A stretch of 64,000 bases of DNA from Moheibacter lacus. Lineage in GTDB: Bacteria > Bacteroidota > Bacteroidia > Flavobacteriales > Weeksellaceae. How positions within the stretch are numbered: the first letter of the stretch is position 1; each line of letters starts with the position of its first letter. Below, in pieces: positions 1-64,000 of this stretch. A program made the position numbers and the translations under genes. The DNA lies in NCBI RefSeq assembly GCF_014042165.1, contig NZ_JACDZE010000004.1, positions 186,001 to 250,000 on the forward strand, read 5' to 3'. Below the pieces are notes generated by a model that was not told the DNA's origin, made no database searches, and saw only the letters and a program-made list of their open reading frames with translations.

Positions 1-3
1 ATT

Positions 4-1278
4 ATGAGAGACGATTTTCAATTTTTTACTGTAAAAGTAGCGAGTGGGAGTGGTTGTTTATTTCAACCGTTAGATAGTGAGTATAGTTACGTTTTGACAG
101 CTAAGCACGTTATTGAGGGCGTTGAGAATATAGAAATAGTCAGACAATACATTGGAAAAGATGGAAACAAAATAGATGAGACACTTGAAATACTAGAAAT
201 TCCATATATACATAGCAATCCCAATAAGGATGCTGCCATAATTAAAATTAAAAAAATTGATGGCATTGAATCCTTATTAAGGTCGGATTTGAGTAAAATA
301 GAAAAAGAAAACTGGTATCTGTGTGGGCATCCTGATTCAAGGGAAAATAATGGTTTTTCATATAGAAAGAATAAGCTCAAAATAGAAAATCCTGTAGAGC
401 TATATATTGAGGGCGAAATTGAAAGAAATGTAAACCATTCAGAGATAGTTGGACAATCAGGAGGCGGGATAGTCAAATCTGAAAGTTCTTGTTTTCTTTT
501 AGCAGGTATACAGAAAAAAATGGCTGTTGAAGATGAAGAAGAAACTCTTTCAAGAATCCATTTTGCTCCTTTATCATTTTTTGATGAAATAATCGAGGAA
601 AATAAAGCAAATCTATCACCACTATTCCCACCCTATATCGGTACATTTAATATTTTACTGCAAGAGATTTTTCCTTTTCCTAATCTAATTGTTAAACAAG
701 AGTTGGTTAGAAGTACTTTATTAGCTATTTCCGAAAGTATCTGTGGCGGTACTAGTCCAGATAAAATCATTAAAGAGTATGGACAAAAATTTTTAGTAAA
801 TGGAACTCCCACTCACATTATTTATCACAAATCTTTATGGAAATCTCTACTTGAATTTTTGACAATAATCAAGCTGTATGAAGAAACGACTGATCTTGAT
901 AATCTTACAAATATTCATAAGAAAAGAAAAATGCTAATAGTTGATACGAATAATTGGACTAAAAAATTAGAAGAAATTTATAAGTCTGATTTATCTGAAA
1001 TAGAAAAAGGAGGAAGCATAGTTATTTGTGCAACAAATGAATCAGTTCCAAGTAGAACCGAAATTTCGGCAGAAGAACTACGTGTCATCACTGATATCTC
1101 TACGCCTTTGGACAAAATGAACATTAGTAATACTGTTGAAGATCCTTTTAGCGACTTAAAACTGGTCAATATTTTTAAATTTCAACACCACATTATTAAT
1201 AATGTAATGCAGTTGGCAAATATAAATGGTGTAAACTCAAAAACCACAATTAAAGAATTAACGGATGGAATTATTTAA
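4..1278 (+). CDS. Lamassu (ABC-3C) effector with trypsin-like protease domain, LmuA-like
   Basis: The N-terminal third is a trypsin-like serine protease: the motif LTAKHV gives His35, NKDAAII gives Asp76 and GQSGGGI gives Ser152, the expected order and spacing of a chymotrypsin-fold triad. The remaining ~220 residues match no enzyme I recognise and probably form the C-terminal ABC-3C domain that docks the effector on the ATPase. The next two genes are a small middle component and an SMC-like ATPase with a zinc hook, so the trio fits Lamassu with a protease effector. In that family the effector is held inactive until the SMC complex senses invading DNA. There is no signal peptide, so it is cytosolic. 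The start is uncertain: only one in-frame codon precedes the ATG in this window, and the gene could begin further upstream. It overlaps the next gene by 14 bases. Confidence 0.8.
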   Translation: MRDDFQFFTVKVASGSGCLFQPLDSEYSYVLTAKHVIEGVENIEIVRQYIGKDGNKIDETLEILEIPYIHSNPNKDAAIIKIKKIDGIESLLRSDLSKIEKENWYLCGHPDSRENNGFSYRKNKLKIENPVELYIEGEIERNVNHSEIVGQSGGGIVKSESSCFLLAGIQKKMAVEDEEETLSRIHFAPLSFFDEIIEENKANLSPLFPPYIGTFNILLQEIFPFPNLIVKQELVRSTLLAISESICGGTSPDKIIKEYGQKFLVNGTPTHIIYHKSLWKSLLEFLTIIKLYEETTDLDNLTNIHKKRKMLIVDTNNWTKKLEEIYKSDLSEIEKGGSIVICATNESVPSRTEISAEELRVITDISTPLDKMNISNTVEDPFSDLKLVNIFKFQHHIINNVMQLANINGVNSKTTIKELTDGII

Positions 1279-1825
1279 AAAAATAGACTGTAAAGAGGAA
1301 ATCTATAGTCAAATTAGAAAGTCCTTCGATATCCAAAATGTTATTATTGGAAATTTAATGTTTGGAGATAATATCCCTATTGTTTTCATCCTGTTTAAGC
1401 ACTTAAATGATTTAGAAAAATACTGGAAAGACTTTAACAGTTTTATCACTGCCGAATACTTAGCAAAGCTAAAAAATGATTTTTCTAAATGGAATTCTTA
1501 TGTTTTTTATCTCACTGAAAGTACTGTAAAAAAGCCCTTAAAATATGAGATTGAAAACAATAAATTCAGTACCAGAAAAATTGTAATAGAGTCTATTGAT
1601 CAGGCCGTTGATGACAACACGATAAAGAGCATATTATCTGAACATATCATCAACGACAATATAAAATTTGATGTTGAAAACCAAAATATTGAATCTTTTT
1701 CAAAGAATGCAATTATCAATGAAGCTCTCAAATCAACTTCCTTTAATAAAACCACTTCAATTAAGGAAGAAAATCTGTTGAAAGTATTGAATCACCTTGA
1801 AAAAACATTAAGCAATGAAAATTAA
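1265..1825 (+). CDS. Lamassu / ABC-three-component middle component, LmuC-like
   Basis: A 186-residue cytosolic protein with no recognisable catalytic motif and no membrane segment. Its identity rests on position and size: it lies between the protease effector and the SMC ATPase, overlapping both (14 bases upstream, 11 downstream), where ABC-3C/Lamassu systems encode a small middle subunit of about this length that bridges effector and ATPase. The first ~110 residues look globular (a WNSYVFYLTEST-type strand run), and the C-terminal part is charged and helical. Translational coupling through both overlaps implies fixed stoichiometry with its neighbours. Assignment to LmuC is inference from context. 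Confidence 0.65.
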   Translation: MELFKKIDCKEEIYSQIRKSFDIQNVIIGNLMFGDNIPIVFILFKHLNDLEKYWKDFNSFITAEYLAKLKNDFSKWNSYVFYLTESTVKKPLKYEIENNKFSTRKIVIESIDQAVDDNTIKSILSEHIINDNIKFDVENQNIESFSKNAIINEALKSTSFNKTTSIKEENLLKVLNHLEKTLSNEN

Positions 1826-4800
1826 GAAAGTAGAAATTCAGGCTTTTAGAGCATACGATAGAGTTGAAAATGGAACATTTGATTTCAAACTTGGTGAAGA
1901 AGAATATGCAGATTTTATTTCTTTATACGCTCCGAATGGATTTGGTAAGACTTCCTTCTATGATGCAATAGAATATAGTTATACAAACAATATTGATAGG
2001 CTTTTAAAAAACAAGAATAATAAAGATATAGCAAAGTCAGAAAAGATCATTAGTAATAATGAAAAACAGTATATTCTAAGAAATAGGTATTCTAACTCTG
2101 ATTTGGATAGCTTCGTAAAATTACATACTAATAAAGAAGATGTAGTAAGAAATATTTCTATTCCTAGAAAAGGATCTTCTGACTTTAAGTTTGATGAAAA
2201 GGAAACTGAGAACAAGTATTTTAGAGAAGTTATTTTATCTCAGGATTGGATAAGTGGATTTCTTAAAGAGGAGACACCAGAAGAGCGATATAAAACATTT
2301 ATTGTATATTTTGGTGACCAGGAGCTTGATAAGTATTACAATACGCTTACGGCACTTCTTTCTCAAAATGAGAAGGAAATAAGAAAGTTAAATGAGCAAC
2401 TTAAAGGAATTCAGTTGGAGTTCAAATATGATGGGGATAAGGATATTCTTTCTAAAATTAATGATACAATTGAGCTTCTGAATAAAAAAATAAAGTTTTT
2501 CAATAGAATAGATTCTCAAACATCTGAAATTGATATACTTGATCTTACTAATTCCATAACTGAACGAATAAGCGATATTGACTTTGAAGTTGCAAGACAT
2601 CAAGATCTTATTTCAGATTTAGATAGACTAATCATTGGAAACGAAGTATTGATTGGTTTTAAGCAATTTAAAGAGCATTCTGATAATCTAAAAAAGCTAG
2701 CAGAAAAACAAAAGGAATTGAGTCTGATTTTAGCTGGATTTGAGGATTTAAAAAAGAAAAAAAACGAGTTGGCTTCAACTCAGAATCTTAATGTAAAGCT
2801 GACAAAGGAAAAAGAACAAAAGGAAAAGATATTACGTCTATTTAGTAAGTATAATGATACCATTAAACGTATTAAAGACAAAGATAAAGAAATTAAATCT
2901 TTACAATCGTCACAAGAAACTATAAATAAGGAAATATCGGATCAGAGAATACAAATTTCAAAACTTGAAGTTCAAATTTCAACGAATCAAAATGAGATTA
3001 ATCACATTAATCAAATTGTCGTAAAATTACCTGAAAAAGAACAAAATATCCTCAATTCTGAAAATCTAATTAAGCAATTAAATAAGGAGACCGACTTAAA
3101 AAAAGACGAATTAGAGAAGAAATCCAAAAATATAGATTCATTAGAGATTTTTATCAATGATTTAAGTAATGCTTTATTAAATATTGAAAATAGCATTTTC
3201 CCTTCAGAGTTCGATAAAAACTTTGTAAAATATTCAGAACTTTTACAGAGCCACGATAGATTAAAGAAAAAACTTGAGGAAGAAAACAAGAGTTTAAACC
3301 TTGTTAAACAAGAAGCTATTGAACACGATAACTTTCAAACTGAGTTAGAAAACTTTATTTCAAAAGGTTTATCAATAATTAATGATAAAAAAACAGACAT
3401 CTGTCCTCTATGTAACCAGGAATATAAATCTTATGCTGATTTAGCTGACAAAGTAGCAAATAATAAATTGCTGCCCGAAGCGTCGAATGCATTATTAAAC
3501 AGAAAAAATGAGATAGAAAAGAATGTCAATGATATTTCTGAAAATATACACAAAACTACTTTACTAATTGTAAACTCAATCAAAAAGGATATTTCTGAAA
3601 GTGAGTTAAAAATACAGGAATTAAAGACTCAAGTACTTAATCTCAAACAATCTATAGCTGACGTTGAAGCTAAAGTAGAGAATGAATCAAAGAGGTTAGC
3701 TGACCTTAGAAGTTCAATTCTAAATAAATCTATTAAAGAATATAATGAATGGGCTAAAGAACAATTAGAGAAATTGGGTGAAGAAATAAAGAAATACCAA
3801 TCGGATTTAACATCATTAAAAGACAAAATAAAAAATAACGAGGAGCAATCTCAAATTGCAATCACAAAGATAGACTTGTCGAATAAAGATATAGAAGCCC
3901 TTAAAAATGACAAGGTTGTTAATGAGGTGGGAAATTTCTTTTCGGAAAATTACCCAAATCTAGATTTAGACTCTAAATATATTAATGAGGATTTGTCAAG
4001 CTTAGCCAAAACTCAAAAAGAGTATCAATCCAATTTTGAAAGATTAAGGAATGACATTGAGCTAAATGAAAAAGATTTAGGTAGTTTTAATGAAGATTCT
4101 TTAAAACAGGAATTAGAAGGATTAAATAGCAACATTGACACAATATCTCGAGTAACTGAAATATATAAAATAGAAGTAAAGAAATATACTGATTTAGACA
4201 TTAATACAGTTGAAGAGGAAGCTTTTAATAAAATTATTAACGATATAAAAAAATCAAATGACGATAAGATTTCAGATTATCGAACTGAAGTAAAAGAATT
4301 AAACTTACTATCTCAGCTAAAAGAAAACGTATTGCCTTATTTAAAATTTGAAGAGAATAAAAAAATCCAAAGTGATCTAAAAACCAGTAAATCATTAAAA
4401 GATAAAATCAACAAAAAACTAAAAGAAGAGATTACAAACGTTTCTGAGCATATAGAGAAACAAATAAAATCATTCTTTTACGAAGATTTAATCAATGATT
4501 TGTATAAACGGATAGATCCTCATCCTGACTATAAAAAAGTAAAATTTATTCCTGATTTTAAGGATAACAAACCTAAATTAAATGTCTGTGTCTATAAAGA
4601 AGATGAAAGTGATAAATTCATAATCCCTAATTTATATTTCAGTCAAGCTCAATTAAATATTTTGAGCTTATGTATATTTTTAGCGAAAGCATTAAATGCT
4701 AAAGACGATAAAGGAAACTCTATTGACTGTATTTTTGTCGATGATCCTATTCAATCAATGGATAGTATAAATATCTTATCAACCATTGACCTGCTGAGAA

Positions 4801-4949
4801 GTATTATAGCCAATCAGCAAAAACAAATAATATTATCAACACACGATGAAAACTTTCATAATCTTTTAAAGAAAAAGATTCCGTCAAACCTTTTCAAATC
4901 GAAGTTTATGGAATTAGAAACCTTTGGAAAGGTAAAAGTTAATCAATAA
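1815..4949 (+). CDS. Lamassu SMC/Rad50-like ATPase, LmuB-like
   Basis: A 1,044-residue SMC-family ATPase. The Walker A APNGFGKT is at residues ~39-46. Long coiled coils occupy roughly 180-520 and 560-890, and a Rad50-type zinc hook CPLC (Cys530, Cys533) sits at the apex. The C-terminal head has the signature-like FSQAQLN (~940), a Walker B/D-loop ending VDDPIQSMD (~975) and the H-loop STHDE. The hook and the SQAQLN signature are typical of ABC-3C/Lamassu ATPases, which detect DNA ends or plasmid/phage structures and release the effector. The frame is unbroken and all catalytic motifs are present, so the protein should be active. It ends 7 bases before the next defence gene. Confidence 0.85.
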   Translation: MKIKKVEIQAFRAYDRVENGTFDFKLGEEEYADFISLYAPNGFGKTSFYDAIEYSYTNNIDRLLKNKNNKDIAKSEKIISNNEKQYILRNRYSNSDLDSFVKLHTNKEDVVRNISIPRKGSSDFKFDEKETENKYFREVILSQDWISGFLKEETPEERYKTFIVYFGDQELDKYYNTLTALLSQNEKEIRKLNEQLKGIQLEFKYDGDKDILSKINDTIELLNKKIKFFNRIDSQTSEIDILDLTNSITERISDIDFEVARHQDLISDLDRLIIGNEVLIGFKQFKEHSDNLKKLAEKQKELSLILAGFEDLKKKKNELASTQNLNVKLTKEKEQKEKILRLFSKYNDTIKRIKDKDKEIKSLQSSQETINKEISDQRIQISKLEVQISTNQNEINHINQIVVKLPEKEQNILNSENLIKQLNKETDLKKDELEKKSKNIDSLEIFINDLSNALLNIENSIFPSEFDKNFVKYSELLQSHDRLKKKLEEENKSLNLVKQEAIEHDNFQTELENFISKGLSIINDKKTDICPLCNQEYKSYADLADKVANNKLLPEASNALLNRKNEIEKNVNDISENIHKTTLLIVNSIKKDISESELKIQELKTQVLNLKQSIADVEAKVENESKRLADLRSSILNKSIKEYNEWAKEQLEKLGEEIKKYQSDLTSLKDKIKNNEEQSQIAITKIDLSNKDIEALKNDKVVNEVGNFFSENYPNLDLDSKYINEDLSSLAKTQKEYQSNFERLRNDIELNEKDLGSFNEDSLKQELEGLNSNIDTISRVTEIYKIEVKKYTDLDINTVEEEAFNKIINDIKKSNDDKISDYRTEVKELNLLSQLKENVLPYLKFEENKKIQSDLKTSKSLKDKINKKLKEEITNVSEHIEKQIKSFFYEDLINDLYKRIDPHPDYKKVKFIPDFKDNKPKLNVCVYKEDESDKFIIPNLYFSQAQLNILSLCIFLAKALNAKDDKGNSIDCIFVDDPIQSMDSINILSTIDLLRSIIANQQKQIILSTHDENFHNLLKKKIPSNLFKSKFMELETFGKVKVNQ

Positions 4950-4956
4950 TTATTCT

Positions 4957-6818
4957 ATGAGATTATCAGCAATATATATTCCAGGCGGAATTTTACCCCA
5001 TATTTTTGGTGAAGACCATAAAGGACAAACTATTAATTTTGGTGGTAAGTATATTTATACATTTGAAGAAGATTCCGAAGATCAGATTGTTCTAAAAGAA
5101 AAAAAAGATAACCTAAAATACATTGAAAATTTTTGGTTGAACAATATTCAATTGGTTTCTGCTATTGTTGGTGAGAACGGAACGGGAAAAACAACTATAT
5201 TAAATTCTTTAAGGGGACATTACTCATTTTATAAATTTATTTATGAAGTCCTAGATTCAGATGAGCAGATTATCTCTGATAATGCTGAAATAAATGAGAT
5301 CATCTACTATTCAGCTTTTTTTAATATAAACATTTCTGATTCCGAAAATGGAAACTTTAGAGATTTGTCTAAACATCAAATGATGATTGATGATACGGAG
5401 CACGAAAATTTAGACCTGGCCACTTTGTTAGAATTACACAATTCTGAAAATTTAAAAAGATGGATAAAATTTATTGAGTTAAAGGATCTAAACAACCTAC
5501 TCGAAAAAATGTCTTTACCCACATTTGATAAAATAAAAATAAAAATTAACCACATACATATTGAATCACACGATACATCATATCAATTTAGACCATTTTT
5601 TGAAGCTTTAAAAGAAAAAATAGATAACGAAAGAACTAATCGGGAACAAGCTATAATAGATATAATAGGGGTTAAAGAGTTTCAAAAGAAGAAAGCAGGA
5701 AAGAAAATTAGATTAGAGTTAGAAGTAATAAGAAGAGTAATATCTAAAGTCCAGAACATACTTGAACGTTCAGGAAATAAATATTTACAAGAGGGCTACA
5801 TAAATGGTGGAAAAACAATAGATAGTAAGGTGTTTCAAGAAGCTCTTAATTCAAAGGATGCTTTCTATTGGTTTTTAGAAAATTCGTATATTCAGCTATC
5901 TGAAAAAAGTGATAAAATTCTTTTCCCTACAGATGAAATAAAAACCCTTATTGAAACAATTTTATCTTATTTACCTGAAAATGAAGATATAGATAATTGG
6001 ACTGAATTTGATGTAAATTTTTCACAGGCATTAGAGATAAACAAAGCTTATGAAAAATTCCTACTCGCATTCAGAGATAATTTTGCTTACGATAAAAAAG
6101 TTTTAATGACCTTTAATCCTTCTCGAAATTTAAGTTCAGGAGAAAAAGGTCTGTATGATTTGTTTTCTGTATTAAATGATTTCAATTTCAGAACTGAAAA
6201 CAAAATACATAAGGATTATAGTATTTTTAATAAGAGAAAAAAGCTAAGCACCAATTTTCTTATATTATTGGATGAAGCAGATTTAGGATTTCATCCGGAA
6301 TGGAAAAAAGGTATATAAATATTATTCAACAGGTCATACCTTTTATTTTTAAAGGTAAAAATATTCAAATAATCATCACAACACACGACCCGTTAACTTT
6401 ATCAGACATACCCAATAATAATATTGTTTATTTATACAAAACAACTGACGGAAAAACAGAACTCTTAGACCAGATATCCAAACAAAGACCAACCAAAACT
6501 TTCGGAGCAAACATTAGTGATTTATTAGCTGATTCATTTTTTGTTAATGATGGATTGATAGGAGATTTTGCTAAAGAGAAGATTGAAAAAACAATAGAGT
6601 GGATTAATAATAATATAGAACTTAAAAGCAGAAATAGAGATTCTTTTTCAAGAGAATTAGAATATCACAAAAAAGTAATATCAATTATTGATGAACCTGT
6701 TGTAAAAATTAAACTATCTGAAATGATTTCTGAATTGGAAGATTCAAATGATTTTCAAAGGCAAATTTTGAATGATGAAATAAGATTTTTAACAGAAAAA
6801 AGAGATAAATTACAATGA
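4957..6818 (+). pseudogene. ABC/AAA-type ATPase A of an ATPase-HNH-ATPase cassette, broken by a frameshift
   Basis: Two consecutive reading frames make one ATPase of about 620 residues. The first (4957-6318) has Walker A GENGTGKT at ~72-79, signature LSSGEKGL at ~392 and Walker B LLDEADLGFHP at ~438. It then runs into a stop at 6316-6318. The second (from the ATG at 6300, frame -1, to 6818) supplies the missing H-loop TTHDP and the conserved tail GANISDLLADSFF. The intact paralogue two genes downstream carries all these motifs in one frame, so a single net -1 shift at the A-run 6304-6309 explains the break. Without the second half the ATPase has no H-loop. The 3' end overlaps the HNH start (ATGA). 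It could be an assembly indel, a real lesion, or less likely translational slippage, since the A-run is not in the canonical slippery phase. Confidence 0.8.
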
Positions 6819-7741
6819 ATTACATTGATATAAATCTTCCCCATATTATTGATGCAAAAGACAAGCATTATGAAGGATTAATAGACTCAATTCGTAAGAA
6901 AATTAATGACATTACAGATTTACCCATAGTATCAGCATTTGATAATTACATTAATCCATATTTAGAAACAATAATAAAAGGGAATCCAATAGAATTATTG
7001 GAATGTCATAATAGAGTTGAGCCTCATCTAACACCAGCACTTACAACGACTATTCAAAAAGTTTTCAAATATCAAGGCTGGTTCGACCAAAAAAAGAAAA
7101 CTATGTACGATGCGTATAATTTAGCAGAAAATCTTGATATTCCTACTTGTACATATTGTAATAGAATCTATACTAAAACTGTAATAAATCCTTCCAAAAT
7201 AACCCGACCTACTTTTGATCATTGGTTTTCAAAAAGTGATTATCCTTTACTCGCATTATCCTTTTTTAATTTAATACCGAGTTGCTCTATTTGTAATAGT
7301 GGTGTAAAGGGAAATAATTCATTTCAGATTGATACACACTTTCATCCATATATTAAACATAACGATGACAATCTAAAAATGGATTTTAAATTTAGTTATG
7401 AACATAAAGACTACTCAACTTTTAAGTTTAAAATTAAGCATAATAATAAATTTTCTAAAGACTCAACAGAAGCCTTTAAATTAATAGAGATTTATGAAAC
7501 TCACGAAGATGAAATCACTGATTTGAGACGATTAAGAGATGTTTATTCTGATAAATACTTAGAAATACTCAAGAAAAATATTTTGAAAGACACTTCTATT
7601 TCAGATGAAGAAATATATCGATTGGCTTTCGGAACTTATATAGATGAAACAAAATTTGACAGACGACCTTTGAGCAAAATGAAAAAGGATATTTTAGAAG
7701 AGTTGGGAATATTAAAACATTTAAAGAAAAATGGGATTTAA
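6815..7741 (+). CDS. HNH endonuclease of the PtuB/Septu kind
   Basis: A 308-residue nuclease. The core is at residues ~110-165: a zinc knuckle CTYC (Cys112, Cys115), the motif FDHWFSK with the presumed general-base His136, then NLIPSC-SIC (Cys157, Cys160) followed by N-G-V-K-G-N. This layout (two CxxC pairs bracketing a D/E-H-x-x-x-K and an N) is that of PtuB-type HNH proteins, which pair with an ATPase in Septu and in some retrons. The rest of the protein matches nothing I know. It is coupled to ATPase A by an ATGA overlap and to ATPase B by an 11-base overlap, so it is probably the DNA-cutting subunit of both. No lesion is visible. Confidence 0.8.
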   Translation: MNYIDINLPHIIDAKDKHYEGLIDSIRKKINDITDLPIVSAFDNYINPYLETIIKGNPIELLECHNRVEPHLTPALTTTIQKVFKYQGWFDQKKKTMYDAYNLAENLDIPTCTYCNRIYTKTVINPSKITRPTFDHWFSKSDYPLLALSFFNLIPSCSICNSGVKGNNSFQIDTHFHPYIKHNDDNLKMDFKFSYEHKDYSTFKFKIKHNNKFSKDSTEAFKLIEIYETHEDEITDLRRLRDVYSDKYLEILKKNILKDTSISDEEIYRLAFGTYIDETKFDRRPLSKMKKDILEELGILKHLKKNGI

Positions 7742-9791
7742 ATTACTTGCAATTAGGCCACTTGAAAAATGTGGTGTGAAATTTCTTAAAAATTTAGAAA
7801 TGAATAGGATTTATAAATTCTATGACAATTATGAGTTTTATAATTCTCAAACTAGAATTGATGATTTACCTAAGACTGAAAAGTACAAAATTGTAGATAA
7901 TATTGTTGAAATAGAAAAATTACCTGTTGATTTTTTTTCTACTAAAATTAATATTTCTGCTATTATCGGTAAAAATGGTAGCGGCAAGAGTAGTATTATA
8001 GATTTGTTTATAGCCTCCATAAATCAAATCTCTCTAAAACTTAGAGATGACGGTTTTTTGAACACAACGGCAGAACTCGAATCAACTAACAAAGAAAAAG
8101 ATAATGAAAGTATAATTCATTGTGAGATATTTTATCAGATAGACAATACTTTTTTTCAAATAATTATTAATGATAATGACTTTACATTCAAAACTATAAA
8201 CATAAAAGGGGAAAGTGAATTTGATTTAAAACAATTTTTTTATTCTGAAGTAATAAGTTATTCTGTTTATGCTTTTAATTCCTGGGAAATTGGAGATTGG
8301 ATTGATTATTTATTCCATAAAAATGATTCTTATCAAATTCCTGTTGTAATTAATCCAAAAAGAGAAAGCAAACAAGATGGTTGGGCAGGAATAATTAATA
8401 TTAATACAGAGAGCTACCTATTACAACAAAGGTTATTGTCTATTATACTTTCTAATCCTAAATTTAGGATTACAGATAATTTGCCAACGGAATACTTAAA
8501 TCTAATTTTTAAAAATTCTAAAACTTTTTTTGCACTTAATGATAAGCAAGAAGGAAGGCAATATGAAGAGGAAGAAGAGATAAAGAATGATTTTTATAAA
8601 TTATTAAATTCTGAATATGGTATAAATTTTAATATGAATAATACCAGAACGCCTTCTACACTATACAAAAATTTAAAAGTTGTTTTAAAGGAGTTTAAAA
8701 CTAAATATGGTATCGATAAAATAGAAATCCCTGATTTTCAATATAAAATAGACCTCTATATTCTTTATAAAATTATAAGTATTTGCGAAAAATATGTAAG
8801 TTATAATCAATTTATAATTGAACAAGATAAACAAAGAATAACATTCTATACAATTGATATAAAAGCATTCCTAAGTAAAATTGAAAATAGCCAAAGTCAT
8901 ATTATCTTCAAATTAAAACAAATCATCAATTTTATTAAGAACTACGAAAAAATATGGTCAAAATATATAACCGAAGATTTTATTAATATCAAAAAATTAT
9001 CAGAAGAATTAAATTTAAAATCTGATAAAAATACTCCAATTATTGAATTGCTTCCTCCTCCTATTTTTCAAACAAAATTGTTTTCAAAAAATAAAATAGA
9101 TTTATTGGATAGAATAAGTTCAGGAGAAAGACAGCTTATTCATTCTATAAGTACAATTCTCTATCATCTTACTAACTTAAACTCAGTTGAAAGAGATAGC
9201 CATCTTAATAAATACAATTATGTAAATATTATTTTAGATGAAATAGAACTTTATTTTCATCCTGAATTTCAAAAACTGTTTATTAAAAGGTTGATTGATG
9301 AAATAAGCAAGCTAAGATTGAGAGATATAAGAGGTATTAATATATTAATAATTTCACATTCTCCATTTATATTATCAGATATACCAAAACAAAATGTTCT
9401 GTTCTTGGAACAAGGAAAACCTGTTGGCTTAGACAGATTTAAAAGCACAAACACATTTGCAGCCAACATTTCAGATTTGTTATCCGACTCTTTTTTTATA
9501 GGAGATGGACTAATAGGAGAATATGCTAAAAGCAAAATCTCTGAAACAATTGATTGGCTAAATTTAGCTAGAGAAGAGCAATTGAAAAATGAGAAATTAC
9601 AAGTAAATAAATTCGATAAGTTATCATCTAAAAAAGAAAATCATAAAAGGGTAATCGAAATAATAGATGAGCCAATTATTAAAAGCAAATTAATTGAAAT
9701 GTACTCTGAAATATTTGGTAATGATGCAAGAAGAGAGTACTTAGAAAAAGAAAAGGATAGAATCATAAAAGAAATTGAAGGTTTGAGTTAA
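7731..9791 (+). CDS. ABC/AAA-type ATPase B, paralogue of ATPase A, partner of the HNH nuclease
   Basis: A 686-residue ATPase with Walker A GKNGSGKS at ~80-87, signature ISSGERQLI at ~462, Walker B ILDEIELYFHPEF at ~499-511 and H-loop ISHSP. The C-terminal block ANISDLLSDSFFIGDGLIGE is nearly the same as in ATPase A, and both continue into a helical tail with an IIDEP motif, so the two genes arose by duplication. The ATPase is of the OLD/PtuA-like AAA_15/AAA_21 type, lacking a long coiled coil. Position just after the HNH gene suggests a hetero-oligomer of two ATPases with one nuclease, or a later back-up of the broken ATPase A. It ends one base before the start of jetA. Confidence 0.8.
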   Translation: MGFKLLAIRPLEKCGVKFLKNLEMNRIYKFYDNYEFYNSQTRIDDLPKTEKYKIVDNIVEIEKLPVDFFSTKINISAIIGKNGSGKSSIIDLFIASINQISLKLRDDGFLNTTAELESTNKEKDNESIIHCEIFYQIDNTFFQIIINDNDFTFKTINIKGESEFDLKQFFYSEVISYSVYAFNSWEIGDWIDYLFHKNDSYQIPVVINPKRESKQDGWAGIININTESYLLQQRLLSIILSNPKFRITDNLPTEYLNLIFKNSKTFFALNDKQEGRQYEEEEEIKNDFYKLLNSEYGINFNMNNTRTPSTLYKNLKVVLKEFKTKYGIDKIEIPDFQYKIDLYILYKIISICEKYVSYNQFIIEQDKQRITFYTIDIKAFLSKIENSQSHIIFKLKQIINFIKNYEKIWSKYITEDFINIKKLSEELNLKSDKNTPIIELLPPPIFQTKLFSKNKIDLLDRISSGERQLIHSISTILYHLTNLNSVERDSHLNKYNYVNIILDEIELYFHPEFQKLFIKRLIDEISKLRLRDIRGINILIISHSPFILSDIPKQNVLFLEQGKPVGLDRFKSTNTFAANISDLLSDSFFIGDGLIGEYAKSKISETIDWLNLAREEQLKNEKLQVNKFDKLSSKKENHKRVIEIIDEPIIKSKLIEMYSEIFGNDARREYLEKEKDRIIKEIEGLS

Positions 9792-9792
9792 A

Positions 9793-11112
9793 ATGAGTAA
9801 AAAAAACAATCCAAACTTTGACTTCGTTAAAATACTCAACGAGGACAAAACGTATAAACTTCTTTTCCCTAAAAGAGAAGTAGGATTGGCTATTGTCTTA
9901 ATTTTCGAGAAGATTGAAAACAAAACTTTTGAAGACGGTAAATTCACAGAAAAAGACTTACACGAAGCCTTTGAACAGATCTATATAACCAAAGAGCGTT
10001 ATCCGAAAGAAGTATACAGTGAGCAGATAATGAACTTTCAGGAATACTTCTTGGATTATGACCAACAAACTCAAAAGTACTATTTCAAAGATTATGCGTA
10101 TAAGTTTTGTAAGCACGCAAAAGAAACTTTACAGGGAGCATTTAATCCAACCCGGATCCAGAAAATCTGTATTCACCTGACAAACACTTTAAGAAACTCG
10201 AATGACCTTAGATTTTGGTTAGAAGAGGAGTTCAAGTAATACGAACCTGATTTAAGAGAACAAATAGACTTTCTTGATCGCCAGATTTCTTTATCTATTG
10301 AAGATTTAAAAAAAGAAACCAACCTGTTAAACCAAAGTTTTATTGATGTTTTAGTAGCAACCGAAGAACGTTTGACAAAATCACAATCTCACGTAAAAGA
10401 ATTACGATCCGCTTATTCTGAAACCAAAACTATGAGAGGATTATTGGAACAGAAAGATAATTCTGATAATGAGATTAACGGTTTGATTTCTGAGGTACAC
10501 TCTTTTATTAAATATATCAATGACCGATTAAATTCAATTGACCGGAAATTAGACCGGATTCAGCCTAAAATTCGCCAGCTTTTCTCGACTTTAAACAAGC
10601 CTGCTTTTAATTCCAAAATTGAAAAATTTATTTCATTTCTTCTTAAGAATAGCGAACTGGATAATAAAAAAAATATTATTTTTCCTCAGAAAATTCCCTG
10701 TCCTGTTGTACATATACCTACACCGAATTTTACCATAATTAGTAGAGATAAGGAACTGTTTCCACCTAAGCCCAAAGAAAGAAAACAGTATAAACAGAAC
10801 GAAAGTGTTATCAGTAAAAACAAGGAAAAAGTACTAGCGAAAATTAAGGAAATTGATACTATTCGAAAATGGGAGGATCTTATTCTATCTGAAATAGCAT
10901 TAAGAGGTCAACTTAATTTATCGGAAGTGTTTTTTAGAATTCTGAAAGAAGAAAACAACAGTCAGATAGCAGTAACTGCCCTTTTTAATTTGATAAAATA
11001 CACATACAATAATCCTGAGAAATTACGGTTGGCAATAGAAAAATCATTAGAAACAAAAGATGAATTTAAAAATGTATCACTATGGAAAATGTCGATAACA
11101 AAACTACAATAA
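9793..11112 (+). pseudogene. jetA: Wadjet JetA-like kleisin subunit, interrupted by an in-frame stop
   Basis: One frame of 440 codons is interrupted only by a TAA at 10237-10239. The N-terminal 148 residues (winged-helix-like, ending LRFWLEEEFK) and the C-terminal part (coiled coil with DRLNSIDRKLDRIQ, then a helical tail) read in the same phase, so a single base substitution (for example CAA or AAA to TAA) is enough. Identity as JetA comes from size, predicted kleisin-like architecture and position ahead of JetB-, JetC- and JetD-like genes; the sequence is divergent. A TTG at 10372 or another internal codon could restart translation, but would lose the N-terminal domain. The gene overlaps the next by 31 bases. 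Confidence 0.65.
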
Positions 11113-11729
11113 GTGATTTTTTATATGCAGAAAATGCAAAAGAACTTTTTGCAGAAATTGACTATCTTTTAAAAGATGGAATGCACTTTCAGAAACAAGG
11201 TAATCAGATACGTCATTTCAATTTTATCGATAAAAACATTGACAGCCTAAGGCTTTATTATCAGGATTTTTTCGATGTAGAGCTTTCTGAAGGAGGTGAA
11301 AAACCAATTAACTATTTCTATTTAGATTTTTACGGAAATAGTCGTGGAAACATATCTTCCCGACATAGGGAAATATTGAAAAGTGAGTATGTAATCATTG
11401 GTTTTATCATCTATAAAATCATTTATATTGATAAAGAAATCGATTTGGATTCAGTTCAAAAACTAAAAGAAAAAATAAGAATCGAATATGAAGACTACAA
11501 ACCGGGAATATATAGACTAATTGCAAAATCAAGAAATACTACTCCGGGAAATCTTAATGATAACACAATAGATAATACAATCCAGTCAGCATTGGAAGAA
11601 TTCAGAAAAATTGGCTGGATTGAATTAAGCAAGGATGAGTTTAGTTTACTTCCGGCTTTTGACAGGCTGATAAAGGTTTATGAAGAATATATCCTGAATA
11701 TTGATGAAACCCTAAATGAATTGAAATGA
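11082..11729 (+). CDS. jetB: Wadjet JetB-like (MukE-type) accessory subunit
   Basis: A 215-residue intact protein. It has a globular N-terminal half and a C-terminal helical part with the pattern IGWIELSKDEFSLLPAFDRL, which resembles the small winged-helix 'KITE' subunits (MukE, MksE, JetB) that bind the kleisin of SMC complexes. It starts 31 bases inside the end of jetA and ends with an ATGA overlap with jetC, the usual tight jetA-jetB-jetC packing. I assign it mainly by order and size. If jetA and jetC are dead, this gene is probably a non-functional remnant despite its open frame. Confidence 0.6.
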   Translation: MENVDNKTTISDFLYAENAKELFAEIDYLLKDGMHFQKQGNQIRHFNFIDKNIDSLRLYYQDFFDVELSEGGEKPINYFYLDFYGNSRGNISSRHREILKSEYVIIGFIIYKIIYIDKEIDLDSVQKLKEKIRIEYEDYKPGIYRLIAKSRNTTPGNLNDNTIDNTIQSALEEFRKIGWIELSKDEFSLLPAFDRLIKVYEEYILNIDETLNELK

Positions 11730-14376
11730 AAGACTATCCGAGAATAAAAAGGTTATCTACCTTGGGAATTATTCATCATCAGAATTTTGATTATGAATTC
11801 AGTCCTTTCAGAACCGACTTTGTTGGAGAAGGAGGAGCAGGAAAAAGTATGATTTCTGACCTTCTGCAATTGATTTGTGTTGGAACAAAAGCATTTCATT
11901 CACCAACGAAAAGTACACGTCCAAGAAAACCTCATACGATGGTATTAAGAACTGAGGGTAAAGGAACTGATATGGGTTATGCATTTATCAATATTGAAAA
12001 GGCTGAAAATCAATATTTGGTTATAGGTATTTATTTGGAGAGTTCAGGTACTTCCAATATGTTTATCATTCAGGACGGAAATAATTTTGATACGGATACT
12101 CAGTTGATTCCATTTTCGAAATTATTAGGAGTTGAAGATTTTCAAAAAAACAACACCATTTATCCAATCAATGAATTAAAAGAGCACATACAAAATAACT
12201 TAAGCCTGACTTGTGTATCTTGGGAAAGAACATCCAATTATCATAAGATACTTTTCAACAACAATATATTACCGATAGATCTTTCTCTGAACACTAAAAC
12301 ATTGGATAATTATGCTAAAATCATACAGGCATTTTCCAGAGAATCTTTGGATGTAAGTAAAAGTTATAGCTTACAATCTTTCTTATTTGGAGATGATAAA
12401 GAACAGGAATTAATTAAAAAGTTTTATGATACCGTAGAAGAATTACAAGAGGATACGGTACAGTTTGAAAATAATTTAGAAGAAATAGAGTCATTAACCA
12501 CCAAACAAAATCATCTTAGTGAATTACTGGATTTAAAGAAAGCAAAAGAAAATACTCATACATTATATTTAAAATCTTCCTATAACTATTATACAAATCA
12601 AATTTCCATAAACTCAAATAAACTTCAAACTCTGTTAAATGATTATTATTACAGTCTGAAATCATTTCCTTCGTTAAAAGAAAATATTTACGAAAAAATT
12701 ACTTGGACAAAAACAGAGTTAGAAAAAGTAGAACCAAAATGGGAAGAAGCTTTTAAAGTCAAAAACGAGCTAGAGGACAAAGTTTCCAAAAGGAAAAAAT
12801 TCTTCTCTTGGATGCAGGCCTTTAATTGTTCACAAGAAGAACTTATAGAAAAGTTCAATAAATACCATAAATCCAAAGATACTATAAACAAAATAAAGGA
12901 ATTAGAAGGACTTTTAAAATCTAAAAATATTCTTACTGCATTCAAAAGTAATGAGTATAAGGAGAGAAATATCGTCAATCAAATTGATAAACAACTTGAG
13001 AAGTTAGAAACAGATTTAGAGCTTAAAAATAAACTCAAAACTTTAAATAATATTGATGACAAACATTCTTTGGCTCACTGGGCTTTACAGTCACCGGATA
13101 AATTAAACTTGAATCAGGAAGCGATTATTCGTAAATATCAGAATGAAGGTGTCAAAATAGAAACTCCTGTTGATTCCTCAAAAAGATATATCCCTACTCC
13201 TGAAGTATTGCTGAACAATATTGTTGTATATAAAAGTGAAGATAAGGCGTTTTGGCTTAATCTCAATGGTGTTATCGAATTCTTTTCAACGGATTTTTCT
13301 CCAATTTTCAACACCCAAGATAAAAATAAGATAAAGGAATATTTTGAAAAGGAGACCACAAGTATTCTGAATGGTATTACAAGCTTAGAAAAAGAGATTA
13401 AAGAAAAAAACATTTTAAAAAATGTTTTCGAGAATTTAGAAAATCCTGATGAGTATCTAAAAGCGTGGAATACTCAAACAGATTTGGAAGAACAACTCGA
13501 AACTCACGAAATGTACGAAACAAGTCAAGAAGATTTCTTCGAATATTCCAATTTATACACTCAAAACTCCATTGAGGAAGATTTTAAACAAAGTAAAGTA
13601 GTATATTCTGGATTAAATAGGTATAGAAGTGATTTGACAACACTTAAAGATAATCTGACAAGAGAGTATGAAAACTTCTTTGAGTTGAAGTAAGTGAACA
13701 AAAGAATAATATTCGGGAAATACATAACTTTCTGAATTCCGAAGAAACAAAAATAACTGGAGGACATAAAGTAAGTTTGGATTATTATGATGAAAATTCT
13801 TTTTCCCCAAATTGGATGAATGAATTCACAGAAAACATTAACAAAGATTTTGAATTGGGTATTAATGACTCTTTATTTGAATCCGAAAAAGGAATTTCAA
13901 ATGATTTGGAAAAATACCCTTTATTAAAAGATAAATTATTACAAGCTTTTTATAGATCAGGAGGTTCACAAAGTTTAAAACCTACAATTAAAGATTTATT
14001 AAACCCAAAATCTTATTATAGTTTGAGATTTTCAATTAAGACAAGTCAAGGTAAAAAGAATGACGGAAGTACCAGCCAAACGTATGCAGCTATTTCCCTT
14101 TTATGTATTGCAAAATTGTCTTTATTAAACAAACAATCAAAGAATAAGTTTGTTGAATCCATTCGTTTTATGGCGATCGACGAAGCAGAAGGTTTAGGAA
14201 GTAATTTTGATATGCTTTATAAGATTGCTCGTGCAAATGATTATCAGATACTGTCCCTTTCTATTAATCCAAATAAAATTGATGCTGAAAAACAAAACAT
14301 ATATTTACTCCATAATAGTCAGGAAGATGAAAAAATAAATTATGATCCGATTCCTATTTTTGGCTCAACTAATTAA
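11726..14376 (+). pseudogene. jetC: Wadjet JetC-like SMC ATPase (MukB/MksB type), split by a frameshift
   Basis: The two frames together encode about 884 residues. The first (11726-13693) holds Walker A GEGGAGKS at ~33-40 and most of the coiled coil. The second, frame -1, is open from 13684 to 14376. It carries the rest of the coil, an ABC signature region around STSQTYAAISLLCIA and the Walker B MAIDEAEGLG. The shift lies between 13684 and 13693, where there is no homopolymer, so a simple sequencing slip is less likely. MukB-type GEGGAGKS and the IDEAEG box are characteristic of the JetC/MksB group. The protein would be shorter than the ~1,100 residues common for JetC. As it stands, each product lacks half of the ATPase site. 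Confidence 0.7.
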
Positions 14377-14387
14377 ATCGATAAATA

Positions 14388-15332
14388 ATGAAAAATGTCG
14401 AATGGAAATATTTAAAAGGTTTACATCAACTCTATACAGAGAAAAAAACTAAATTGAAAATTTTAAACAATGATTATATTAACCAGATATTGTTCACACA
14501 AAAAAAATTGATTAAGTATAAATCAGGCAATCACTCTATTATTGAAGCAAATCATCGATATCCACAATTCTATGAACAAGAGTTTTTAGATACTTATAAT
14601 TACTATAACGCTTTTTTTGAACAGTCAGGAATAGAAAACAATGCAAAAAAGCCTTTTACAGAAGAAGACCTAAAAGCCTTAATTTTCATTTATTATAATA
14701 AAACGGAACTTCAAAAGAACCTTACAACTCAAAAGAAATTTTCTGCAAAGGTTTTCAAATATGCAAATTCAAAATATTTAGAGAATAAACCAAGCTTAAA
14801 AAATGCTGTTTTGCAATTATTAGAAATTAATGAGTTTCCGGAAAAAGATCCCAAAAATCAACAATGGAGATTTGTTGTAGATTGTCTGGATCCTAAAGTT
14901 ATCGTTTTATGTGAAAATTTAGATTGTCTTAAAGTACCGATAGAATACAAGAAAAACAATATAGAGCTGTGGTATGTAGGTGGTCAAAATACCAAACCTT
15001 TGTTAGATATTCCCTCAGAAAAATTGCAATTGCCACTTTATTATTTCTGTGATTGGGATTATAGTGGTCTTTCTATCTATTCTCAAATAAAGAAAATTTT
15101 TGATGCGAAAGCCAAAAACATTGAGATAATACAACCATTATCAAATGCCAAAAGACTACCTGTATCTGTAAAGCATCATAAAAGTAAATGGAAGAAAGCA
15201 GAGTTTTCAGGTTTAGTAAAAGCTGATTTCGCAGAAGAACAGATCGAATTAATTCAAGAGCTAATTTCTAAGGAAGAGTGGATCGAGGAGGAAGCTATAG
15301 AATTGATTCAGGTGTTAAACCTAAAAGGATAG
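14388..15332 (+). CDS. jetD: Wadjet JetD-like Toprim nuclease
   Basis: A 314-residue protein with a Toprim fold in its C-terminal half: VLCENLD (conserved Glu, ~176), GGQNTKP, then YFCDWDYSGLSIY with the DxD metal-binding pair at ~221-223. This arrangement is that of JetD (DUF3322/DUF2220, topoisomerase VI-like), the subunit that cuts circular plasmid DNA once the SMC complex has extruded it. The N-terminal half is mostly helical and divergent. It is shorter than typical JetD (about 380-400 residues). It starts 11 bases after jetC and closes the island. The catalytic residues are intact although jetA and jetC are broken. Confidence 0.72.
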   Translation: MKNVEWKYLKGLHQLYTEKKTKLKILNNDYINQILFTQKKLIKYKSGNHSIIEANHRYPQFYEQEFLDTYNYYNAFFEQSGIENNAKKPFTEEDLKALIFIYYNKTELQKNLTTQKKFSAKVFKYANSKYLENKPSLKNAVLQLLEINEFPEKDPKNQQWRFVVDCLDPKVIVLCENLDCLKVPIEYKKNNIELWYVGGQNTKPLLDIPSEKLQLPLYYFCDWDYSGLSIYSQIKKIFDAKAKNIEIIQPLSNAKRLPVSVKHHKSKWKKAEFSGLVKADFAEEQIELIQELISKEEWIEEEAIELIQVLNLKG

Positions 15333-15370
15333 GCTTTAAAATAAAATATAACTTTTCTATTATGTTTTTC

Positions 15371-15412
15371 TAAACTTGAAATTTAGAATAATATAATAAG
15401 TTTAATTTTTTT
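15371..15412 (+). terminator. Weak AT-rich terminator-like hairpin after jetD
   Basis: TAAACTT at 15371-15377 can pair with AAGTTTA at 15398-15404, with the T-run 15406-15412 just behind. The stem is short and all A/T except one pair, so it is a possible but weak end for the defence transcript. Confidence 0.3.
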
Positions 15413-15537
15413 ATTAATTTTGAAAAAAATAGTTCTTTGAATTAATTCATTACAGGAAATTTGTTTATAAAATATAAATCATGGCACTATAGATTTTTAA
15501 ATCGAAAAGTCAATGTATATCAAGATTGAAGAGAGAG

Positions 15538-15723
15538 GTTCGAATCCCTCTTTCTCCGCAAAGAAAAACCGATTGGGAATCCAGTCGGTTTTTTTTATGT
15601 GAAAAAAGCGTAAAAAGTTTGCTTTCAAATGGTTTTGAATAAAAAAATAGATGCGAAGCATTAATGGTTTTTGTTTGTAGTACTTCCTTTTTCGGATTCA
15701 ATGAGTTATTCCTCTTTCTCCGC
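15538..15723 (+). repeat. Left copy of a 186-bp direct repeat: tRNA 3' end, terminator and downstream flank
   Basis: The repeat is matched by 28663-28848 at the same length with about two mismatches (15563 G/T and one in the TTATT/TTAAT stretch near the end). It opens with GTTCGAATCCCTC...CTCCGCA, the T-loop and acceptor 3' end of a tRNA (tRNA-Ser-like), but no tRNA body precedes it. A strong terminator follows. The last 13 bases, CCTCTTTCTCCGC (15711-15723), repeat the tRNA 3' end of the first part (15548-15560). This is the structure left by site-specific integration into the 3' end of a tRNA gene (an att site). Reading frames that cross it are not genes. Confidence 0.85.
15566..15596 (+). 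terminator. Terminator inside the left repeat
   Basis: AAACCGATTGG (15566-15576) pairs with CCAGTCGGTTT (15581-15591) around a GAAT loop with one G-T wobble, followed by a T-run. It is the kind of intrinsic terminator found directly after a tRNA gene, and here it follows only the tRNA 3' end. Confidence 0.75.
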
Positions 15724-16023
15724 TGAGTAAGAAAATAAAAGTTTTCAAAATCACTCAAAAATCTTTAAAACCTTTGATTATCAATTAATTACAGGTATTT
15801 TTTTTATGCTTATGACTTTTCAAAATTTTGAAAAACACTCCTTAAGTTTTTAAAAATTGTGTCCACTTTTTGCAGACGATTTACAATAATAGATTGTTTT
15901 ATTTTTTGCGTTTTGAATAATAATTTCAATGGAAATTAGGTATATCTTTAGCGAAGATAATTTTTTTTTGAATATTATTATAAATTGAATTTTTTTCAAA
16001 AATTATTAATAAAATCATTAAAC
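15724..16023. other. AT-rich intergenic stretch upstream of the CHAT gene
   Basis: No gene is visible. The region is almost pure A/T with short T-runs. It must contain the promoter of the CHAT gene; the nearest Bacteroidota-like box is TATCTTTA at 15943-15950 (consensus TAnnTTTG, last base off), with a TTTG at 15912-15915 that is spaced too far away to be convincing. No Shine-Dalgarno site precedes the ATG at 16024. Confidence 0.4.
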
Positions 16024-18849
16024 ATGAAGTACCTCTCTCTATTAATTGCTTGCTTTTTTTTGATTTCAGGTTCGCAATCATCTTCTATTGCGATACAAGA
16101 AATTGTTTCGGTTTCGACTGAAAGTGAAAAAGAAATATTAAAGGAAATGAAACGAGACTACAAAGATTTAATGGATTCAGGTGAAAGAGAAAAGGCAATT
16201 GAAAAAGGACTTATAGCACTTGAATTTTCTAAAAAATTTACCTCATTTTATTTTCAAAATGAAGCAATTGAGATTCTTTTGGATTTAGGTTCCATGTACT
16301 CGCACCTCAAACTTTACAAAGAAGCTCTTTCCATTTATAATGATGCCCTGGAAATTGAAAAAAAAATATCCCGATCTCATTCCGATCAGAAATTAAAAAT
16401 TTATTACCTGATTGCGTATGTAAATAATGAGGTGGACAATTTTAATGAAAAGATGAAAGCTTTGGAAAAAGCAGAGCAAATCATTGATCAAAATGAAATT
16501 ACGGATAAACAGTGGGTTTATAATGTCTTCATGTTGTTTGTCCATTCCTACATCTATTATGGAGATATGGAAATGGCTAAAAAATACCTGAAAAAAAGCA
16601 ATTTCGTTTTTGAATCCAATCAAGAAGATGCCAATTTCATGAAGTTGGAAGAAGAAAAACATTTGGTTTTGAAATCTAATTATGCCAATTATCTTTTGAC
16701 CAACCTGAGAGTCCCGATCATAGAAGGAAACCATCAGGAAGTCACAAAATATTTCAATCTGTTTGAAAAGGAAATTGACAAACAGAAAACGGATTATGAC
16801 GAAGAAGATTTATGGTCGATCAATAATCTGTACATCCAAATGGCACTTTACCATACCCGCTATTTGCAGGATTATGAAAAAGCCGTTCCCTATTTTGAAG
16901 ATGTATTGGAGATCAATCAAAGAAATAATTTTCAATGGGGAATCCTAGATGTAAGCTATTTTTTCGCCTACCATTATATACAAAGTCAAAATTTGGAAAA
17001 AGCCATTTATTATTTAAAAGAATGTCTGAAAAATCCGGAGTATGAAAATTATACCTATGCCGTGACCATTCATCAAAATCTGGGGTCGTCTTATTTCTAC
17101 AATTGTGAATTTGAAAATGCAGTCAAACATTTTGATCAGATGATGAATTCCTACAAAACAGAAAAGGAGACCTATCAGGGTGTATATGCCATGCGTGACT
17201 TGTATGAAGTGGGAAATATTTACATCGAAATTTATGAAGACCTGAAGGACAAGAAAATTTTGCAGAAGGCTTATGAAGCTTTTCGGATGAGTTCCGAATT
17301 GTTTTCTTCTGTATATCAGGGAAATATTTACAATGATTATTTATCGGTTCATCACCGTTTTATCACCGATGGACTGCTTTATTGTTCGTTTATTTTAAAG
17401 GATAAACAAAAAGAAGCGATGGAATTAATCGAAATGAACAATTCCGATTTTTTATGGACCAATTTTATCAAAAAACAATCTGAGGGATTTTTGAATTTCC
17501 CCATCGAATTGAAAGAAAATCTCATCCAGCTGGAAAATGAAACGCAAAAGCTGGAACTACAGTTACAAACTAAAAATGAGGATGATAAATCAGATTTGAA
17601 TGAATTAAAAAATGAATTAAAAATTAAAAAAGACAGCATTACAAAACTCAGTGCTCAACTGGAAACGGAGTTCCGGTCTTTTCACAATTTTACCAAAAGC
17701 AGCATCAGTTTAGATGCGATACAATCTGATTTAGAAAAGGATGAAATCATCATCAAACATATCGTAACGGATTTCGGTTTATACACTTTGAAATTAACAA
17801 AAACAGAAGCTGAAATCAGGAAAACATTGGTTTCAGAAAACTATTTGAGCCAGCAGGTCGGGCTGTATCTGCAAAATTTAAAAGAACGTTCGCCTCAGTA
17901 CAAACAACTTTCCAAAGTACTTTATAAAATTTTGGTCGAACCTTTGAATCTAAAAGAAAATCAAAAAATTATTTTCATCAACGACAGCTTTTTGAGCTAT
18001 TTGCCTTTTGAAACTTTGATGGATGAAAAGGATTTTTTTTTATTGGAAAAAAAACAAATCAGTTACTCTAATTCACTTAAATTATGGAATATACAACGTC
18101 AGAAAGGAAAAGTTAACACTTCCAATTTCATTGCCTTTTCGCCGGAATATTCAGAAAATAGTTTTGAAAAAGATTCTCTTCTAAATGCTCAGGAAATAAA
18201 CGTAGAATTAAGAGGAGCAAAAAAAGAAGCAAATCAAATTTCTAAATTATGGGACGGTCAGCTTTATGATGGGCAAAAAGCATCAAAAACTAACTTTCTG
18301 AAATTTGCCAAAGATGTAGATATTGTTCACCTTGCGATGCATGCCGTGGTGGATGAAACAGATAACAATCAGTCCAATTTGATTTTCCAGGGAAATGAAC
18401 GACTTTATTTTCATGAGTTTTATGAAATTGATTTGCCGGCTCAGTTAGTTGTATTAAGTGCTTGTAATACAGGTTTAGGAAATGTGAAAGCGGGTGAAGG
18501 AGTGATAAGTATTTCACGTGCGTTTACTTTTTCCGGTGTAAAAAGCACCCTGATGAGCCTTTGGCAGATTCCGGACAAGGAAACACCGGAAATCATGCTT
18601 TCATTTTATGAAAATTTAAAAGCGGGTCAGACCAAAGATGCAGCTTTGCAAGAAGCAAAATTGAATTATCTGAAGAATACAGAGGTGGAAGAATTGAAAC
18701 ATCCTTATTATTGGGCAGGATTTATCGTAACAGGTGATACGAGTTCTCTGAATGCGCAACCGGACTGGATTTGGTGGATTATTATCGGATTGGTAATTTC
18801 AGCAATTTTGTTTTTCGTATTCAAAAAAAAGAATTCTAATTCAATCTAA
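16024..18849 (+). CDS. TPR-CHAT caspase-like protease, secreted and membrane-anchored
   Basis: A 941-residue protein. It starts with a signal peptide (MKYLSLLIACFFLISG). TPR-like helical repeats fill about residues 60-480, a coiled coil runs ~490-560, and a CHAT (caspase HetF-associated with TPRs) domain covers ~620-900. The catalytic pair is visible: HLAMHA with His773 and LSACNTG with Cys814, followed by the conserved GEGVISISRAF, SLWQIPD and HPYYWAGF boxes. One transmembrane helix (~918-937) and a lysine-rich end close the protein, so the protease should sit in the periplasm tethered to the inner membrane. I chose the ATG at 16024 because the signal peptide begins there; an upstream TTG at 15985 only adds an unlikely leader. 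The 3' end overlaps the convergent anti-sigma gene by 9 bases. Confidence 0.88.
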   Translation: MKYLSLLIACFFLISGSQSSSIAIQEIVSVSTESEKEILKEMKRDYKDLMDSGEREKAIEKGLIALEFSKKFTSFYFQNEAIEILLDLGSMYSHLKLYKEALSIYNDALEIEKKISRSHSDQKLKIYYLIAYVNNEVDNFNEKMKALEKAEQIIDQNEITDKQWVYNVFMLFVHSYIYYGDMEMAKKYLKKSNFVFESNQEDANFMKLEEEKHLVLKSNYANYLLTNLRVPIIEGNHQEVTKYFNLFEKEIDKQKTDYDEEDLWSINNLYIQMALYHTRYLQDYEKAVPYFEDVLEINQRNNFQWGILDVSYFFAYHYIQSQNLEKAIYYLKECLKNPEYENYTYAVTIHQNLGSSYFYNCEFENAVKHFDQMMNSYKTEKETYQGVYAMRDLYEVGNIYIEIYEDLKDKKILQKAYEAFRMSSELFSSVYQGNIYNDYLSVHHRFITDGLLYCSFILKDKQKEAMELIEMNNSDFLWTNFIKKQSEGFLNFPIELKENLIQLENETQKLELQLQTKNEDDKSDLNELKNELKIKKDSITKLSAQLETEFRSFHNFTKSSISLDAIQSDLEKDEIIIKHIVTDFGLYTLKLTKTEAEIRKTLVSENYLSQQVGLYLQNLKERSPQYKQLSKVLYKILVEPLNLKENQKIIFINDSFLSYLPFETLMDEKDFFLLEKKQISYSNSLKLWNIQRQKGKVNTSNFIAFSPEYSENSFEKDSLLNAQEINVELRGAKKEANQISKLWDGQLYDGQKASKTNFLKFAKDVDIVHLAMHAVVDETDNNQSNLIFQGNERLYFHEFYEIDLPAQLVVLSACNTGLGNVKAGEGVISISRAFTFSGVKSTLMSLWQIPDKETPEIMLSFYENLKAGQTKDAALQEAKLNYLKNTEVEELKHPYYWAGFIVTGDTSSLNAQPDWIWWIIIGLVISAILFFVFKKKNSNSI

Positions 18850-19548
18850 TTTTCCCAATAATTCTTTGGTTTCCTGAATTTTAAATCGATTTGATTTTAA
18901 GTTTTCCTGAAGTAGTCTTTTGGCTGATTCCACATCCTTTTGTTTCAATTTGGCAAGTGCAAGATACCAGGTTACTTTGTCCGCAAATTTTTCTGTCCAA
19001 GCATTTGATTCCCAGATTTTCACAGCTTCTTCCGTATGGTTTTCGCTCAATAAGGAATTCGCCTGATAAAAAAGTGCATACTCTTCTTTATTTTTTTTAT
19101 AAAGGGATTCAAATAAAACAGAGGATTTTTCAAATTCACGATTGTCATACGCCATAAAAGCTTGATTCTTCAGATCATTTTCAGTATTTCCACTTCTGAC
19201 GGTTGAATGTATGATGTTTGGATATTCTTCATAATATTCTTGATACAACTGTTCCGTAGAATGATTTTGATTTAAAAATGCCCAATAAAAACCTAAAAAT
19301 AACACAACCGAAGCCGCTGCGTACCAAATAAACCTCATTTTCCTAGGCGTATTATTCTTTTCTATTTGAACTAATTTTTCACGTAATTTTTCTCTTTCGT
19401 TCAGGGTAATGGCTTTCTTTAACTGTAATCGGAATTCAAATTCTTTTTTAAATTCAGCATCCGTTGCCAAAAGATTTTGAAAAATGACTCTTTCTTCCTC
19501 TGTGAGAGAATTTTCAAAGTTTTTTACAATTAAGTATTCATGATTCAT
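18841..19548 (-). CDS. Membrane-anchored TPR anti-sigma factor (putative)
   Basis: A 235-residue protein with a cytoplasmic N-terminal ~70 residues, typical in size for a sigma-binding domain (NSLTEEERVIFQNLL pattern). A single membrane helix follows (~71-89, IWYAAASVVLFLGFYWAFL), then a periplasmic part with two or three TPR-like helix pairs. Its start overlaps the end of the sigma gene by four bases (ATGA), the classic sigma/anti-sigma coupling. It faces the CHAT protease gene tail to tail. By analogy with regulated proteolysis of anti-sigma factors it would hold the sigma factor at the membrane until cut. The functional assignment is inference from topology and neighbours. Confidence 0.7.
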   Translation of the reverse strand: MNHEYLIVKNFENSLTEEERVIFQNLLATDAEFKKEFEFRLQLKKAITLNEREKLREKLVQIEKNNTPRKMRFIWYAAASVVLFLGFYWAFLNQNHSTEQLYQEYYEEYPNIIHSTVRSGNTENDLKNQAFMAYDNREFEKSSVLFESLYKKNKEEYALFYQANSLLSENHTEEAVKIWESNAWTEKFADKVTWYLALAKLKQKDVESAKRLLQENLKSNRFKIQETKELLGKLD

Positions 19549-20087
19549 GATTGGTTTTTTATAAGTTCTTTTAGTTTTTTCAAACAGCGGGCTTTTTGAC
19601 TTTTGGCTACATCTTTATTTTCATACTTCATGATTTCCGTAATATGATCCAGTTTTTTTTCTTCATAATAAAACAAAGTCAGGATTTGCTGACATTGTCC
19701 TCCTAATTTTTTGAGGTTATCTCTCAAAAGGTTCACGTTTTCATCAGGTTCCAAATCAGACTCCGTTTCCCATTCTATTTGAAAATCTTTTAATTCTTCA
19801 TTTAAAACAGCAGGTTTCTCGCTTTTCATTTTTCCAAAAATCATATACTTTCCGATGGCAAAAAAATAGGTTTTCAGTGAACTGTTCAGTTCATCCAACT
19901 TTCCTTTTCTGGCGTTTTCACAAAGTGCGATGAAAGCATCTTGATAAACATCTGAAATCTCATCTTTGGCCATCTCATATCGGCTTGCAAAACGTGAAAA
20001 TTCAGATTTGTGTTCTTTATAAAAATGCTGAATTGTTTTTTCATCACCTTTTTTCAATAAGCTAATTATCTGATAGTCTTTATTCAT
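19545..20087 (-). CDS. ECF-type RNA polymerase sigma factor
   Basis: A 180-residue sigma-70 family protein without region 1 or 3. Region 2 includes DEISDVYQDAFIALCEN, and region 4 is a helix-turn-helix around LDHITEIMKYENKDVAKSQ followed by a basic end, as in ECF factors of Bacteroidota that accompany CHAT/TPR genes. It is first in a two-gene unit with the TPR anti-sigma (ATGA overlap) and is read away from the barrel and lipoprotein genes at 20223-23437, with 135 bases between. It probably directs transcription of its own operon and of those divergent genes. No consensus promoter could be identified in the gap. Confidence 0.88.
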   Translation of the reverse strand: MNKDYQIISLLKKGDEKTIQHFYKEHKSEFSRFASRYEMAKDEISDVYQDAFIALCENARKGKLDELNSSLKTYFFAIGKYMIFGKMKSEKPAVLNEELKDFQIEWETESDLEPDENVNLLRDNLKKLGGQCQQILTLFYYEEKKLDHITEIMKYENKDVAKSQKARCLKKLKELIKNQS

Positions 20088-20222
20088 TAGTGTGAAATTT
20101 ACATTTTGGTAAGCATTTTATTTTTCTGATGTTTACTTTTTCCTTTTTCCTTCACTAATTAAAGAAATCGCTTTGTATCGTCAGAGCTAAATGTTAACAA
20201 TTATAAATTAATTAATGAAGTT

Positions 20223-20720
20223 ATGAAAAAAAATCTATCAATTTTCATTTTGACCATCACGATATCAATAGGTGTTCAGGCGCAAGAAGACATTCGTATC
20301 GGCGCTTTAGTCGGTTATGGTTCTGAAATAGAATCTTTTGGCGTAGGAGTCAACGCCGAATTTCCGGTTATGAAAAACCTGACTGTTTCTCCCTCTTTTG
20401 TTTTTTATCTGCCAAAGGATGATGACTTTATCAAAACGAATGTTTTCGAATTCAATGCAAACGCCAATTATTATTTCCTTACCACAGATGCTTTAGGCGT
20501 TTACGGATTGGCGGGAGTCAATTACAGCCATGTGAAAACCGACATTGATTTTGGTATTCTGGGAGATGGCAGTACCAGCGAAGGAAAAGTCGGACTTAAC
20601 ATCGGAGCCGGAACCAATTTCAATTTAGGAGGCAGAATTCTTCCCTTTGCTGAAGTAAAATACATTTTGAGTGACTTTGATCAATTCGTCATCGCTGCTG
20701 GAGTGAAGTTTAACCTTTAA
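20223..20720 (+). CDS. Small outer-membrane beta-barrel protein
   Basis: A 165-residue protein with a signal peptide cut after VQAQ. The rest is made of alternating short strands (SEIESFGVGVNAEF, LTVSPSFVFYLP, NANYYFLTTD, GAGTNFNLGG) and ends VIAAGVKFNL, a C-terminal aromatic/leucine strand typical of eight-stranded OmpA/OmpW-like barrels. It is the first gene of a + strand run of envelope proteins that diverges from the ECF sigma gene. The next gene follows after 10 bases, so they are probably co-transcribed. The exact function is unknown. Confidence 0.75.
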   Translation: MKKNLSIFILTITISIGVQAQEDIRIGALVGYGSEIESFGVGVNAEFPVMKNLTVSPSFVFYLPKDDDFIKTNVFEFNANANYYFLTTDALGVYGLAGVNYSHVKTDIDFGILGDGSTSEGKVGLNIGAGTNFNLGGRILPFAEVKYILSDFDQFVIAAGVKFNL

Positions 20721-20730
20721 ACAAATAAAT

Positions 20731-21303
20731 ATGAAAAGAATAATTAAGAAATTCATTGCATTTGCAGTCCTTTCAGTTTCTTTGATTGCTTGTTCGGGTA
20801 GTGATGATAATAACGATCCAGGCGCCCCTCAGGGAGATGACAACCCAACGCATCGTTACACATTTAAAGTCAATGGAAACGATATTGCGAACGCTACGTA
20901 TGCATTTGGAATTCCGTATGATGACCATGGAGGTGGACTCGCTTATTTTGAGCCTGAAAATGATTATGTTGTGGTCTCTGCCTATCATCAGAACAACGAT
21001 CCGGGAATCAAAGCCGACTTTGTTTACTTAGGTGATATCATACAACCTTTAGCTCTGAATGAAACGGATAATCAGGATACTTCCGTCATATTTGTGAATT
21101 TCACGCATCAAGGACAGAATTATACACTGGAAAGTGTTTCCGGAACCTGTACTTCCTATTTTATGGAAACATTTCCTTTCGGTGTCACCAATTCAGGAAA
21201 ATCTACATTTAAAGTTGGCTTCTCGGGGACTTTCCGGAATATAGTCAACATCAACGAAACCTTTCAGATAACGGAAGGGGAAATAGAAGTTTATAACAAT
21301 TAA
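20731..21303 (+). CDS. Small lipoprotein, family member 1
   Basis: A 190-residue protein with a type II signal (VSLIACSGSDDN), lipidated at the Cys and followed by an acidic linker that favours surface export in Bacteroidota. The mature part shares with the genes at 21316 and 22841 a pattern of HQGQNYTLESVSGTC and a C-terminal FKVGFSGTF strand, so the three are paralogues. No enzyme motif is visible. It is tightly packed between the barrel gene (10 bases) and the next lipoprotein gene (12 bases). Confidence 0.75.
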   Translation: MKRIIKKFIAFAVLSVSLIACSGSDDNNDPGAPQGDDNPTHRYTFKVNGNDIANATYAFGIPYDDHGGGLAYFEPENDYVVVSAYHQNNDPGIKADFVYLGDIIQPLALNETDNQDTSVIFVNFTHQGQNYTLESVSGTCTSYFMETFPFGVTNSGKSTFKVGFSGTFRNIVNINETFQITEGEIEVYNN

Positions 21304-21315
21304 AAAATACAAAAC

Positions 21316-21867
21316 ATGAAAAAATTAGAATTTATATTTATTTGCTTATTTGCCATTGCAATCACAGCTTGTTCAAGCGATGATAACGGCGACCAACCCG
21401 GTCAGACCGGAGGAGATCATTCGTACACCTTTACAATCACTGGTCCCGGAGTGAATGGTGAAACTTTTACAGCCACGGTTCCCAATCAGGAAATTTATAA
21501 TTTTTATACGCCTATTCCCAACTCGTCTTACATGGGAGCTTATTTTTCATTATCGAATGGAACTGAAACCATTGCAGGGAATTTTCTAAAAGATAATAAC
21601 AACATCCGTCCGTTGGGCGATAATTCCGGAAACAATATTGAAGATTCCCAATTAAACATCATATTCAGCCATCAAGGACAGGTTTATACCTTGGAAAGTA
21701 TTTCCGGAAATTGTAGTTCTGAAAGGTTTGAAGTAGGTACGGAAGGTTCTACCGCTTCATTTAAAATTTCATTTACAGGTGTTTTTACGGGAGGTATTAC
21801 GGGAACCAATGATCCTGAAGAATATCAAGTTACGGGCACGGTTGACACTAAATTTTACCAAGATTAA
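21316..21867 (+). CDS. Small lipoprotein, family member 2
   Basis: A 183-residue lipoprotein with lipobox AITAC and the acidic tether SSDDNGDQPG. Its core repeats the family features HQGQVYTLESISGNC and FKISFTGVFTGG seen in the gene just upstream, so the two arose by tandem duplication. No catalytic residues are recognised; an extracellular binding or structural role is possible. It lies in the same + strand unit, 12 bases after its paralogue and 12 bases before the next gene. Confidence 0.75.
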   Translation: MKKLEFIFICLFAIAITACSSDDNGDQPGQTGGDHSYTFTITGPGVNGETFTATVPNQEIYNFYTPIPNSSYMGAYFSLSNGTETIAGNFLKDNNNIRPLGDNSGNNIEDSQLNIIFSHQGQVYTLESISGNCSSERFEVGTEGSTASFKISFTGVFTGGITGTNDPEEYQVTGTVDTKFYQD

Positions 21868-21879
21868 ATTCATACAGAT

Positions 21880-22806
21880 ATGAAAACAATTTTTAAATTC
21901 ATGACTCTGGTGTTCTTTATCGGATGCGGAATCAATGGCAATGCTCAATTTCTAAAAAAATTGGGTGAGAAAGTAGAAAATGCGGTTGAAAGAAAAATTG
22001 ATAAAAAAACAAAAGAACAAGAAGCAAAATTAGACCGTAAAATAGAAGAAGGTGTAGATAAGGTTTTTGATACACCCGAAGATGCGATCAACGAGGAAAT
22101 TAAAAAAGAAAAAAACAACAAAAAGGAAAATAAGAAGGCCAATAATAAATCGACTGATATCAGTATCGAAGACATGATGGGCGCCATGCAGTCTTCAGCT
22201 GATATCGAAGTTGCAGGAAAATACCATTTCAATCAGAAAGTTTTGTATACCCTCAGGGATAAAAATCAAAACAAATCCAGTGAACTTACGTATTACTTCG
22301 GTACGGATAAAGGTATTTTGGGAGTGGACATGTCTGCTGATGCAAACGCATTTATCCTTTACGACATGAAACAAAATGCGATGATTATGTTTTCCAATAA
22401 AGACAAAACCATGCAGGTAATTTCCATGGATATGTTTGGTGCGATTTTCGGAAATTCGGAAGAGGAAGATCAAGATGATTTCACGTTCAAAAAAGTACCG
22501 GGTTCTAAAAAAATTGCCGGTTACAATTGCGATAAATATGAATTAATATCTGAGAATTTAAAAGGAGAATTCTGGTTTAGTTCGGAAGTGGATATTGATA
22601 TGAGTCAATTTTCAAAAGCTTTTCTCAGTGTTGGGAAAAACGCAAGCGAAAAGCTACCCAGTTTCAAAGTTTTACAAAATGGATTTATGATGGAAATGAA
22701 TACTGTCGATGAACAAAACAACTTCAGTACTTCCATGACCGTCCGGGAAATTTCCAAAACCAATCATTCCATCAACACCTCTCAATACAAACGGATGCAA
22801 ATGTAA
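21880..22806 (+). CDS. DUF4412-like exported protein
   Basis: A 308-residue protein with a signal peptide ending NGNAQ. A strongly charged helical segment of lysine and glutamate runs ~25-95, and the following beta-rich domain (GKYHFNQKVLYTLRD, KKIAGYNCDKYEL, FWFSSEVDIDM) matches the DUF4412 type, which resembles LolA-like periplasmic folds. The function is unknown; such domains often bind hydrophobic ligands. It sits inside the lipoprotein cluster with short gaps, so it is probably made together with them. Confidence 0.65.
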   Translation: MKTIFKFMTLVFFIGCGINGNAQFLKKLGEKVENAVERKIDKKTKEQEAKLDRKIEEGVDKVFDTPEDAINEEIKKEKNNKKENKKANNKSTDISIEDMMGAMQSSADIEVAGKYHFNQKVLYTLRDKNQNKSSELTYYFGTDKGILGVDMSADANAFILYDMKQNAMIMFSNKDKTMQVISMDMFGAIFGNSEEEDQDDFTFKKVPGSKKIAGYNCDKYELISENLKGEFWFSSEVDIDMSQFSKAFLSVGKNASEKLPSFKVLQNGFMMEMNTVDEQNNFSTSMTVREISKTNHSINTSQYKRMQM

Positions 22807-22840
22807 AAGGGATTCTTAATTAGTAAAACAAAATCAAATC

Positions 22841-23437
22841 ATGAAAAAAATCTTAAAATTCTCGTCAATGATGTTTTGCATCCTTGCGATGGTCATTTCT
22901 TGCGGACAAAATCCTGAAGAAAATGCCAAAAATAAAGTGGCCGAAGAGTTAGGCATCGACAAATCCGATTTGGAAAATCAATCCTATTACAGTTTAACAA
23001 TCCAGAAAGGAACTTTAAAAGGTGTGCAATTTTCTGTTCCGGATTATGTAAGTACCTACGATGGATTCCGAGCTGATGAAAACGGCAATGTACAGTTGAC
23101 TTCCGTAACTTTTGTGGATCCTCAACAAGGAAATTCTACTGCAAACATCAGCTGGGACGGAAACCAAACCAAAGCCCTCAGCGCCAATCCTGATGCAACG
23201 GAAGGTACATTTTTAGAATTCAAATTAAAAAAAGATGGAAAGGACTATCATTTCACATCGATCAGCGGACAGACCAAAGTCGAGTCTTATGAAGATGTAA
23301 ATATCAAAGACGAAATGATCAATCATACATTCACTAAAAGAAATGTGAACATGAGTTTTTCCGGATTGTTTAAAGAAAATATTTCCGGCGAAGAAGTTAA
23401 AATAGAAGGAATTGTACAATTTGTAAATTCAAAGTAA
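22841..23437 (+). CDS. Small lipoprotein, family member 3
   Basis: A 198-residue protein with lipobox VISC at Cys21. A short helical start follows (AKNKVAEELGIDKSDL), then a beta-rich body. The segments DYHFTSISGQTKVESY and VNMSFSGLFKENISG align with the matching strands of the lipoproteins at 20731 and 21316, so this is a more distant third paralogue. It ends the compact + strand unit; a 115-base AT-rich gap separates it from the next gene. The function is not recognised. Confidence 0.72.
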   Translation: MKKILKFSSMMFCILAMVISCGQNPEENAKNKVAEELGIDKSDLENQSYYSLTIQKGTLKGVQFSVPDYVSTYDGFRADENGNVQLTSVTFVDPQQGNSTANISWDGNQTKALSANPDATEGTFLEFKLKKDGKDYHFTSISGQTKVESYEDVNIKDEMINHTFTKRNVNMSFSGLFKENISGEEVKIEGIVQFVNSK

Positions 23438-23552
23438 TAAAAAGAATTTTTTAGGTAAGAATCTTAAATTGAACTACATAAATAATTTTACGATTGAAAA
23501 CAACAAAGAATAATTTTTCTATTAAAAAAAATAACCTCATTAAATCAAGATT

Positions 23553-25172
23553 ATGAAAAAATCAATCATATTGATACTAACTTTTTTTTGTGCAATCTCT
23601 TTAGCAGATGCACAAGAATTCCAAATGGTAAAAGACATTCATCTTACCGGAAATTCATCACCTTTATTTTTTACGGCATACAATGGCAAATTTTATTTCG
23701 AAGCCAATTCTGAAAATGACGGAAAAGAACTTTGGGTAAGCGATGGCAGCGAATCAGGAACGCAATTGGTAAAAGATATAAATTCTTTAGGAAACTCCAA
23801 TTTGGGTGGATTAACGGTTTATGAAAACAAATTATATTTCGTTGCCACTGACGGTGTGAACGGTCATGAACTTTGGACCAGCGATGGAACAGAAGCCGGA
23901 ACACAGATGGTAAAAGACATCAACCCATCCGGCGATTCTTCTCCCAATTATTTTACGGTTTATAACGGGAAGCTCTATTTTGAAGCAAACGATGATCTAC
24001 ATGGACGGGAACTTTGGGTTTCAGATGGTACCGAAGCCGGGACACAAATGCTCAAAGACATCAATGGTAATCCAGGCGAGGGAGCCGGAGCAGGTTTTTT
24101 GACCGTTTTTGATGGTAAGTTGTACTTTTCTGCCTATGGCGATGTAGCCAATGGTAGAGAACTATGGGTTACAGACGGCACAGAAGCCGGAACGCAAATG
24201 CTGAAAGATATCCGACCTGGCTATGGCAGTTCTGTTGCCAAATATTTTACGCCTTACAATGGAAAACTCTATTTTGCCGCTGACAACGGCTCTGATGGCG
24301 ATGAATTGTGGGTCACAGATGGCACAGAGACCGGAACGCAGATGGTTAAAAATATAAACACCATAGAGGGTTCCAATCCAAACGGATTTATTATCATGAA
24401 CGATAAACTTTATTTTTCCGCCAGCACATCAGATCATGGCATTGAGCTTTGGGTAACGGATGGCAGCGAGTCGGGCACGCAGATGGTCAAAGATATTTAT
24501 CCGTTACACGGAAATGGTTCCCCGAGAGATTATGTTGTTTTTAATAACCAACTTTACTTTACAGCTTATGACAATTCAAATGGGTCTGAACTATGGGTAT
24601 CAGATGGAACGGAAGCTGGCACCATGATGCTGAAAAATATTCATCCTACTGCTGATTCGTTTCCGGGATTTTTTACCGTTTATGATGAAAAACTATATTT
24701 CACGGCAGACGACGGCTCAAACGGAATAGAATTTTGGGTAACAGATGGCACGGAGGCAGGAACCCAAAAAATAGCACCTGAAATTGCGCCCGGTTCTGAG
24801 CCCACTAATTCAGGTCCCATGCGAAGAGCTTATCAGTTATTTGAATACCAGAATAGTCTTTATTTCAATGCTAATTTTACCAATGACGGACTGGAACTAT
24901 GGAAGTTTACCTCCGAAAATATGAATGTTCAAGACTTTATTTCAACTTCGATTCACTTATATCCAAATCCTGTTAAAAATGAATTCTACATTTCGTCTGA
25001 TCAAATGATTGACCAAGTCTTGATTTATGATGTTGCGGGAAAATTGATTTTTCAAAAAGAATTTAATCAAAAAGAGGTTAAAATTAATTCGACTCCATTT
25101 GAAAAAGGAGTTTACGTGGTAAAAATCAGATCGCATAAAGCATGGAAAACACTCAAATTAATTAAAAATTAG
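23553..25172 (+). CDS. Secreted ELWxxDGTxxGT-repeat protein with T9SS sorting domain
   Basis: A 539-residue protein. A signal peptide ends SLADAQ. About eight tandem units of ~50 residues follow, each with the core G-x-ELWVTDGTEAGTQM-x-K-[DN]-I and a later NGKLYFxA strand, probably blades of a beta-propeller. The C-terminal ~75 residues are a type A T9SS sorting domain (IHLYPNPVKNEF ... KGVYVVKI), so the protein crosses the outer membrane through the Por/T9SS machinery. The repeats are similar at DNA level, which favours copy-number change. The next gene begins four bases after the stop. Confidence 0.85.
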   Translation: MKKSIILILTFFCAISLADAQEFQMVKDIHLTGNSSPLFFTAYNGKFYFEANSENDGKELWVSDGSESGTQLVKDINSLGNSNLGGLTVYENKLYFVATDGVNGHELWTSDGTEAGTQMVKDINPSGDSSPNYFTVYNGKLYFEANDDLHGRELWVSDGTEAGTQMLKDINGNPGEGAGAGFLTVFDGKLYFSAYGDVANGRELWVTDGTEAGTQMLKDIRPGYGSSVAKYFTPYNGKLYFAADNGSDGDELWVTDGTETGTQMVKNINTIEGSNPNGFIIMNDKLYFSASTSDHGIELWVTDGSESGTQMVKDIYPLHGNGSPRDYVVFNNQLYFTAYDNSNGSELWVSDGTEAGTMMLKNIHPTADSFPGFFTVYDEKLYFTADDGSNGIEFWVTDGTEAGTQKIAPEIAPGSEPTNSGPMRRAYQLFEYQNSLYFNANFTNDGLELWKFTSENMNVQDFISTSIHLYPNPVKNEFYISSDQMIDQVLIYDVAGKLIFQKEFNQKEVKINSTPFEKGVYVVKIRSHKAWKTLKLIKN

Positions 25173-25176
25173 AAAA

Positions 25177-26712
25177 ATGAAAAATTCAGCAAATATATAT
25201 AAACTGCTTGTCCTGCTAATAAGTTCATTATCAATTGCTCAAACACCCTATTTACAATGGCAAAAGACTTTTGGTGGAAGTTTGTATGACAGCGGGATGG
25301 GGATTATTCCTACTTCAGATGGGAATTTTGTAATCATTGGTAATTCCGAATCTGCGGACGGAGATTCTCCAACGAACCACGGCGGAAATGACATTTGGCT
25401 GGTGAAGATTTTACCCAATGGGGAACTCTACGGTGAAGTAACAAGAGGAGGTTCTCAATATGACGCCGCAAGCGCGATCATTGAAACTACCGATAATGGT
25501 CTGCTTATAGCGGGCGAAAGTATGTCCAATGATTTCGCAGCAAATAAAGGAGGTATAGATGCCATCATGCTTAAACTGGATGAAAATGGAGGAGCAGATT
25601 GGGTTCAAAATTATGGAGGATCGGGCGATGATGTCGCCGTCGATTTGATTGAGACGGAAGATGGCGGGGTTTTATTCGTTGGTTTCACGGATTCTGAAGA
25701 CGGAGATTTAAATCAAAATTTTGGAAGATTGGATGTTTGGGTTGTCAAAATAAATGCCCAAGGCGTTATCCAATGGAATCAGACGTATGGAGGTTCTGAA
25801 AATGACACGCCCAAAGCTGTGATTCAGAATTCGGATGGAAATTACCTCATAGCCGGGCAAACTTTTTCCAATGACAACCATGTAACAGAAAATAAAGGAA
25901 ACGGTGACATTTGGTTGCTGGAAATCTCACCTGACGGAACGCTTTTATGGCAGAAAACTTTTGGAGGAAGCAATGTGGAAGATGCATTTGATCTGAAACA
26001 AACGACGGACGACGGCTACCTCATTGCCGGCATTACTTCTTCTCAAGACGGTGATGTTTCGGATGGAAATGGAGGTTCAGACGCATGGATTCTGAGATTG
26101 GATGCCAACAAAGAATTAAGCTGGGAGAAAAACTATGGCGGTTCGGAATCGGAGCAATTCAGAGGGATAGAATTATTTGCCGATGACAGTTTTGTTGCCC
26201 ATGGATACTCAAATTCTTCTGACGGAGATCTGACCGAAAATAAAGGAGATTTTGATTTCTGGGTGATGAGAGTAGATGCTGAAGGAGAATTGATTTGGCA
26301 AAAAAGCATGGGTGGTTCAGATCGTGATTATGGCAGAGGGCTTGCGGTAGCAGAGGACGGCTCGTATAAAATTGTAGGCTACACACTTTCTGATGATGGC
26401 GATATAGATTTGAATAAAGGTGATTATGATCTTTGGGTGTTATCACTCGCAGCAGATCCTTTGAGTTTGGATGAATTGGAAGAGATTAAATTGAAAGTGT
26501 ATCCAAATCCCGTTTCCGATTTTGTCCATATCCAATCTAAATTTCCTTTGAATAACATTACTATTCATGACTTAACGGGAAAAAAAGTTAAAAATGATTT
26601 TACGGGAAAAAATATAGTCACATTAAATATAAGTGATTTACCAGCTGGAACTTATGTTTTGAGCATAGAAACAAAAGGGGAAATCTACAAACAAAAACTT
26701 TTAAAGAAATAG
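25177..26712 (+). CDS. Secreted seven-repeat beta-propeller-like protein with T9SS sorting domain
   Basis: A 511-residue protein with a signal peptide ending LSIAQ. Seven repeats of ~58 residues follow the pattern W-Q-K-[TS]-[FY]-GGS-x-x-D ... T-x-DGGYLIAG-x-[TS]-S-x-DGD ... G-x-D-x-W-[LV]-x-[KR]-[LV]-D-x-x-G. That number suits a closed seven-bladed propeller. A T9SS type A sorting domain ends the protein (LKVYPNPVSDF ... LPAGTYVLSI ... KQKLLKK). It lies four bases after the other T9SS cargo gene and is surely co-transcribed with it. The role on the cell surface is unknown; acidic DGD turns may bind calcium. Confidence 0.83.
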   Translation: MKNSANIYKLLVLLISSLSIAQTPYLQWQKTFGGSLYDSGMGIIPTSDGNFVIIGNSESADGDSPTNHGGNDIWLVKILPNGELYGEVTRGGSQYDAASAIIETTDNGLLIAGESMSNDFAANKGGIDAIMLKLDENGGADWVQNYGGSGDDVAVDLIETEDGGVLFVGFTDSEDGDLNQNFGRLDVWVVKINAQGVIQWNQTYGGSENDTPKAVIQNSDGNYLIAGQTFSNDNHVTENKGNGDIWLLEISPDGTLLWQKTFGGSNVEDAFDLKQTTDDGYLIAGITSSQDGDVSDGNGGSDAWILRLDANKELSWEKNYGGSESEQFRGIELFADDSFVAHGYSNSSDGDLTENKGDFDFWVMRVDAEGELIWQKSMGGSDRDYGRGLAVAEDGSYKIVGYTLSDDGDIDLNKGDYDLWVLSLAADPLSLDELEEIKLKVYPNPVSDFVHIQSKFPLNNITIHDLTGKKVKNDFTGKNIVTLNISDLPAGTYVLSIETKGEIYKQKLLKK

Positions 26713-26755
26713 ATAAAACTAACATTATCAGACTTTTTTCATGTTTGTACTCTGT

Positions 26756-26799
26756 AGCGCAGTTGAAATTTTTTCCTGAACCAAGTGTTCAGCTGCGCT
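26756..26799 (+). terminator. 12-bp hairpin between the T9SS cargo gene and the next lipoprotein gene
   Basis: AGCGCAGTTGAA (26756-26767) pairs with TTCAGCTGCGCT (26788-26799) with one U-G wobble and a 20-base loop. There is no T-run after it, so it is an imperfect terminator, an attenuator-like structure or an mRNA-end stabiliser. Confidence 0.4.
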
Positions 26800-26835
26800 T
26801 ATGAGTTATTCAATTAATAATTTAATCATCTTTAT

Positions 26836-27558
26836 ATGAAAATAAAATACAATTTTCCAATCTTTTTATCCATGCTATTTTTCACTCAAATTTCTTGTGA
26901 GAAACCGGAAAATAAAGTGAAATCAAAAGTAAATCCAACGACCAAACAAGAAACTGCTGCTTGCAAATGCCTAGAAAAATATGATACAGATCCTACTTTT
27001 TTTAATGAGGAATTTGTATCTGAATTTGCAGAAACTAATCCTGCCAAAGTAGAAAAAAACGGCAAAGGAAATTATATTTACTATACGGCTTCTTGGGAAA
27101 AAGACAGCCAACCTTATTTTCTAAGCATCGAAAGTTTGACCCATCTGGATAATCTCAAAAAACAATACGAATATGTTTTTAAAAACAAAAATCTCACGTT
27201 AGTAGAATACGTCCAGAAAACCTATGCCAACAAAACGGATGAGGAAATAGATAAAAACAAAGCATTACTCAATGAGCAATATGAAAAACAAAACCCGGAG
27301 TTGGATGAAAACGAGGAAAAGGTAAAAAATGAAATGCAGGATACGTTTCTGGACATGGAGAAAAATGCTTACACAGAAATACAGGATTTGGGTGATTATG
27401 CGGTTTACAACAGCAAAACAAATGATCTTTATGTAGTTTGCGGAAATGTTTTTTTTCAAATTCGGGGACAAGTGGGACCTTGGGGTAAAAATGACCGCCA
27501 AAAAGGAGTGGAACTCGTCGTAAATGCTTCCCGTAAAATAATAAATTTGTGTTTATAA
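26836..27558 (+). CDS. Lipoprotein of unknown function
   Basis: A 240-residue protein with a type II signal peptide and lipobox QISC at ~Cys20. A charged helical middle follows (KNALLNEQYEKQNPELDENEE region), then a C-terminal domain with VVCGNVFFQIRGQVGPWG. A KCLEKYD motif follows the linker. I recognise no family. It precedes another exported protein by 9 bases, so the two are probably one operon; the hairpin upstream separates it from the T9SS genes. Confidence 0.6.
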   Translation: MKIKYNFPIFLSMLFFTQISCEKPENKVKSKVNPTTKQETAACKCLEKYDTDPTFFNEEFVSEFAETNPAKVEKNGKGNYIYYTASWEKDSQPYFLSIESLTHLDNLKKQYEYVFKNKNLTLVEYVQKTYANKTDEEIDKNKALLNEQYEKQNPELDENEEKVKNEMQDTFLDMEKNAYTEIQDLGDYAVYNSKTNDLYVVCGNVFFQIRGQVGPWGKNDRQKGVELVVNASRKIINLCL

Positions 27559-27567
27559 TTCATAAAA

Positions 27568-28299
27568 ATGAAGTACTCCCACATTCTTTTAATCCTTCTG
27601 ACATTCCAAACAGTTGGGGCACAACAGAAAAAAGTTGAAACATCCAAAGAATTTTCTTTCGATAGGGCACTCATTTACCAATATACTTATCCGGATTCGG
27701 AAGGAGAATTTTGGGTGTACCACCACGAAAATGGAACGATTCTCTATGTTCCTCAAGACGAAATGATTGATTTTGTAATTGCTGATACTTTAGGAAATTA
27801 CTACACATTCGGAGACAATGGTCACGGTGAAAAAGTGGTTACCTCGCAACGCATACAAAACCTAAGCGACAGGATAAATGAGATGAATCCCGAACTTCCG
27901 TTATCAAATGAATTTTTGGAAATTACGCCCTTGAGTTTCGAACGAATTGTAGACCAAAAAGATGCTTTACTATCTGAAATTAAATCTGTGGGTTATGAAT
28001 TGATATATCAAAAAATGGCAGGTCAGCAACACGTTTTTGTAACCGATCAGATTTTAGTCAATGCTAATTTGTTGTACGGACTTACAAGAATCGAAGGAGA
28101 TGTACAACTAAAAGTACCTGATTTCTATTTTGCAGGGATTTTTAATCCAGATCAATTGGTCACGCACATAGAAAGAGATAATTTCATACTAAAACTGATC
28201 AGCTATGAGTACAATCCGTATTTAGTCGATTTGTCAGTATACAATTATTATATACAAGATGAGCAAGGAAATTGGATGAAGACTCCGTTGCCTTTCTAA
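27568..28299 (+). CDS. Exported protein of unknown function
   Basis: A 243-residue protein with a short signal peptide (MKYSHILLILLTFQTVGAQ). The mature part is mixed alpha/beta with YHHENGTILYVPQDEM and YYTFGDNGHGEKVV and has no motif I can link to a function. It follows the lipoprotein at 26836 after 9 bases and is the last complete gene before the right-hand repeat. The downstream flank is degenerate DNA with an IS3-type relic. Confidence 0.6.
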   Translation: MKYSHILLILLTFQTVGAQQKKVETSKEFSFDRALIYQYTYPDSEGEFWVYHHENGTILYVPQDEMIDFVIADTLGNYYTFGDNGHGEKVVTSQRIQNLSDRINEMNPELPLSNEFLEITPLSFERIVDQKDALLSEIKSVGYELIYQKMAGQQHVFVTDQILVNANLLYGLTRIEGDVQLKVPDFYFAGIFNPDQLVTHIERDNFILKLISYEYNPYLVDLSVYNYYIQDEQGNWMKTPLPF

Positions 28300-28357
28300 T
28301 AATAGAAATTTGATTGTGTATGTTTTCAAACTAAATTAGACATTTCATGTTAAATTC

Positions 28358-28582
28358 TTAAGGAGGATTTCGGATTTTTTCTTGTTCAGGCGTTAGTTTT
28401 GCGTTTCCCTTACCCGGAAAACTTCCTTCTCCAAAATTGCCTTGCTCAGCACGCCATCGGTATAACAACGAAGGTCGTATGTCCAGTTCGCGTGCTAAAT
28501 CCGATACGTTATTTCGTTCATTACTCAACTCAACGGCTTAAAGCTTGAAGGCTCGATCATAAATTTTTCTCTCTTTTTTCAT
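28358..28582 (-). pseudogene. Relic of an IS3-family transposase orfA
   Basis: Read on the minus strand from the ATG at 28582, the sequence gives MKKERKIYDRAFKL, a stop at 28540-28538, then AVELSNERNNVSDLARELDI and RPSLLYRWRAEQ. This is the unmistakable helix-turn-helix of IS3-type OrfA, with a stop where Lys or Gln is expected. It runs to a second stop at 28360-28358, just after TPEQEKIR, where OrfA normally continues with a leucine zipper. OrfB is absent and no clear terminal inverted repeats were found. The relic lies ~80 bases outside the right-hand repeat. Confidence 0.8.
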
Positions 28583-28662
28583 CTTCTAAAATTAAGGTTT
28601 TACACTTAATTTTGTGTGGACGCTTAAAATAAAAGTAAGCTGAATAAGGGTTTTGTGATTAA

Positions 28663-28848
28663 GTTCGAATCCCTCTTTCTCCGCAAATAAAAACCGATTG
28701 GGAATCCAGTCGGTTTTTTTTATGTGAAAAAAGCGTAAAAAGTTTGCTTTCAAATGGTTTTGAATAAAAAAATAGATGCGAAGCATTAATGGTTTTTGTT
28801 TGTAGTACTTCCTTTTTCGGATTCAATGAGTTAATCCTCTTTCTCCGC
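28663..28848 (+). repeat. Right copy of the 186-bp direct repeat: tRNA 3' end, terminator and flank
   Basis: It is collinear with 15538-15723 and differs at about two positions. It opens with the tRNA T-loop and acceptor sequence GTTCGAATCCCTC...CTCCGCA without a tRNA body, contains the terminator at 28691-28721, and ends with a second CCTCTTTCTCCGC (28836-28848). The near identity over 186 bp, 13 kb apart, points to a recent duplication or to ongoing gene conversion. Confidence 0.85.
28691..28721 (+). terminator. Terminator inside the right repeat
   Basis: This is the same AAACCGATTGG / CCAGTCGGTTT stem, GAAT loop and T-run as in the left repeat. Confidence 0.75.
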
Positions 28849-29065
28849 AGAATGATAAAAAATATCGCTGAAAATCAACGGGTTTCTAGTTTGATGGTGT
28901 TTGCTTTATGAAGTTTTGGACCAAATCGTATCATTTTTTTGCTTATTCCCTAAATTTTTCTTGATTCATGATATTCGAAAAAGTTTATTTCATAGAAATT
29001 TTGCCAATATATTCTGAAATTACACCGAATAATTGACCATGAAAACTTGTATTTATAAAATCAGC
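28849..29065. other. Non-coding gap between the right repeat and obg
   Basis: Nothing recognisable is seen apart from a short ATG-started frame of 19 codons beginning at 28852, too small and unsupported to call. With the degenerate 28300-28662 stretch this makes ~760 bases without an intact gene. Confidence 0.4.
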
Positions 29066-30058
29066 TTAAATCTCTTTATTGATCTCTTTCCAGAGCAAAT
29101 CCTTTAACTCCATCAAACCTTGTTGCGCAACAGAAGAAATAAACAAATGCGGAATGTCTTTGGGCAATAATTGAGCGATTTCATTTTTCAATTCATCGTC
29201 CAGCATATCGCTTTTTGAAATGGCCAAAACCCTTTCTTTATCAAGTAATTCCGGATTGAATTTCTTCAATTCATTGAGTAGAATGTCATATTCTTTTGCA
29301 TAGTCTTTAGCATCAGCCGGTATGAGAAAAAGTAAAACCGAATTTCTTTCTATATGTCTTAAAAAACGATGTCCCAATCCTTTTCCTTCTGCCGCTCCTT
29401 CGATGATTCCGGGAATGTCAGCCATCACAAAAGATTGGTGGTTTCGGTATTCAACAATTCCCAAATTGGGCGTCAAAGTGGTAAAAGCATAATCTGCAAT
29501 TTTAGGTTTGGCAGCAGAAACGACAGAAAGCAAAGTGGATTTTCCGGCATTTGGGAAGCCCACCAAACCGACATCGGCCAGTACTTTTAGTTCCAAAACG
29601 ATGGGCATTTCTACACCTGGAAGACCTGGCTGTGCATATCGAGGTGTTTGTCGTGTAGCAGAACGAAAATGCCAGTTCCCCAGTCCACCTTTTCCTCCTT
29701 GAAGTAAAATCAATTCTTGTCCGTTTTCGGTAATTTCGCCGAGGAAGTTTCCTTGTTCATCTTTAGCAACAGTTCCGATGGGAACCTCGATGTATACATC
29801 ATTTCCATCAGCTCCGGTCGAACGGGAAGAACCACCATTTTTACCATTTTCAGCTTTTAAATGACGTGTATATCGAAGTGGTAAAAGCGTCCATTGATTG
29901 GAATTCCCTCTCATGATGATGTGTCCGCCTCGACCACCATCACCACCATCAGGACCTCCTTTTTCGATGAATTTTTCACGGTGTAAGTGAGCAGAACCTG
30001 CTCCACCATTTCCACTTTTACAATATATTTTGATGTAATCTACGAAGTTGGATTGCAA
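29066..30058 (-). CDS. obg: Obg/CgtA family GTPase
   Basis: A 330-residue GTPase. The glycine-rich Obg fold fills residues 1-158 ([23 protein letters not shown]). The G domain follows, with G1 [11 protein letters not shown]3 DIPG, a G4 site SKSD and G5 SSVAQQG. There is no C-terminal Obg extension, as is common in this phylum. It acts in late 50S ribosome assembly and stress signalling in the cytosol. A TAnnTTTG box lies 17 bases upstream of the start on the minus strand, and rmuC diverges from it. Confidence 0.95.
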
Positions 30059-30074
30059 AACCTATAATTTATTG

Positions 30075-30082
30075 CAAAACTA
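30075..30082 (-). promoter_or_regulatory. -7 box of the obg promoter
   Basis: On the minus strand this reads TAGTTTTG, matching TAnnTTTG, and would place the transcript start ~10 bases before the obg ATG. No good -33 TTTG was found. Confidence 0.5.
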
Positions 30083-30183
30083 CATTATTTTTCGGAGTAA
30101 GTAGAGAATGCGAAATGTTGAACTTTATAAATCCAAAAATTTGAATGACATATTTTGTCGTTTGGGTATTGTAATTTTGAATT

Positions 30184-31701
30184 ATGGAAACAATTTATTT
30201 ATTGATCGGAATAATTTTAGGCGGAATCATCGGCGCAGTAGTTTTGTATGTTTTAATGAAAAATTCATCTGTGAGCAAGAAACAATATGATTCACTCAAC
30301 AATGATTTTATTAAAATTCAATCTGATTTTGAGAATTCACTAAGGAAAATCCTTGAACTAAATGAAATTATTTCTTCAGAAAAAAGAATTAATTCTGATT
30401 ATAATCAATTGATTGTGAGTCTTAAAAATGATTTTTCTAAGATTTCAGCGGAGCATCAGGCATTGAAAAATCAATTGTTTGAACAAAAAGAAATCAATTC
30501 CAAACAATCGGATCAAATTCAAAATTTGCAAAATGAAAAACAAATTGTTTTTGCTAAAAACGCTGAACTTTCAGCTATTAACGATACTTTAAATTCATCA
30601 CTCGAAACCCAAAAAATCGAAATTCAAAAAATTCAAGAAGAAGGGAAATTGCAATTTGAGAATTTGGCCAATAAGATTCTCGAAGAGAAATCGGAAAAAT
30701 TTACAGCCATGAACCAAACCAATTTAAAGACGATATTGGAACCGTTTCAAGAAAAAATGACCGAATTGAAAAATCGGGTGAACGAAGCTTACGAAAAAGA
30801 AAACAAAGAACGGTTTTCATTGGCCGAAAAGGTAAAAGAATTGGCGGAGCTCAACCAACAAATTTCAGAGGACGCAAAAAATCTAACACGTGCACTGAAA
30901 GGTGAGTCCAAAACCCAAGGAAACTGGGGTGAAATGATTTTGGAAAGCATTTTGGAGAGATCCGGTTTGGTAAAAGGTAGAGAATATTTCATGGAATATC
31001 AGCTGACGGACGAAAATAATGATGCGCTTTTTTCTGAATTTTCCGGTAAAAAAATGCGTCCTGATGCGGTGGTGAAATATCCTGATGAACGAAATGTGAT
31101 CATCGATTCTAAGGTTTCTTTGACGGCTTTTACGGAATTGGTGGATGAAAATGATGCCGAAGTCGTTCAGCTGAAACTCAATCAACATCTGGGTTCCATA
31201 AAAAATCATATCGTAGAACTATCCAACAAAGCTTATGACGATTATGGAAAATCACTGGATTTTGTGATGATGTTTATTCCAAGTGAACCCGCTTATATCG
31301 CAGCGATGCAAGCTGATCCCAACCTTTGGAATTTTGCTTATGATAAAAGAATTTTGCTGTTGAATCCAAGCAATTTGATCACTTCCTTAAAACTCATTGC
31401 CGATTTGTGGAAAAGGGAATACCAAAACCGAAACTCCATCGAAATCGCCAATCGCGGTGCGAAATTGTACGATAAATTTGTGAGTTTTGTGGAGAATTTA
31501 GAACGAATCGGGAAAAACATCGATCAAACCAAATCTTCTTATACTGACGCTTTGAAACAACTTTCAGAAGGAAGAGGGAATTTGGTCAATCAAAGTTTAG
31601 AAATGAAAAAATTGGGCATTAAAAATAAAAAAGAATTTTCCCAAAATTTGATGGAACAAGCGCAAGAATCCAACCTTTTGGAAAAGGAAAAAATGGATTG
31701 A
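30184..31701 (+). CDS. rmuC: RmuC family DNA recombination protein
   Basis: A 505-residue protein with an N-terminal membrane helix (TIYLLIGIILGGIIGAVVLYV), a long coiled coil (~40-240) and the RmuC domain. The domain has the conserved GNWGEMILESILERSGL, RPDAVVKYPDERNVIIDSKV and VMMFIPSEPAYIAA blocks, related to PD-(D/E)XK nucleases. RmuC limits DNA inversions at inverted repeats. It ends directly against the convergent uvrA stop with no base between. A TAATTTTG box at 30172-30179 is only four bases before the ATG, so either the message is almost leaderless or the true promoter is elsewhere. Confidence 0.93.
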   Translation: METIYLLIGIILGGIIGAVVLYVLMKNSSVSKKQYDSLNNDFIKIQSDFENSLRKILELNEIISSEKRINSDYNQLIVSLKNDFSKISAEHQALKNQLFEQKEINSKQSDQIQNLQNEKQIVFAKNAELSAINDTLNSSLETQKIEIQKIQEEGKLQFENLANKILEEKSEKFTAMNQTNLKTILEPFQEKMTELKNRVNEAYEKENKERFSLAEKVKELAELNQQISEDAKNLTRALKGESKTQGNWGEMILESILERSGLVKGREYFMEYQLTDENNDALFSEFSGKKMRPDAVVKYPDERNVIIDSKVSLTAFTELVDENDAEVVQLKLNQHLGSIKNHIVELSNKAYDDYGKSLDFVMMFIPSEPAYIAAMQADPNLWNFAYDKRILLLNPSNLITSLKLIADLWKREYQNRNSIEIANRGAKLYDKFVSFVENLERIGKNIDQTKSSYTDALKQLSEGRGNLVNQSLEMKKLGIKNKKEFSQNLMEQAQESNLLEKEKMD

Positions 31702-34527
31702 TCAATTTTTCATTTCCTCTGCAAGAAATCTTCCGGTAATGCTTTTCGTATTTTTCACAATTTCTTCAGGTGTTCCTTGAGCAACAATTTTTCCGCCACC
31801 TTCGCCACCGTCAGGACCAATGTCGATGATATGATCGGCCAATTTTATTACGTCCAAATTATGTTCGATGATGATGACTGTATTTCCGTGATTCACAATT
31901 TGATTGATAACATCCATCAAAACCCTAATGTCTTCAAAATGTAGTCCAGTTGTGGGTTCATCTAATATATAAATCGTTTTTCCGGTTTGTTTTTTACTCA
32001 ATTCGGAAGCGAGCTTCACACGTTGTGCTTCACCACCGGAAAGGGTAGTGGACTGCTGTCCAAGCGTGATATAGCCTAGTCCGACGTCTTGTAAGGTTTT
32101 CACGCTTCGGTAGATTTTTGGAATGGGTTCGAAGAATTCTACCGCTTCATTCACGGTCATATCAAGCACATCAGCGATAGATTTTCCTTTGTATCGGACT
32201 TCAAGTGTTTCTCGATTAAATCGTTTTCCATTGCAAGTTTCACAAGGAACATAAACGTCCGGTAAGAAATTCATTTCGATGACTTTGAGTCCTGCTCCTT
32301 CACAAGTTTCGCAACGTCCACCTTTGACATTAAACGAAAAACGTCCGGGTTTGTAGCCACGGATTTTTGCTTCAGGAAGTTGGGTGAAAAGATTACGGAT
32401 GTCTGAAAATAAATTGGTATAAGTTGCCGGATTGGAGCGTGGTGTACGACCGATAGGTGATTGGTCGACCTCGATGACTTTGTCCAAATGTTCCAGTCCT
32501 TCAATTTTTTTATAGGGCATTGGATTTTGTTCCGATCTGTAAAAATGTTTAGACAAAATCGGGTAGAGGGTTTCCGTGATTAATGTCGATTTTCCACTTC
32601 CCGAAACACCGGTTATCAAAATAAGTTTGCCCAATGGAATTTCTAAATTGACATTTTTTAAATTATTTCCAGTTGCACCTTTCAACAAAAGTTTGTGTCC
32701 ATTTCCTTCTCTGCGTTTTTCCGGAATTTCGATTTTCAAATCTCCGTTCAAGTAATCCGAAGTAAGCGTATGTGCTTTTTTGATTTCTTCCGGAATTCCT
32801 TGCCAAACAATTTTTCCGCCTCTACGGCCGGCTTTTGGTCCGATATCGATGACATAGTCAGACTCCATGATCATGTCTTTGTCGTGTTCTACCACTAAAA
32901 CCGAATTACCGATGTCGCGTAGTTTTTTCAGTGAATCAATTAATTTGATGTTGTCTCGCTGATGCAATCCGATGGAAGGTTCGTCTAAAATGTAGAGGAC
33001 GTTTACGAGTTGGGAACCGATTTGTGTAGCCAATCGGATGCGTTGTGCTTCTCCTCCGGAAAGGGATTTGGAAGGGCGATCCAATGCCAAATAATTTAAT
33101 CCGACATCCAATAAAAAACTTAATCTTGTTTCAATTTCTTTCAGAATTTCTTGGGCGATGATTTTTTCCTTTTTTCCTAGTTTTTTGTCTAAAGTTTGGA
33201 TCCAATTTCTTAAAAACTGAAGATCGAAATGAGCGACTTCGGCTATGTTTTTTTGATCAATTTTGAAGTGAAGAGATTCCTTATTGAGTCGAAATCCTTG
33301 GCAAGAAGAACAAGGAATTGTTTTGGAAAATTTTCTAGAAACTGACCAAGAAGAAGGAAGGGATTTATCTTCCATCATTTCTTCTAAAAACGGCACAATT
33401 CCCTCAAAATCAATTTTATAAACTTTACTGACATCCGCAAATTTTAATTGTACATCGACCGTTTCTTTCAAACCATACAAAATATCCTGAACGAGCTCTT
33501 TGTTCAGTTTTTTAAACGGCGTGTCGAGTGGTTCACCATATTTGGCATAGATGGATTCGATTTGTTTTTTAATTCTAGTGGTGTTTTTTAGTTCATCCAA
33601 TGGAACCAACATGCCATTTTTCAAAGTTCGATTTGGGTCTGGAATTATTTTATCAATATCGACAACTTTGGTTTCTCCCAGACCGTTACAATTTGGACAG
33701 GCGCCTTTGGGAGAATTAAAAGAAAAGGTGTTGGGTTCAGGGTTGGGGTAGGAAATTCCGGTCGTTGGACACATTAAATTTCGGCTGTAAAATCGGGCTT
33801 CATTTGTTTCGTAATCCAACACCATCATGACATTGTCTCCCTGTTGCATTGCGGTGTCTATGGAACTTAATAATCGATCGTCAGAAACGGCATCATTTAG
33901 TTTTAATTTGTCGATGACCAATTCTATATCATGGGCTTTGTAACGATCCAATTTTAAGTTGGGCGTGATCTCTTTGATGCTTCCGTCTACACGGACTTCC
34001 ATGTAGCCTTTTTTGGAAACTTGGGCGAAAAGCTCTCTGTAATGACCTTTTCTGGCGCGAACCAACGGTGCGAGTATGGCGATTTTTTTTTGTGCAAATT
34101 TTTCTTTGATGAGTTCTTGGATTTGCTGATCTGTATAACTCACCATCTCTTCTCCTGTATGGTAAGAATAAGCGGTAGAGGCTCTGGCGTAAAGAAGTCT
34201 TAAGAAATCATAGATTTCCGTTATCGTTCCTACTGTGGAACGCGGGCTTTTTGAGGTCGTTTTTTGTTCGATGGCGATAACTGGAGAAAGTCCTTCGATT
34301 TTATCTACATCGGGTCGTTCCATTCCTCCTAGAAATTGACGTGCATAAGCAGAAAAGGTTTCGATGTATCTGCGTTGTCCTTCGGCATAAATCGTATCAA
34401 ATGCAAGTGAGGATTTACCACTTCCGCTCAATCCCGTTATGACAACCAATTTTTCCCTTGGTATTTTTACATCAACGTCTTTTAAGTTATGTTCTCTGGC
34501 ACCGTAAACCTCTATAAAATCACTCAT
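31702..34527 (-). CDS. uvrA: Excinuclease ABC subunit A
   Basis: UvrA, the damage-recognition ATPase of nucleotide excision repair, 941 residues. It has two ABC modules: Walker A GLSGSGKSSLAF near the start and GVSGSGKSTLI in the second half, with signatures SLSGGEAQRI and TLSGGEAQRV. Zinc-finger cysteine pairs are CPNCNGLG, CSSCQGF, CETCEGAG and CETCNGKR. I start it at the ATG giving MSDFIEVYGAREHNL, the usual N-terminus; an in-frame TTG five codons upstream is unlikely. A TAAATTTG box lies 20 bases before this ATG. It is convergent with rmuC. Confidence 0.96.
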   Translation of the reverse strand: MSDFIEVYGAREHNLKDVDVKIPREKLVVITGLSGSGKSSLAFDTIYAEGQRRYIETFSAYARQFLGGMERPDVDKIEGLSPVIAIEQKTTSKSPRSTVGTITEIYDFLRLLYARASTAYSYHTGEEMVSYTDQQIQELIKEKFAQKKIAILAPLVRARKGHYRELFAQVSKKGYMEVRVDGSIKEITPNLKLDRYKAHDIELVIDKLKLNDAVSDDRLLSSIDTAMQQGDNVMMVLDYETNEARFYSRNLMCPTTGISYPNPEPNTFSFNSPKGACPNCNGLGETKVVDIDKIIPDPNRTLKNGMLVPLDELKNTTRIKKQIESIYAKYGEPLDTPFKKLNKELVQDILYGLKETVDVQLKFADVSKVYKIDFEGIVPFLEEMMEDKSLPSSWSVSRKFSKTIPCSSCQGFRLNKESLHFKIDQKNIAEVAHFDLQFLRNWIQTLDKKLGKKEKIIAQEILKEIETRLSFLLDVGLNYLALDRPSKSLSGGEAQRIRLATQIGSQLVNVLYILDEPSIGLHQRDNIKLIDSLKKLRDIGNSVLVVEHDKDMIMESDYVIDIGPKAGRRGGKIVWQGIPEEIKKAHTLTSDYLNGDLKIEIPEKRREGNGHKLLLKGATGNNLKNVNLEIPLGKLILITGVSGSGKSTLITETLYPILSKHFYRSEQNPMPYKKIEGLEHLDKVIEVDQSPIGRTPRSNPATYTNLFSDIRNLFTQLPEAKIRGYKPGRFSFNVKGGRCETCEGAGLKVIEMNFLPDVYVPCETCNGKRFNRETLEVRYKGKSIADVLDMTVNEAVEFFEPIPKIYRSVKTLQDVGLGYITLGQQSTTLSGGEAQRVKLASELSKKQTGKTIYILDEPTTGLHFEDIRVLMDVINQIVNHGNTVIIIEHNLDVIKLADHIIDIGPDGGEGGGKIVAQGTPEEIVKNTKSITGRFLAEEMKN

Positions 34528-34546
34528 TTTGCTCAAAATCAAGCTG

Positions 34547-34554
34547 CAAATTTA
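34547..34554 (-). promoter_or_regulatory. -7 box of the uvrA promoter
   Basis: The minus strand reads TAAATTTG, a full match to TAnnTTTG, 20 bases before the chosen uvrA ATG. This supports the shorter start. Confidence 0.55.
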
Positions 34555-34639
34555 CGTGATTTTACTACGAAAAAAAAAGATTCTAAATTCCTTTTAACCT
34601 GAGAATCTGATTAATCGAATTCAGGTTTTTGGGAAGAAC

Positions 34640-35671
34640 CTATTTTTTAATCGGGATATAAATTTTGGTTAGAAGTTCTTCCGGTTTTGGAGTGGATTTC
34701 GGGTCATTTTGAAATACTTCCCAGTGGGAATTTTCTAATTTTAAATTGTTCTTTTTAGCGAAATCTTTCATTTTTGATATTGATTCTTGAATGGTAGTAT
34801 GATTTCCTTTATGGATACAAACGAGCGTTTCAGTTGCGGGAAGTGCCATTAACTCCATTCCTTCTCCCAATTTTACAGATTCTGAAATGGGAAAACCAGA
34901 ATAAAATTTAGCTTTTTTAGCAGCCAGATCGACATATTCAAAATAGGTTACAGGAGATCCGATTTTGGTAGGAGAGATTTTTAAAAAATCGACGAGATAA
35001 CTATAAATTAGACCAAAAGATTCTTCTGAAGCTGTTTCCATTTCTTCTTTTTCCAGAGAAGTTTCATTCATGACAGTGATCAATTTTTGACCTTCAAAAA
35101 TTTCGGTTTTAATCATTCCCGGAGCAAGTGAAATGGCTTGTTCTGGAGTGAGTGCCGAGCTTTTTAAGTTGGCTTCTAATTTGGATAAACCCAATTGGAG
35201 TTTCTCTGTTAATTTTTTAGAAGTAAAATAACTGTAATATCTGGAGAAATAGCCAATTTCCTCTGTAATGATACTCCATTTTACTTTGGTTTTATTTGGA
35301 GTAGATGATTGGAAGTTAACTTTCATTTCGGCATTTTCACCTAAATTCAATCCGTTCAACGCATAGATTATGGTTTTGTTGATGTCGGATTTGTTGATGG
35401 TAATTTCAGCTTCTGAATCGATTGATTTCCATTTGTATCCAGCACCCATTCCTCTATAAGGAGCAAAGAATTCCTGAGTGGTAAGTGAATCGCTGGAAGA
35501 CCAAGGATCCCATTCAGAAAATTCTTTTAAATTGTTGAATTCTTCAAAAATAATTCCGGGAGGAGAATCAAACTCTTTTTCAACTTCAGCATTGAGTTGT
35601 TTGGGAAGAAAAAGAGGAAGCAATAAGATGCCGATTACCAACAAGATAAGGATTTGTGTAAATCTTCTCAT
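34640..35671 (-). CDS. SRPBCC plus GyrI-like effector-binding domain protein
   Basis: A 343-residue protein. An N-terminal membrane helix (IGILLLPLFLP) is followed by an SRPBCC/START-like domain (~30-165, with FDSPPGIIFEEFNN and EWDPWSS). A C-terminal GyrI/AraC effector-binding-like domain (~180-340) contains GSPVTYFEYVD and MALPATETLVCIHKG. This combination is common in Bacteroidota and is thought to bind small hydrophobic molecules at the inner membrane, but no substrate is known. It stands alone between uvrA and a divergent DUF937 gene, and a TAATTTTG box lies 19 bases upstream. Confidence 0.75.
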   Translation of the reverse strand: MRRFTQILILLVIGILLLPLFLPKQLNAEVEKEFDSPPGIIFEEFNNLKEFSEWDPWSSSDSLTTQEFFAPYRGMGAGYKWKSIDSEAEITINKSDINKTIIYALNGLNLGENAEMKVNFQSSTPNKTKVKWSIITEEIGYFSRYYSYFTSKKLTEKLQLGLSKLEANLKSSALTPEQAISLAPGMIKTEIFEGQKLITVMNETSLEKEEMETASEESFGLIYSYLVDFLKISPTKIGSPVTYFEYVDLAAKKAKFYSGFPISESVKLGEGMELMALPATETLVCIHKGNHTTIQESISKMKDFAKKNNLKLENSHWEVFQNDPKSTPKPEELLTKIYIPIKK

Positions 35672-35690
35672 AATTTAAGTGTTTAGCCTA

Positions 35691-35698
35691 CAAAATTA
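35691..35698 (-). promoter_or_regulatory. -7 box for the SRPBCC/GyrI-like gene
   Basis: The minus strand reads TAATTTTG (TAnnTTTG), 19 bases upstream of the ATG at 35671. Confidence 0.5.
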
Positions 35699-35741
35699 GA
35701 AATTTCAAATAGGATTCATAATATTATTTGAATTTTAGTTT

Positions 35742-35749
35742 TATATTTG
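35742..35749 (+). promoter_or_regulatory. -7 box for the DUF937 gene
   Basis: TATATTTG fits TAnnTTTG and lies 24 bases before the ATG at 35774. A TTTG at 35727-35730 is nearer than the usual -33 spacing. Confidence 0.5.
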
Positions 35750-35773
35750 AGTTTAACCAAATTTAAGGAAAAA

Positions 35774-36367
35774 ATGGATATTTCGAGTTTATTACAGGGG
35801 GTTATGGGCCAACAAATGGTGAGCGGTGTCGTTAACCAATTAGGAATAGAAAACGAACAGGCTAAGATGGCAATTTCGGCCGCAGTTCCATTGCTTTTGA
35901 CAGCTTTAAATAAAAATGCCAACAGTGGAGATGCGCAAAATATAGCCAATGCACTTGAAAGGGATCATGATGGAAGTATTCTGGATAATTTGGGCGGATT
36001 TTTGCAAGGCGGCAATTTTTCAGATGGTGCAAATATTTTAAATCATGTTTTGGGAGGAAAACAAGCACAGGTTGAGAATGCAATCGGGAAAACTTCTGGA
36101 CTAAATTCCGGACAAATCGCTCAAATTTTGGCTATGCTTGCGCCGATAGTTATGGGATATTTGGGTAAAGAGAAAAGCCAAAATGGATTGGATGCTGGTG
36201 GACTTTCATCTTTATTAGGTGGTTTGGTTGGAGGAGCTTCTCAAACGAACCAACGAGAAATGGGCACCATCGAAAGACTTTTGGATCAAGATGGAGATGG
36301 CGATGCCATGGATGATGTAGTGGATTTAGGAAGTAAATTACTTGGCGGATTTTTCGGAAAAAACTAA
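35774..36367 (+). CDS. DUF937 family protein
   Basis: A 197-residue cytosolic protein with the DUF937 (YidB-like) pattern: a helical N-terminus (MDISSLLQGVMGQQMVSGV), then glycine-rich segments (GSILDNLGGFLQGGNF, SSLLGGLVGGA) and a C-terminal DQDGDGDAMDDVVDLGS stretch resembling a calcium-binding turn. The function is unknown. The ATG at 35774 is chosen over an in-frame TTG nine codons earlier because that codon would lie inside the -7 box region. A strong terminator follows 18 bases after the stop. Confidence 0.8.
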   Translation: MDISSLLQGVMGQQMVSGVVNQLGIENEQAKMAISAAVPLLLTALNKNANSGDAQNIANALERDHDGSILDNLGGFLQGGNFSDGANILNHVLGGKQAQVENAIGKTSGLNSGQIAQILAMLAPIVMGYLGKEKSQNGLDAGGLSSLLGGLVGGASQTNQREMGTIERLLDQDGDGDAMDDVVDLGSKLLGGFFGKN

Positions 36368-36385
36368 TTTTAAAGAAACGTAAAT

Positions 36386-36418
36386 AAAAAGGGGAAGCTT
36401 TTTGCTTCCCCTTTTTTT
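36386..36418 (+). terminator. Terminator after the DUF937 gene
   Basis: AAAAAGGGGAAGC (36386-36398) and GCTTCCCCTTTTT (36404-36416) pair perfectly around a five-T loop and run into more T. Beyond it, up to 36630, nothing else is recognised. Confidence 0.9.
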
Positions 36419-36630
36419 AATTCTTGATAAGGATTATTTTCTTATTCAAGATTCCACTTCTAATAACTGATAATGTTTTTGAAAAATTTAAAATATTTTG
36501 AACCGTTTCCGGTTTTGGTGATAATTGCTCACCGATAAAAGAGTAATTTTGCTTCATTTACATTGATTTTGAGTTCTATACTTTTAACGTATACCCACTC
36601 AAATTATTGTCTTAAACAAGCGATGAAGAG

Positions 36631-37221
36631 TTAAACTAATGTTAAAGTTAGTTTTTTTTCTTCTATCAGTTTTCTTAAGTTTATCAGTGCATATCTCATT
36701 CTTCCCAGAGCTGTATTGATGCTCACATCCGTTTCCTCAGCAATTTCTTTAAAACTAAGACCTTTGAAGATCCTTAGTTCCAATACATCTTTTTGATCTT
36801 CCGGTAAAAATTCAATGATATGACGCAAATCGTTTTCGATTTGGGTTTTAATTATTTTGGTTTCAGAGCAATCTTCCGGATCGGCTAAAAAGTCAAAAAT
36901 GCTAAAATCCTCATCTACAAATGTTTCGCCGATGATAGGCATTCTGGATTTTGAACGAAAATAGTCGATAGTGAGGTTATGTGCAATACGCATCACCCAA
37001 GGTAAAAATTTTCCTTCTTCGCTGTATTTTCCTTCTTTTAAAGTCAAAATAACTTTTACAAAAGTGTCTTGAAAAATGTCTTCTGCTATGTTTTTGTCTA
37101 AAACTTTGGAGAAAATAAAACCATATACTTTATTCTTATATCGTTCTATCAACTCTGCCAATGCGGATTCGTTTCCAAGTATGTACGAATCTACTAATTG
37201 AGAATCATCAATGAATTCCAT
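36631..37221 (-). CDS. ECF-type RNA polymerase sigma factor
   Basis: A 196-residue sigma factor with region 2 (NKVYGFIFSKVLDKNIAEDI, DTFVKVILTLKEG, FLPWVMRIAHNLTIDYFRS) and a region 4 helix-turn-helix (LPEDQKDVLELRIFKGLSFK, then EIAEETDVSINTALGRMRYA). It resembles an ECF factor that is widely conserved in Flavobacteriia and not tied to a SusC/D locus. No anti-sigma gene is next to it. The gene is alone, with ~170 bases to gapA. Confidence 0.9.
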   Translation of the reverse strand: MEFIDDSQLVDSYILGNESALAELIERYKNKVYGFIFSKVLDKNIAEDIFQDTFVKVILTLKEGKYSEEGKFLPWVMRIAHNLTIDYFRSKSRMPIIGETFVDEDFSIFDFLADPEDCSETKIIKTQIENDLRHIIEFLPEDQKDVLELRIFKGLSFKEIAEETDVSINTALGRMRYALINLRKLIEEKKLTLTLV

Positions 37222-37340
37222 ATTCTTCTTCTTTAGTCTTCAAATGTTAAAAAGATAGAATATATAATCTATAAGCAGATGTTTTTAAGTGTTATGATAA
37301 ACAAAGATATAAAATTTTCTTAAAAAATGATTTTTTTCAT

Positions 37341-37370
37341 AAAAAAAGCTGCTTTTTAACAAAGCAGCTT
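37341..37370 (-). terminator. Terminator after gapA
   Basis: AAGCTGCTTT (37346-37355) pairs with AAAGCAGCTT (37361-37370) around TTAAC. On the minus strand the stem is followed by a T-run (the A-run from 37341), ending the pfkA-gapA message. Confidence 0.85.
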
Positions 37371-37393
37371 AAAATATTTTTGAAAAAATAGAG

Positions 37394-38416
<1,023 letters not shown>

Positions 38417-38419
38417 TTA

Positions 38420-39406
38420 TTAAATAGCTAAAATTTTAGCGACTTTTATTAATTCTTTATCTATTTCATTGTGTTTTTTGATGGCTTCGGCTATGGGAGT
38501 GAAAACAATCTTATTGGACCGTATCCCTGCCATCACATCTGATTTTCCATCTAGCAATCCCTCAACTGCAGCTACGCCTAAACGACTTGCCAAAACCCTG
38601 TCCATGCAACTTGGATTTCCACCTCTTTGTATATGACCCAACACCGTAACTCTGACATCATAATCTGGAAATCTCATTTCTGTAGCTTTTGCCAAATCAT
38701 AAACATTTCCTAATTCTTCTCCTTCGGCAACTACTATGATACTTGAATTTTTATTGGACTGTTGAGAATGCTGGAGCGAACCAAACAGATCATCTAAACT
38801 ATCTTTCTTTTCCGGAATCAAAATATCTTGAGCTCCTGAAGCAATTCCACTGTTTAAAGCAATAAATCCGGCATCACGCCCCATTACTTCTACGAAAAAT
38901 ACCCGATTATGCGAAGTCGCAGAATCACGGATTCTATCGATGGCTTCTATAACCGTATTCAGCGCGGTATCATATCCGATGGTAAAGTCCGTTCCAAAAA
39001 TATCATTGTCAATCGTCCCCGGAACTCCAATAAACGGAATTCCAAATTCCTTAAAGAAAACATTTCCACCTGTAAATGAACCATCTCCACCTATGATGAT
39101 CAATGCATCCAATTCATTTTTCTTTAAATTCTCAAATGCTTTTGCACGTCCTTCTTTGGTTCGGAATTCTTCTGATCGGGCGGTTTGTAAAAATGTTCCA
39201 CCTCTGTTGATGATGTGTTTTACAGATCTAGCGCCCAATTCGGACATTTGATTATGGATCAACCCTTCATAACCCATTTTGATCCCCACACATTTGATTT
39301 GGTAGTATGCGCACGCACGAGCGACAGCTCTGATCGCTGTATTCATACCCGGAGAATCACCTCCAGATGTCATGACGCCAATTTTTTTCAAGGTAGTTTT
39401 TGCCAC
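38420..39406 (-). CDS. pfkA: ATP-dependent 6-phosphofructokinase
   Basis: A 328-residue bacterial type PFK. Visible motifs are the nucleotide-binding GVMTSGGDSPGMN, GGDGSFTGG, the active-site PGTIDNDIFGTD with its catalytic Asp, and VEVMGRDAGFIAL. It phosphorylates fructose-6-phosphate and commits sugar to glycolysis. It is the first gene of a pfkA-gapA unit; a TATATTTG promoter box lies 25 bases upstream. The length is normal. Confidence 0.96.
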   Translation of the reverse strand: MAKTTLKKIGVMTSGGDSPGMNTAIRAVARACAYYQIKCVGIKMGYEGLIHNQMSELGARSVKHIINRGGTFLQTARSEEFRTKEGRAKAFENLKKNELDALIIIGGDGSFTGGNVFFKEFGIPFIGVPGTIDNDIFGTDFTIGYDTALNTVIEAIDRIRDSATSHNRVFFVEVMGRDAGFIALNSGIASGAQDILIPEKKDSLDDLFGSLQHSQQSNKNSSIIVVAEGEELGNVYDLAKATEMRFPDYDVRVTVLGHIQRGGNPSCMDRVLASRLGVAAVEGLLDGKSDVMAGIRSNKIVFTPIAEAIKKHNEIDKELIKVAKILAI

Positions 39407-39431
39407 TCTTTTATTACATATTTAAGAAATG

Positions 39432-39439
39432 CAAATATA
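39432..39439 (-). promoter_or_regulatory. -7 box of the pfkA-gapA promoter
   Basis: The minus strand reads TATATTTG, a full TAnnTTTG match, with a TTTG element 24 bases further upstream. The transcript would start ~20 bases before pfkA. Confidence 0.6.
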
Positions 39440-39486
39440 AGGAATTGGAGAGTGAATCTAAAACAAATTTCATGGAAAGATTTCCA

Positions 39487-40122
39487 TCAGTCCGAATCTT
39501 TAATCCGCTCAAGTCTGCCTGATCTAAAGTCTTTCTCCAATATCACTTGAATGTATAAATCTTCTCTGGTTTTATGAGGGTCAAATTTAGATTTTAAATC
39601 CAGATCAAAAGCTCCTCCCGCTGAATTCCAAAGGAAAGCGTTCAGTCCACCTCTTAATTCTTTGATGATTTCAAATGAAGTACGATCCGTTTCTTTATGG
39701 ATCAATTTGATGAGAATTTGTCCGCGTGAAAGCGATAAATCTTTTAGTTTATTTTCAAATTGATCAGCCAAAACACCTTGGCGTTCCTTGATGTATTGAC
39801 GTTTTTCTCTTTTGCTGAAATATTGTGAAGTATCCTGAATCGCATTGTATTCTTCTACCGCAACTTTGACATAAGGCCAAACATCTCTGACTCTTTTACG
39901 AAGCCATAGATAATATTTTTTCTCCATTTCATTTTCCAGATGCAAATGCATCATTTCGGCATTTTCCAACTGAATGGTGTCAAAAATAGCCAAATCTTCA
40001 GGTGATATGGAGTCCATTTCTGCTAAATCTTTTGTGAGAGGTGAATTTTCTTTGGAAGACAACTCTTGTCCCAATAAAAATGAATTCAAAACAACTGTAA
40101 GTATAAATAGCTTCCAATACAT
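39487..40122 (-). CDS. DUF4294 family exported protein
   Basis: A 211-residue protein with a signal peptide (MYWKLFILTVVLNSFLLGQE). A helical DUF4294 domain follows (~65-205) with YYLWLRKRVRDVWPYV, REKRQYIKERQGVLAD and ELRGGLNAFLWNSAGG. It is a Bacteroidota-restricted periplasmic protein without known function. It diverges from the M42 peptidase gene with ~57 bases between the starts. The promoter of pfkA lies just beyond its 3' end. Confidence 0.85.
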   Translation of the reverse strand: MYWKLFILTVVLNSFLLGQELSSKENSPLTKDLAEMDSISPEDLAIFDTIQLENAEMMHLHLENEMEKKYYLWLRKRVRDVWPYVKVAVEEYNAIQDTSQYFSKREKRQYIKERQGVLADQFENKLKDLSLSRGQILIKLIHKETDRTSFEIIKELRGGLNAFLWNSAGGAFDLDLKSKFDPHKTREDLYIQVILEKDFRSGRLERIKDSD

Positions 40123-40179
40123 AAGCCACCGATAGCAAATATTGTTCCTAAATCCTTACATTTGTTAAAAATTTAAGAA

Positions 40180-41265
40180 ATGCCAAAATCAAAATTCTTT
40201 TCCAAAAATTCAATGAACTTCCTTGAAAATTACCTCAATACCAGTTCTCCTACAGGTTATGAATCTGAAGGTCAGAAGGTTTGGGTGGATTATGTGAAGC
40301 CATATGTTGATGAAATCAGATCAGATAATTATGGAACTGCTTATGGAATCATCAATCCTGATGCGAAGTATAAAGTGATTTTGGAGGCACATGCTGATGA
40401 AATTTCTTGGTATGTGAATTATATTTCTTCAGACGGAATGATTTACGTCATCCGAAATGGAGGGTCAGATGCAGTGATTGCACCTTCAAAAAGGGTGAAT
40501 ATCCATACGAAAAACGGAATTGTAAAAGGTGTTTTTGGTTGGCCGGCGATTCATGTACGGGTAGGTGATAAGGATGAGTTGCCTAAAATTGATACGATTT
40601 GGATTGATTGTGGCGTAAGTTCAAAAGAAGAAGTAGAAAAATTGGGAATTCATGTGGGTTGTGTGATTACTTATCCAGATGAATTCATGGTTTTAAATGA
40701 AAATTATTTTGTTTGCAGAGCTTTGGATAATCGGGTAGGTGGATTTATGATTGCGGAGGTCGCCAGATTGCTTTTTGAAAACAAAGACAAAATTGATTTC
40801 GGCGTATATTTCACCAATTCCGTTCAAGAAGAAGTCGGGCTTCGCGGTGCGGAAATGATCACCAAAACCATTCGGCCAGATGTCGCCATCGTCACTGATG
40901 TGACGCATGATACTTCTACACCGAAAATGAATAAAATGAAAGAAGGCGAAATAAAATGCGGCGATGGCCCCGTTGTTTTTTATGCGCCGGCTGTGCAAAA
41001 TAATTTGCGTGATTTGATCATCGATGCTGCAGACAAGAAAAAAATTCCTTTTCAGCGAGCTGCAAGTAGCCGTGTTACCGGAACGGATACAGATGCTTTT
41101 GCGTATAGTAACGGTGGAGTACCTTCGGCATTGATCTCATTACCATTGCGTTATATGCATACCACGGTGGAGATGGTGCATAAAAATGATGTGGAAAATA
41201 CGATCAAATTGATGTATGAAACAGTAAAGAAAATTAAAAACAATCAGGATTTTAAGTATTTCTAA
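40180..41265 (+). CDS. M42 family metallopeptidase (glutamyl aminopeptidase-like)
   Basis: A 361-residue cytosolic dinuclear metal aminopeptidase. Metal and active-site motifs are EAHADEISWYV, RALDNRVGG, QEEVGLRGAEM, IVTDVTHD and the final PLRYMHTTVEM. SPTGYESEGQ near the start is the family's N-terminal signature. M42 enzymes form tetrahedral 12-mers that trim peptides. I keep the first ATG (40180) because homologues usually have about ten residues before the NFLENYLN helix; the ATG at 40213 is the alternative. A good terminator follows the gene. Confidence 0.9.
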   Translation: MPKSKFFSKNSMNFLENYLNTSSPTGYESEGQKVWVDYVKPYVDEIRSDNYGTAYGIINPDAKYKVILEAHADEISWYVNYISSDGMIYVIRNGGSDAVIAPSKRVNIHTKNGIVKGVFGWPAIHVRVGDKDELPKIDTIWIDCGVSSKEEVEKLGIHVGCVITYPDEFMVLNENYFVCRALDNRVGGFMIAEVARLLFENKDKIDFGVYFTNSVQEEVGLRGAEMITKTIRPDVAIVTDVTHDTSTPKMNKMKEGEIKCGDGPVVFYAPAVQNNLRDLIIDAADKKKIPFQRAASSRVTGTDTDAFAYSNGGVPSALISLPLRYMHTTVEMVHKNDVENTIKLMYETVKKIKNNQDFKYF

Positions 41266-41285
41266 TTCGAAATTCGATGAAATAG

Positions 41286-41319
41286 AAAAGCGCAAACTTT
41301 AGTAGAATTTGCGCTTTTT
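41286..41319 (+). terminator. Terminator after the M42 peptidase gene
   Basis: AAAAGCGCAAA (41286-41296) pairs with TTTGCGCTTTT (41308-41318) and continues into T. It lies between two convergent genes. Confidence 0.85.
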
Positions 41320-41339
41320 ATTTATGTGAAAATCTAAAT

Positions 41340-42689
41340 TTAGTCTAAAGTTTCAGGATCAACTAAAACTTGGTAAGCTCCTGGCGTAAGGTTATTTAGA
41401 TTGTCTGTTCTTGAGATATTTAAAATATCGCTGTTTGTTTCAGTGTTTAAATTGGAAGCACTCGCATGTCCAGGAATTTCTGAATCCTCTTTTTGCAATA
41501 AACGCAGATCATTGGCACCGAAACCTGAATTGACAAACATAGGATCTTCATCTAAACCATTGGTGGAATTGTTTGGTGCGGTTCCTCTGATGATGTTGGA
41601 ATTAAAATTAAGATTTCCGCTGGCATCTTCAAGATAGATGGCATCCATGGCTCTTCCATAAAAAATTGAATTATAGAAACCGCCTGAATTTGAACCTTTT
41701 ACCCATAAACTTACATTGTCGCCAGCACCTTGACCGATGTTATGGAAATTGGCAATGGTACAATGTCTGAAATCATAATTTCCTCCTTCAATTTTGATGG
41801 AAGCTTGGTTGCTATTGTTTACAACTAAATTATTTCCATTTATGTTGGATAAATTTCCATGGCTATAAATTCCAAACTCTTCGTTGTTCAATACAAAAGA
41901 ATTCTTAATGTCCAAATCAGCATTTTCAACTTCCAATCCACGGTTTCCACCTTTTATGATGGCATATTCTATAGAAGAATTACTATTTGGTTTTAAATGA
42001 ATTTTTCCCCAAGTATTGGGAATAGAGTCAGATCTATCATCCATTCTATCGGTTCTGAAAATGACTTTATTATCTAAATTACCAACGACATTCAGACTTC
42101 CATTGATGGTCAAATTGGCTGCATTGTGAAAATACACTTTGGTTCCCGGGCCAATGTTCAAGTTTTCGGCAGTTTGATTTCCAAATATCACATGAGACCA
42201 TTCGCTGTCCCAATTTTGACTTCCGATCGGTTGGTCTTCGGTATGGAAAATCGCTTTTTCCAAATAGGAGAGGAGTTTCACGTGCTGATTGGCATTGGTG
42301 GTTTCGAAATTGATTTCGTCTTCATATAAAGAATTGTTGATAACTTCTCCAGCTCCAATTTCGACAAAAATGAAAATACTATCGTCTTTGCGAACCGCAA
42401 TATTTTCAAAATCATATCCGGCCATACCATCGACATTGATTTTGAAAAGTGAACTTTCACCATTGGTCAAATAAATTCTGGGAATTACCACATCTTTATC
42501 TTGGTTGTTGTGAATGGTCAATTTATAGGTTTGGGAATTGGTATGATTGAAAATCGTGTCAAGATTCAAAGTATCTGTCGAAAATGATAGGTTATCCGAA
42601 GCAGCATCAAAATCAAAATCATCACGACAAGAAGAAATGCCTACGATCAGGGCGATGATACTGAATACAATCAGGTTGCGGGTTTTCAT
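41340..42689 (-). CDS. Lipoprotein with right-handed beta-helix repeats
   Basis: A 449-residue lipoprotein: signal peptide with lipobox GISSC (Cys ~21). An Ig-like N-terminal domain (SQTYKLTIHNNQDKDVVIP) is followed by short repeats of the parallel beta-helix kind (VYFHNAANLTINGSLNVVGN, SIEYAIIKGGNRGLEVENAD, NSFVLNNEEFGIYSHG). Such folds occur in polysaccharide-binding or pectate-lyase-like proteins, but no catalytic residues are evident. It is probably an outer-membrane or surface protein. It stands alone on the minus strand. Confidence 0.78.
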   Translation of the reverse strand: MKTRNLIVFSIIALIVGISSCRDDFDFDAASDNLSFSTDTLNLDTIFNHTNSQTYKLTIHNNQDKDVVIPRIYLTNGESSLFKINVDGMAGYDFENIAVRKDDSIFIFVEIGAGEVINNSLYEDEINFETTNANQHVKLLSYLEKAIFHTEDQPIGSQNWDSEWSHVIFGNQTAENLNIGPGTKVYFHNAANLTINGSLNVVGNLDNKVIFRTDRMDDRSDSIPNTWGKIHLKPNSNSSIEYAIIKGGNRGLEVENADLDIKNSFVLNNEEFGIYSHGNLSNINGNNLVVNNSNQASIKIEGGNYDFRHCTIANFHNIGQGAGDNVSLWVKGSNSGGFYNSIFYGRAMDAIYLEDASGNLNFNSNIIRGTAPNNSTNGLDEDPMFVNSGFGANDLRLLQKEDSEIPGHASASNLNTETNSDILNISRTDNLNNLTPGAYQVLVDPETLD

Positions 42690-42816
42690 AAAATATATTT
42701 ATTGTGGAAACAAAACTAATTAAATCTGTCCAATGTACAAAGTAGAACGTTTATTCCTTATTTTTTATTGAATTACAGCCAAATAAAAGTATGAAATAAT
42801 TTTTCTTAAAATATTT

Positions 42817-42843
42817 TTTGTTTAGTAAAAAGCATTATCTTTG
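42817..42843 (+). promoter_or_regulatory. Promoter of rpmE2
   Basis: TTTG at 42817-42820 and TATCTTTG at 42836-42843 (exact TAnnTTTG), 15 bases apart; the spacing is a little short. Transcription would start near 42850, leaving a ~70-base leader before rpmE2. Confidence 0.65.
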
Positions 42844-42871
42844 CACACTCAAAATAATAAAGTTAATTGCA

Positions 42872-42901
42872 ATGGAAACGGAAGGAAGTGGAAATTGCTG
42901 A
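42872..42901 (+). other. Possible nine-codon leader ORF before rpmE2
   Basis: ATG at 42872 opens METEGSGNC and stops at 42899-42901, inside the rpmE2 leader and 18 bases before the rpmE2 start. It could be a regulatory upstream ORF or chance; there is no ribosome-binding site to support it. Confidence 0.25.
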
Positions 42902-42919
42902 TATAAAAAATAAAAAGCT

Positions 42920-43171
42920 ATGAAAAAAGGCATTCATCCAGAAAATTACCGTTTAGTAGTATTTAAAGACATGAGTAACGATGAAACTTTCATCACTCGT
43001 TCTGCTGCTGAAACTAGAGATACAATCGAAGTAGACGGTGTAGAATATCCATTGGTAAAAATGGAGATTTCAAGTACTTCACATCCATTTTATACTGGTA
43101 AAGTGAAATTGGTAGATACCGCAGGACGTATTGATAAATTCAAAAACAAATACGCAAAATTCAACAAGTAA
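42920..43171 (+). CDS. rpmE2: 50S ribosomal protein L31 type B
   Basis: An 83-residue protein that begins [19 protein letters not shown] and contains [20 protein letters not shown] and FKNKYAKF. It is the type B (cysteine-free, zinc-independent) form of L31, which is the usual L31 in Bacteroidota. It forms an intersubunit bridge on the ribosome. The gene is monocistronic, with its own promoter and a strong terminator. Confidence 0.95.
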
Positions 43172-43194
43172 GATTTTAATTTGTTCATAATTTT

Positions 43195-43230
43195 AAAAAT
43201 TCCCGAAAGGTAACTTTCGGGATTTTTATT
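43195..43230. terminator. Bidirectional terminator between rpmE2 and the acyl-CoA ligase gene
   Basis: TCCCGAAAG (43201-43209) and CTTTCGGGA (43214-43222) pair around GTAA, with A-run and T-run flanks on either side, so it can end both convergent genes. Confidence 0.9.
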
Positions 43231-43255
43231 TTGTTATTTTTTCAGGAGAAATTGA

Positions 43256-45043
43256 TCATTCACCTGGAAAATGTCCATAAATCTCTTTGTAAAGATCCTT
43301 GTATTTATTTAGGACAATTTTTCTTTTCAATTTTAATGTAGGCGTAAGTTCACCACCGTCTATCGACCATTCGGTTGGAGTCAATCGAAATTGTTTTACT
43401 TGTTCCCAGTGACCATAAGATTTATTGTGAGTATCCAATTCTTTTTGAATCAAATCGATTACCTTTTCATTTTTCACCATTTCTTCTTTGGCGCTCGGAA
43501 CTGAAATACCTTCCGTATTAGCCCAGGTCGCTACATTTTCAAAATTAGGTTGGATCAGGGCGCACGGCATTTTTTCGCCTTCGCCTATAACCATGATTTG
43601 TTCGATGTATCGTGATTGTTTGTAATCGTTTTCCATATTTTGCGGTGCGATGTATTTTCCACCTGAAGTTTTGAAAATTTCTTTTTTACGGTCGGTAATT
43701 TTTAAATTTCCATTGATCAATTCTCCGATATCACCCGTTTTAAAATATCCGTCCGGTGTAATCACATCGGCTGTCATTTCCGGATTATTATAATAGCCCA
43801 TCATCACATTGGGGCCTTTTACCCAAATTTCACCGTCATCTGCAATTTTAATTTCTACACCATCGATCGGTTTTCCAACCATTCCGATTCCAAATCCGTC
43901 TTTAGACATACTGTTTACAGAACAAACCGGTGAAGTTTCTGTCAATCCATATCCTTCTAAAATAGGAATTCCCGCTCCCCAAAACATTCTGTTCAATCGA
44001 GGAGAAAGTGCTGCACTTCCAGAAACCATACAAGTCAAATTTCCACCAACTCCTTCACGCCATTTTTTAAATACGATAGCATCTGCAATTTTATGTTTGA
44101 TTGTCCAGCCCAAACCTTTGCTTTCAAATGGTTGATAATCTTCTACCAATTTCAAAGCCCACATGAAAATTTTGGTTTTGATACCGCCGGCAGCAGCTCC
44201 TTTGTCATAGATTTTGGCATAAACTTTCTCTACCAATCTCGGAACCACGGTCATCACATCCGGTTGAACTTCTTTTAAATTGTCTCCTATGGTTTCCATG
44301 TTTTCAGCATAATAAATCCCAATTCCATTATAGGTATAAAGATAAATCAGCATGCGTTCAAATATGTGACACAAAGGAAGAAAACTGAGTGCTTTTGGCT
44401 TTTCAGAAGGAAATTTAGGAACTCTTGGATTGCTTCCCAGTACGTTGGAAAGAATATTATTATGGCTTAACATCACACCTTTAGGTCTTCCGGTTGTTCC
44501 GGAAGTGTATATGATCGTCACCAAATCTTCTGATTTCACTTGTTGTTTTACCGCATCGACTTCATGTTGATTGTCAGCATCTGAACCCAAATCCAAAATT
44601 TCATTGATGTTGGGCGCTCCATCTACATTATCAAATGTGTAAACCGAAACCAAAGAAGGTACTTGGTTTTTTATGGAAGTTATTTTTTCATACAGTGCAG
44701 CATCTGAAACAAAAGCAAATTTTACTTCTGCATCATTAAAAATATAAGCATAATCACTTTCAGAAATGGTAGGATAAACTGGAATGCTGATGCATCCGAT
44801 TTGTTGTAATCCAATGTCCAGTAAATTCCATTCGGTACGATTTGTAGTGGAAGCAATCGCAATTTTATCACCATGTTTTACGCCTAAATTTAAAAAACCA
44901 CGACTGATCGCATTGGCTTTGTTGACATATTCTTGCGTAGAAATCGGAATCCATTCACCATGTCTTTTCATGACGATGCTGTCTGGTCGCGGTGAATTTT
45001 TCAGTTGGTAAGCTAAAAAATCAAATAGTCGTGTTATTTTCAT
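43256..45043 (-). CDS. Long-chain fatty-acid--CoA ligase (AMP-forming)
   Basis: A 595-residue ANL-superfamily ligase. The P-loop is TIIYTSGTTGRPKGVMLSH; further motifs are LSFLPLCHIFER, GYGLTETSPV, GYFKTGDIGE and TDRKKEIFKTSGGKYIAPQ with the catalytic-loop lysine region. It resembles the long-chain FadD15/ACSL group rather than short-chain acetate ligases. It activates exogenous fatty acids for phospholipid synthesis or beta-oxidation, probably membrane-associated. It is the last gene of a minus-strand run downstream of the MATE and small acidic protein genes. Confidence 0.92.
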   Translation of the reverse strand: MKITRLFDFLAYQLKNSPRPDSIVMKRHGEWIPISTQEYVNKANAISRGFLNLGVKHGDKIAIASTTNRTEWNLLDIGLQQIGCISIPVYPTISESDYAYIFNDAEVKFAFVSDAALYEKITSIKNQVPSLVSVYTFDNVDGAPNINEILDLGSDADNQHEVDAVKQQVKSEDLVTIIYTSGTTGRPKGVMLSHNNILSNVLGSNPRVPKFPSEKPKALSFLPLCHIFERMLIYLYTYNGIGIYYAENMETIGDNLKEVQPDVMTVVPRLVEKVYAKIYDKGAAAGGIKTKIFMWALKLVEDYQPFESKGLGWTIKHKIADAIVFKKWREGVGGNLTCMVSGSAALSPRLNRMFWGAGIPILEGYGLTETSPVCSVNSMSKDGFGIGMVGKPIDGVEIKIADDGEIWVKGPNVMMGYYNNPEMTADVITPDGYFKTGDIGELINGNLKITDRKKEIFKTSGGKYIAPQNMENDYKQSRYIEQIMVIGEGEKMPCALIQPNFENVATWANTEGISVPSAKEEMVKNEKVIDLIQKELDTHNKSYGHWEQVKQFRLTPTEWSIDGGELTPTLKLKRKIVLNKYKDLYKEIYGHFPGE

Positions 45044-45096
45044 AAAAAAGATAAATTCTTTGACAAATTAATAAAAAAAATGGTTACAGAAAATAT

Positions 45097-45327
45097 TTAT
45101 TCTTCATCGTAGGTATCCATTTCTCTGTCAAAGAAATCAAAAGCCTTTTCCATTAACTCCGCAATTTCGGTTTCCAAATCTACATCCGGCTCTTCTTCAA
45201 GTTCATCAAACCATTCGATTTCTTCCGTTTCTACATCGAGCATAAACCTCGGGAAATCAGTGTGAATGATGAAAATTTTATCGGGGAAATCAGAGTTGTC
45301 GGCTATCAGAAATTTGGGTGTTTCCAT
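45097..45327 (-). CDS. Small acidic conserved protein
   Basis: A 76-residue very acidic protein (TEEIEWFDELEEEPDVD, ending DREMDTYDEE) with a hydrophobic first half (FLIADNSDFPDKIFIIH). I recognise no domain, but the composition and good frame support a real gene. Its start lies inside the 3' end of the MATE exporter gene (38-base overlap), so translation may be coupled. The function is unknown. Confidence 0.7.
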   Translation of the reverse strand: METPKFLIADNSDFPDKIFIIHTDFPRFMLDVETEEIEWFDELEEEPDVDLETEIAELMEKAFDFFDREMDTYDEE

Positions 45328-46720
45328 AAATTAATTTTTTGGTTTGTAAATGATAGCGTAAAAGTAATAGAATTGCCGCAATTGTCAAACCTACAAAAAG
45401 CGCAATCCACATTCCATAAGCTCTCATCTCGAAATAGATTGCCAATATTACACCCAATGGCATTGCAATCACCCAATAAGCAACAAATGAAATGATCGAA
45501 GGAATTTTCACATCCTGCATCCCTCGCAATGAACCAAGCGCGACCAATTGGATGCCATCTGAAAGCTGAAACAAAGAAGCTATGATGAGCAATTGTGCCG
45601 CTAAATCAATTACAGGTTGATTGTCCAAATACACAACCGGTAATTCAAAACGGAATACGATCATCAAAATTCCGCATAAAATCATGAAAATGGCGACCAT
45701 GATGATGGAAGACCATCCGGCTTCCCTTAGTACAGTATAATTTTTTAGTCCCAATTGGTATCCGACTCTTACAGTTGCCGCCACATTTAGTCCCATGCAC
45801 ATCATGAAAGTAGTGGATGCCAAACTGATTGCAATCTGGTGTGCTGCCAAATTGGTTTTGGCCAATTGTAATTCTGCTGCTTCTTGTGAAAACGCATAAC
45901 CACAAATAAAAGCTGCTGCTGCAAAAGCGCTCACTTCAAAAAATGAAGTTAATGCAGTTGGAATCCCCATGTTGAGGATTTTTTTATAAATGGCCGACTC
46001 AAATTTTTTGAATTGAATGACACTTAAATATGCTTTGGTCTTTTTATAACTCCAAAGTACCAAAATCAACGTCAGCATCATGCTGACCCTGGAAAAAAAT
46101 GTCCCTAAACCGGCTCCTTCGACCTCCAATCTTGGAAATCCCCAATAACCATAAATCCAACCATAATTCAACGCAATGTTTACGATATTTCCTACAATCG
46201 TAGCCGCTGTAACAGGCAGGGTAAGCGATAATCCTTCGGAAAATTGTCTGAAAGTTTGAAAAATCATGATTGGAATCATGGACCAAGCCATGATAGAAAG
46301 ATACGGCATGGTCATATCGATTACATCTTCCGGTTGACCCATATAGTAAAGAATGGGTTTGGCCAATTCTAAAGCGCCCAGTAAGACTATTGCCAAAATC
46401 AAATTCAGCACCATGCCATGTGAAAATATCTTTCCGGCACCAACTTTATCCTTTTTTGCATCGGCCGCCGCAACTAACGGTGAAATCGCAAAACTAAATC
46501 CAAAGGCAACGACAAGTGCAGTAATAAATACCGCATTTCCAAGTGATACCGCACCCAATGCAGTTTTTCCAAGCGTTTCGTCTACGATATAATCGTATTT
46601 CCCTCCCAAACCACCTACCATGATGTTGTCCACCAAATTGACGATGATTTGACCTGCTTGTGTGATCATCACTGGGATAGCCAACGTAAGATTTCGTTTG
46701 ATATGTTCTTTATAGTTCAC
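45290..46720 (-). CDS. MATE family multidrug efflux transporter
   Basis: A polytopic inner-membrane protein of ~476 residues with about 12 helices in two similar halves (LAIPVMITQAGQIIVNLVDN and TALTSFFEVSAFAAAAFICG), the MATE/NorM fold, which exports drugs or metabolites using Na+ or H+. I prefer the GTG start at 46720 (reading NYKEHIKRNLTLAIPVM): the in-frame ATG at 46756 falls in the stem of a strong terminator of the upstream gene, and family members usually begin at the NYKEHIKRN segment. It overlaps the small acidic gene downstream. Confidence 0.88.
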   Translation of the reverse strand: MNYKEHIKRNLTLAIPVMITQAGQIIVNLVDNIMVGGLGGKYDYIVDETLGKTALGAVSLGNAVFITALVVAFGFSFAISPLVAAADAKKDKVGAGKIFSHGMVLNLILAIVLLGALELAKPILYYMGQPEDVIDMTMPYLSIMAWSMIPIMIFQTFRQFSEGLSLTLPVTAATIVGNIVNIALNYGWIYGYWGFPRLEVEGAGLGTFFSRVSMMLTLILVLWSYKKTKAYLSVIQFKKFESAIYKKILNMGIPTALTSFFEVSAFAAAAFICGYAFSQEAAELQLAKTNLAAHQIAISLASTTFMMCMGLNVAATVRVGYQLGLKNYTVLREAGWSSIIMVAIFMILCGILMIVFRFELPVVYLDNQPVIDLAAQLLIIASLFQLSDGIQLVALGSLRGMQDVKIPSIISFVAYWVIAMPLGVILAIYFEMRAYGMWIALFVGLTIAAILLLLRYHLQTKKLIYGNTQISDSRQL

Positions 46721-46740
46721 GTTGCGATTTCGATTTAAAT

Positions 46741-46778
46741 ATAAAAAATCCTCCATCCGCCGAAGCGAAGAAGGATTT
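46741..46778 (-). terminator. Terminator after the DUF1573 gene
   Basis: Read on the minus strand, AAATCCT...AGGATTT encloses an inner stem TTCGC-TTCG-GCGGA with a stable UUCG loop, followed by six T. It overlaps the possible upstream ATG of the MATE gene. Confidence 0.75.
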
Positions 46779-46800
46779 CTAATTTAGTAAATTATTCTAA

Positions 46801-47214
46801 TTATTTTTTAGCTCCTGTTGCTGCAGTTGTTGGTGCATTTGGATTGGCTTCTACCACTCCTTTGATTCGGAAAATTTTACGACCTTCCGTAACAGCATTT
46901 GAACTGATGGTAACTGTTTTATTGAAAGCACCTGCTTTTGAAGTAGTGGTATACTCAACTGTCATGGGAGCAGATTTGCCCGGAGCAATCGGATCCTTTG
47001 GCCATTTTGGAACCGTACATCCACAAGAAGCTTTTGCATCTGAAATGATCAATGGTTTGTCACCTGTATTTTTAATTTGTACAGTTGAAACAGCTTTTCC
47101 ACCATATTTAATGTTTCCTAAATCTACGTTTGACTCGCTTATTTCAATTTCTTGTGCATTCATTAAGGCAATTCCACCGATAAAAAATGCAGTTGCTAAA
47201 AAGATTTTTTTCAT
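46801..47214 (-). CDS. DUF1573 family periplasmic protein
   Basis: A 137-residue protein with a signal peptide (MKKIFLATAFFIGGIALMNA) and a single DUF1573/Ig-like domain. The domain has the family hallmark VSTVQIKNTGDKPLII and AKASCGCTVPKWPKDPI, where the CGC motif sits in the usual place. These ASPM/SPD-2-Hydin-related domains occur in exported Bacteroidota proteins of unknown role. The ATG at 47214 is chosen because the signal peptide begins there; an in-frame TTG eight codons upstream is unlikely. It diverges from valS. Confidence 0.88.
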   Translation of the reverse strand: MKKIFLATAFFIGGIALMNAQEIEISESNVDLGNIKYGGKAVSTVQIKNTGDKPLIISDAKASCGCTVPKWPKDPIAPGKSAPMTVEYTTTSKAGAFNKTVTISSNAVTEGRKIFRIKGVVEANPNAPTTAATGAKK

Positions 47215-47235
47215 ATTGAGTGTGTTTTTATTGAA

Positions 47236-47243
47236 CAAATTTA
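47236..47243 (-). promoter_or_regulatory. -7 box for the DUF1573 gene
   Basis: The minus strand reads TAAATTTG, 21 bases before the ATG at 47214. It supports that start and lies just inside the alternative TTG. Confidence 0.5.
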
Positions 47244-47276
47244 GAAATTAAATTTACAATTAGACTTTACTAATCT

Positions 47277-47284
47277 TACATTTG
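47277..47284 (+). promoter_or_regulatory. -7 box of the valS promoter
   Basis: TACATTTG matches TAnnTTTG, with TTTA at 47253-47256 as a weak -33 element 20 bases upstream. The leader would be ~35 bases. Confidence 0.55.
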
Positions 47285-47325
47285 CAATTCGTTAACAATT
47301 AAATACCGATTAATCTTTTAGTAAA

Positions 47326-49944
47326 ATGGAATTACAAACTAAATACAATCCAAACAGTGTAGAGCAGAAGTGGTACGATTACTGGATGAAAAACGAATAT
47401 TTTTTCTCCAAACCGGATAATCGCAAGTCTTACACCATCGTAATTCCTCCTCCAAACGTCACTGGTGTACTTCACATGGGACATATGTTGAACAATACGA
47501 TTCAAGATGTACTCATTCGTCGTGCGCGTATGAAAGGATTCAATGCTTGTTGGGTACCGGGAACAGATCATGCTTCCATAGCCACCGAAGCAAAAGTTGT
47601 GGCCAAACTTAAAGAAAAAGGCATTTCCAAATTTGAGATCGGAAGAGAAAAATTCCTTGAACACGCTTGGGAGTGGACACATAAACATGGTGGAATCATT
47701 TTGGAACAATTGAAAACGCTCGGTTGTTCTTGCGACTGGAACCGTACCAAATTTACCATGGACGAAGATTTGTCAGAATCAGTCATCAAAGTTTTTGTGG
47801 ATTTGTACAACAAAGGTTTGATTTATAGAGGTTACCGCATGGTCAATTGGGATCCGGAAGCCCAAACCAATATTTCGGACGAGGAAGTTATTTACCAAGA
47901 AAAACAAGGAAAACTCTATTTCTTACGCTACCAAATAGAAGGAAGTGAGGATTCAATTACAGTAGCCACTACACGCCCCGAAACGATTTTTGGTGATACA
48001 GCGGTTTGTATCAATCCAAATGATGAACGCTACTCATTCCTAAAGGGAAAAAATGTAATTGTTCCGATTGCAAACCGAGTGATTCCAATTATTGAAGACG
48101 AATATGTCAATATCGAATTCGGAACCGGATGTTTGAAGGTAACGCCGGCGCATGATGTGAATGATTATGAATTAGGGAAAAAACATGATTTGGAAATCAT
48201 CGATGCGATCAATGATGATGCGACTTTGAACCATTTCGCATTGCATTATGAAGGCAAAGACCGATTTAAAGTTCGAAAAGAAATTGAAATAGAATTGGAA
48301 GCCAAAGGATTATTGGAAAAAGTTGAAAATCACAATAATAAAGTAGGAACTTCGGAACGAACCGGAGCTGTCATCGAGCCCAAACTTTCGGTTCAATGGT
48401 TTTTGAAAATGAAAGAATTGGCAGAACCGGCACTCGAAAATGTGATGAACGATACGATCCAATTCCATCCTGCGAAATTCAAAAACACCTACAAACACTG
48501 GATGGAGAATGTCCATGACTGGAATATTTCTCGTCAATTGTGGTGGGGACACCAGATTCCGGCATTTTATTATGGTGATGGTCAAGAAGATTTTGTGGTG
48601 GCGTTGAACAAACAGGAAGCACTTGAAATCATCAAAAGAGAACGAAATTTGGTGTTGGCTGATGAAGATTTACGTCAAGATGAAGATGCTTTGGACACTT
48701 GGTTTTCTTCATGGTTATGGCCGATTTCGGTTTTCAATGGAATCAACGAACCGGACAACGAAGAAATCAATTATTATTATCCAACTCAGGATTTGGTAAC
48801 GGCTCCTGAAATCATGTTTTTCTGGGTGGCGCGGATGATCATTGCCGGATACGAATACCGAGGTGAATTGCCGTTTAAAAATGTGTATTACACCGGAATC
48901 GTTCGCGACAAACAAGGCCGGAAAATGTCCAAATCTTTGGGGAATTCGCCGGATCCAATCGAATTGATGCAACAGTACGGTGCAGACGGCGTTCGCGTTG
49001 GGATGTTGCTATCGTCTCCTGCCGGAAACGATTTGCCGTTTGATGAAGAATTATGTGTCCAAGGACGAAATTTCGCCAATAAAATATGGAATGCATTCCG
49101 ACTCATCAAAGGTTGGGAAGTGGATGAGTCGCTGGAAGCACCAGCTGAGAACGAATTTGCAATGGAATGGTTTTATTCGAAATTCCATTCGGAACTACAA
49201 TCCATCGAAGACAATTATGATAAATACCGAATTTCAGATGTTTTGATGTCGGTTTACAAATTGATTTGGGATGATTTCTGTGCTTGGTATTTGGAGGCTG
49301 TAAAACCTGAATTTGGAAAACCTATTGACCGTAAAACTTATGATACAACGCTCGAATATTTAGGGAATTGTTTGAAAGTTTTGCATCCTTTCATGCCTTT
49401 CTTGACAGAAGAAATTTGGCAATTGATGGCTGAAAGAACGCCGGAAGAAGCCTTAATTGTGGCTGAATATCCGGAACAATTCAACTATTGGCAAGGTGTT
49501 TTAAAGCAATTTGAAACCAGTTCTGAAGTAGTCTCCGGTATCCGTGCCATCCGAAACGAAAAGGGAATTTCACCCAAAGAAAATTTGGAATTATTTGCTT
49601 CGAATTCGGCGAAAGAAGAATTGAATTCGGAATTAGTAGAAAAATTGGGCAATGTTTCGATTCAATTTTCAGACGAATTTCCGGACAAAGGTTTCACATT
49701 TAGAGTGGGAACTTTTGAGTTTTTAGTGCCGGTTTCTGAAAATGTGGATTTGGAAGCGGAAAAAGAAAAATTAGAAAAGGAAAAAGAATATCTGGAAGGA
49801 TTTCTGAATTCGGTTCGTAAAAAATTGTCCAATGAAAAATTCGTCAGCGGTGCACCAGATGCGGTTGTAGCAGCGGAAAAGAAAAAAGAAGCCGATGCCG
49901 TGGAGAAAATTGCACAAATCGAAGAACAGTTGAAAGGGTTTTAA
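47326..49944 (+). CDS. valS: Valyl-tRNA synthetase
   Basis: An 872-residue class I aminoacyl-tRNA synthetase. The HIGH motif is seen as [11 protein letters not shown]. The CP1 editing domain includes [13 protein letters not shown] and [13 protein letters not shown]. The KMSKS loop reads [14 protein letters not shown], the anticodon-binding domain lies at ~610-760, and a C-terminal coiled coil ([17 protein letters not shown]) is typical of ValRS. It charges tRNA-Val and edits mischarged threonine. The frame is intact, and it ends before a clear terminator. Confidence 0.97.
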
Positions 49945-49968
49945 GTTATTTCAAATACTGTAAAACCT

Positions 49969-50003
49969 AAACCTCAGATGTTTTCAATACATCTGAGGTT
50001 TTT
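49969..50003 (+). terminator. Terminator after valS
   Basis: AAACCTCAGATG (49969-49980) and CATCTGAGGTTT (49990-50001) form a perfect 12-bp stem with a nine-base loop and a short T tail. Confidence 0.88.
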
Positions 50004-50072
50004 AGTTTGTGAGTTTTTTTGACCATACTTCCGAAATCTTAAATAATAATTATATTTAGAAAAAATTAACCA

Positions 50073-50837
50073 ATGAAATCATTTTTAAGCATTTTATTTT
50101 TAGTTGTCGCAGTTACTCAGGTTTATACGCAAGATATATTGAATATTGAATATGAAAGCTATTTGAAATTTGATGTTGAAAAACTTCAAATCAGGGTAGA
50201 AGGTGCAGGAGTCGATATGAATGAAATTAAAAGAAATGTGGCGCAAAAAATGAAAGAACCTGCCTTTTATAGTTTGATTTTAAACAAAAATGAGTCAGAG
50301 TTTAAACATATAGAGAGAATCAGTAATGATCAAACTGATGGTTTCGCAATTAATTTGGCTGTGAGAAGTAACGAAGGTGTTTTGTACAAAGATTTTCAGA
50401 ATAATTTTTCCTTAAAGGAAATGTCCTTTTTAAATAGCAATTATTTGGTAAAAGATTCCATCAAAAAGTTTGATTGGAAAATCTCCAAAGATTCCAAAGA
50501 ATTGCTAGGATATGAAGTCCGAAAAGCTGAAGTTGAGATTGATAGCATCACAACGGCGGTTGCTTGGTATGCTCCAAAATTGAATTTTAAAAATGGACCG
50601 GATGTTTACGATGGTCTTCCTGGATTGATTTTGGAAATTCAAATCAATAAAGAAAACCCTCATTCAGGTTTGTCAACTCGTTCTTATTCAGCTATTTCTG
50701 TTACTGTAGATGAGAAAAATAAGATTTCACTTCCTAAAAAAGGAAAAGAGATCTCCAAAACAGCATTTGAAGAAATGCGAAAAGAACAAATGGAAAAAAG
50801 AAAGTCCATGTTTGCAGATGGAGTGGACAAAGATTGA
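50073..50837 (+). CDS. GLPGLI family exported protein
   Basis: A 254-residue protein with a signal peptide (MKSFLSILFLVVAVTQVYTQ). The family-defining stretch VYDGLPGLILEIQINKE is at ~187-203, preceded by the usual AWYAPKLNFKNGPD. GLPGLI proteins are Bacteroidota envelope proteins of unknown function, often present in several copies per genome. The C-terminal 30 residues are charged. A small gene follows 9 bases later. Confidence 0.88.
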   Translation: MKSFLSILFLVVAVTQVYTQDILNIEYESYLKFDVEKLQIRVEGAGVDMNEIKRNVAQKMKEPAFYSLILNKNESEFKHIERISNDQTDGFAINLAVRSNEGVLYKDFQNNFSLKEMSFLNSNYLVKDSIKKFDWKISKDSKELLGYEVRKAEVEIDSITTAVAWYAPKLNFKNGPDVYDGLPGLILEIQINKENPHSGLSTRSYSAISVTVDEKNKISLPKKGKEISKTAFEEMRKEQMEKRKSMFADGVDKD

Positions 50838-50846
50838 TGGTGAGGT

Positions 50847-51086
50847 ATGGATGTGAAATTAATTCATCAAATCGAAGAACAAATCGGCTTGACATTTTAT
50901 GAAAATGAGTCGGAAGGAAATCTTTGTTTTCTTGAAAATCAATCTGAAATGAAAAACGAATTCAAATCGGGATTTACGCTTTCAGATTTTCGGTATTTTA
51001 TCGGTTCATTTTCAGATGGGAAGGTTGAGATTCCAAATGATGTTGAAGAATTTTGGGAAAGGGTAGCGATGGGGAAGCTAAAATAA
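50847..51086 (+). CDS. Small hypothetical protein
   Basis: A 79-residue protein beginning MDVKLIHQIEEQIGLTFYEN and ending VEEFWERVAMGKLK. It has no signal peptide, membrane helix or known motif. It starts 9 bases after the GLPGLI gene and ends 90 bases before mrpA, so it could belong to either transcript. The balanced composition and position support a real gene, but no function can be given. Confidence 0.55.
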   Translation: MDVKLIHQIEEQIGLTFYENESEGNLCFLENQSEMKNEFKSGFTLSDFRYFIGSFSDGKVEIPNDVEEFWERVAMGKLK

Positions 51087-51176
51087 TTACTTCAAAATTT
51101 TACCAGATTCGTTGTTTTCATACCGTTTTTCTGAATTGGAATCTTTATTTTTACGCATTCAGAAACAAAAACCTAT

Positions 51177-53483
51177 ATGTTAATTGTTTTACTGTCCGTT
51201 TTTGTCCTTGCTTTTCTGATTTTATTTTCGGGGAAATTCATTCTTCCTAAATATTTTAAAGTTTTTACGGTTTTTCCGTTATTGCTTTTTACTTATTTCA
51301 GTTATTATCTGATCAATTTGCAATGGGAACCTGAATTGCTTTTGAAATACAATTGGATTCCAACTTTGGGGATCAATTTGGACTTTAAGATCGACGGACT
51401 TTCGGTATTGTTTGCGATGATGATTACCGGAATTGGGAGTTTGATTTATTTTTATTCTTCCAATTATTTAAAAAAAGTCGCTTATCTCAACCGATTTTAT
51501 GGCTATCTGACACTATTTATGGGTGCGATGCTCGGTTTGGTGCTCTCAGACAACCTCATCACATTGTTTATTTTTTGGGAATTGACGAGCATCAGTTCGT
51601 TTTTTTTAATCGGATTTAACAACGAAGAAGAATCCTCTCGAAAAAGTGCGATGACAGCGTTTGCCATTACTGGTTTGGGCGGATTTTTATTGCTTTCCGG
51701 ATTTTTAATTTTAGGAAATTTAGGCGGAAGTTATTCCATCACTGAATTGTTAAATTCAAAAGAATTGATTCAAAATCACGGAATTTACATTTTGTTGATC
51801 ACCTTAATTTTTGGTGGAGCCTTCACCAAATCAGCTCAATTCCCTTTTCATTTCTGGCTTCCGGGAGCGATGGCAGCACCGACTCCGGTTTCTGCATATT
51901 TGCATTCGGCAACGATGGTAAAAGCGGGAATTTATGTATTGGCGCGATTTACACCGCTTTTGAGCGATGGTTGTTATTGGAACCAAACTTTGATGATCGT
52001 CGGTGGAATCACCATGATTTATGGAGCGTTTCACAGTGTTTTTCGAACCGATTTAAAAGCGATTTTGGCTTATTCAACCATTTCCGCATTGGGAATCATC
52101 GTATTTCTTTTGGGAATCGGGACTGAATACGCCATTTATGCAGCAGTGACGTTTATCGTGGTGCATGCCTTGTACAAAGCCGCCTTGTTTTTAACAGCCG
52201 GAATCATCGATCATGGTGTTCATACGCGAAATATTACGCAAATTTCGGGTTTAGGGAAATACATGCCATTGGTGGGAATTGCAGCGGTGATTGCTGCGCT
52301 TTCGAGTGCAGGCGTTCCATTAATGTTTGGGTTCATCAGTAAGGATTTGATTTATGAATCTACTTTAAATTTTGCTCAATGGGGAATTGGTTTGACGGCT
52401 TTAGCAGTTGCGACCAATGTTTTTTTGGTTTGCTCCGGATTTTTAGCAGGAATCAAACCTTTCATCGGAAAACCTTCTCATGAAGCTTCAGCAGTACATC
52501 GACCCTCATTTTATTTATGGTTTCCGGTTGTGGTTTTGAGTGTTTTGACCTTAATTTTTGGAATGCTACCATTTTTTGTGGATCAAGGAATTTTAAAATA
52601 TGCATTTGATTCTATTTCGATAGTTGAGACGAATTTGTATTTGAAACTTTGGCATGGATTTAATTTGGTTTTGGGATTATCGGTTTTGACAATTGTTTTG
52701 GGAACTTTATTGTTTTTTGCCAATCAATATTTCAATTCGATTTCCAATACTCTAAACAAATTGAATTCGATTTCACCAGAAAATATAAGCCAAAGATTGG
52801 GTGAGAGTTTTAGAAATTTCGCATTTATCTACACCAGATTATTGCACAATGGATATTTGCGAAATTATTTAATAGTAATAATAGTATTTATCACATTATT
52901 AGTAGGTTATCGATTCTTTTCTACCATTCCGATTCAAGTGATTACAGAAGATTTATCAGGTTTTCGGATATACGAATTGACCGTTTTCATCATCATTCTG
53001 ATTTCTATTTTTTATATTTTGTTTACGACTTCTCGATTGACGGCAATTGCGAGTTTAGGAATCATAGGATATGGAATTAGTTTGATTTTTGTTTTTTATG
53101 GAGCGCCGGATTTGGCGATGACCCAATTTGCCATCGATACGCTAACGGTGGTTTTATTTGTTTTGGTTTTATTCAAATTACCTTCGTTTCTTCCGTTTCG
53201 AAATAAAAAAATAATCTTTCGGGATGCGGTGATTTCTTTGAGTTTTGGCGGATTGATCATGTTGATTGCATTGCAATCTTTGATGTATCCGGCGAGTAAA
53301 GAAATCAGCAGATTTTATGCAGATAATGCATACACATTGGCCAAAGGAAAGAATGTGGTGAATGTGATTTTGGTTGATTTCAGAGGATTTGATACGTTGA
53401 TTGAATCCATCGTTTTATCGATTGCAGCGCTTGGGGTTTATGGAATTTTAAAATACAGAGGAATCAATGAAAAAGCAGACTAA
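51177..53483 (+). CDS. mrpA: Mrp Na+/H+ antiporter subunit A
   Basis: A 768-residue membrane protein homologous to NuoL. The proton-channel core includes WELTSISSFFLIGF, FTKSAQFPFHFWLPGAMAAP with the key lysine, and HSATMVKAGIYVLARF. The C-terminal extension has FYGAPDLAMTQFAIDTLTVV, the DUF4040/MrpB-like part. It is the largest subunit of the seven-part Mrp antiporter, which expels Na+ using the proton gradient for pH and salt tolerance. It is the first gene of the mrpABCDEFG operon and overlaps mrpB by 17 bases. Confidence 0.95.
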   Translation: MLIVLLSVFVLAFLILFSGKFILPKYFKVFTVFPLLLFTYFSYYLINLQWEPELLLKYNWIPTLGINLDFKIDGLSVLFAMMITGIGSLIYFYSSNYLKKVAYLNRFYGYLTLFMGAMLGLVLSDNLITLFIFWELTSISSFFLIGFNNEEESSRKSAMTAFAITGLGGFLLLSGFLILGNLGGSYSITELLNSKELIQNHGIYILLITLIFGGAFTKSAQFPFHFWLPGAMAAPTPVSAYLHSATMVKAGIYVLARFTPLLSDGCYWNQTLMIVGGITMIYGAFHSVFRTDLKAILAYSTISALGIIVFLLGIGTEYAIYAAVTFIVVHALYKAALFLTAGIIDHGVHTRNITQISGLGKYMPLVGIAAVIAALSSAGVPLMFGFISKDLIYESTLNFAQWGIGLTALAVATNVFLVCSGFLAGIKPFIGKPSHEASAVHRPSFYLWFPVVVLSVLTLIFGMLPFFVDQGILKYAFDSISIVETNLYLKLWHGFNLVLGLSVLTIVLGTLLFFANQYFNSISNTLNKLNSISPENISQRLGESFRNFAFIYTRLLHNGYLRNYLIVIIVFITLLVGYRFFSTIPIQVITEDLSGFRIYELTVFIIILISIFYILFTTSRLTAIASLGIIGYGISLIFVFYGAPDLAMTQFAIDTLTVVLFVLVLFKLPSFLPFRNKKIIFRDAVISLSFGGLIMLIALQSLMYPASKEISRFYADNAYTLAKGKNVVNVILVDFRGFDTLIESIVLSIAALGVYGILKYRGINEKAD

Positions 53484-53913
53484 CAGAAAGAAATCCAAAA
53501 AGTTTGATTTGATCATTCTGAAAACGGCGACGAATTATTTGATTCCGTTGTTGTTGCTTTTTTCTGTATTTGTTTTATTGAGAGGACATTATCTTTCAGG
53601 CGGTGGATTTGTAGGCGGATTAATTGCTTCGATTGCTTTTGTGTTACATTCATTTGCGCATACGACCAAAGAAACTTTGTCGTTGTTTCGTTTTTCACCA
53701 AAAACTTTGATTCCAATAGGATTGAGTATTTCATTGTTAAGTGCATTGTTGCCTGTGTTTATAGGAGCGCCATTTTTTACCGGTTTATGGTTGGAAGAAC
53801 CGATTGCAGTAATTGGTTCTGTTGGGACGGCTTTGTTTTTTGATATTGGTGTGTACACTGTAGTTGTAGGTGTGACATTGACTATTTTATTTACGATAAA
53901 AGATAATGTTTGA
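53467..53913 (+). CDS. mrpB: Mrp Na+/H+ antiporter subunit B
   Basis: A 148-residue protein with four membrane helices. The motif LRGHYLSGGGFVGGLIASIA is characteristic of MrpB, and LWLEEPIAVIGSVGTALFFD and IGVYTVVVGVTLTILF follow. It overlaps mrpA (17 bases) and mrpC (ATGA), so all are translated together. The basic N-terminus (KKQTNRKKSKK) is a normal cytosolic anchor. Confidence 0.94.
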   Translation: MKKQTNRKKSKKFDLIILKTATNYLIPLLLLFSVFVLLRGHYLSGGGFVGGLIASIAFVLHSFAHTTKETLSLFRFSPKTLIPIGLSISLLSALLPVFIGAPFFTGLWLEEPIAVIGSVGTALFFDIGVYTVVVGVTLTILFTIKDNV

Positions 53914-54266
53914 TGGAGTTATTATTGATTTTATTGGTTGGAATTTTTTATTCGGCAGGCGTATTTTTGATGTTGCGCCGAAGCATGGTGAAATTATTAT
54001 TGGGACTATTGCTTTTGGGTAACGGAGCCAATATCGTGATTTTTTTAACCGGAGGTTTGACCAAAGGAAAACCGGCGATCATCGACCAAGCGGAAAAACA
54101 TTTTACGGACGCTTATGCAGATCCGGTTCCACAAGCGTTGATTTTAACAGCGATTGTCATCAGTTTTGCCTTAACTGCATTTGCAATTATTTTATTGAAA
54201 AAAGTATACCAAGCGACCGGATCAGATGATTTGGATTCATTAAACATTCAGGATTTAGATATATGA
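53910..54266 (+). CDS. mrpC: Mrp Na+/H+ antiporter subunit C
   Basis: A 118-residue NuoK-like protein with three membrane helices: SAGVFLMLRRSMVKLLLGL, LLGNGANIVIFLTGG and QALILTAIVISFALTAFAI. PQALILTAIVI is the MrpC signature. It is coupled by ATGA overlaps to mrpB and mrpD. Confidence 0.94.
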   Translation: MMELLLILLVGIFYSAGVFLMLRRSMVKLLLGLLLLGNGANIVIFLTGGLTKGKPAIIDQAEKHFTDAYADPVPQALILTAIVISFALTAFAIILLKKVYQATGSDDLDSLNIQDLDI

Positions 54267-55780
54267 TTACCAACTTTATACTCGCTCCGATTTTTGCTCA
54301 CATGATAACGGCGATTTTACTGTTGTTTTTTTGGCGAAATATCGCGGCGCAAAGGGTAATCAGTGTGGTGGGAAATATCTTGGCATTTTTACTCTGTTTG
54401 CGGTTATTTTATGCAACTGATTTATACAATTATTTGATTGTTCAAGTCGGAAGCTGGGAAGCGCCATTTGGGATCATTTTTGTGTCAGATACTTTTAGTT
54501 CGATTATGGTTTTGCTTACAGCAATTGTAAGTTTAGCGGTTGGGATTTATTCGACTGCAGCTTTAAATCCAAGTCGAATTAAGTATGGATATTTTGTGAT
54601 TTTCCATTTTTTGGTGATGGGACTTTTGGGCGCATTTTTGACCGGCGATATTTTCAATTTGTATGTTTGGTTTGAAGTGGTGATTATTTCATCTTTCGTT
54701 CTTTTGACTTTGGGTGGAAAGAAAATGCAGATGGAAGGAGCGATCAAATATGTGGCGATGAACATGTTGGCGTCCATCATTTTCCTTACAGCCATCGGGA
54801 TTTTGTATGGAATTACTGGAACTTTGAACATGGCTGATTTGGCAGTTAAAATTGATGAAATCCAAAACAAAGGATTGGTTTCAGTGACGGCTTTATTATT
54901 TTTTGCCGGATTTGGGATTAAATCAGCGGTATTTCCCATGTATTTTTGGTTGCCATCCTCCTATCATACACCACCATCTGCAATAGCTGCCATTTTCGGT
55001 GGTTTATTGACGAAAATGGGTGTTTATGCGATGATTAGATCGTTTACTTTGATTTTTCAACCGGATGAATTCACGAAAAATGTATTCATCGTCATTGCGA
55101 TTTTGACGATGGTAACCGGTGCTTTGGGGACGGTAAACAAGAGAAGCATCAGGCGTTTATTGTCTTATCTGATCGTTTGTCATATCGGCTATTTGATAGC
55201 GGGAATTGGAATTTATACCGAAATCGTTTTTGTGGGTGTTATTTTTTATTTGATGCATGATGTGATCGTAAAAAGCAATTTGTTGATGATCACCGGAATC
55301 ATCCAAAAGATGCGTGGAACGGTGGATATGACCAAATTAGGTGGTTTGTATAAGGATTATCCAAAACTATCTTTGGTCATCGGAATTGCGATGTTTTCTT
55401 TAGTTGGAATTCCGCCGTTGTCAGGGTTTTGGCCAAAGATTCAATTTTTTGGTGAATCTTTAAAATCGGGACATTATTTTCTTTTTGGAGCATTTGTTTT
55501 GGCGAGTTTTGTGACGCTTTTTGTGATGGCAAAGATGTGGTCTGAAGTTTTTTGGAAGAATTCTCCAACTGAAATTACAGCAGAAATAGATCAATTCAAA
55601 GATTTATTATTTGTCAGAAAATTGGCTTTGGTTTTACCGGTAAGCCTTTTGTCTTTGGTATCTTTGTATCTGGGTTTAAATGCCGGAGAAATCTATGAAT
55701 TGGCACAGGAAACGGCGGCTGAGTTGATGAATCCGCATATGTATATCGACGCAGTTTTAAATGGAAATTACGGGAAATGA
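54263..55780 (+). CDS. mrpD: Mrp Na+/H+ antiporter subunit D
   Basis: A 505-residue NuoM/N-like proton-translocating membrane protein. Conserved segments are VWFEVVIISSFVLLTLGG (with the key Glu), FGIKSAVFPMYFWLPSSYHT (with the key Lys) and GGLLTKMGVYAMIRS, then a later GIPPLSGFWPKIQFF. It forms the second antiporter-like channel of the Mrp complex. ATGA overlaps join it to mrpC and mrpE. Confidence 0.95.
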   Translation: MITNFILAPIFAHMITAILLLFFWRNIAAQRVISVVGNILAFLLCLRLFYATDLYNYLIVQVGSWEAPFGIIFVSDTFSSIMVLLTAIVSLAVGIYSTAALNPSRIKYGYFVIFHFLVMGLLGAFLTGDIFNLYVWFEVVIISSFVLLTLGGKKMQMEGAIKYVAMNMLASIIFLTAIGILYGITGTLNMADLAVKIDEIQNKGLVSVTALLFFAGFGIKSAVFPMYFWLPSSYHTPPSAIAAIFGGLLTKMGVYAMIRSFTLIFQPDEFTKNVFIVIAILTMVTGALGTVNKRSIRRLLSYLIVCHIGYLIAGIGIYTEIVFVGVIFYLMHDVIVKSNLLMITGIIQKMRGTVDMTKLGGLYKDYPKLSLVIGIAMFSLVGIPPLSGFWPKIQFFGESLKSGHYFLFGAFVLASFVTLFVMAKMWSEVFWKNSPTEITAEIDQFKDLLFVRKLALVLPVSLLSLVSLYLGLNAGEIYELAQETAAELMNPHMYIDAVLNGNYGK

Positions 55781-56259
55781 CAAAGAATTTTTTACTCAAT
55801 ATATTGCTTTCTTTGGTCTGGGTGGCGCTTACCGGTCATTTGAACTATGTCAATTTCATTTTTGGTTTTTTTCTCGGTTTTTTGATTTTATGGGTGCTGA
55901 ATCGGAAAAGGAATTCTGCAGAAAAAGGCTATTTCTACAAAGTTCCGCGTTTGTTGTTGTTCAGTTTGTTTTATTTGTACGATATTTTTCGTGCCAATTT
56001 GGAAGTAGCCAAAGAAATTTTAACACCGAGATTTCAATTAAAACCTGCAGTTGTCGCATTTGAACATCGTTTGAATTCTGATTTTGAAATCACCATGTTT
56101 TGTAATCTGATTGCCTTAACACCGGGAACCATGGTGTTGAAAATCAGTGATGATAAAAAACTATTGTACATCCATACCTTTAACATGAAAGATAAAAGTC
56201 GTTTTATCGCCAATTTGAGAAATGGTTTGGAGAAAAAATTAATCGAAGTAATCCGTTGA
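55777..56259 (+). CDS. mrpE: Mrp Na+/H+ antiporter subunit E
   Basis: A 160-residue protein with two or three N-terminal helices (LNILLSLVWVALTG, IFGFFLGFLILWVL) and a cytosolic MrpE domain with MFCNLIALTPGTMVLKISDD and LYIHTFNM. The LTPGT motif is diagnostic. It is coupled to mrpD by an ATGA overlap and ends one base before mrpF. Confidence 0.94.
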   Translation: MTKNFLLNILLSLVWVALTGHLNYVNFIFGFFLGFLILWVLNRKRNSAEKGYFYKVPRLLLFSLFYLYDIFRANLEVAKEILTPRFQLKPAVVAFEHRLNSDFEITMFCNLIALTPGTMVLKISDDKKLLYIHTFNMKDKSRFIANLRNGLEKKLIEVIR

Positions 56260-56260
56260 T

Positions 56261-56551
56261 ATGTCTGTTCACCAATATTTAATGTACGTCGTGATGCCCA
56301 TCATCTGTCTGGCATTTTTCCTGATTTTCTTTCGGTTTTTAAAAGGCCCGAAAGTCGTGGACAGAGTAGTGGCGATTGATTTGATCATCACGTCGGGAAT
56401 AGGATTGATCGGTGTTTTTTGCATTTTGTACAACAATGCTTCGTTTCTGGATGTAGCGATGATTTTGGCGTTGATTGCGTTTTTGAGTACGATTGCTTTT
56501 TCGTATTATTTGGACAATGGTGAGAACAATAAACCAAAAAAAGATGAGTGA
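56261..56551 (+). CDS. mrpF: Mrp Na+/H+ antiporter subunit F
   Basis: A 96-residue protein with three helices. GPKVVDRVVAIDLI is the MrpF signature with its membrane Asp, followed by NNASFLDVAMILALIAFLST. It overlaps the start of mrpG by 8 bases. Confidence 0.93.
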   Translation: MSVHQYLMYVVMPIICLAFFLIFFRFLKGPKVVDRVVAIDLIITSGIGLIGVFCILYNNASFLDVAMILALIAFLSTIAFSYYLDNGENNKPKKDE

Positions 56552-56933
56552 TATTCTGGTGATGGTTTTCTGCACGCTTGGTGCGATTTTTATTCTGATT
56601 TCGGCGATTGGGATTTATAGAATGCCTGATTTTTATACGCGACTTTCCGTTACGGTAAAGGCAAGTACGCTCGGTGTCGGATTTATATTAATTGCGGTAG
56701 CTTATTATTTTTATGAATTTGCGGTTTCCACCAAGGTTTTTGCTATCATTTTCTTTTTGTTTATCACTTCTCCCGTCGCAGCATTTATGATTTCCAGAAC
56801 GGCTTATGTGAGCGGAACCAAACTATGGAAAACTACTACGGTCGATGAAGAAACGGAATTGGAAGTGGGAGATGAGGAGTTGGAAGCGAAATTAGAAAAA
56901 GAAGAGGAAAAAGAATCAGAAACAAATCGCTAA
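56544..56933 (+). CDS. mrpG: Mrp Na+/H+ antiporter subunit G
   Basis: A 129-residue protein with three helices (SDILVMVFCTLGAIFILISA, LGVGFILIAVAYYFY, VFAIIFFLFITSPVAAFMIS). GIYRMPDFYTRLSVTVKAST is the MrpG hallmark, and a long acidic tail (VGDEELEAKLEKEEEKE) follows. The ATG at 56544 is chosen because it gives the normal N-terminus; upstream in-frame codons lie inside mrpF. Its end overlaps the convergent hydrolase gene by four bases. Confidence 0.93.
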   Translation: MSDILVMVFCTLGAIFILISAIGIYRMPDFYTRLSVTVKASTLGVGFILIAVAYYFYEFAVSTKVFAIIFFLFITSPVAAFMISRTAYVSGTKLWKTTTVDEETELEVGDEELEAKLEKEEEKESETNR

Positions 56934-57589
56934 ATATTTCCAATTTCCACCAATTTTTCCTTGATCAACTCATTCAACTTCTTCGCTTTTTGCATCACCA
57001 TCAGATGGGTTCCTCCATCTATTTCTACTGCGTTTTGGATTTTTGAAAAAGGAAAAACCACATCTTTGTTGCCATGATAATGAACATAATTTTTCATTTC
57101 TACGGTATTTTTCCAATTTACGATTTCATTGATCGCCCAATGCAAATATTTCGGATCTCGAAATTCAAAAAACTCATCCAATTCTGGCATTTTGGCATCA
57201 TAAAATTTACGAATCATGGCATAGGAAACTCTTTTATTGGAATCAAAAAAATGGTTGGGAATCAATTTATGCAATTGCGTATGCGCGGACATTTTCATAA
57301 ATCCCGGCAATTCATTTCTACTTTTTACCGTAGAAATCAAGATGTTCAATTTCGGATGCAAAAACCGATTCATTTCCTGAACGATGATTCCACCAAATGA
57401 CAATCCCATCAATACAAAATCTTCGGTTGTGTCAACTTTTTCAGCCATCCTTTCTGCATAATGCGCCAAAGATTCTTTGGGTTCCGGTGTGAGCCAAGGC
57501 AGATAAACCACTTCAAATCCTTCCGGAAAATTCATCCATTTAAAAGCTTGATCATTTGCGCCTAGTCCGCTGATTCGGTAGATTTTCAT
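56930..57589 (-). CDS. Alpha/beta hydrolase
   Basis: A 219-residue single-domain hydrolase. The nucleophile elbow is LMGLSFGGIIVQE (GLSFGG, Ser ~83), and a late histidine lies in IDGGTHLMVMQKAK. The active-site acid is probably in the HGNKDVVFPF segment. The substrate is unknown. Its ATG overlaps the HepT stop (ATGA), so it is translated with the toxin-antitoxin pair upstream, an odd partnership. It is convergent with mrpG. Confidence 0.82.
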   Translation of the reverse strand: MKIYRISGLGANDQAFKWMNFPEGFEVVYLPWLTPEPKESLAHYAERMAEKVDTTEDFVLMGLSFGGIIVQEMNRFLHPKLNILISTVKSRNELPGFMKMSAHTQLHKLIPNHFFDSNKRVSYAMIRKFYDAKMPELDEFFEFRDPKYLHWAINEIVNWKNTVEMKNYVHYHGNKDVVFPFSKIQNAVEIDGGTHLMVMQKAKKLNELIKEKLVEIGNI

Positions 57590-57930
57590 TTATAATTCAA
57601 TATTTGGTGCAGTTCAGTTTTTAAATGCGGAAGTTCATAGGAAATCACTGCCCAAAGAATTTTAACATCAACTCCAAAATACTCGTGAACAACAAAGTTT
57701 CTATAGCTGATCATTCCTTTCCAATCAATTTGCGAATGGGTAATTTTAAAGTCTTCGTTGATTCGTTTTGTAGCTTCTCCGATTAAAATAAAGTTCATTT
57801 GAACGGCATCGTAAACCATTTGATTTTGAATCAAATCTTCAATTGAATGAATGCTTATTAGATATTTTTCAATTTGAGAAATGGCATATAAAACTTCTTC
57901 AATGTTGGTTTTATCTTTCTCGTTAAGCAT
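57586..57930 (-). CDS. hepT: HepT-like toxin (DUF86 ribonuclease)
   Basis: A 114-residue four-helix HEPN protein with the active-site RxxxxHxY motif: SYRNFVVHEYFG (Arg and His six apart). It carries no signal peptide. HepT toxins cut RNA and are neutralised when the partner MntA adds AMP to the Tyr. It follows mntA with an 8-base overlap, the common antitoxin-first order, and overlaps the hydrolase gene downstream. Confidence 0.87.
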   Translation of the reverse strand: MLNEKDKTNIEEVLYAISQIEKYLISIHSIEDLIQNQMVYDAVQMNFILIGEATKRINEDFKITHSQIDWKGMISYRNFVVHEYFGVDVKILWAVISYELPHLKTELHQILNYK

Positions 57931-58222
57931 ATTCCGCTTGCTTTAAAATTTTTGTTTTATAATGAGGTTTGAGGGAGTTTGGATTGGCTAAGTCTATACT
58001 TCTTTCAAATAATTTTTCCAAATAGCATTTCAAATCTTCTTTGGTTTTTTTATAGATTTCTAGTGGAGCAACGATTTCAACCAATAAATCAATGTCACTA
58101 TTTTCATCCGCATTTTCCTGTACAAATGAACCAAACAAACCAATTTCTGTTACGTAAAAGTTTTCACGCAAGAATTTTTTTTCTTTTTTTAATTGATTAA
58201 TTATTTCATTTTTTGTCAGCAT
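57923..58222 (-). CDS. mntA: MntA-like minimal nucleotidyltransferase antitoxin
   Basis: A 99-residue protein with the nucleotidyltransferase signature GLFGSFVQENADENSDIDLL (GSF-x10-DxD). This family AMPylates its HepT partner on the active-site Tyr. It is the first gene of a mntA-hepT-hydrolase chain on the minus strand, each coupled by overlap. Confidence 0.87.
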   Translation of the reverse strand: MLTKNEIINQLKKEKKFLRENFYVTEIGLFGSFVQENADENSDIDLLVEIVAPLEIYKKTKEDLKCYLEKLFERSIDLANPNSLKPHYKTKILKQAEYA

Positions 58223-58254
58223 AACACAAATTTACAAAATGAAATTTAAGTTTT

Positions 58255-58692
58255 TTATTTTCTCGTAATCTTAATTTCAGGATTGATTTTCAGGATTTCT
58301 TCGATGAATTTTTTATTGGTTTTGGGTGAAATGTAAATTTCGTCAAACTTATTGTATTTGATGATCAAACCATTCATCGCCGTTGCCGGTTTCCAAAACC
58401 CAACCCACATTGTAGTGTTTGAAATGATTTCTTTTATGGAATCGATTTTTATTTTGCCAATAATTGGTCCGTTTTGAATTAAGATTTCATCAGAATTTAT
58501 TTCATAAAAAGTACCGTAAAATAGCGAAATCATAAAACTTGAAACAGCAGTCAAAAGGATGGTTACAAATATTTTTACCGCCAAACTTTCTGTATCTTCT
58601 ATCCAAATAAAAGGAATAACTGTCAAAATTAAAAGCAAACAAATCCAATAAGTTACAGTGTTTAAAACGTCTTTTCTGCTTTTAAATTTCAT
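58255..58692 (-). CDS. Bacterial PH-domain membrane protein (bPH_4-like)
   Basis: A 145-residue protein with two membrane helices (TYWICLLLILTVIPFIW and SLAVKIFVTILLTAVSSFM) and a C-terminal PH-like beta domain with FYEINSDEILIQNGPI and IKIDSIKEIISNTTMW, typical of PF06713. I start at the ATG at 58692 (MKFKSRKD), immediately downstream of the mtaB stop; an upstream ATG inside mtaB is less likely. It is probably co-transcribed with mtaB. The function is unknown. Confidence 0.75.
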   Translation of the reverse strand: MKFKSRKDVLNTVTYWICLLLILTVIPFIWIEDTESLAVKIFVTILLTAVSSFMISLFYGTFYEINSDEILIQNGPIIGKIKIDSIKEIISNTTMWVGFWKPATAMNGLIIKYNKFDEIYISPKTNKKFIEEILKINPEIKITRK

Positions 58693-58693
58693 C

Positions 58694-60034
58694 TTATGCA
58701 AAGGAAAAAACTTGTGATTTTCTGATAACATTCACATTTCCATTTTGATTCAGCATCAACAATTCCACCGTTTCGGTTTGGTTAATCAATTCTTCATCAA
58801 AATCAGTTTCGACTTTCACATAATTCTCCGTAAATCCGCTGATTTTCCCTTTTTTATTTTCCGATTCCCAAAGCACTTTTTGTGTCGTTCCCAATTGAGA
58901 TTGATAAAAAGCCATTCGCTTTTTCTCGGAAAGAATTCGCAACATTTTATTGCGTTGTTTACGGATGTTTTGTGGAACAACTCCTTCAAAATCAATTGCT
59001 TCTGTATTGTCGCGCTCCGAATACGTAAAAACGTGTAAATAGCTGATCGGAAGTGAATTCAAGAAATTATACGTTTCGAGGAAATGCTCTTCCGTTTCGC
59101 CCGGAAATCCTACAATCACATCCACACCGATGCAGGCATGCGGCATGACTTCCCGAACTTTTTCGATGCGTTCTTTGTACAATTTGGTCAAATACCGACG
59201 TTTCATTTTCTTTAAAATCGCATCACTTCCGGATTGCAATGGAATATGAAAATGCGGCACAAATCTTTCTGACTTGGAAACAAAATCGATGGTTTCATTT
59301 CGAAGTAAATTCGGTTCGATGGATGAAATGCGTATTCGTTCTATATTTTCAACCTTATCCAGTTCCTGAACCAATTCCAGAAAAGTATGTTCGTGTTTTT
59401 TATTGCCGAATTCTCCTTTTCCATAATCACCAATATTGACTCCGGTCAAAACGATTTCTTTGATACCTTGCGAAGCAATTTCTCTTGCATTTCGGATGAC
59501 GTTTTCCATCGTGTCCGAACGGGAAATCCCTCTTGCGAGCGGAATCGTGCAATATGTACATTTATAATCACAGCCGTCCTGCACTTTCAAAAAAGCACGT
59601 GTTCTATCGCCAATCGAATAAGAACCTACATAAAAATCGGCATCTTCTATTTCGCAGGAATGAACCACCGTTTCATCCACTTTGTTCAAATCTTCCAAAT
59701 AGTCAACAATGTTGAATTTTTCCGTCGCACCCAACACCAAATCCACGCCTTCCATTTCGGCGATTTCTTGCGGTTTTAATTGAGCATAACAACCCACAAT
59801 CACCACAAATCCTTCGGGATTGGCTTTTAATGCATTTTTTACAATTGTTCGGCATTCTTTGTCGGCATTGGCCGTAACCGAACAGGTATTAATCACATAA
59901 ACATCTGAGGGTTCTGAGAATTCCACGCGCTGATAGCCATTGTCCAAAAGATTTCGGGCAATGGTAGACGTCTCGGAAAAATTCAATTTACATCCGAGTG
60001 TGTGAAAAGCGACTGTTTTATTCGTTGAAAACAT
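58694..60034 (-). CDS. mtaB: tRNA t6A37 methylthiotransferase MtaB
   Basis: A ~446-residue radical SAM methylthiotransferase that makes ms2t6A at position 37 of tRNAs. The N-terminal auxiliary cluster cysteines are in HTLGCKLNFSE, INTCSVT and VGCYAQL, and the radical SAM motif is CDYKCTYCTIPLARG. It continues with GVNIGDYGKG and IPLQSGSDAILKKMKR and ends in a TRAM-like domain. The ATG at 60034 (MFSTNKTVAFHTL) is chosen because the family starts a few residues before HTLGCK; a 20-codon upstream extension is unlikely. Confidence 0.93.
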   Translation of the reverse strand: MFSTNKTVAFHTLGCKLNFSETSTIARNLLDNGYQRVEFSEPSDVYVINTCSVTANADKECRTIVKNALKANPEGFVVIVGCYAQLKPQEIAEMEGVDLVLGATEKFNIVDYLEDLNKVDETVVHSCEIEDADFYVGSYSIGDRTRAFLKVQDGCDYKCTYCTIPLARGISRSDTMENVIRNAREIASQGIKEIVLTGVNIGDYGKGEFGNKKHEHTFLELVQELDKVENIERIRISSIEPNLLRNETIDFVSKSERFVPHFHIPLQSGSDAILKKMKRRYLTKLYKERIEKVREVMPHACIGVDVIVGFPGETEEHFLETYNFLNSLPISYLHVFTYSERDNTEAIDFEGVVPQNIRKQRNKMLRILSEKKRMAFYQSQLGTTQKVLWESENKKGKISGFTENYVKVETDFDEELINQTETVELLMLNQNGNVNVIRKSQVFSFA

Positions 60035-60173
60035 TTTGCAAAAATACAAAATATTAACCATTGAGCAGTAATAAGAAAGGGTGATTTCACCCATGGGAAA
60101 AGGAGGATTCTCCGAATCGGTTTGAAATATGCTTTGTGAATCTTTGCAATATAAATCTTAAAAACAATTAGTT

Positions 60174-60986
60174 ATGAAAAATTTAAAATTTAACCTGCTT
60201 TATGTTGTGCTGATTATCGGTCTGATAATTTCATGTGACAATGATGATAATCCAGATCCTCAACCTGATCCCGAAGTCAGCTGTATTCCTGCAAATTTAC
60301 AAACCAATCTGATTGCATTTTACCCATTTTCAGGTGGTTCTATAAATGATTTTTCCGGTAATAATTATAATTTATCTAATTCCACTACTGCTATGCCTGC
60401 TCAGGACAGAAATGGTAATGCAAATTGCGCATTTTCATTTGATGCTGCCAATGGTGAGTTTTTAACCTATGCCAATCCGACTTTTATCAATGGCTTTGAT
60501 AGTCAACCTTTTTCGGTTTCGCTTTGGTTCAAGGCAGAAGGAACGAGAAGTGGAGGAATTTATGAGCAATTGATCGGAAGAGATACCGGTTTGCATTGTC
60601 CTGATACCTATGGTGAATGGTCGCTGGGTTTATATGATTGTCGTAATTCAGTTTTTGGAATCAATGATTACAGTTTATGGGGCGATGGCTATCCAAATTT
60701 TTACGGTGATACTGATTGTGCAAATGATCCTTCTACCAATGTTTGGCATCATTTGGTAGTTACCTCTGACGGAACTCCGGGAGGAACGATGATGTACATT
60801 GACGGTGTACAAACTTCAGATACGCCATCAACCGGATGTAGTAATCCACAAGGCACCAATCCTATAGGTGATTTGTTTTTAGGAAAAGAATTTACGGGAG
60901 TTTTGGATGATGTGGCTTTATTTGGTCAGGTTTTGACTCAAAGTGAAATTATGCAATTATTTGAACTCACCCCTTGTTGTTCATGA
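60174..60986 (+). CDS. LamG/concanavalin-like domain lipoprotein
   Basis: A 270-residue lipoprotein with lipobox IISC and the tether DNDDNPDPQPDPE. The rest is a LamG/laminin G-like jelly roll: LIAFYPFSGGSINDFSGNNY at the start, QPFSVSLWFKAEGTRSGG in the middle, VWHHLVVTSDGTPGGTMMYI and VLDDVALFGQVL at the end. Such domains bind carbohydrates or proteins at the surface in this phylum. It is monocistronic, with tandem terminators downstream. Confidence 0.83.
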   Translation: MKNLKFNLLYVVLIIGLIISCDNDDNPDPQPDPEVSCIPANLQTNLIAFYPFSGGSINDFSGNNYNLSNSTTAMPAQDRNGNANCAFSFDAANGEFLTYANPTFINGFDSQPFSVSLWFKAEGTRSGGIYEQLIGRDTGLHCPDTYGEWSLGLYDCRNSVFGINDYSLWGDGYPNFYGDTDCANDPSTNVWHHLVVTSDGTPGGTMMYIDGVQTSDTPSTGCSNPQGTNPIGDLFLGKEFTGVLDDVALFGQVLTQSEIMQLFELTPCCS

Positions 60987-61070
60987 TATATAAATAAATG
61001 GTGTAAAACGAATACTCGCATCTTGAATTAGTGTTTAAACCTCATACATTATCAAATATTCTACACCATC

Positions 61071-61104
61071 AGAAGCTTTCAATTTGTAGAGAGCTTCTTT
61101 TTTG
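61071..61104 (+). terminator. Terminator 1 after the LamG lipoprotein gene
   Basis: AGAAGCT (61071-61077) pairs with AGCTTCT (61092-61098), followed by a T-run. Confidence 0.6.
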
Positions 61105-61116
61105 TAGTAAAAAATT

Positions 61117-61143
61117 AAAAAGGGTGCTTTACCCCTTTTTTTT
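61117..61143 (+). terminator. Terminator 2 after the LamG lipoprotein gene
   Basis: AAAAAGGGT pairs with ACCCCTTTTT around GCTTT with one bulged C, then eight T. It forms a tandem stop with the hairpin just upstream. Confidence 0.65.
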
Positions 61144-61194
61144 GCCAAGGAGCTTCTTATTTTTACAGTAATTAATTCTAAAATTCTTGAAATT

Positions 61195-61731
61195 ATGAAA
61201 AGGAAATTTTTACCAATTCTAAGTTTGCTGTTACTTTCTTTATTTTCCTGTAAAGATGACGATGACAATGGGCATTCTCATACAGGTTGTTATATAGAAG
61301 TTCCCTGTACCGAACCAAACGGATTGATTTCAGTTGCGGAAGCAGATGTTTTGGAAGAGCATTATAAAGATGTCTTTTATGGTCTTTTTAATGAAGGCAC
61401 TATGCCTTATAACGGATATGATGGAGCCGTTCGTTACATTTGGTTTGATCTGGAAGAAATCAAAAAGTATATCGTATATGTGGAACAAAATGCGCAAGAT
61501 AACGGTTATGACAATCTGGGATTGCGGGTATATCTAGGCGCTAAGGATCAATTGGGGCAGGATGGAGAAGTTTATCCGCGTCAAACAGTATTTTTTGTGC
61601 CAACTACTAATCCTACCGGTGGTGATGAAGTTTCGGATAATATCAACATTGTCAATGCACAAAGACTAAATTTGGGTGGAGCCGGAATTCCGGATAGTGT
61701 AGATCAGGAAGAGGGAATAGGAGCGCCATAA
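61195..61731 (+). CDS. Lipoprotein of unknown function
   Basis: A 178-residue lipoprotein (lipobox LFSC at ~Cys19, then an acidic DDDDNGHSH tether). The body includes DGAVRYIWFDLEEIKKYIVY and NLGLRVYLGAKDQLGQDGEV, which resembles no family I can name. It is followed 10 bases later by the membrane protein and two-component genes, so it may be in their operon and sensed or regulated by them. Confidence 0.6.
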   Translation: MKRKFLPILSLLLLSLFSCKDDDDNGHSHTGCYIEVPCTEPNGLISVAEADVLEEHYKDVFYGLFNEGTMPYNGYDGAVRYIWFDLEEIKKYIVYVEQNAQDNGYDNLGLRVYLGAKDQLGQDGEVYPRQTVFFVPTTNPTGGDEVSDNINIVNAQRLNLGGAGIPDSVDQEEGIGAP

Positions 61732-61741
61732 CTCATTATCT

Positions 61742-62353
61742 ATGTCCGTTCAGAATTATATTTACCTTACCATCCAACTGCTTGCTTGTTGTGCCGCCAT
61801 TTATTATTGGCGGCATTACAGGCAAACGCCCATGTGGATATTTCTCCCATTTTTGATTTATACTTTTTGTAATGAAATTCTGGCGATGTCTCTTTCTTCC
61901 AAATATCCGGTTAGGATTCTTTACAACTTGTATATCCTGATTTCTTTCGGTGTATATATGTATTGGTTTGACAAACTTCTCAAATTCAGATTCTGGAAAT
62001 GGATTATCTGGATTTTGTTTGCGGCAGCCTTTATTTATGATGCGCTTACAATTAATCTCATTAAAAATCTTATCAAAACAACGGTAAATGTTCAGGCGGT
62101 TTTATTACTGATCTTTTCTCTTGTATTTTTTGTTAAATTGCTGAGGAGTAACCAGGTGATTCATTATCAGCGATTACCGGAATTTTGGATTGTTTGTGGT
62201 TTGCTCATGTTTTACATAGGCTTTGTTCCTTTGTCGCTTTATTTGGGACAGGGATATAATATTTTACATATTTATTACATCGCTATCATTATTTTGAATT
62301 TATTGCTGTATGGCGGATATATAATTGGATTTTATGTTTCAGGAAGGAGATAA
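61742..62353 (+). CDS. Polytopic inner-membrane protein next to a two-component system
   Basis: A 203-residue protein with about six membrane helices (for example YLTIQLLACCAAIYYW, ILYNLYILISFGVYMYWF, LLIFSLVFFVKLL and a last IIILNLLLYGGYIIGFYV). No enzyme or transporter motif is recognised. Its end overlaps the histidine kinase start by 29 bases, which argues that the two work together; it may be a separate sensor domain for a kinase that has only one membrane helix. Confidence 0.65.
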   Translation: MSVQNYIYLTIQLLACCAAIYYWRHYRQTPMWIFLPFLIYTFCNEILAMSLSSKYPVRILYNLYILISFGVYMYWFDKLLKFRFWKWIIWILFAAAFIYDALTINLIKNLIKTTVNVQAVLLLIFSLVFFVKLLRSNQVIHYQRLPEFWIVCGLLMFYIGFVPLSLYLGQGYNILHIYYIAIIILNLLLYGGYIIGFYVSGRR

Positions 62354-63089
62354 ACTGCTTTTCATAGTCGGGATTATGATTCTGATACCCTTTTCCATGG
62401 TGTTGTTATTTGTTATTTTTAATAATCGTAAAAACAAACTGATTCACCAGCAGATGGAAGAGAAGAAGAAATTTGAAACCGAACTGGCCGAATCCCAAAT
62501 TGAAATAAGAGAAGAAACCCTTCGGAACATCAGTTGGGAACTTCACGACAACATAGGTCAACTCTTAACCCTTGCCAAAATTCAATTACAGAATTCAAAT
62601 AAAGATCCCGGAAAAATTGACGAATCGGTTCAGATTTTGGGTGATGCGCTTCGCGAACTTAGGGCATTGTCAAAATCGGTCAATCCCGAAAGTCTGAAAA
62701 ATATGAATCTGCTGGAAGCCATCAATAATGAAATCGAACGTTTCGAACGGATGAATTTTATCAAAACCGAATTTGAAATATCCGGAAGTCCTTTTGAAAT
62801 TCCGCAGAAAGAAGAAATCATAATTTTTCGCATATTACAGGAATTTTTTGCCAACACCATTCGCCATTCGCGGGCAACTGAGCTCCGAATTAAAGTTATT
62901 TATAAAATGGACGAATTGGAAATCCATACTTATGATAACGGAATCGGATTTAATCCAAAAGTTGATTTTAACGGAATCGGACTCAAAAACATGAGTACCC
63001 GGGCTGCATTAATCGGAGCGAAACTATACCTGAATTCCACTCCTAATAAGGGAACCGAGTTGGTAATTAAAAAATTCTTTAAAAAATGA
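62325..63089 (+). CDS. Sensor histidine kinase of the NarL-partner type (HisKA_3)
   Basis: A 254-residue kinase with one membrane helix (LLFIVGIMILIPFSMVLLFV) and no periplasmic sensor. The HisKA_3 dimerisation helix has the phospho-acceptor in RNISWELHDNIGQLL, and the HATPase domain shows N-box FANTIRHSRA, G1 YDNGIGFNP and G2 NGIGLKNMSTR. The kinase is preceded by a polytopic membrane protein and followed by its response regulator (ATGA overlap). It probably receives its signal through the neighbouring membrane protein. Confidence 0.88.
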   Translation: MDFMFQEGDKLLFIVGIMILIPFSMVLLFVIFNNRKNKLIHQQMEEKKKFETELAESQIEIREETLRNISWELHDNIGQLLTLAKIQLQNSNKDPGKIDESVQILGDALRELRALSKSVNPESLKNMNLLEAINNEIERFERMNFIKTEFEISGSPFEIPQKEEIIIFRILQEFFANTIRHSRATELRIKVIYKMDELEIHTYDNGIGFNPKVDFNGIGLKNMSTRAALIGAKLYLNSTPNKGTELVIKKFFKK

Positions 63090-63727
63090 AACATAAAATA
63101 GCCATAGTTGACGACCATACTTTATTGTCTCAAGCCATAGGAAACCTGATTGAAAGTTTTGATGATTTTGAAACCGATGGAATTTTTCACAACGGTCAGG
63201 AATTGATTAACGCACTGAAAAATAAAACCATTCAACCTCAAATCGTTTTGATGGATGTCAATATGCCGGTTCTCAACGGAATCGAAACAACCAAAATCCT
63301 TACAAAAGAATTTCCAGACCTTTTGGTTTTGGCACTTTCGGTAGATGAAGACGAAAATACCATCATCCAAATGCTGAAATCCGGTGCAAAAGGCTATTTG
63401 AGCAAAGACATTCAGAAAGATATACTGTATTTAGCGTTGACCCATACTTTACAGCACGGCTTTTTTCATACCCAAAATGTGACCCATGCACTGCTCGGCA
63501 GTTTAAAAAAGAAAAACGAGTTGGACGACCTGAAAGAACGAGAAATAGAGTTTATACAATTGGCATGTAGTGATTTAACATATAAGGAAATTGCCGATAA
63601 AATGTTCCTAAGCCCCAAAACCATAGATAACTACCGGGATGCCGTATTTTCCAAACTTAATATAAAGAATAGAGTTGGATTGGTTTTATTTGCGATTAAA
63701 TCAGGAATTTATGTGGTGGATCAATAA
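63086..63727 (+). CDS. NarL/LuxR-type response regulator
   Basis: A 213-residue response regulator. The receiver domain has IAIVDDHTLLSQAIGNL, the phosphorylation site in IVLMDVNMPVLNG and the conserved Lys in GAKGYLSKD. The C-terminal LuxR helix-turn-helix covers DLTYKEIADKMFLSPKTIDNY and ends NIKNRVGLVLFAIKSGI. It is coupled to the kinase by an ATGA overlap. It may control the lipoprotein genes on either side. Confidence 0.92.
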   Translation: MKHKIAIVDDHTLLSQAIGNLIESFDDFETDGIFHNGQELINALKNKTIQPQIVLMDVNMPVLNGIETTKILTKEFPDLLVLALSVDEDENTIIQMLKSGAKGYLSKDIQKDILYLALTHTLQHGFFHTQNVTHALLGSLKKKNELDDLKEREIEFIQLACSDLTYKEIADKMFLSPKTIDNYRDAVFSKLNIKNRVGLVLFAIKSGIYVVDQ

Positions 63728-63760
63728 TTTTTTTAAACAATTTTTTGATTTTTTGAAAGT

Positions 63761-63768
63761 TATATTTG
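63761..63768 (+). promoter_or_regulatory. Possible -7 box for the last gene
   Basis: TATATTTG is an exact TAnnTTTG and lies 13 bases before the ATG at 63782. The nearby TTTG (63744-63747) is closer than usual. Confidence 0.4.
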
Positions 63769-63781
63769 ATATCTTTTAATT

Positions 63782-64000
63782 ATGAAAAATTTAGTTCTGT
63801 TTGTTTTGATAATCCTAAGTTTTGCAAATTGTAGGGAAGACAAAACAACAAATTCAGTTGAACAACTAAGCTATAAAAAAGATAAATATTTAGTTGAATC
63901 TCAACGAGATGTAGAGAGTTTAGATTCTTTAATTGAAGTTGAAAATGATGATTTGGAAAGAATTCGAATTCGAATTTTTCCATCGTTTGAACAAGGACAT
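63782..64000 (+). CDS. Lipoprotein, cut off by the end of the window
   Basis: An open frame of 73 codons without stop. It begins MKNLVLFVLIILSFANCRED, a type II signal peptide with lipobox FANC, followed by a charged helical stretch (VESQRDVESLDSLIEVENDD). It starts 54 bases after the response regulator. The function is not visible in this N-terminal part. Confidence 0.65.
   Translation, partial: MKNLVLFVLIILSFANCREDKTTNSVEQLSYKKDKYLVESQRDVESLDSLIEVENDDLERIRIRIFPSFEQGH

Follow-up and report, generated by a model that had tools for sequence, protein, structure and literature searches.

An ORF check of the window (the whole 64,000-nt stretch of DNA analysed here) found a TPR-CHAT protease gene, a membrane anti-sigma gene and an ECF sigma factor gene as a trio at 16024-20087, where the initial annotation had placed them. 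As it had also described, the protease and anti-sigma genes lie tail to tail, sharing 9 nt at their 3′-ends, and the start of the anti-sigma gene shares 4 nt with the sigma gene, so that these two genes are coupled. The features of the locus are as follows:

16024..18849, + strand: TPR-CHAT protease, 941 aa, predicted to be secreted and to carry a C-terminal membrane anchor
18226..18228, + strand: Glu735 of CHAT, predicted S1-pocket residue (covariation and model)
18340..18342, + strand: predicted catalytic His773 of CHAT
18463..18465, + strand: predicted catalytic Cys814 of CHAT
18574..18576, + strand: Asp851 of CHAT, covarying residue ranked second (Asp to Glu or Asn)
18841..19548, - strand: membrane anti-sigma with predicted periplasmic TPR domain, 235 aa
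19192..19197, - strand: predicted scissile bond Arg118|Ser119 of the anti-sigma, within loop 106-125
19273..19329, - strand: anti-sigma membrane helix core, residues 74-92
19545..20087, - strand: ECF sigma factor, 180 aa
20131..20158, + strand: promoter-like motif GTTTACYTTTT-N11-CACTAA
20223..20720, + strand: divergently transcribed beta-barrel protein of the outer membrane (PF13505), a likely target of sigma
20731..23437, + strand: genes following the 20223 gene, lipoprotein-like (by eye) and DUF4412

The ATG at 16024 yields a 941-aa CHAT protein in which His773 and Cys814 are numbered as previously annotated. An alternative start, a TTG at 15985, would make it 13 aa longer. The protein matches the Pfam CHAT domain (PF12770, E 3.1e-58, 198 bits against a cut-off of 24) as well as TPR, and its gene is the sole CHAT gene found in its genome. 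The His-Cys dyad is invariant in all 153 aligned linked CHATs. The signal peptide and C-terminal anchor proposed earlier are likewise predicted, since the protein passes crude sequence thresholds for both; 127/189 linked CHATs pass the two together, and the anchor is missing from one distant CHAT clade by the same tests. The idea that CHAT belongs to the neighbouring island and serves in defence was rejected: PADLOC matches only a JetD-like protein among six, and CHAT relatives accompany the sigma pair. No tRNA was found next to obgE within the 1.5-kb flanks in four congeners.

The sigma gene scores 54.1 bits against TIGR02937 (cut-off 42.9). Its partner carries one membrane helix and a TPR just under the Pfam cut-off (TPR_6, 24.2 vs 26.3 bits), but the best fold matches of its AlphaFold2 model (mean pLDDT 91) are solved TPR domains (2xev, E 1.5e-3; none at E 0.001 or better). 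No Pfam anti-sigma domain was matched in this protein, and the NCBIfam anti-sigma models score far under their cut-offs (20.2 vs 200 bits and 15.2 vs 100 bits). A crude charge count and the model place its N-terminus inside; by the same kind of crude count, a helix with positive-inside charge is present in 177/189 anti-sigmas and absent in 12. The TPR domain and CHAT are predicted to share one side of the membrane.

Recurrence of the trio

The trio recurs across Bacteroidota. When loci were collected by their CHAT gene, 73/80 held a sigma/anti-sigma pair, with sigma adjacent in all 73; in 63 of these, protease and anti-sigma genes lie on opposite strands no more than 300 bp apart, mostly tail to tail. 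When they were collected by the anti-sigma (82 homologues once the window's own match had been removed), CHAT was found at up to 8 kb in 60, in several orientations, and sigma was adjacent in 74. A chance neighbourhood was rejected because the linkage recurs from both sides. The initial annotation had held that frequent occurrence of the pair without CHAT would speak against its proposal. In the remaining 22/82 homologues CHAT is absent from the surrounding 8 kb, which shows that the pair also exists without a linked CHAT. In one genus, however, CHAT and anti-sigma are nearly always found together: a survey of 121 of its genomes found 46 with both CHAT and anti-sigma, 4 with CHAT only, 5 with the anti-sigma only and 66 with neither, such that 46/55 genomes bearing either have both.

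Fused sigma2-membrane-TPR genes occur in CHAT-less genomes. They were considered as decaying remnants and rejected as such by low dN/dS among L106, L118 and L150 (0.12, 0.10 and 0.08 for their three pairings; the three comparisons with L151 were saturated). These genes look selected, and are therefore better regarded as remodelled.

Paired residues in protease and anti-sigma

Arg118 of the anti-sigma is located in a predicted loop (residues 106-125 of the AlphaFold2 model), 26 aa beyond the membrane core, and in 135/149 proteins the Arg is followed by Gly, Ser or Ala. Its identity tracks residue 735 of the linked CHAT. Among 188 linked pairs, scored unblinded (for the last 36, the linker was inspected visually next to a printed residue 735, and L069 and L086, where the alignment was off by one, were set to Arg by eye), 148 combine Arg118 with Glu735, 38 combine a non-Arg residue, mostly Met, with a non-acidic one, and 2 are mixed. 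Removal of identical pairs left 145 and 38 concordant and 2 discordant pairs (n = 185). A crude automatic rule, which accepted any Arg located 8-41 aa beyond the membrane core with G, S, A, N, D, T, Q, Y, E or L as its next residue, returned 148 Arg/acidic, 1 none/acidic, 17 Arg/non-acidic and 22 none/non-acidic pairs; it is weaker because an Arg elsewhere in the segment is also counted. Exceptions are L092 (Arg with Arg735) and L244 (Lys with Glu). In a Lys-type clade (L113, L119 and L128), Lys is paired with a hydrophobic 735, a combination not accounted for by charge pairing.

The alignments were assembled as follows. The anti-sigma alignment has 100 rows after L106, L118 and L130, with no CHAT in reach, were left out. 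The 153 aligned pairs comprise 75 first-set pairs, 72 from CHAT-led loci and a further 6, without L152, L157, L158, L162, L163, L165 and L211 (no CHAT, distant, near-copies or truncated). The 188-pair set leaves out L233 (split CHAT), and 4/40 loci of the last set with no CHAT in reach (L246, L261, L266 and L268) were set aside.

A few old locus lineages that differ at both residues by happenstance could leave such a pattern, with linkage and covariation as by-products of common ancestry, and the switches on the CHAT tree that count as independent number only 3-4, too few for the sign test, which needs six or more, to become significant (its median p was 0.25 in one run and 0.5 in the 188-pair set). 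We nevertheless regard shared descent as very unlikely. Column 735 changes in each separate non-Arg clade, and when the 390 CHAT columns were ranked by how well they track anti-sigma residue 118, it came first and column 851 second. Moreover, in the 9 genomes from which both types were sampled, the paralogous loci all agree, every sampled locus matching its own neighbour. Residue 851 itself is mostly acidic in the non-Arg type (Glu 27, Asp 5, Asn 6, Ala 1; n = 39).

In the CHAT model, Glu735 lies in helix 730-742, after strand 702-706, and Asp851 directly precedes helix 853-866. By fold position, we infer that these two correspond to the residues with which related proteases bind the P1 side chain. 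According to PMC4626109, gingipain and MALT1 hold P1-Arg with an Asp that lies at helix 1 or within it, and a computational model of separase assigns it to a Glu near helix 1 and an Asp in helix 4. Together with the covariation, the fold positions of 735 and 851 point to direct cleavage: the paired residues fit an enzyme and its substrate, and suggest that CHAT cuts the anti-sigma after R118.

Docking without cutting would produce the same contact. The R118 motif could act as a pseudosubstrate in the CHAT S1 pocket, the real substrate being another envelope protein; such binding could serve to inhibit or anchor the protease, or let it sense the anti-sigma. The covariation fits an S1 contact and would look alike for a cut or a dock, and R118 is retained where CHAT is missing: the ERG motif is kept in CHAT-less genomes (L091, L106 and L118), and Arg118 is present in 60% of 25 unlinked anti-sigma rows vs 83% of 75 linked ones. 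Against this, R118 sits in a predicted loop and is followed by a small residue, as a cut site would be, and the catalytic dyad shows no variation among linked CHATs; we consider docking unlikely.

Promoter-like motif and proposed pathway

The motif GTTTACYTTTT-N11-CACTAA at 20131, which precedes the divergent outer-membrane gene, is the only exact copy found in the genome. It occurs 5′ of sigma in 45/143 loci (73 matches vs 1.6 expected), and generic AAC/CGT ECF promoter patterns are hardly enriched. The divergent outer-membrane gene is a likely target of the sigma factor, and the 20731..23437 genes possibly form one operon with it. In a congener, this position is occupied by a protein that resembles the divergent beta-barrel when compared by eye (L014, 4629-5123).

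CHAT, too, may be a sigma target, since a weaker match (13/16; one of 9 such in 64 kb) lies at 15861, 163 bp upstream of its start in the window. This raises the reading in which the protease is solely an output, belonging to the sigma regulon or acting as an effector in this stress response, and linked for that alone. Its motif counts lean that way (5 matches 5′ of CHAT vs about 1.6 expected), as does the arrangement of 27/82 anti-sigma loci, where CHAT lies upstream on the other strand at a distance exceeding 300 bp; in those that were read, lipoprotein and surface-protein genes intervene. However, the motif is some 15 times commoner before sigma than before CHAT (73 vs 5), and a mere output leaves the R118/735 covariation unexplained. 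Output and input roles could coexist, and we find output alone quite unlikely.

We therefore consider it probable that a CRISPR-free, periplasmic, caspase/separase-like CHAT serves as the site-1 protease of an ECF sigma pathway and cuts the anti-sigma linker. The initial annotation had the protease cutting the TPR part of the anti-sigma; the conserved module, the predicted shared membrane side and the covariation agree with cleavage of this protein, but the likely cut lies in the linker, at R118|S119, rather than in the TPR. At rest, the TPR anti-sigma would hold sigma at the membrane, in which CHAT, by its predicted topology, would also be anchored, facing the periplasm. An envelope cue would activate CHAT, perhaps through its TPR part, and CHAT would cut the linker that joins the anti-sigma membrane helix to the TPR domain. 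The bond cut would follow Arg118 in the Arg type and Met in the Met type, a P1 choice that the covariation suggests is set by residue 735. The shortened anti-sigma would then be degraded, probably by general intramembrane and cytoplasmic proteases by analogy with RseA, and the freed sigma would use the GTTTAC-type promoter to transcribe both the operon that encodes it and the divergent outer-membrane/lipoprotein genes.

We lean slightly towards a broader reading, in which stand-alone CHATs of this kind are dedicated site-1 proteases of the adjoining anti-sigma in envelope channels throughout the phylum, with a short specificity code that separates several parallel channels in one cell and consists of R118 or Met in the anti-sigma and, in CHAT, of E735 or a small/hydrophobic residue together with D851. 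If so, a large group of bacterial TPR-CHAT proteins would have a natural CRISPR-independent job, Bacteroidota ECF pathways would have a dedicated first protease, and the protease-substrate code would be simple and testable.

Related systems

The parallel drawn earlier with Craspase-Csx30-sigma is apt in logic, but membership of the locus in that system is not proposed: no Cas7-11/CRISPR genes were found among the neighbouring ORFs profiled (sets of 10, 6 and 8 proteins). In the portions of the literature consulted, Craspase/CASP comprises type III-E Cas7-11, the TPR-CHAT protease Csx29, Csx30 and CASP-sigma (PMC10028731, PMC11106740). Both systems have a TPR-CHAT protease with an inhibitor of an ECF-like sigma as its substrate (predicted here), and Csx29 is the closest solved fold to the CHAT model (Z 30.9, rmsd 6.2 over 587). 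As described there, Craspase is RNA-guided and Cas7-11-bound and acts on a soluble inhibitor, Csx30, whereas CHAT here is predicted to be secreted and membrane-anchored, the anti-sigma is a membrane protein with TPR, and the predicted site has mostly Arg; the known Craspase cuts (A|S, L|D and M|K) resemble the non-Arg type. The Glu735 stretch is a gap in three of the printed Csx29 alignments, where the alignment is weak. Should our reading hold, Craspase would be joined by a broader deployment of CHAT proteases against inhibitors of sigma factors.

In the RseA pathway, the first protease is DegS, a PDZ serine protease, whereas here a clan CD cysteine protease gene is linked to the gene of its predicted substrate. 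The RseA-DegS-RseP sigma-E pathway (and RsiW), as far as covered by the part of PMC10028731 consulted, is alike in its membrane anti-sigma and in stepwise proteolysis that starts outside the cytoplasm, as proposed here. Fold and profile searches also found DdvA, a Myxococcus transmembrane anti-sigma (PDB 8rot and 8rw5, the chain being named CHAT domain-containing protein). It too unites a CHAT domain, an ECF sigma and an anti-sigma in one pathway, but its CHAT lies within the anti-sigma polypeptide rather than in a separate gene; its trigger is given as unknown in the portion of PMC4374960 consulted. EACC2/caspase neighbourhoods, from the sections seen of PMC8195603, hold a caspase-type enzyme near ECF sigma and TPR (DUF1822) genes; they differ in their domain families and proposed immune context, and no membrane anti-sigma is described in those sections.

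A PDB profile search with the full CHAT alignment was swamped by TPR, and separase is absent among the 8 PDB-sequence matches of the CHAT-domain profile. By fold, the protease domain of separase aligns with the CHAT model (Z 27.8, rmsd 3.0 over 310). Separase, which is eukaryotic and has cohesin as its substrate, likewise joins a repeat region to a clan CD protease domain, cleaves after Arg and has acidic residues proposed at its S1 site.

Presence and conservation of the module

The three genes proposed in the initial annotation are all present as open reading frames in the window:

16024-18849, forward strand: TPR-CHAT protease
18841-19548, reverse strand: membrane TPR anti-sigma factor
19545-20087, reverse strand: ECF sigma factor

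The protease matches PF12770 (E 3.1e-58), also contains TPR repeats, and has the predicted His773 and Cys814 (numbered from the ATG at 16024). The anti-sigma factor (235 aa) has a membrane helix at residues 74-92 and, according to its structural model and Foldseek, a TPR fold, while the sigma factor matches TIGR02937. No further CHAT gene was found in the 2.77-Mb M. lacus genome. The reported module is real, and has more support than the annotation's author could have known.

Within the family of M. lacus the trio is rare, with anti-sigma matches in 5 and CHAT in 6 of 148 genomes, its own included; three of the five anti-sigma matches are weak (E 5e-7 to 9e-4). The block recurs in a congener (G009), together with a similar outer-membrane gene in divergent position; identity there to the window's CHAT is 28% and to its anti-sigma factor 44%. 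In another family member (G059) all three genes lie on one strand. In the wider phylum, 184 of 395 genomes matched the anti-sigma profile at E 0.001. All 82 places outside the window with E ≤3.6e-10 were sampled with 8 kb per side (less at contig ends); a sigma gene was adjacent in 74, and CHAT was in reach in 60 and within 300 bp in 24, figures biased towards linkage because all three profile seeds came from CHAT-linked loci. Gene orientations were tail to tail, same-strand or divergent. A second sample is free of this bias, since its loci were fetched from named genomes by CHAT sequence and not by the anti-sigma profile. It comprises the best 80 of 559 confirmed loci (Flavobacteriaceae, Cytophagales, Saprospiraceae, Chitinophagaceae, Sphingobacterium and others), which are those closest to the window's CHAT and not representative of all CHATs; 73 have an anti-sigma gene with an adjacent sigma gene, on opposite strands and within 300 bp in 63. 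Of the seven lacking one, four (L172, L186, L187 and L237, the last with a weak match) are on stretches of 3-10 kb. First-look searches gave at most 12 CHAT candidates in any one genome of several megabases, so the chance of a CHAT in a 17-kb stretch is estimated at about 4% or less. At L016 2742-12494 (G055), the stretch read shows another CHAT protein but no sigma pair; genes beside it look caspase-type by eye.

Covariation of the anti-sigma linker with CHAT

In the alignment of linked anti-sigma factors (CHAT in reach), Arg118 is the sole strongly conserved residue of the linker between the membrane helix and the TPR part. It occurs in 83% of 75 linked rows versus 60% of 25 unlinked ones, and is invariant in 29 rows, namely the window and 28 hand-picked from the 73 CHAT-led loci, a set that leaves out the sole Lys row (L244). 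Exceptions have Met (TMS, TMG, TMD) or Lys. A search for the CHAT residue tracking the Arg118 switch led to position 735. Loci added after 735 had emerged were CHAT-led ones, a few from g34 (one genus, 121 genomes), and 40 from another family that were retrieved with a profile of non-Arg anti-sigma factors, 36 of them with CHAT. Among 188 pairs, 148 combine Arg with an acidic 735 and 38 non-Arg with a non-acidic residue; two are discordant (L092, Arg with Arg735; L244, Lys with Glu). Removal of identical pairs left 185 (145, 38, 1 and 1). Position 735 ranks first among 390 CHAT columns (phi 0.97) and 851 second (phi 0.92 by identity, 0.38 by residue class, Asp mostly becoming Glu or Asn). Third and fifth places go to 771 and 769, both beside His773. 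In nine genomes sampled with both types at separate loci, the linker and CHAT types agree at every sampled locus (the within-genome permutation p values multiply to 2.3e-4, some old switches being common to these genomes).

The tree contains 3-4 independent switches, none contrary; with so few, the sign test (median p 0.25 and 0.5 in two pair sets) could attain no better. The Fisher value for the 188 pairs (1.7e-37) ignores descent and should not stand alone. The better argument is that, of 390 columns, 735 comes first and sits where related enzymes are known to contact P1. The CHAT model places 735 in helix 730-742, which follows strand 702-706, and 851 directly before helix 853-866. According to PMC4626109, gingipain holds P1-Arg by an Asp where helix 1 begins, and a computational model of separase assigns this role to a Glu close to that point together with a helix 4 Asp; PMC4357240 gives helix 1 Asp95 of metacaspase TbMCA2 a role in substrate binding. 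From their order and position in the model, we infer that 735 and 851 correspond to these P1-holding residues.

Judged from sequence, the most likely mechanism is that the neighbouring CHAT protease would cut the anti-sigma factor after Arg118. Two points speak against it: the Lys clade falls outside the Arg/acid account, and Arg118 is retained in proteins without a linked CHAT, also where CHAT is absent, which would imply another use, a CHAT acting from elsewhere, or recent CHAT loss. The annotation's parallel with Craspase, the type III-E CRISPR TPR-CHAT system cutting the sigma inhibitor Csx30, stands as a likeness in how the module would work, and DegS-RseA of the sigma-E pathway is a second such likeness; the neighbouring genes examined do not make it a member of the Craspase system. 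Craspases cleave after A, L or M (PMC11106740), and their sequences have a gap at the Glu735 site in three printed, weak alignments. The Myxococcus transmembrane anti-sigma factor DdvA was compared through PDB titles and names and one paper. No account of a CHAT/anti-sigma/ECF module was found in the literature searched, which covered ECF classification incompletely, and an earlier mention is possible.

Co-occurrence in one genus and single-chain fusions

The 121 g34 genomes include 50 with CHAT and 51 with the anti-sigma gene: 46 have both, 4 CHAT only, 5 the anti-sigma gene only and 66 neither (Fisher 7e-23, uncorrected for relatedness). Intactness of the sigma pair was checked in fetched loci, fewer than these 46.

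Three anti-sigma-only genomes have a single reading frame matching both sigma and anti-sigma factor (L106, L150, L151). The aligned fusion frames (L106, and L118 of genome G456) join sigma region 2 to the membrane-TPR part; sigma region 4 is absent from them, as is most of the N-terminal part of the anti-sigma factor. With dN/dS of 0.08-0.12 in three pairs, the fusion genes are apparently under purifying selection. Such single-chain fusions lie in genomes without CHAT:

L106, 7608-8579
L118, 7524-8552
L150, 7650-8675
L151, 7995-8948

The other two anti-sigma-only genomes are G603 (75% complete, pair on a 7.5-kb contig) and G648 (weak match). Among the genomes sampled across the phylum, G426 carries an anti-sigma gene without an adjacent sigma gene; G366, G426 and G456 are outside the 180 sampled genomes with CHAT. 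As for the CHAT-only genomes, two have a divergent anti-sigma gene with a sigma gene nearby (L153, L155), a third has none in 9 kb (L154), and the fourth, G602, is outside the fetched loci. Three g34 loci (L073 9817-15999, L078 521-6784, L090 9490-15560) have a fixed block after the divergent sigma pair, running from a lipoprotein through a large surface protein to CHAT and then a 145-aa gene, which we take from its motif to resemble a retropepsin-type aspartyl protease.

Promoter-like motif and genomic surroundings

Gapped-word counts upstream of sigma genes gave GTTT..CACT words, refined to GTTTACYTTT-N11..13-CACTAA. At ≥14/16 in 143 loci, 73 matches lie ≤350 bp upstream of sigma, spread over 45 loci and absent from the other 98; CHAT has 5 upstream, and 69 fall elsewhere, against 1.6 expected per bin. 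From where the motif lies, the sigma factor probably drives its own gene and the divergent genes, and CHAT is more likely an input than a sigma target, although it may be both at once. The sole exact copy in the M. lacus genome (20131-20158) is 64 bp ahead of the outer-membrane gene. With three mismatches allowed, the genome has 20 matches against 136 for the reversed control, so weak matches carry no meaning. Of nine in the window, one (13/16, at 15861) precedes the CHAT start by 163 bp.

A low-GC (0.28) defence island occupies 1-15332 of the window:

4-6318: ABC-3C genes (CTD4, MComp1, SMC/ABC-type)
11082-11729: MksE, of a Mks/Wadjet-like set
11726-13693: MukB-like, same set
14388-15332: JetD-like, same set (below Pfam's cut-off)

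A near-identical direct repeat of ~190 bp lies at about 15538-15725 and 28663-28850. It starts with the 3' end of tRNA-Ser(TGA), the intact gene of which is 102 kb upstream (L309); in four congeners, the 1.5-kb flanks of obgE contain no tRNA. The 13.1 kb between the repeats contain the trio and its surface-protein genes, with a GC content of 0.353, near the 0.363 of the stretch beyond.
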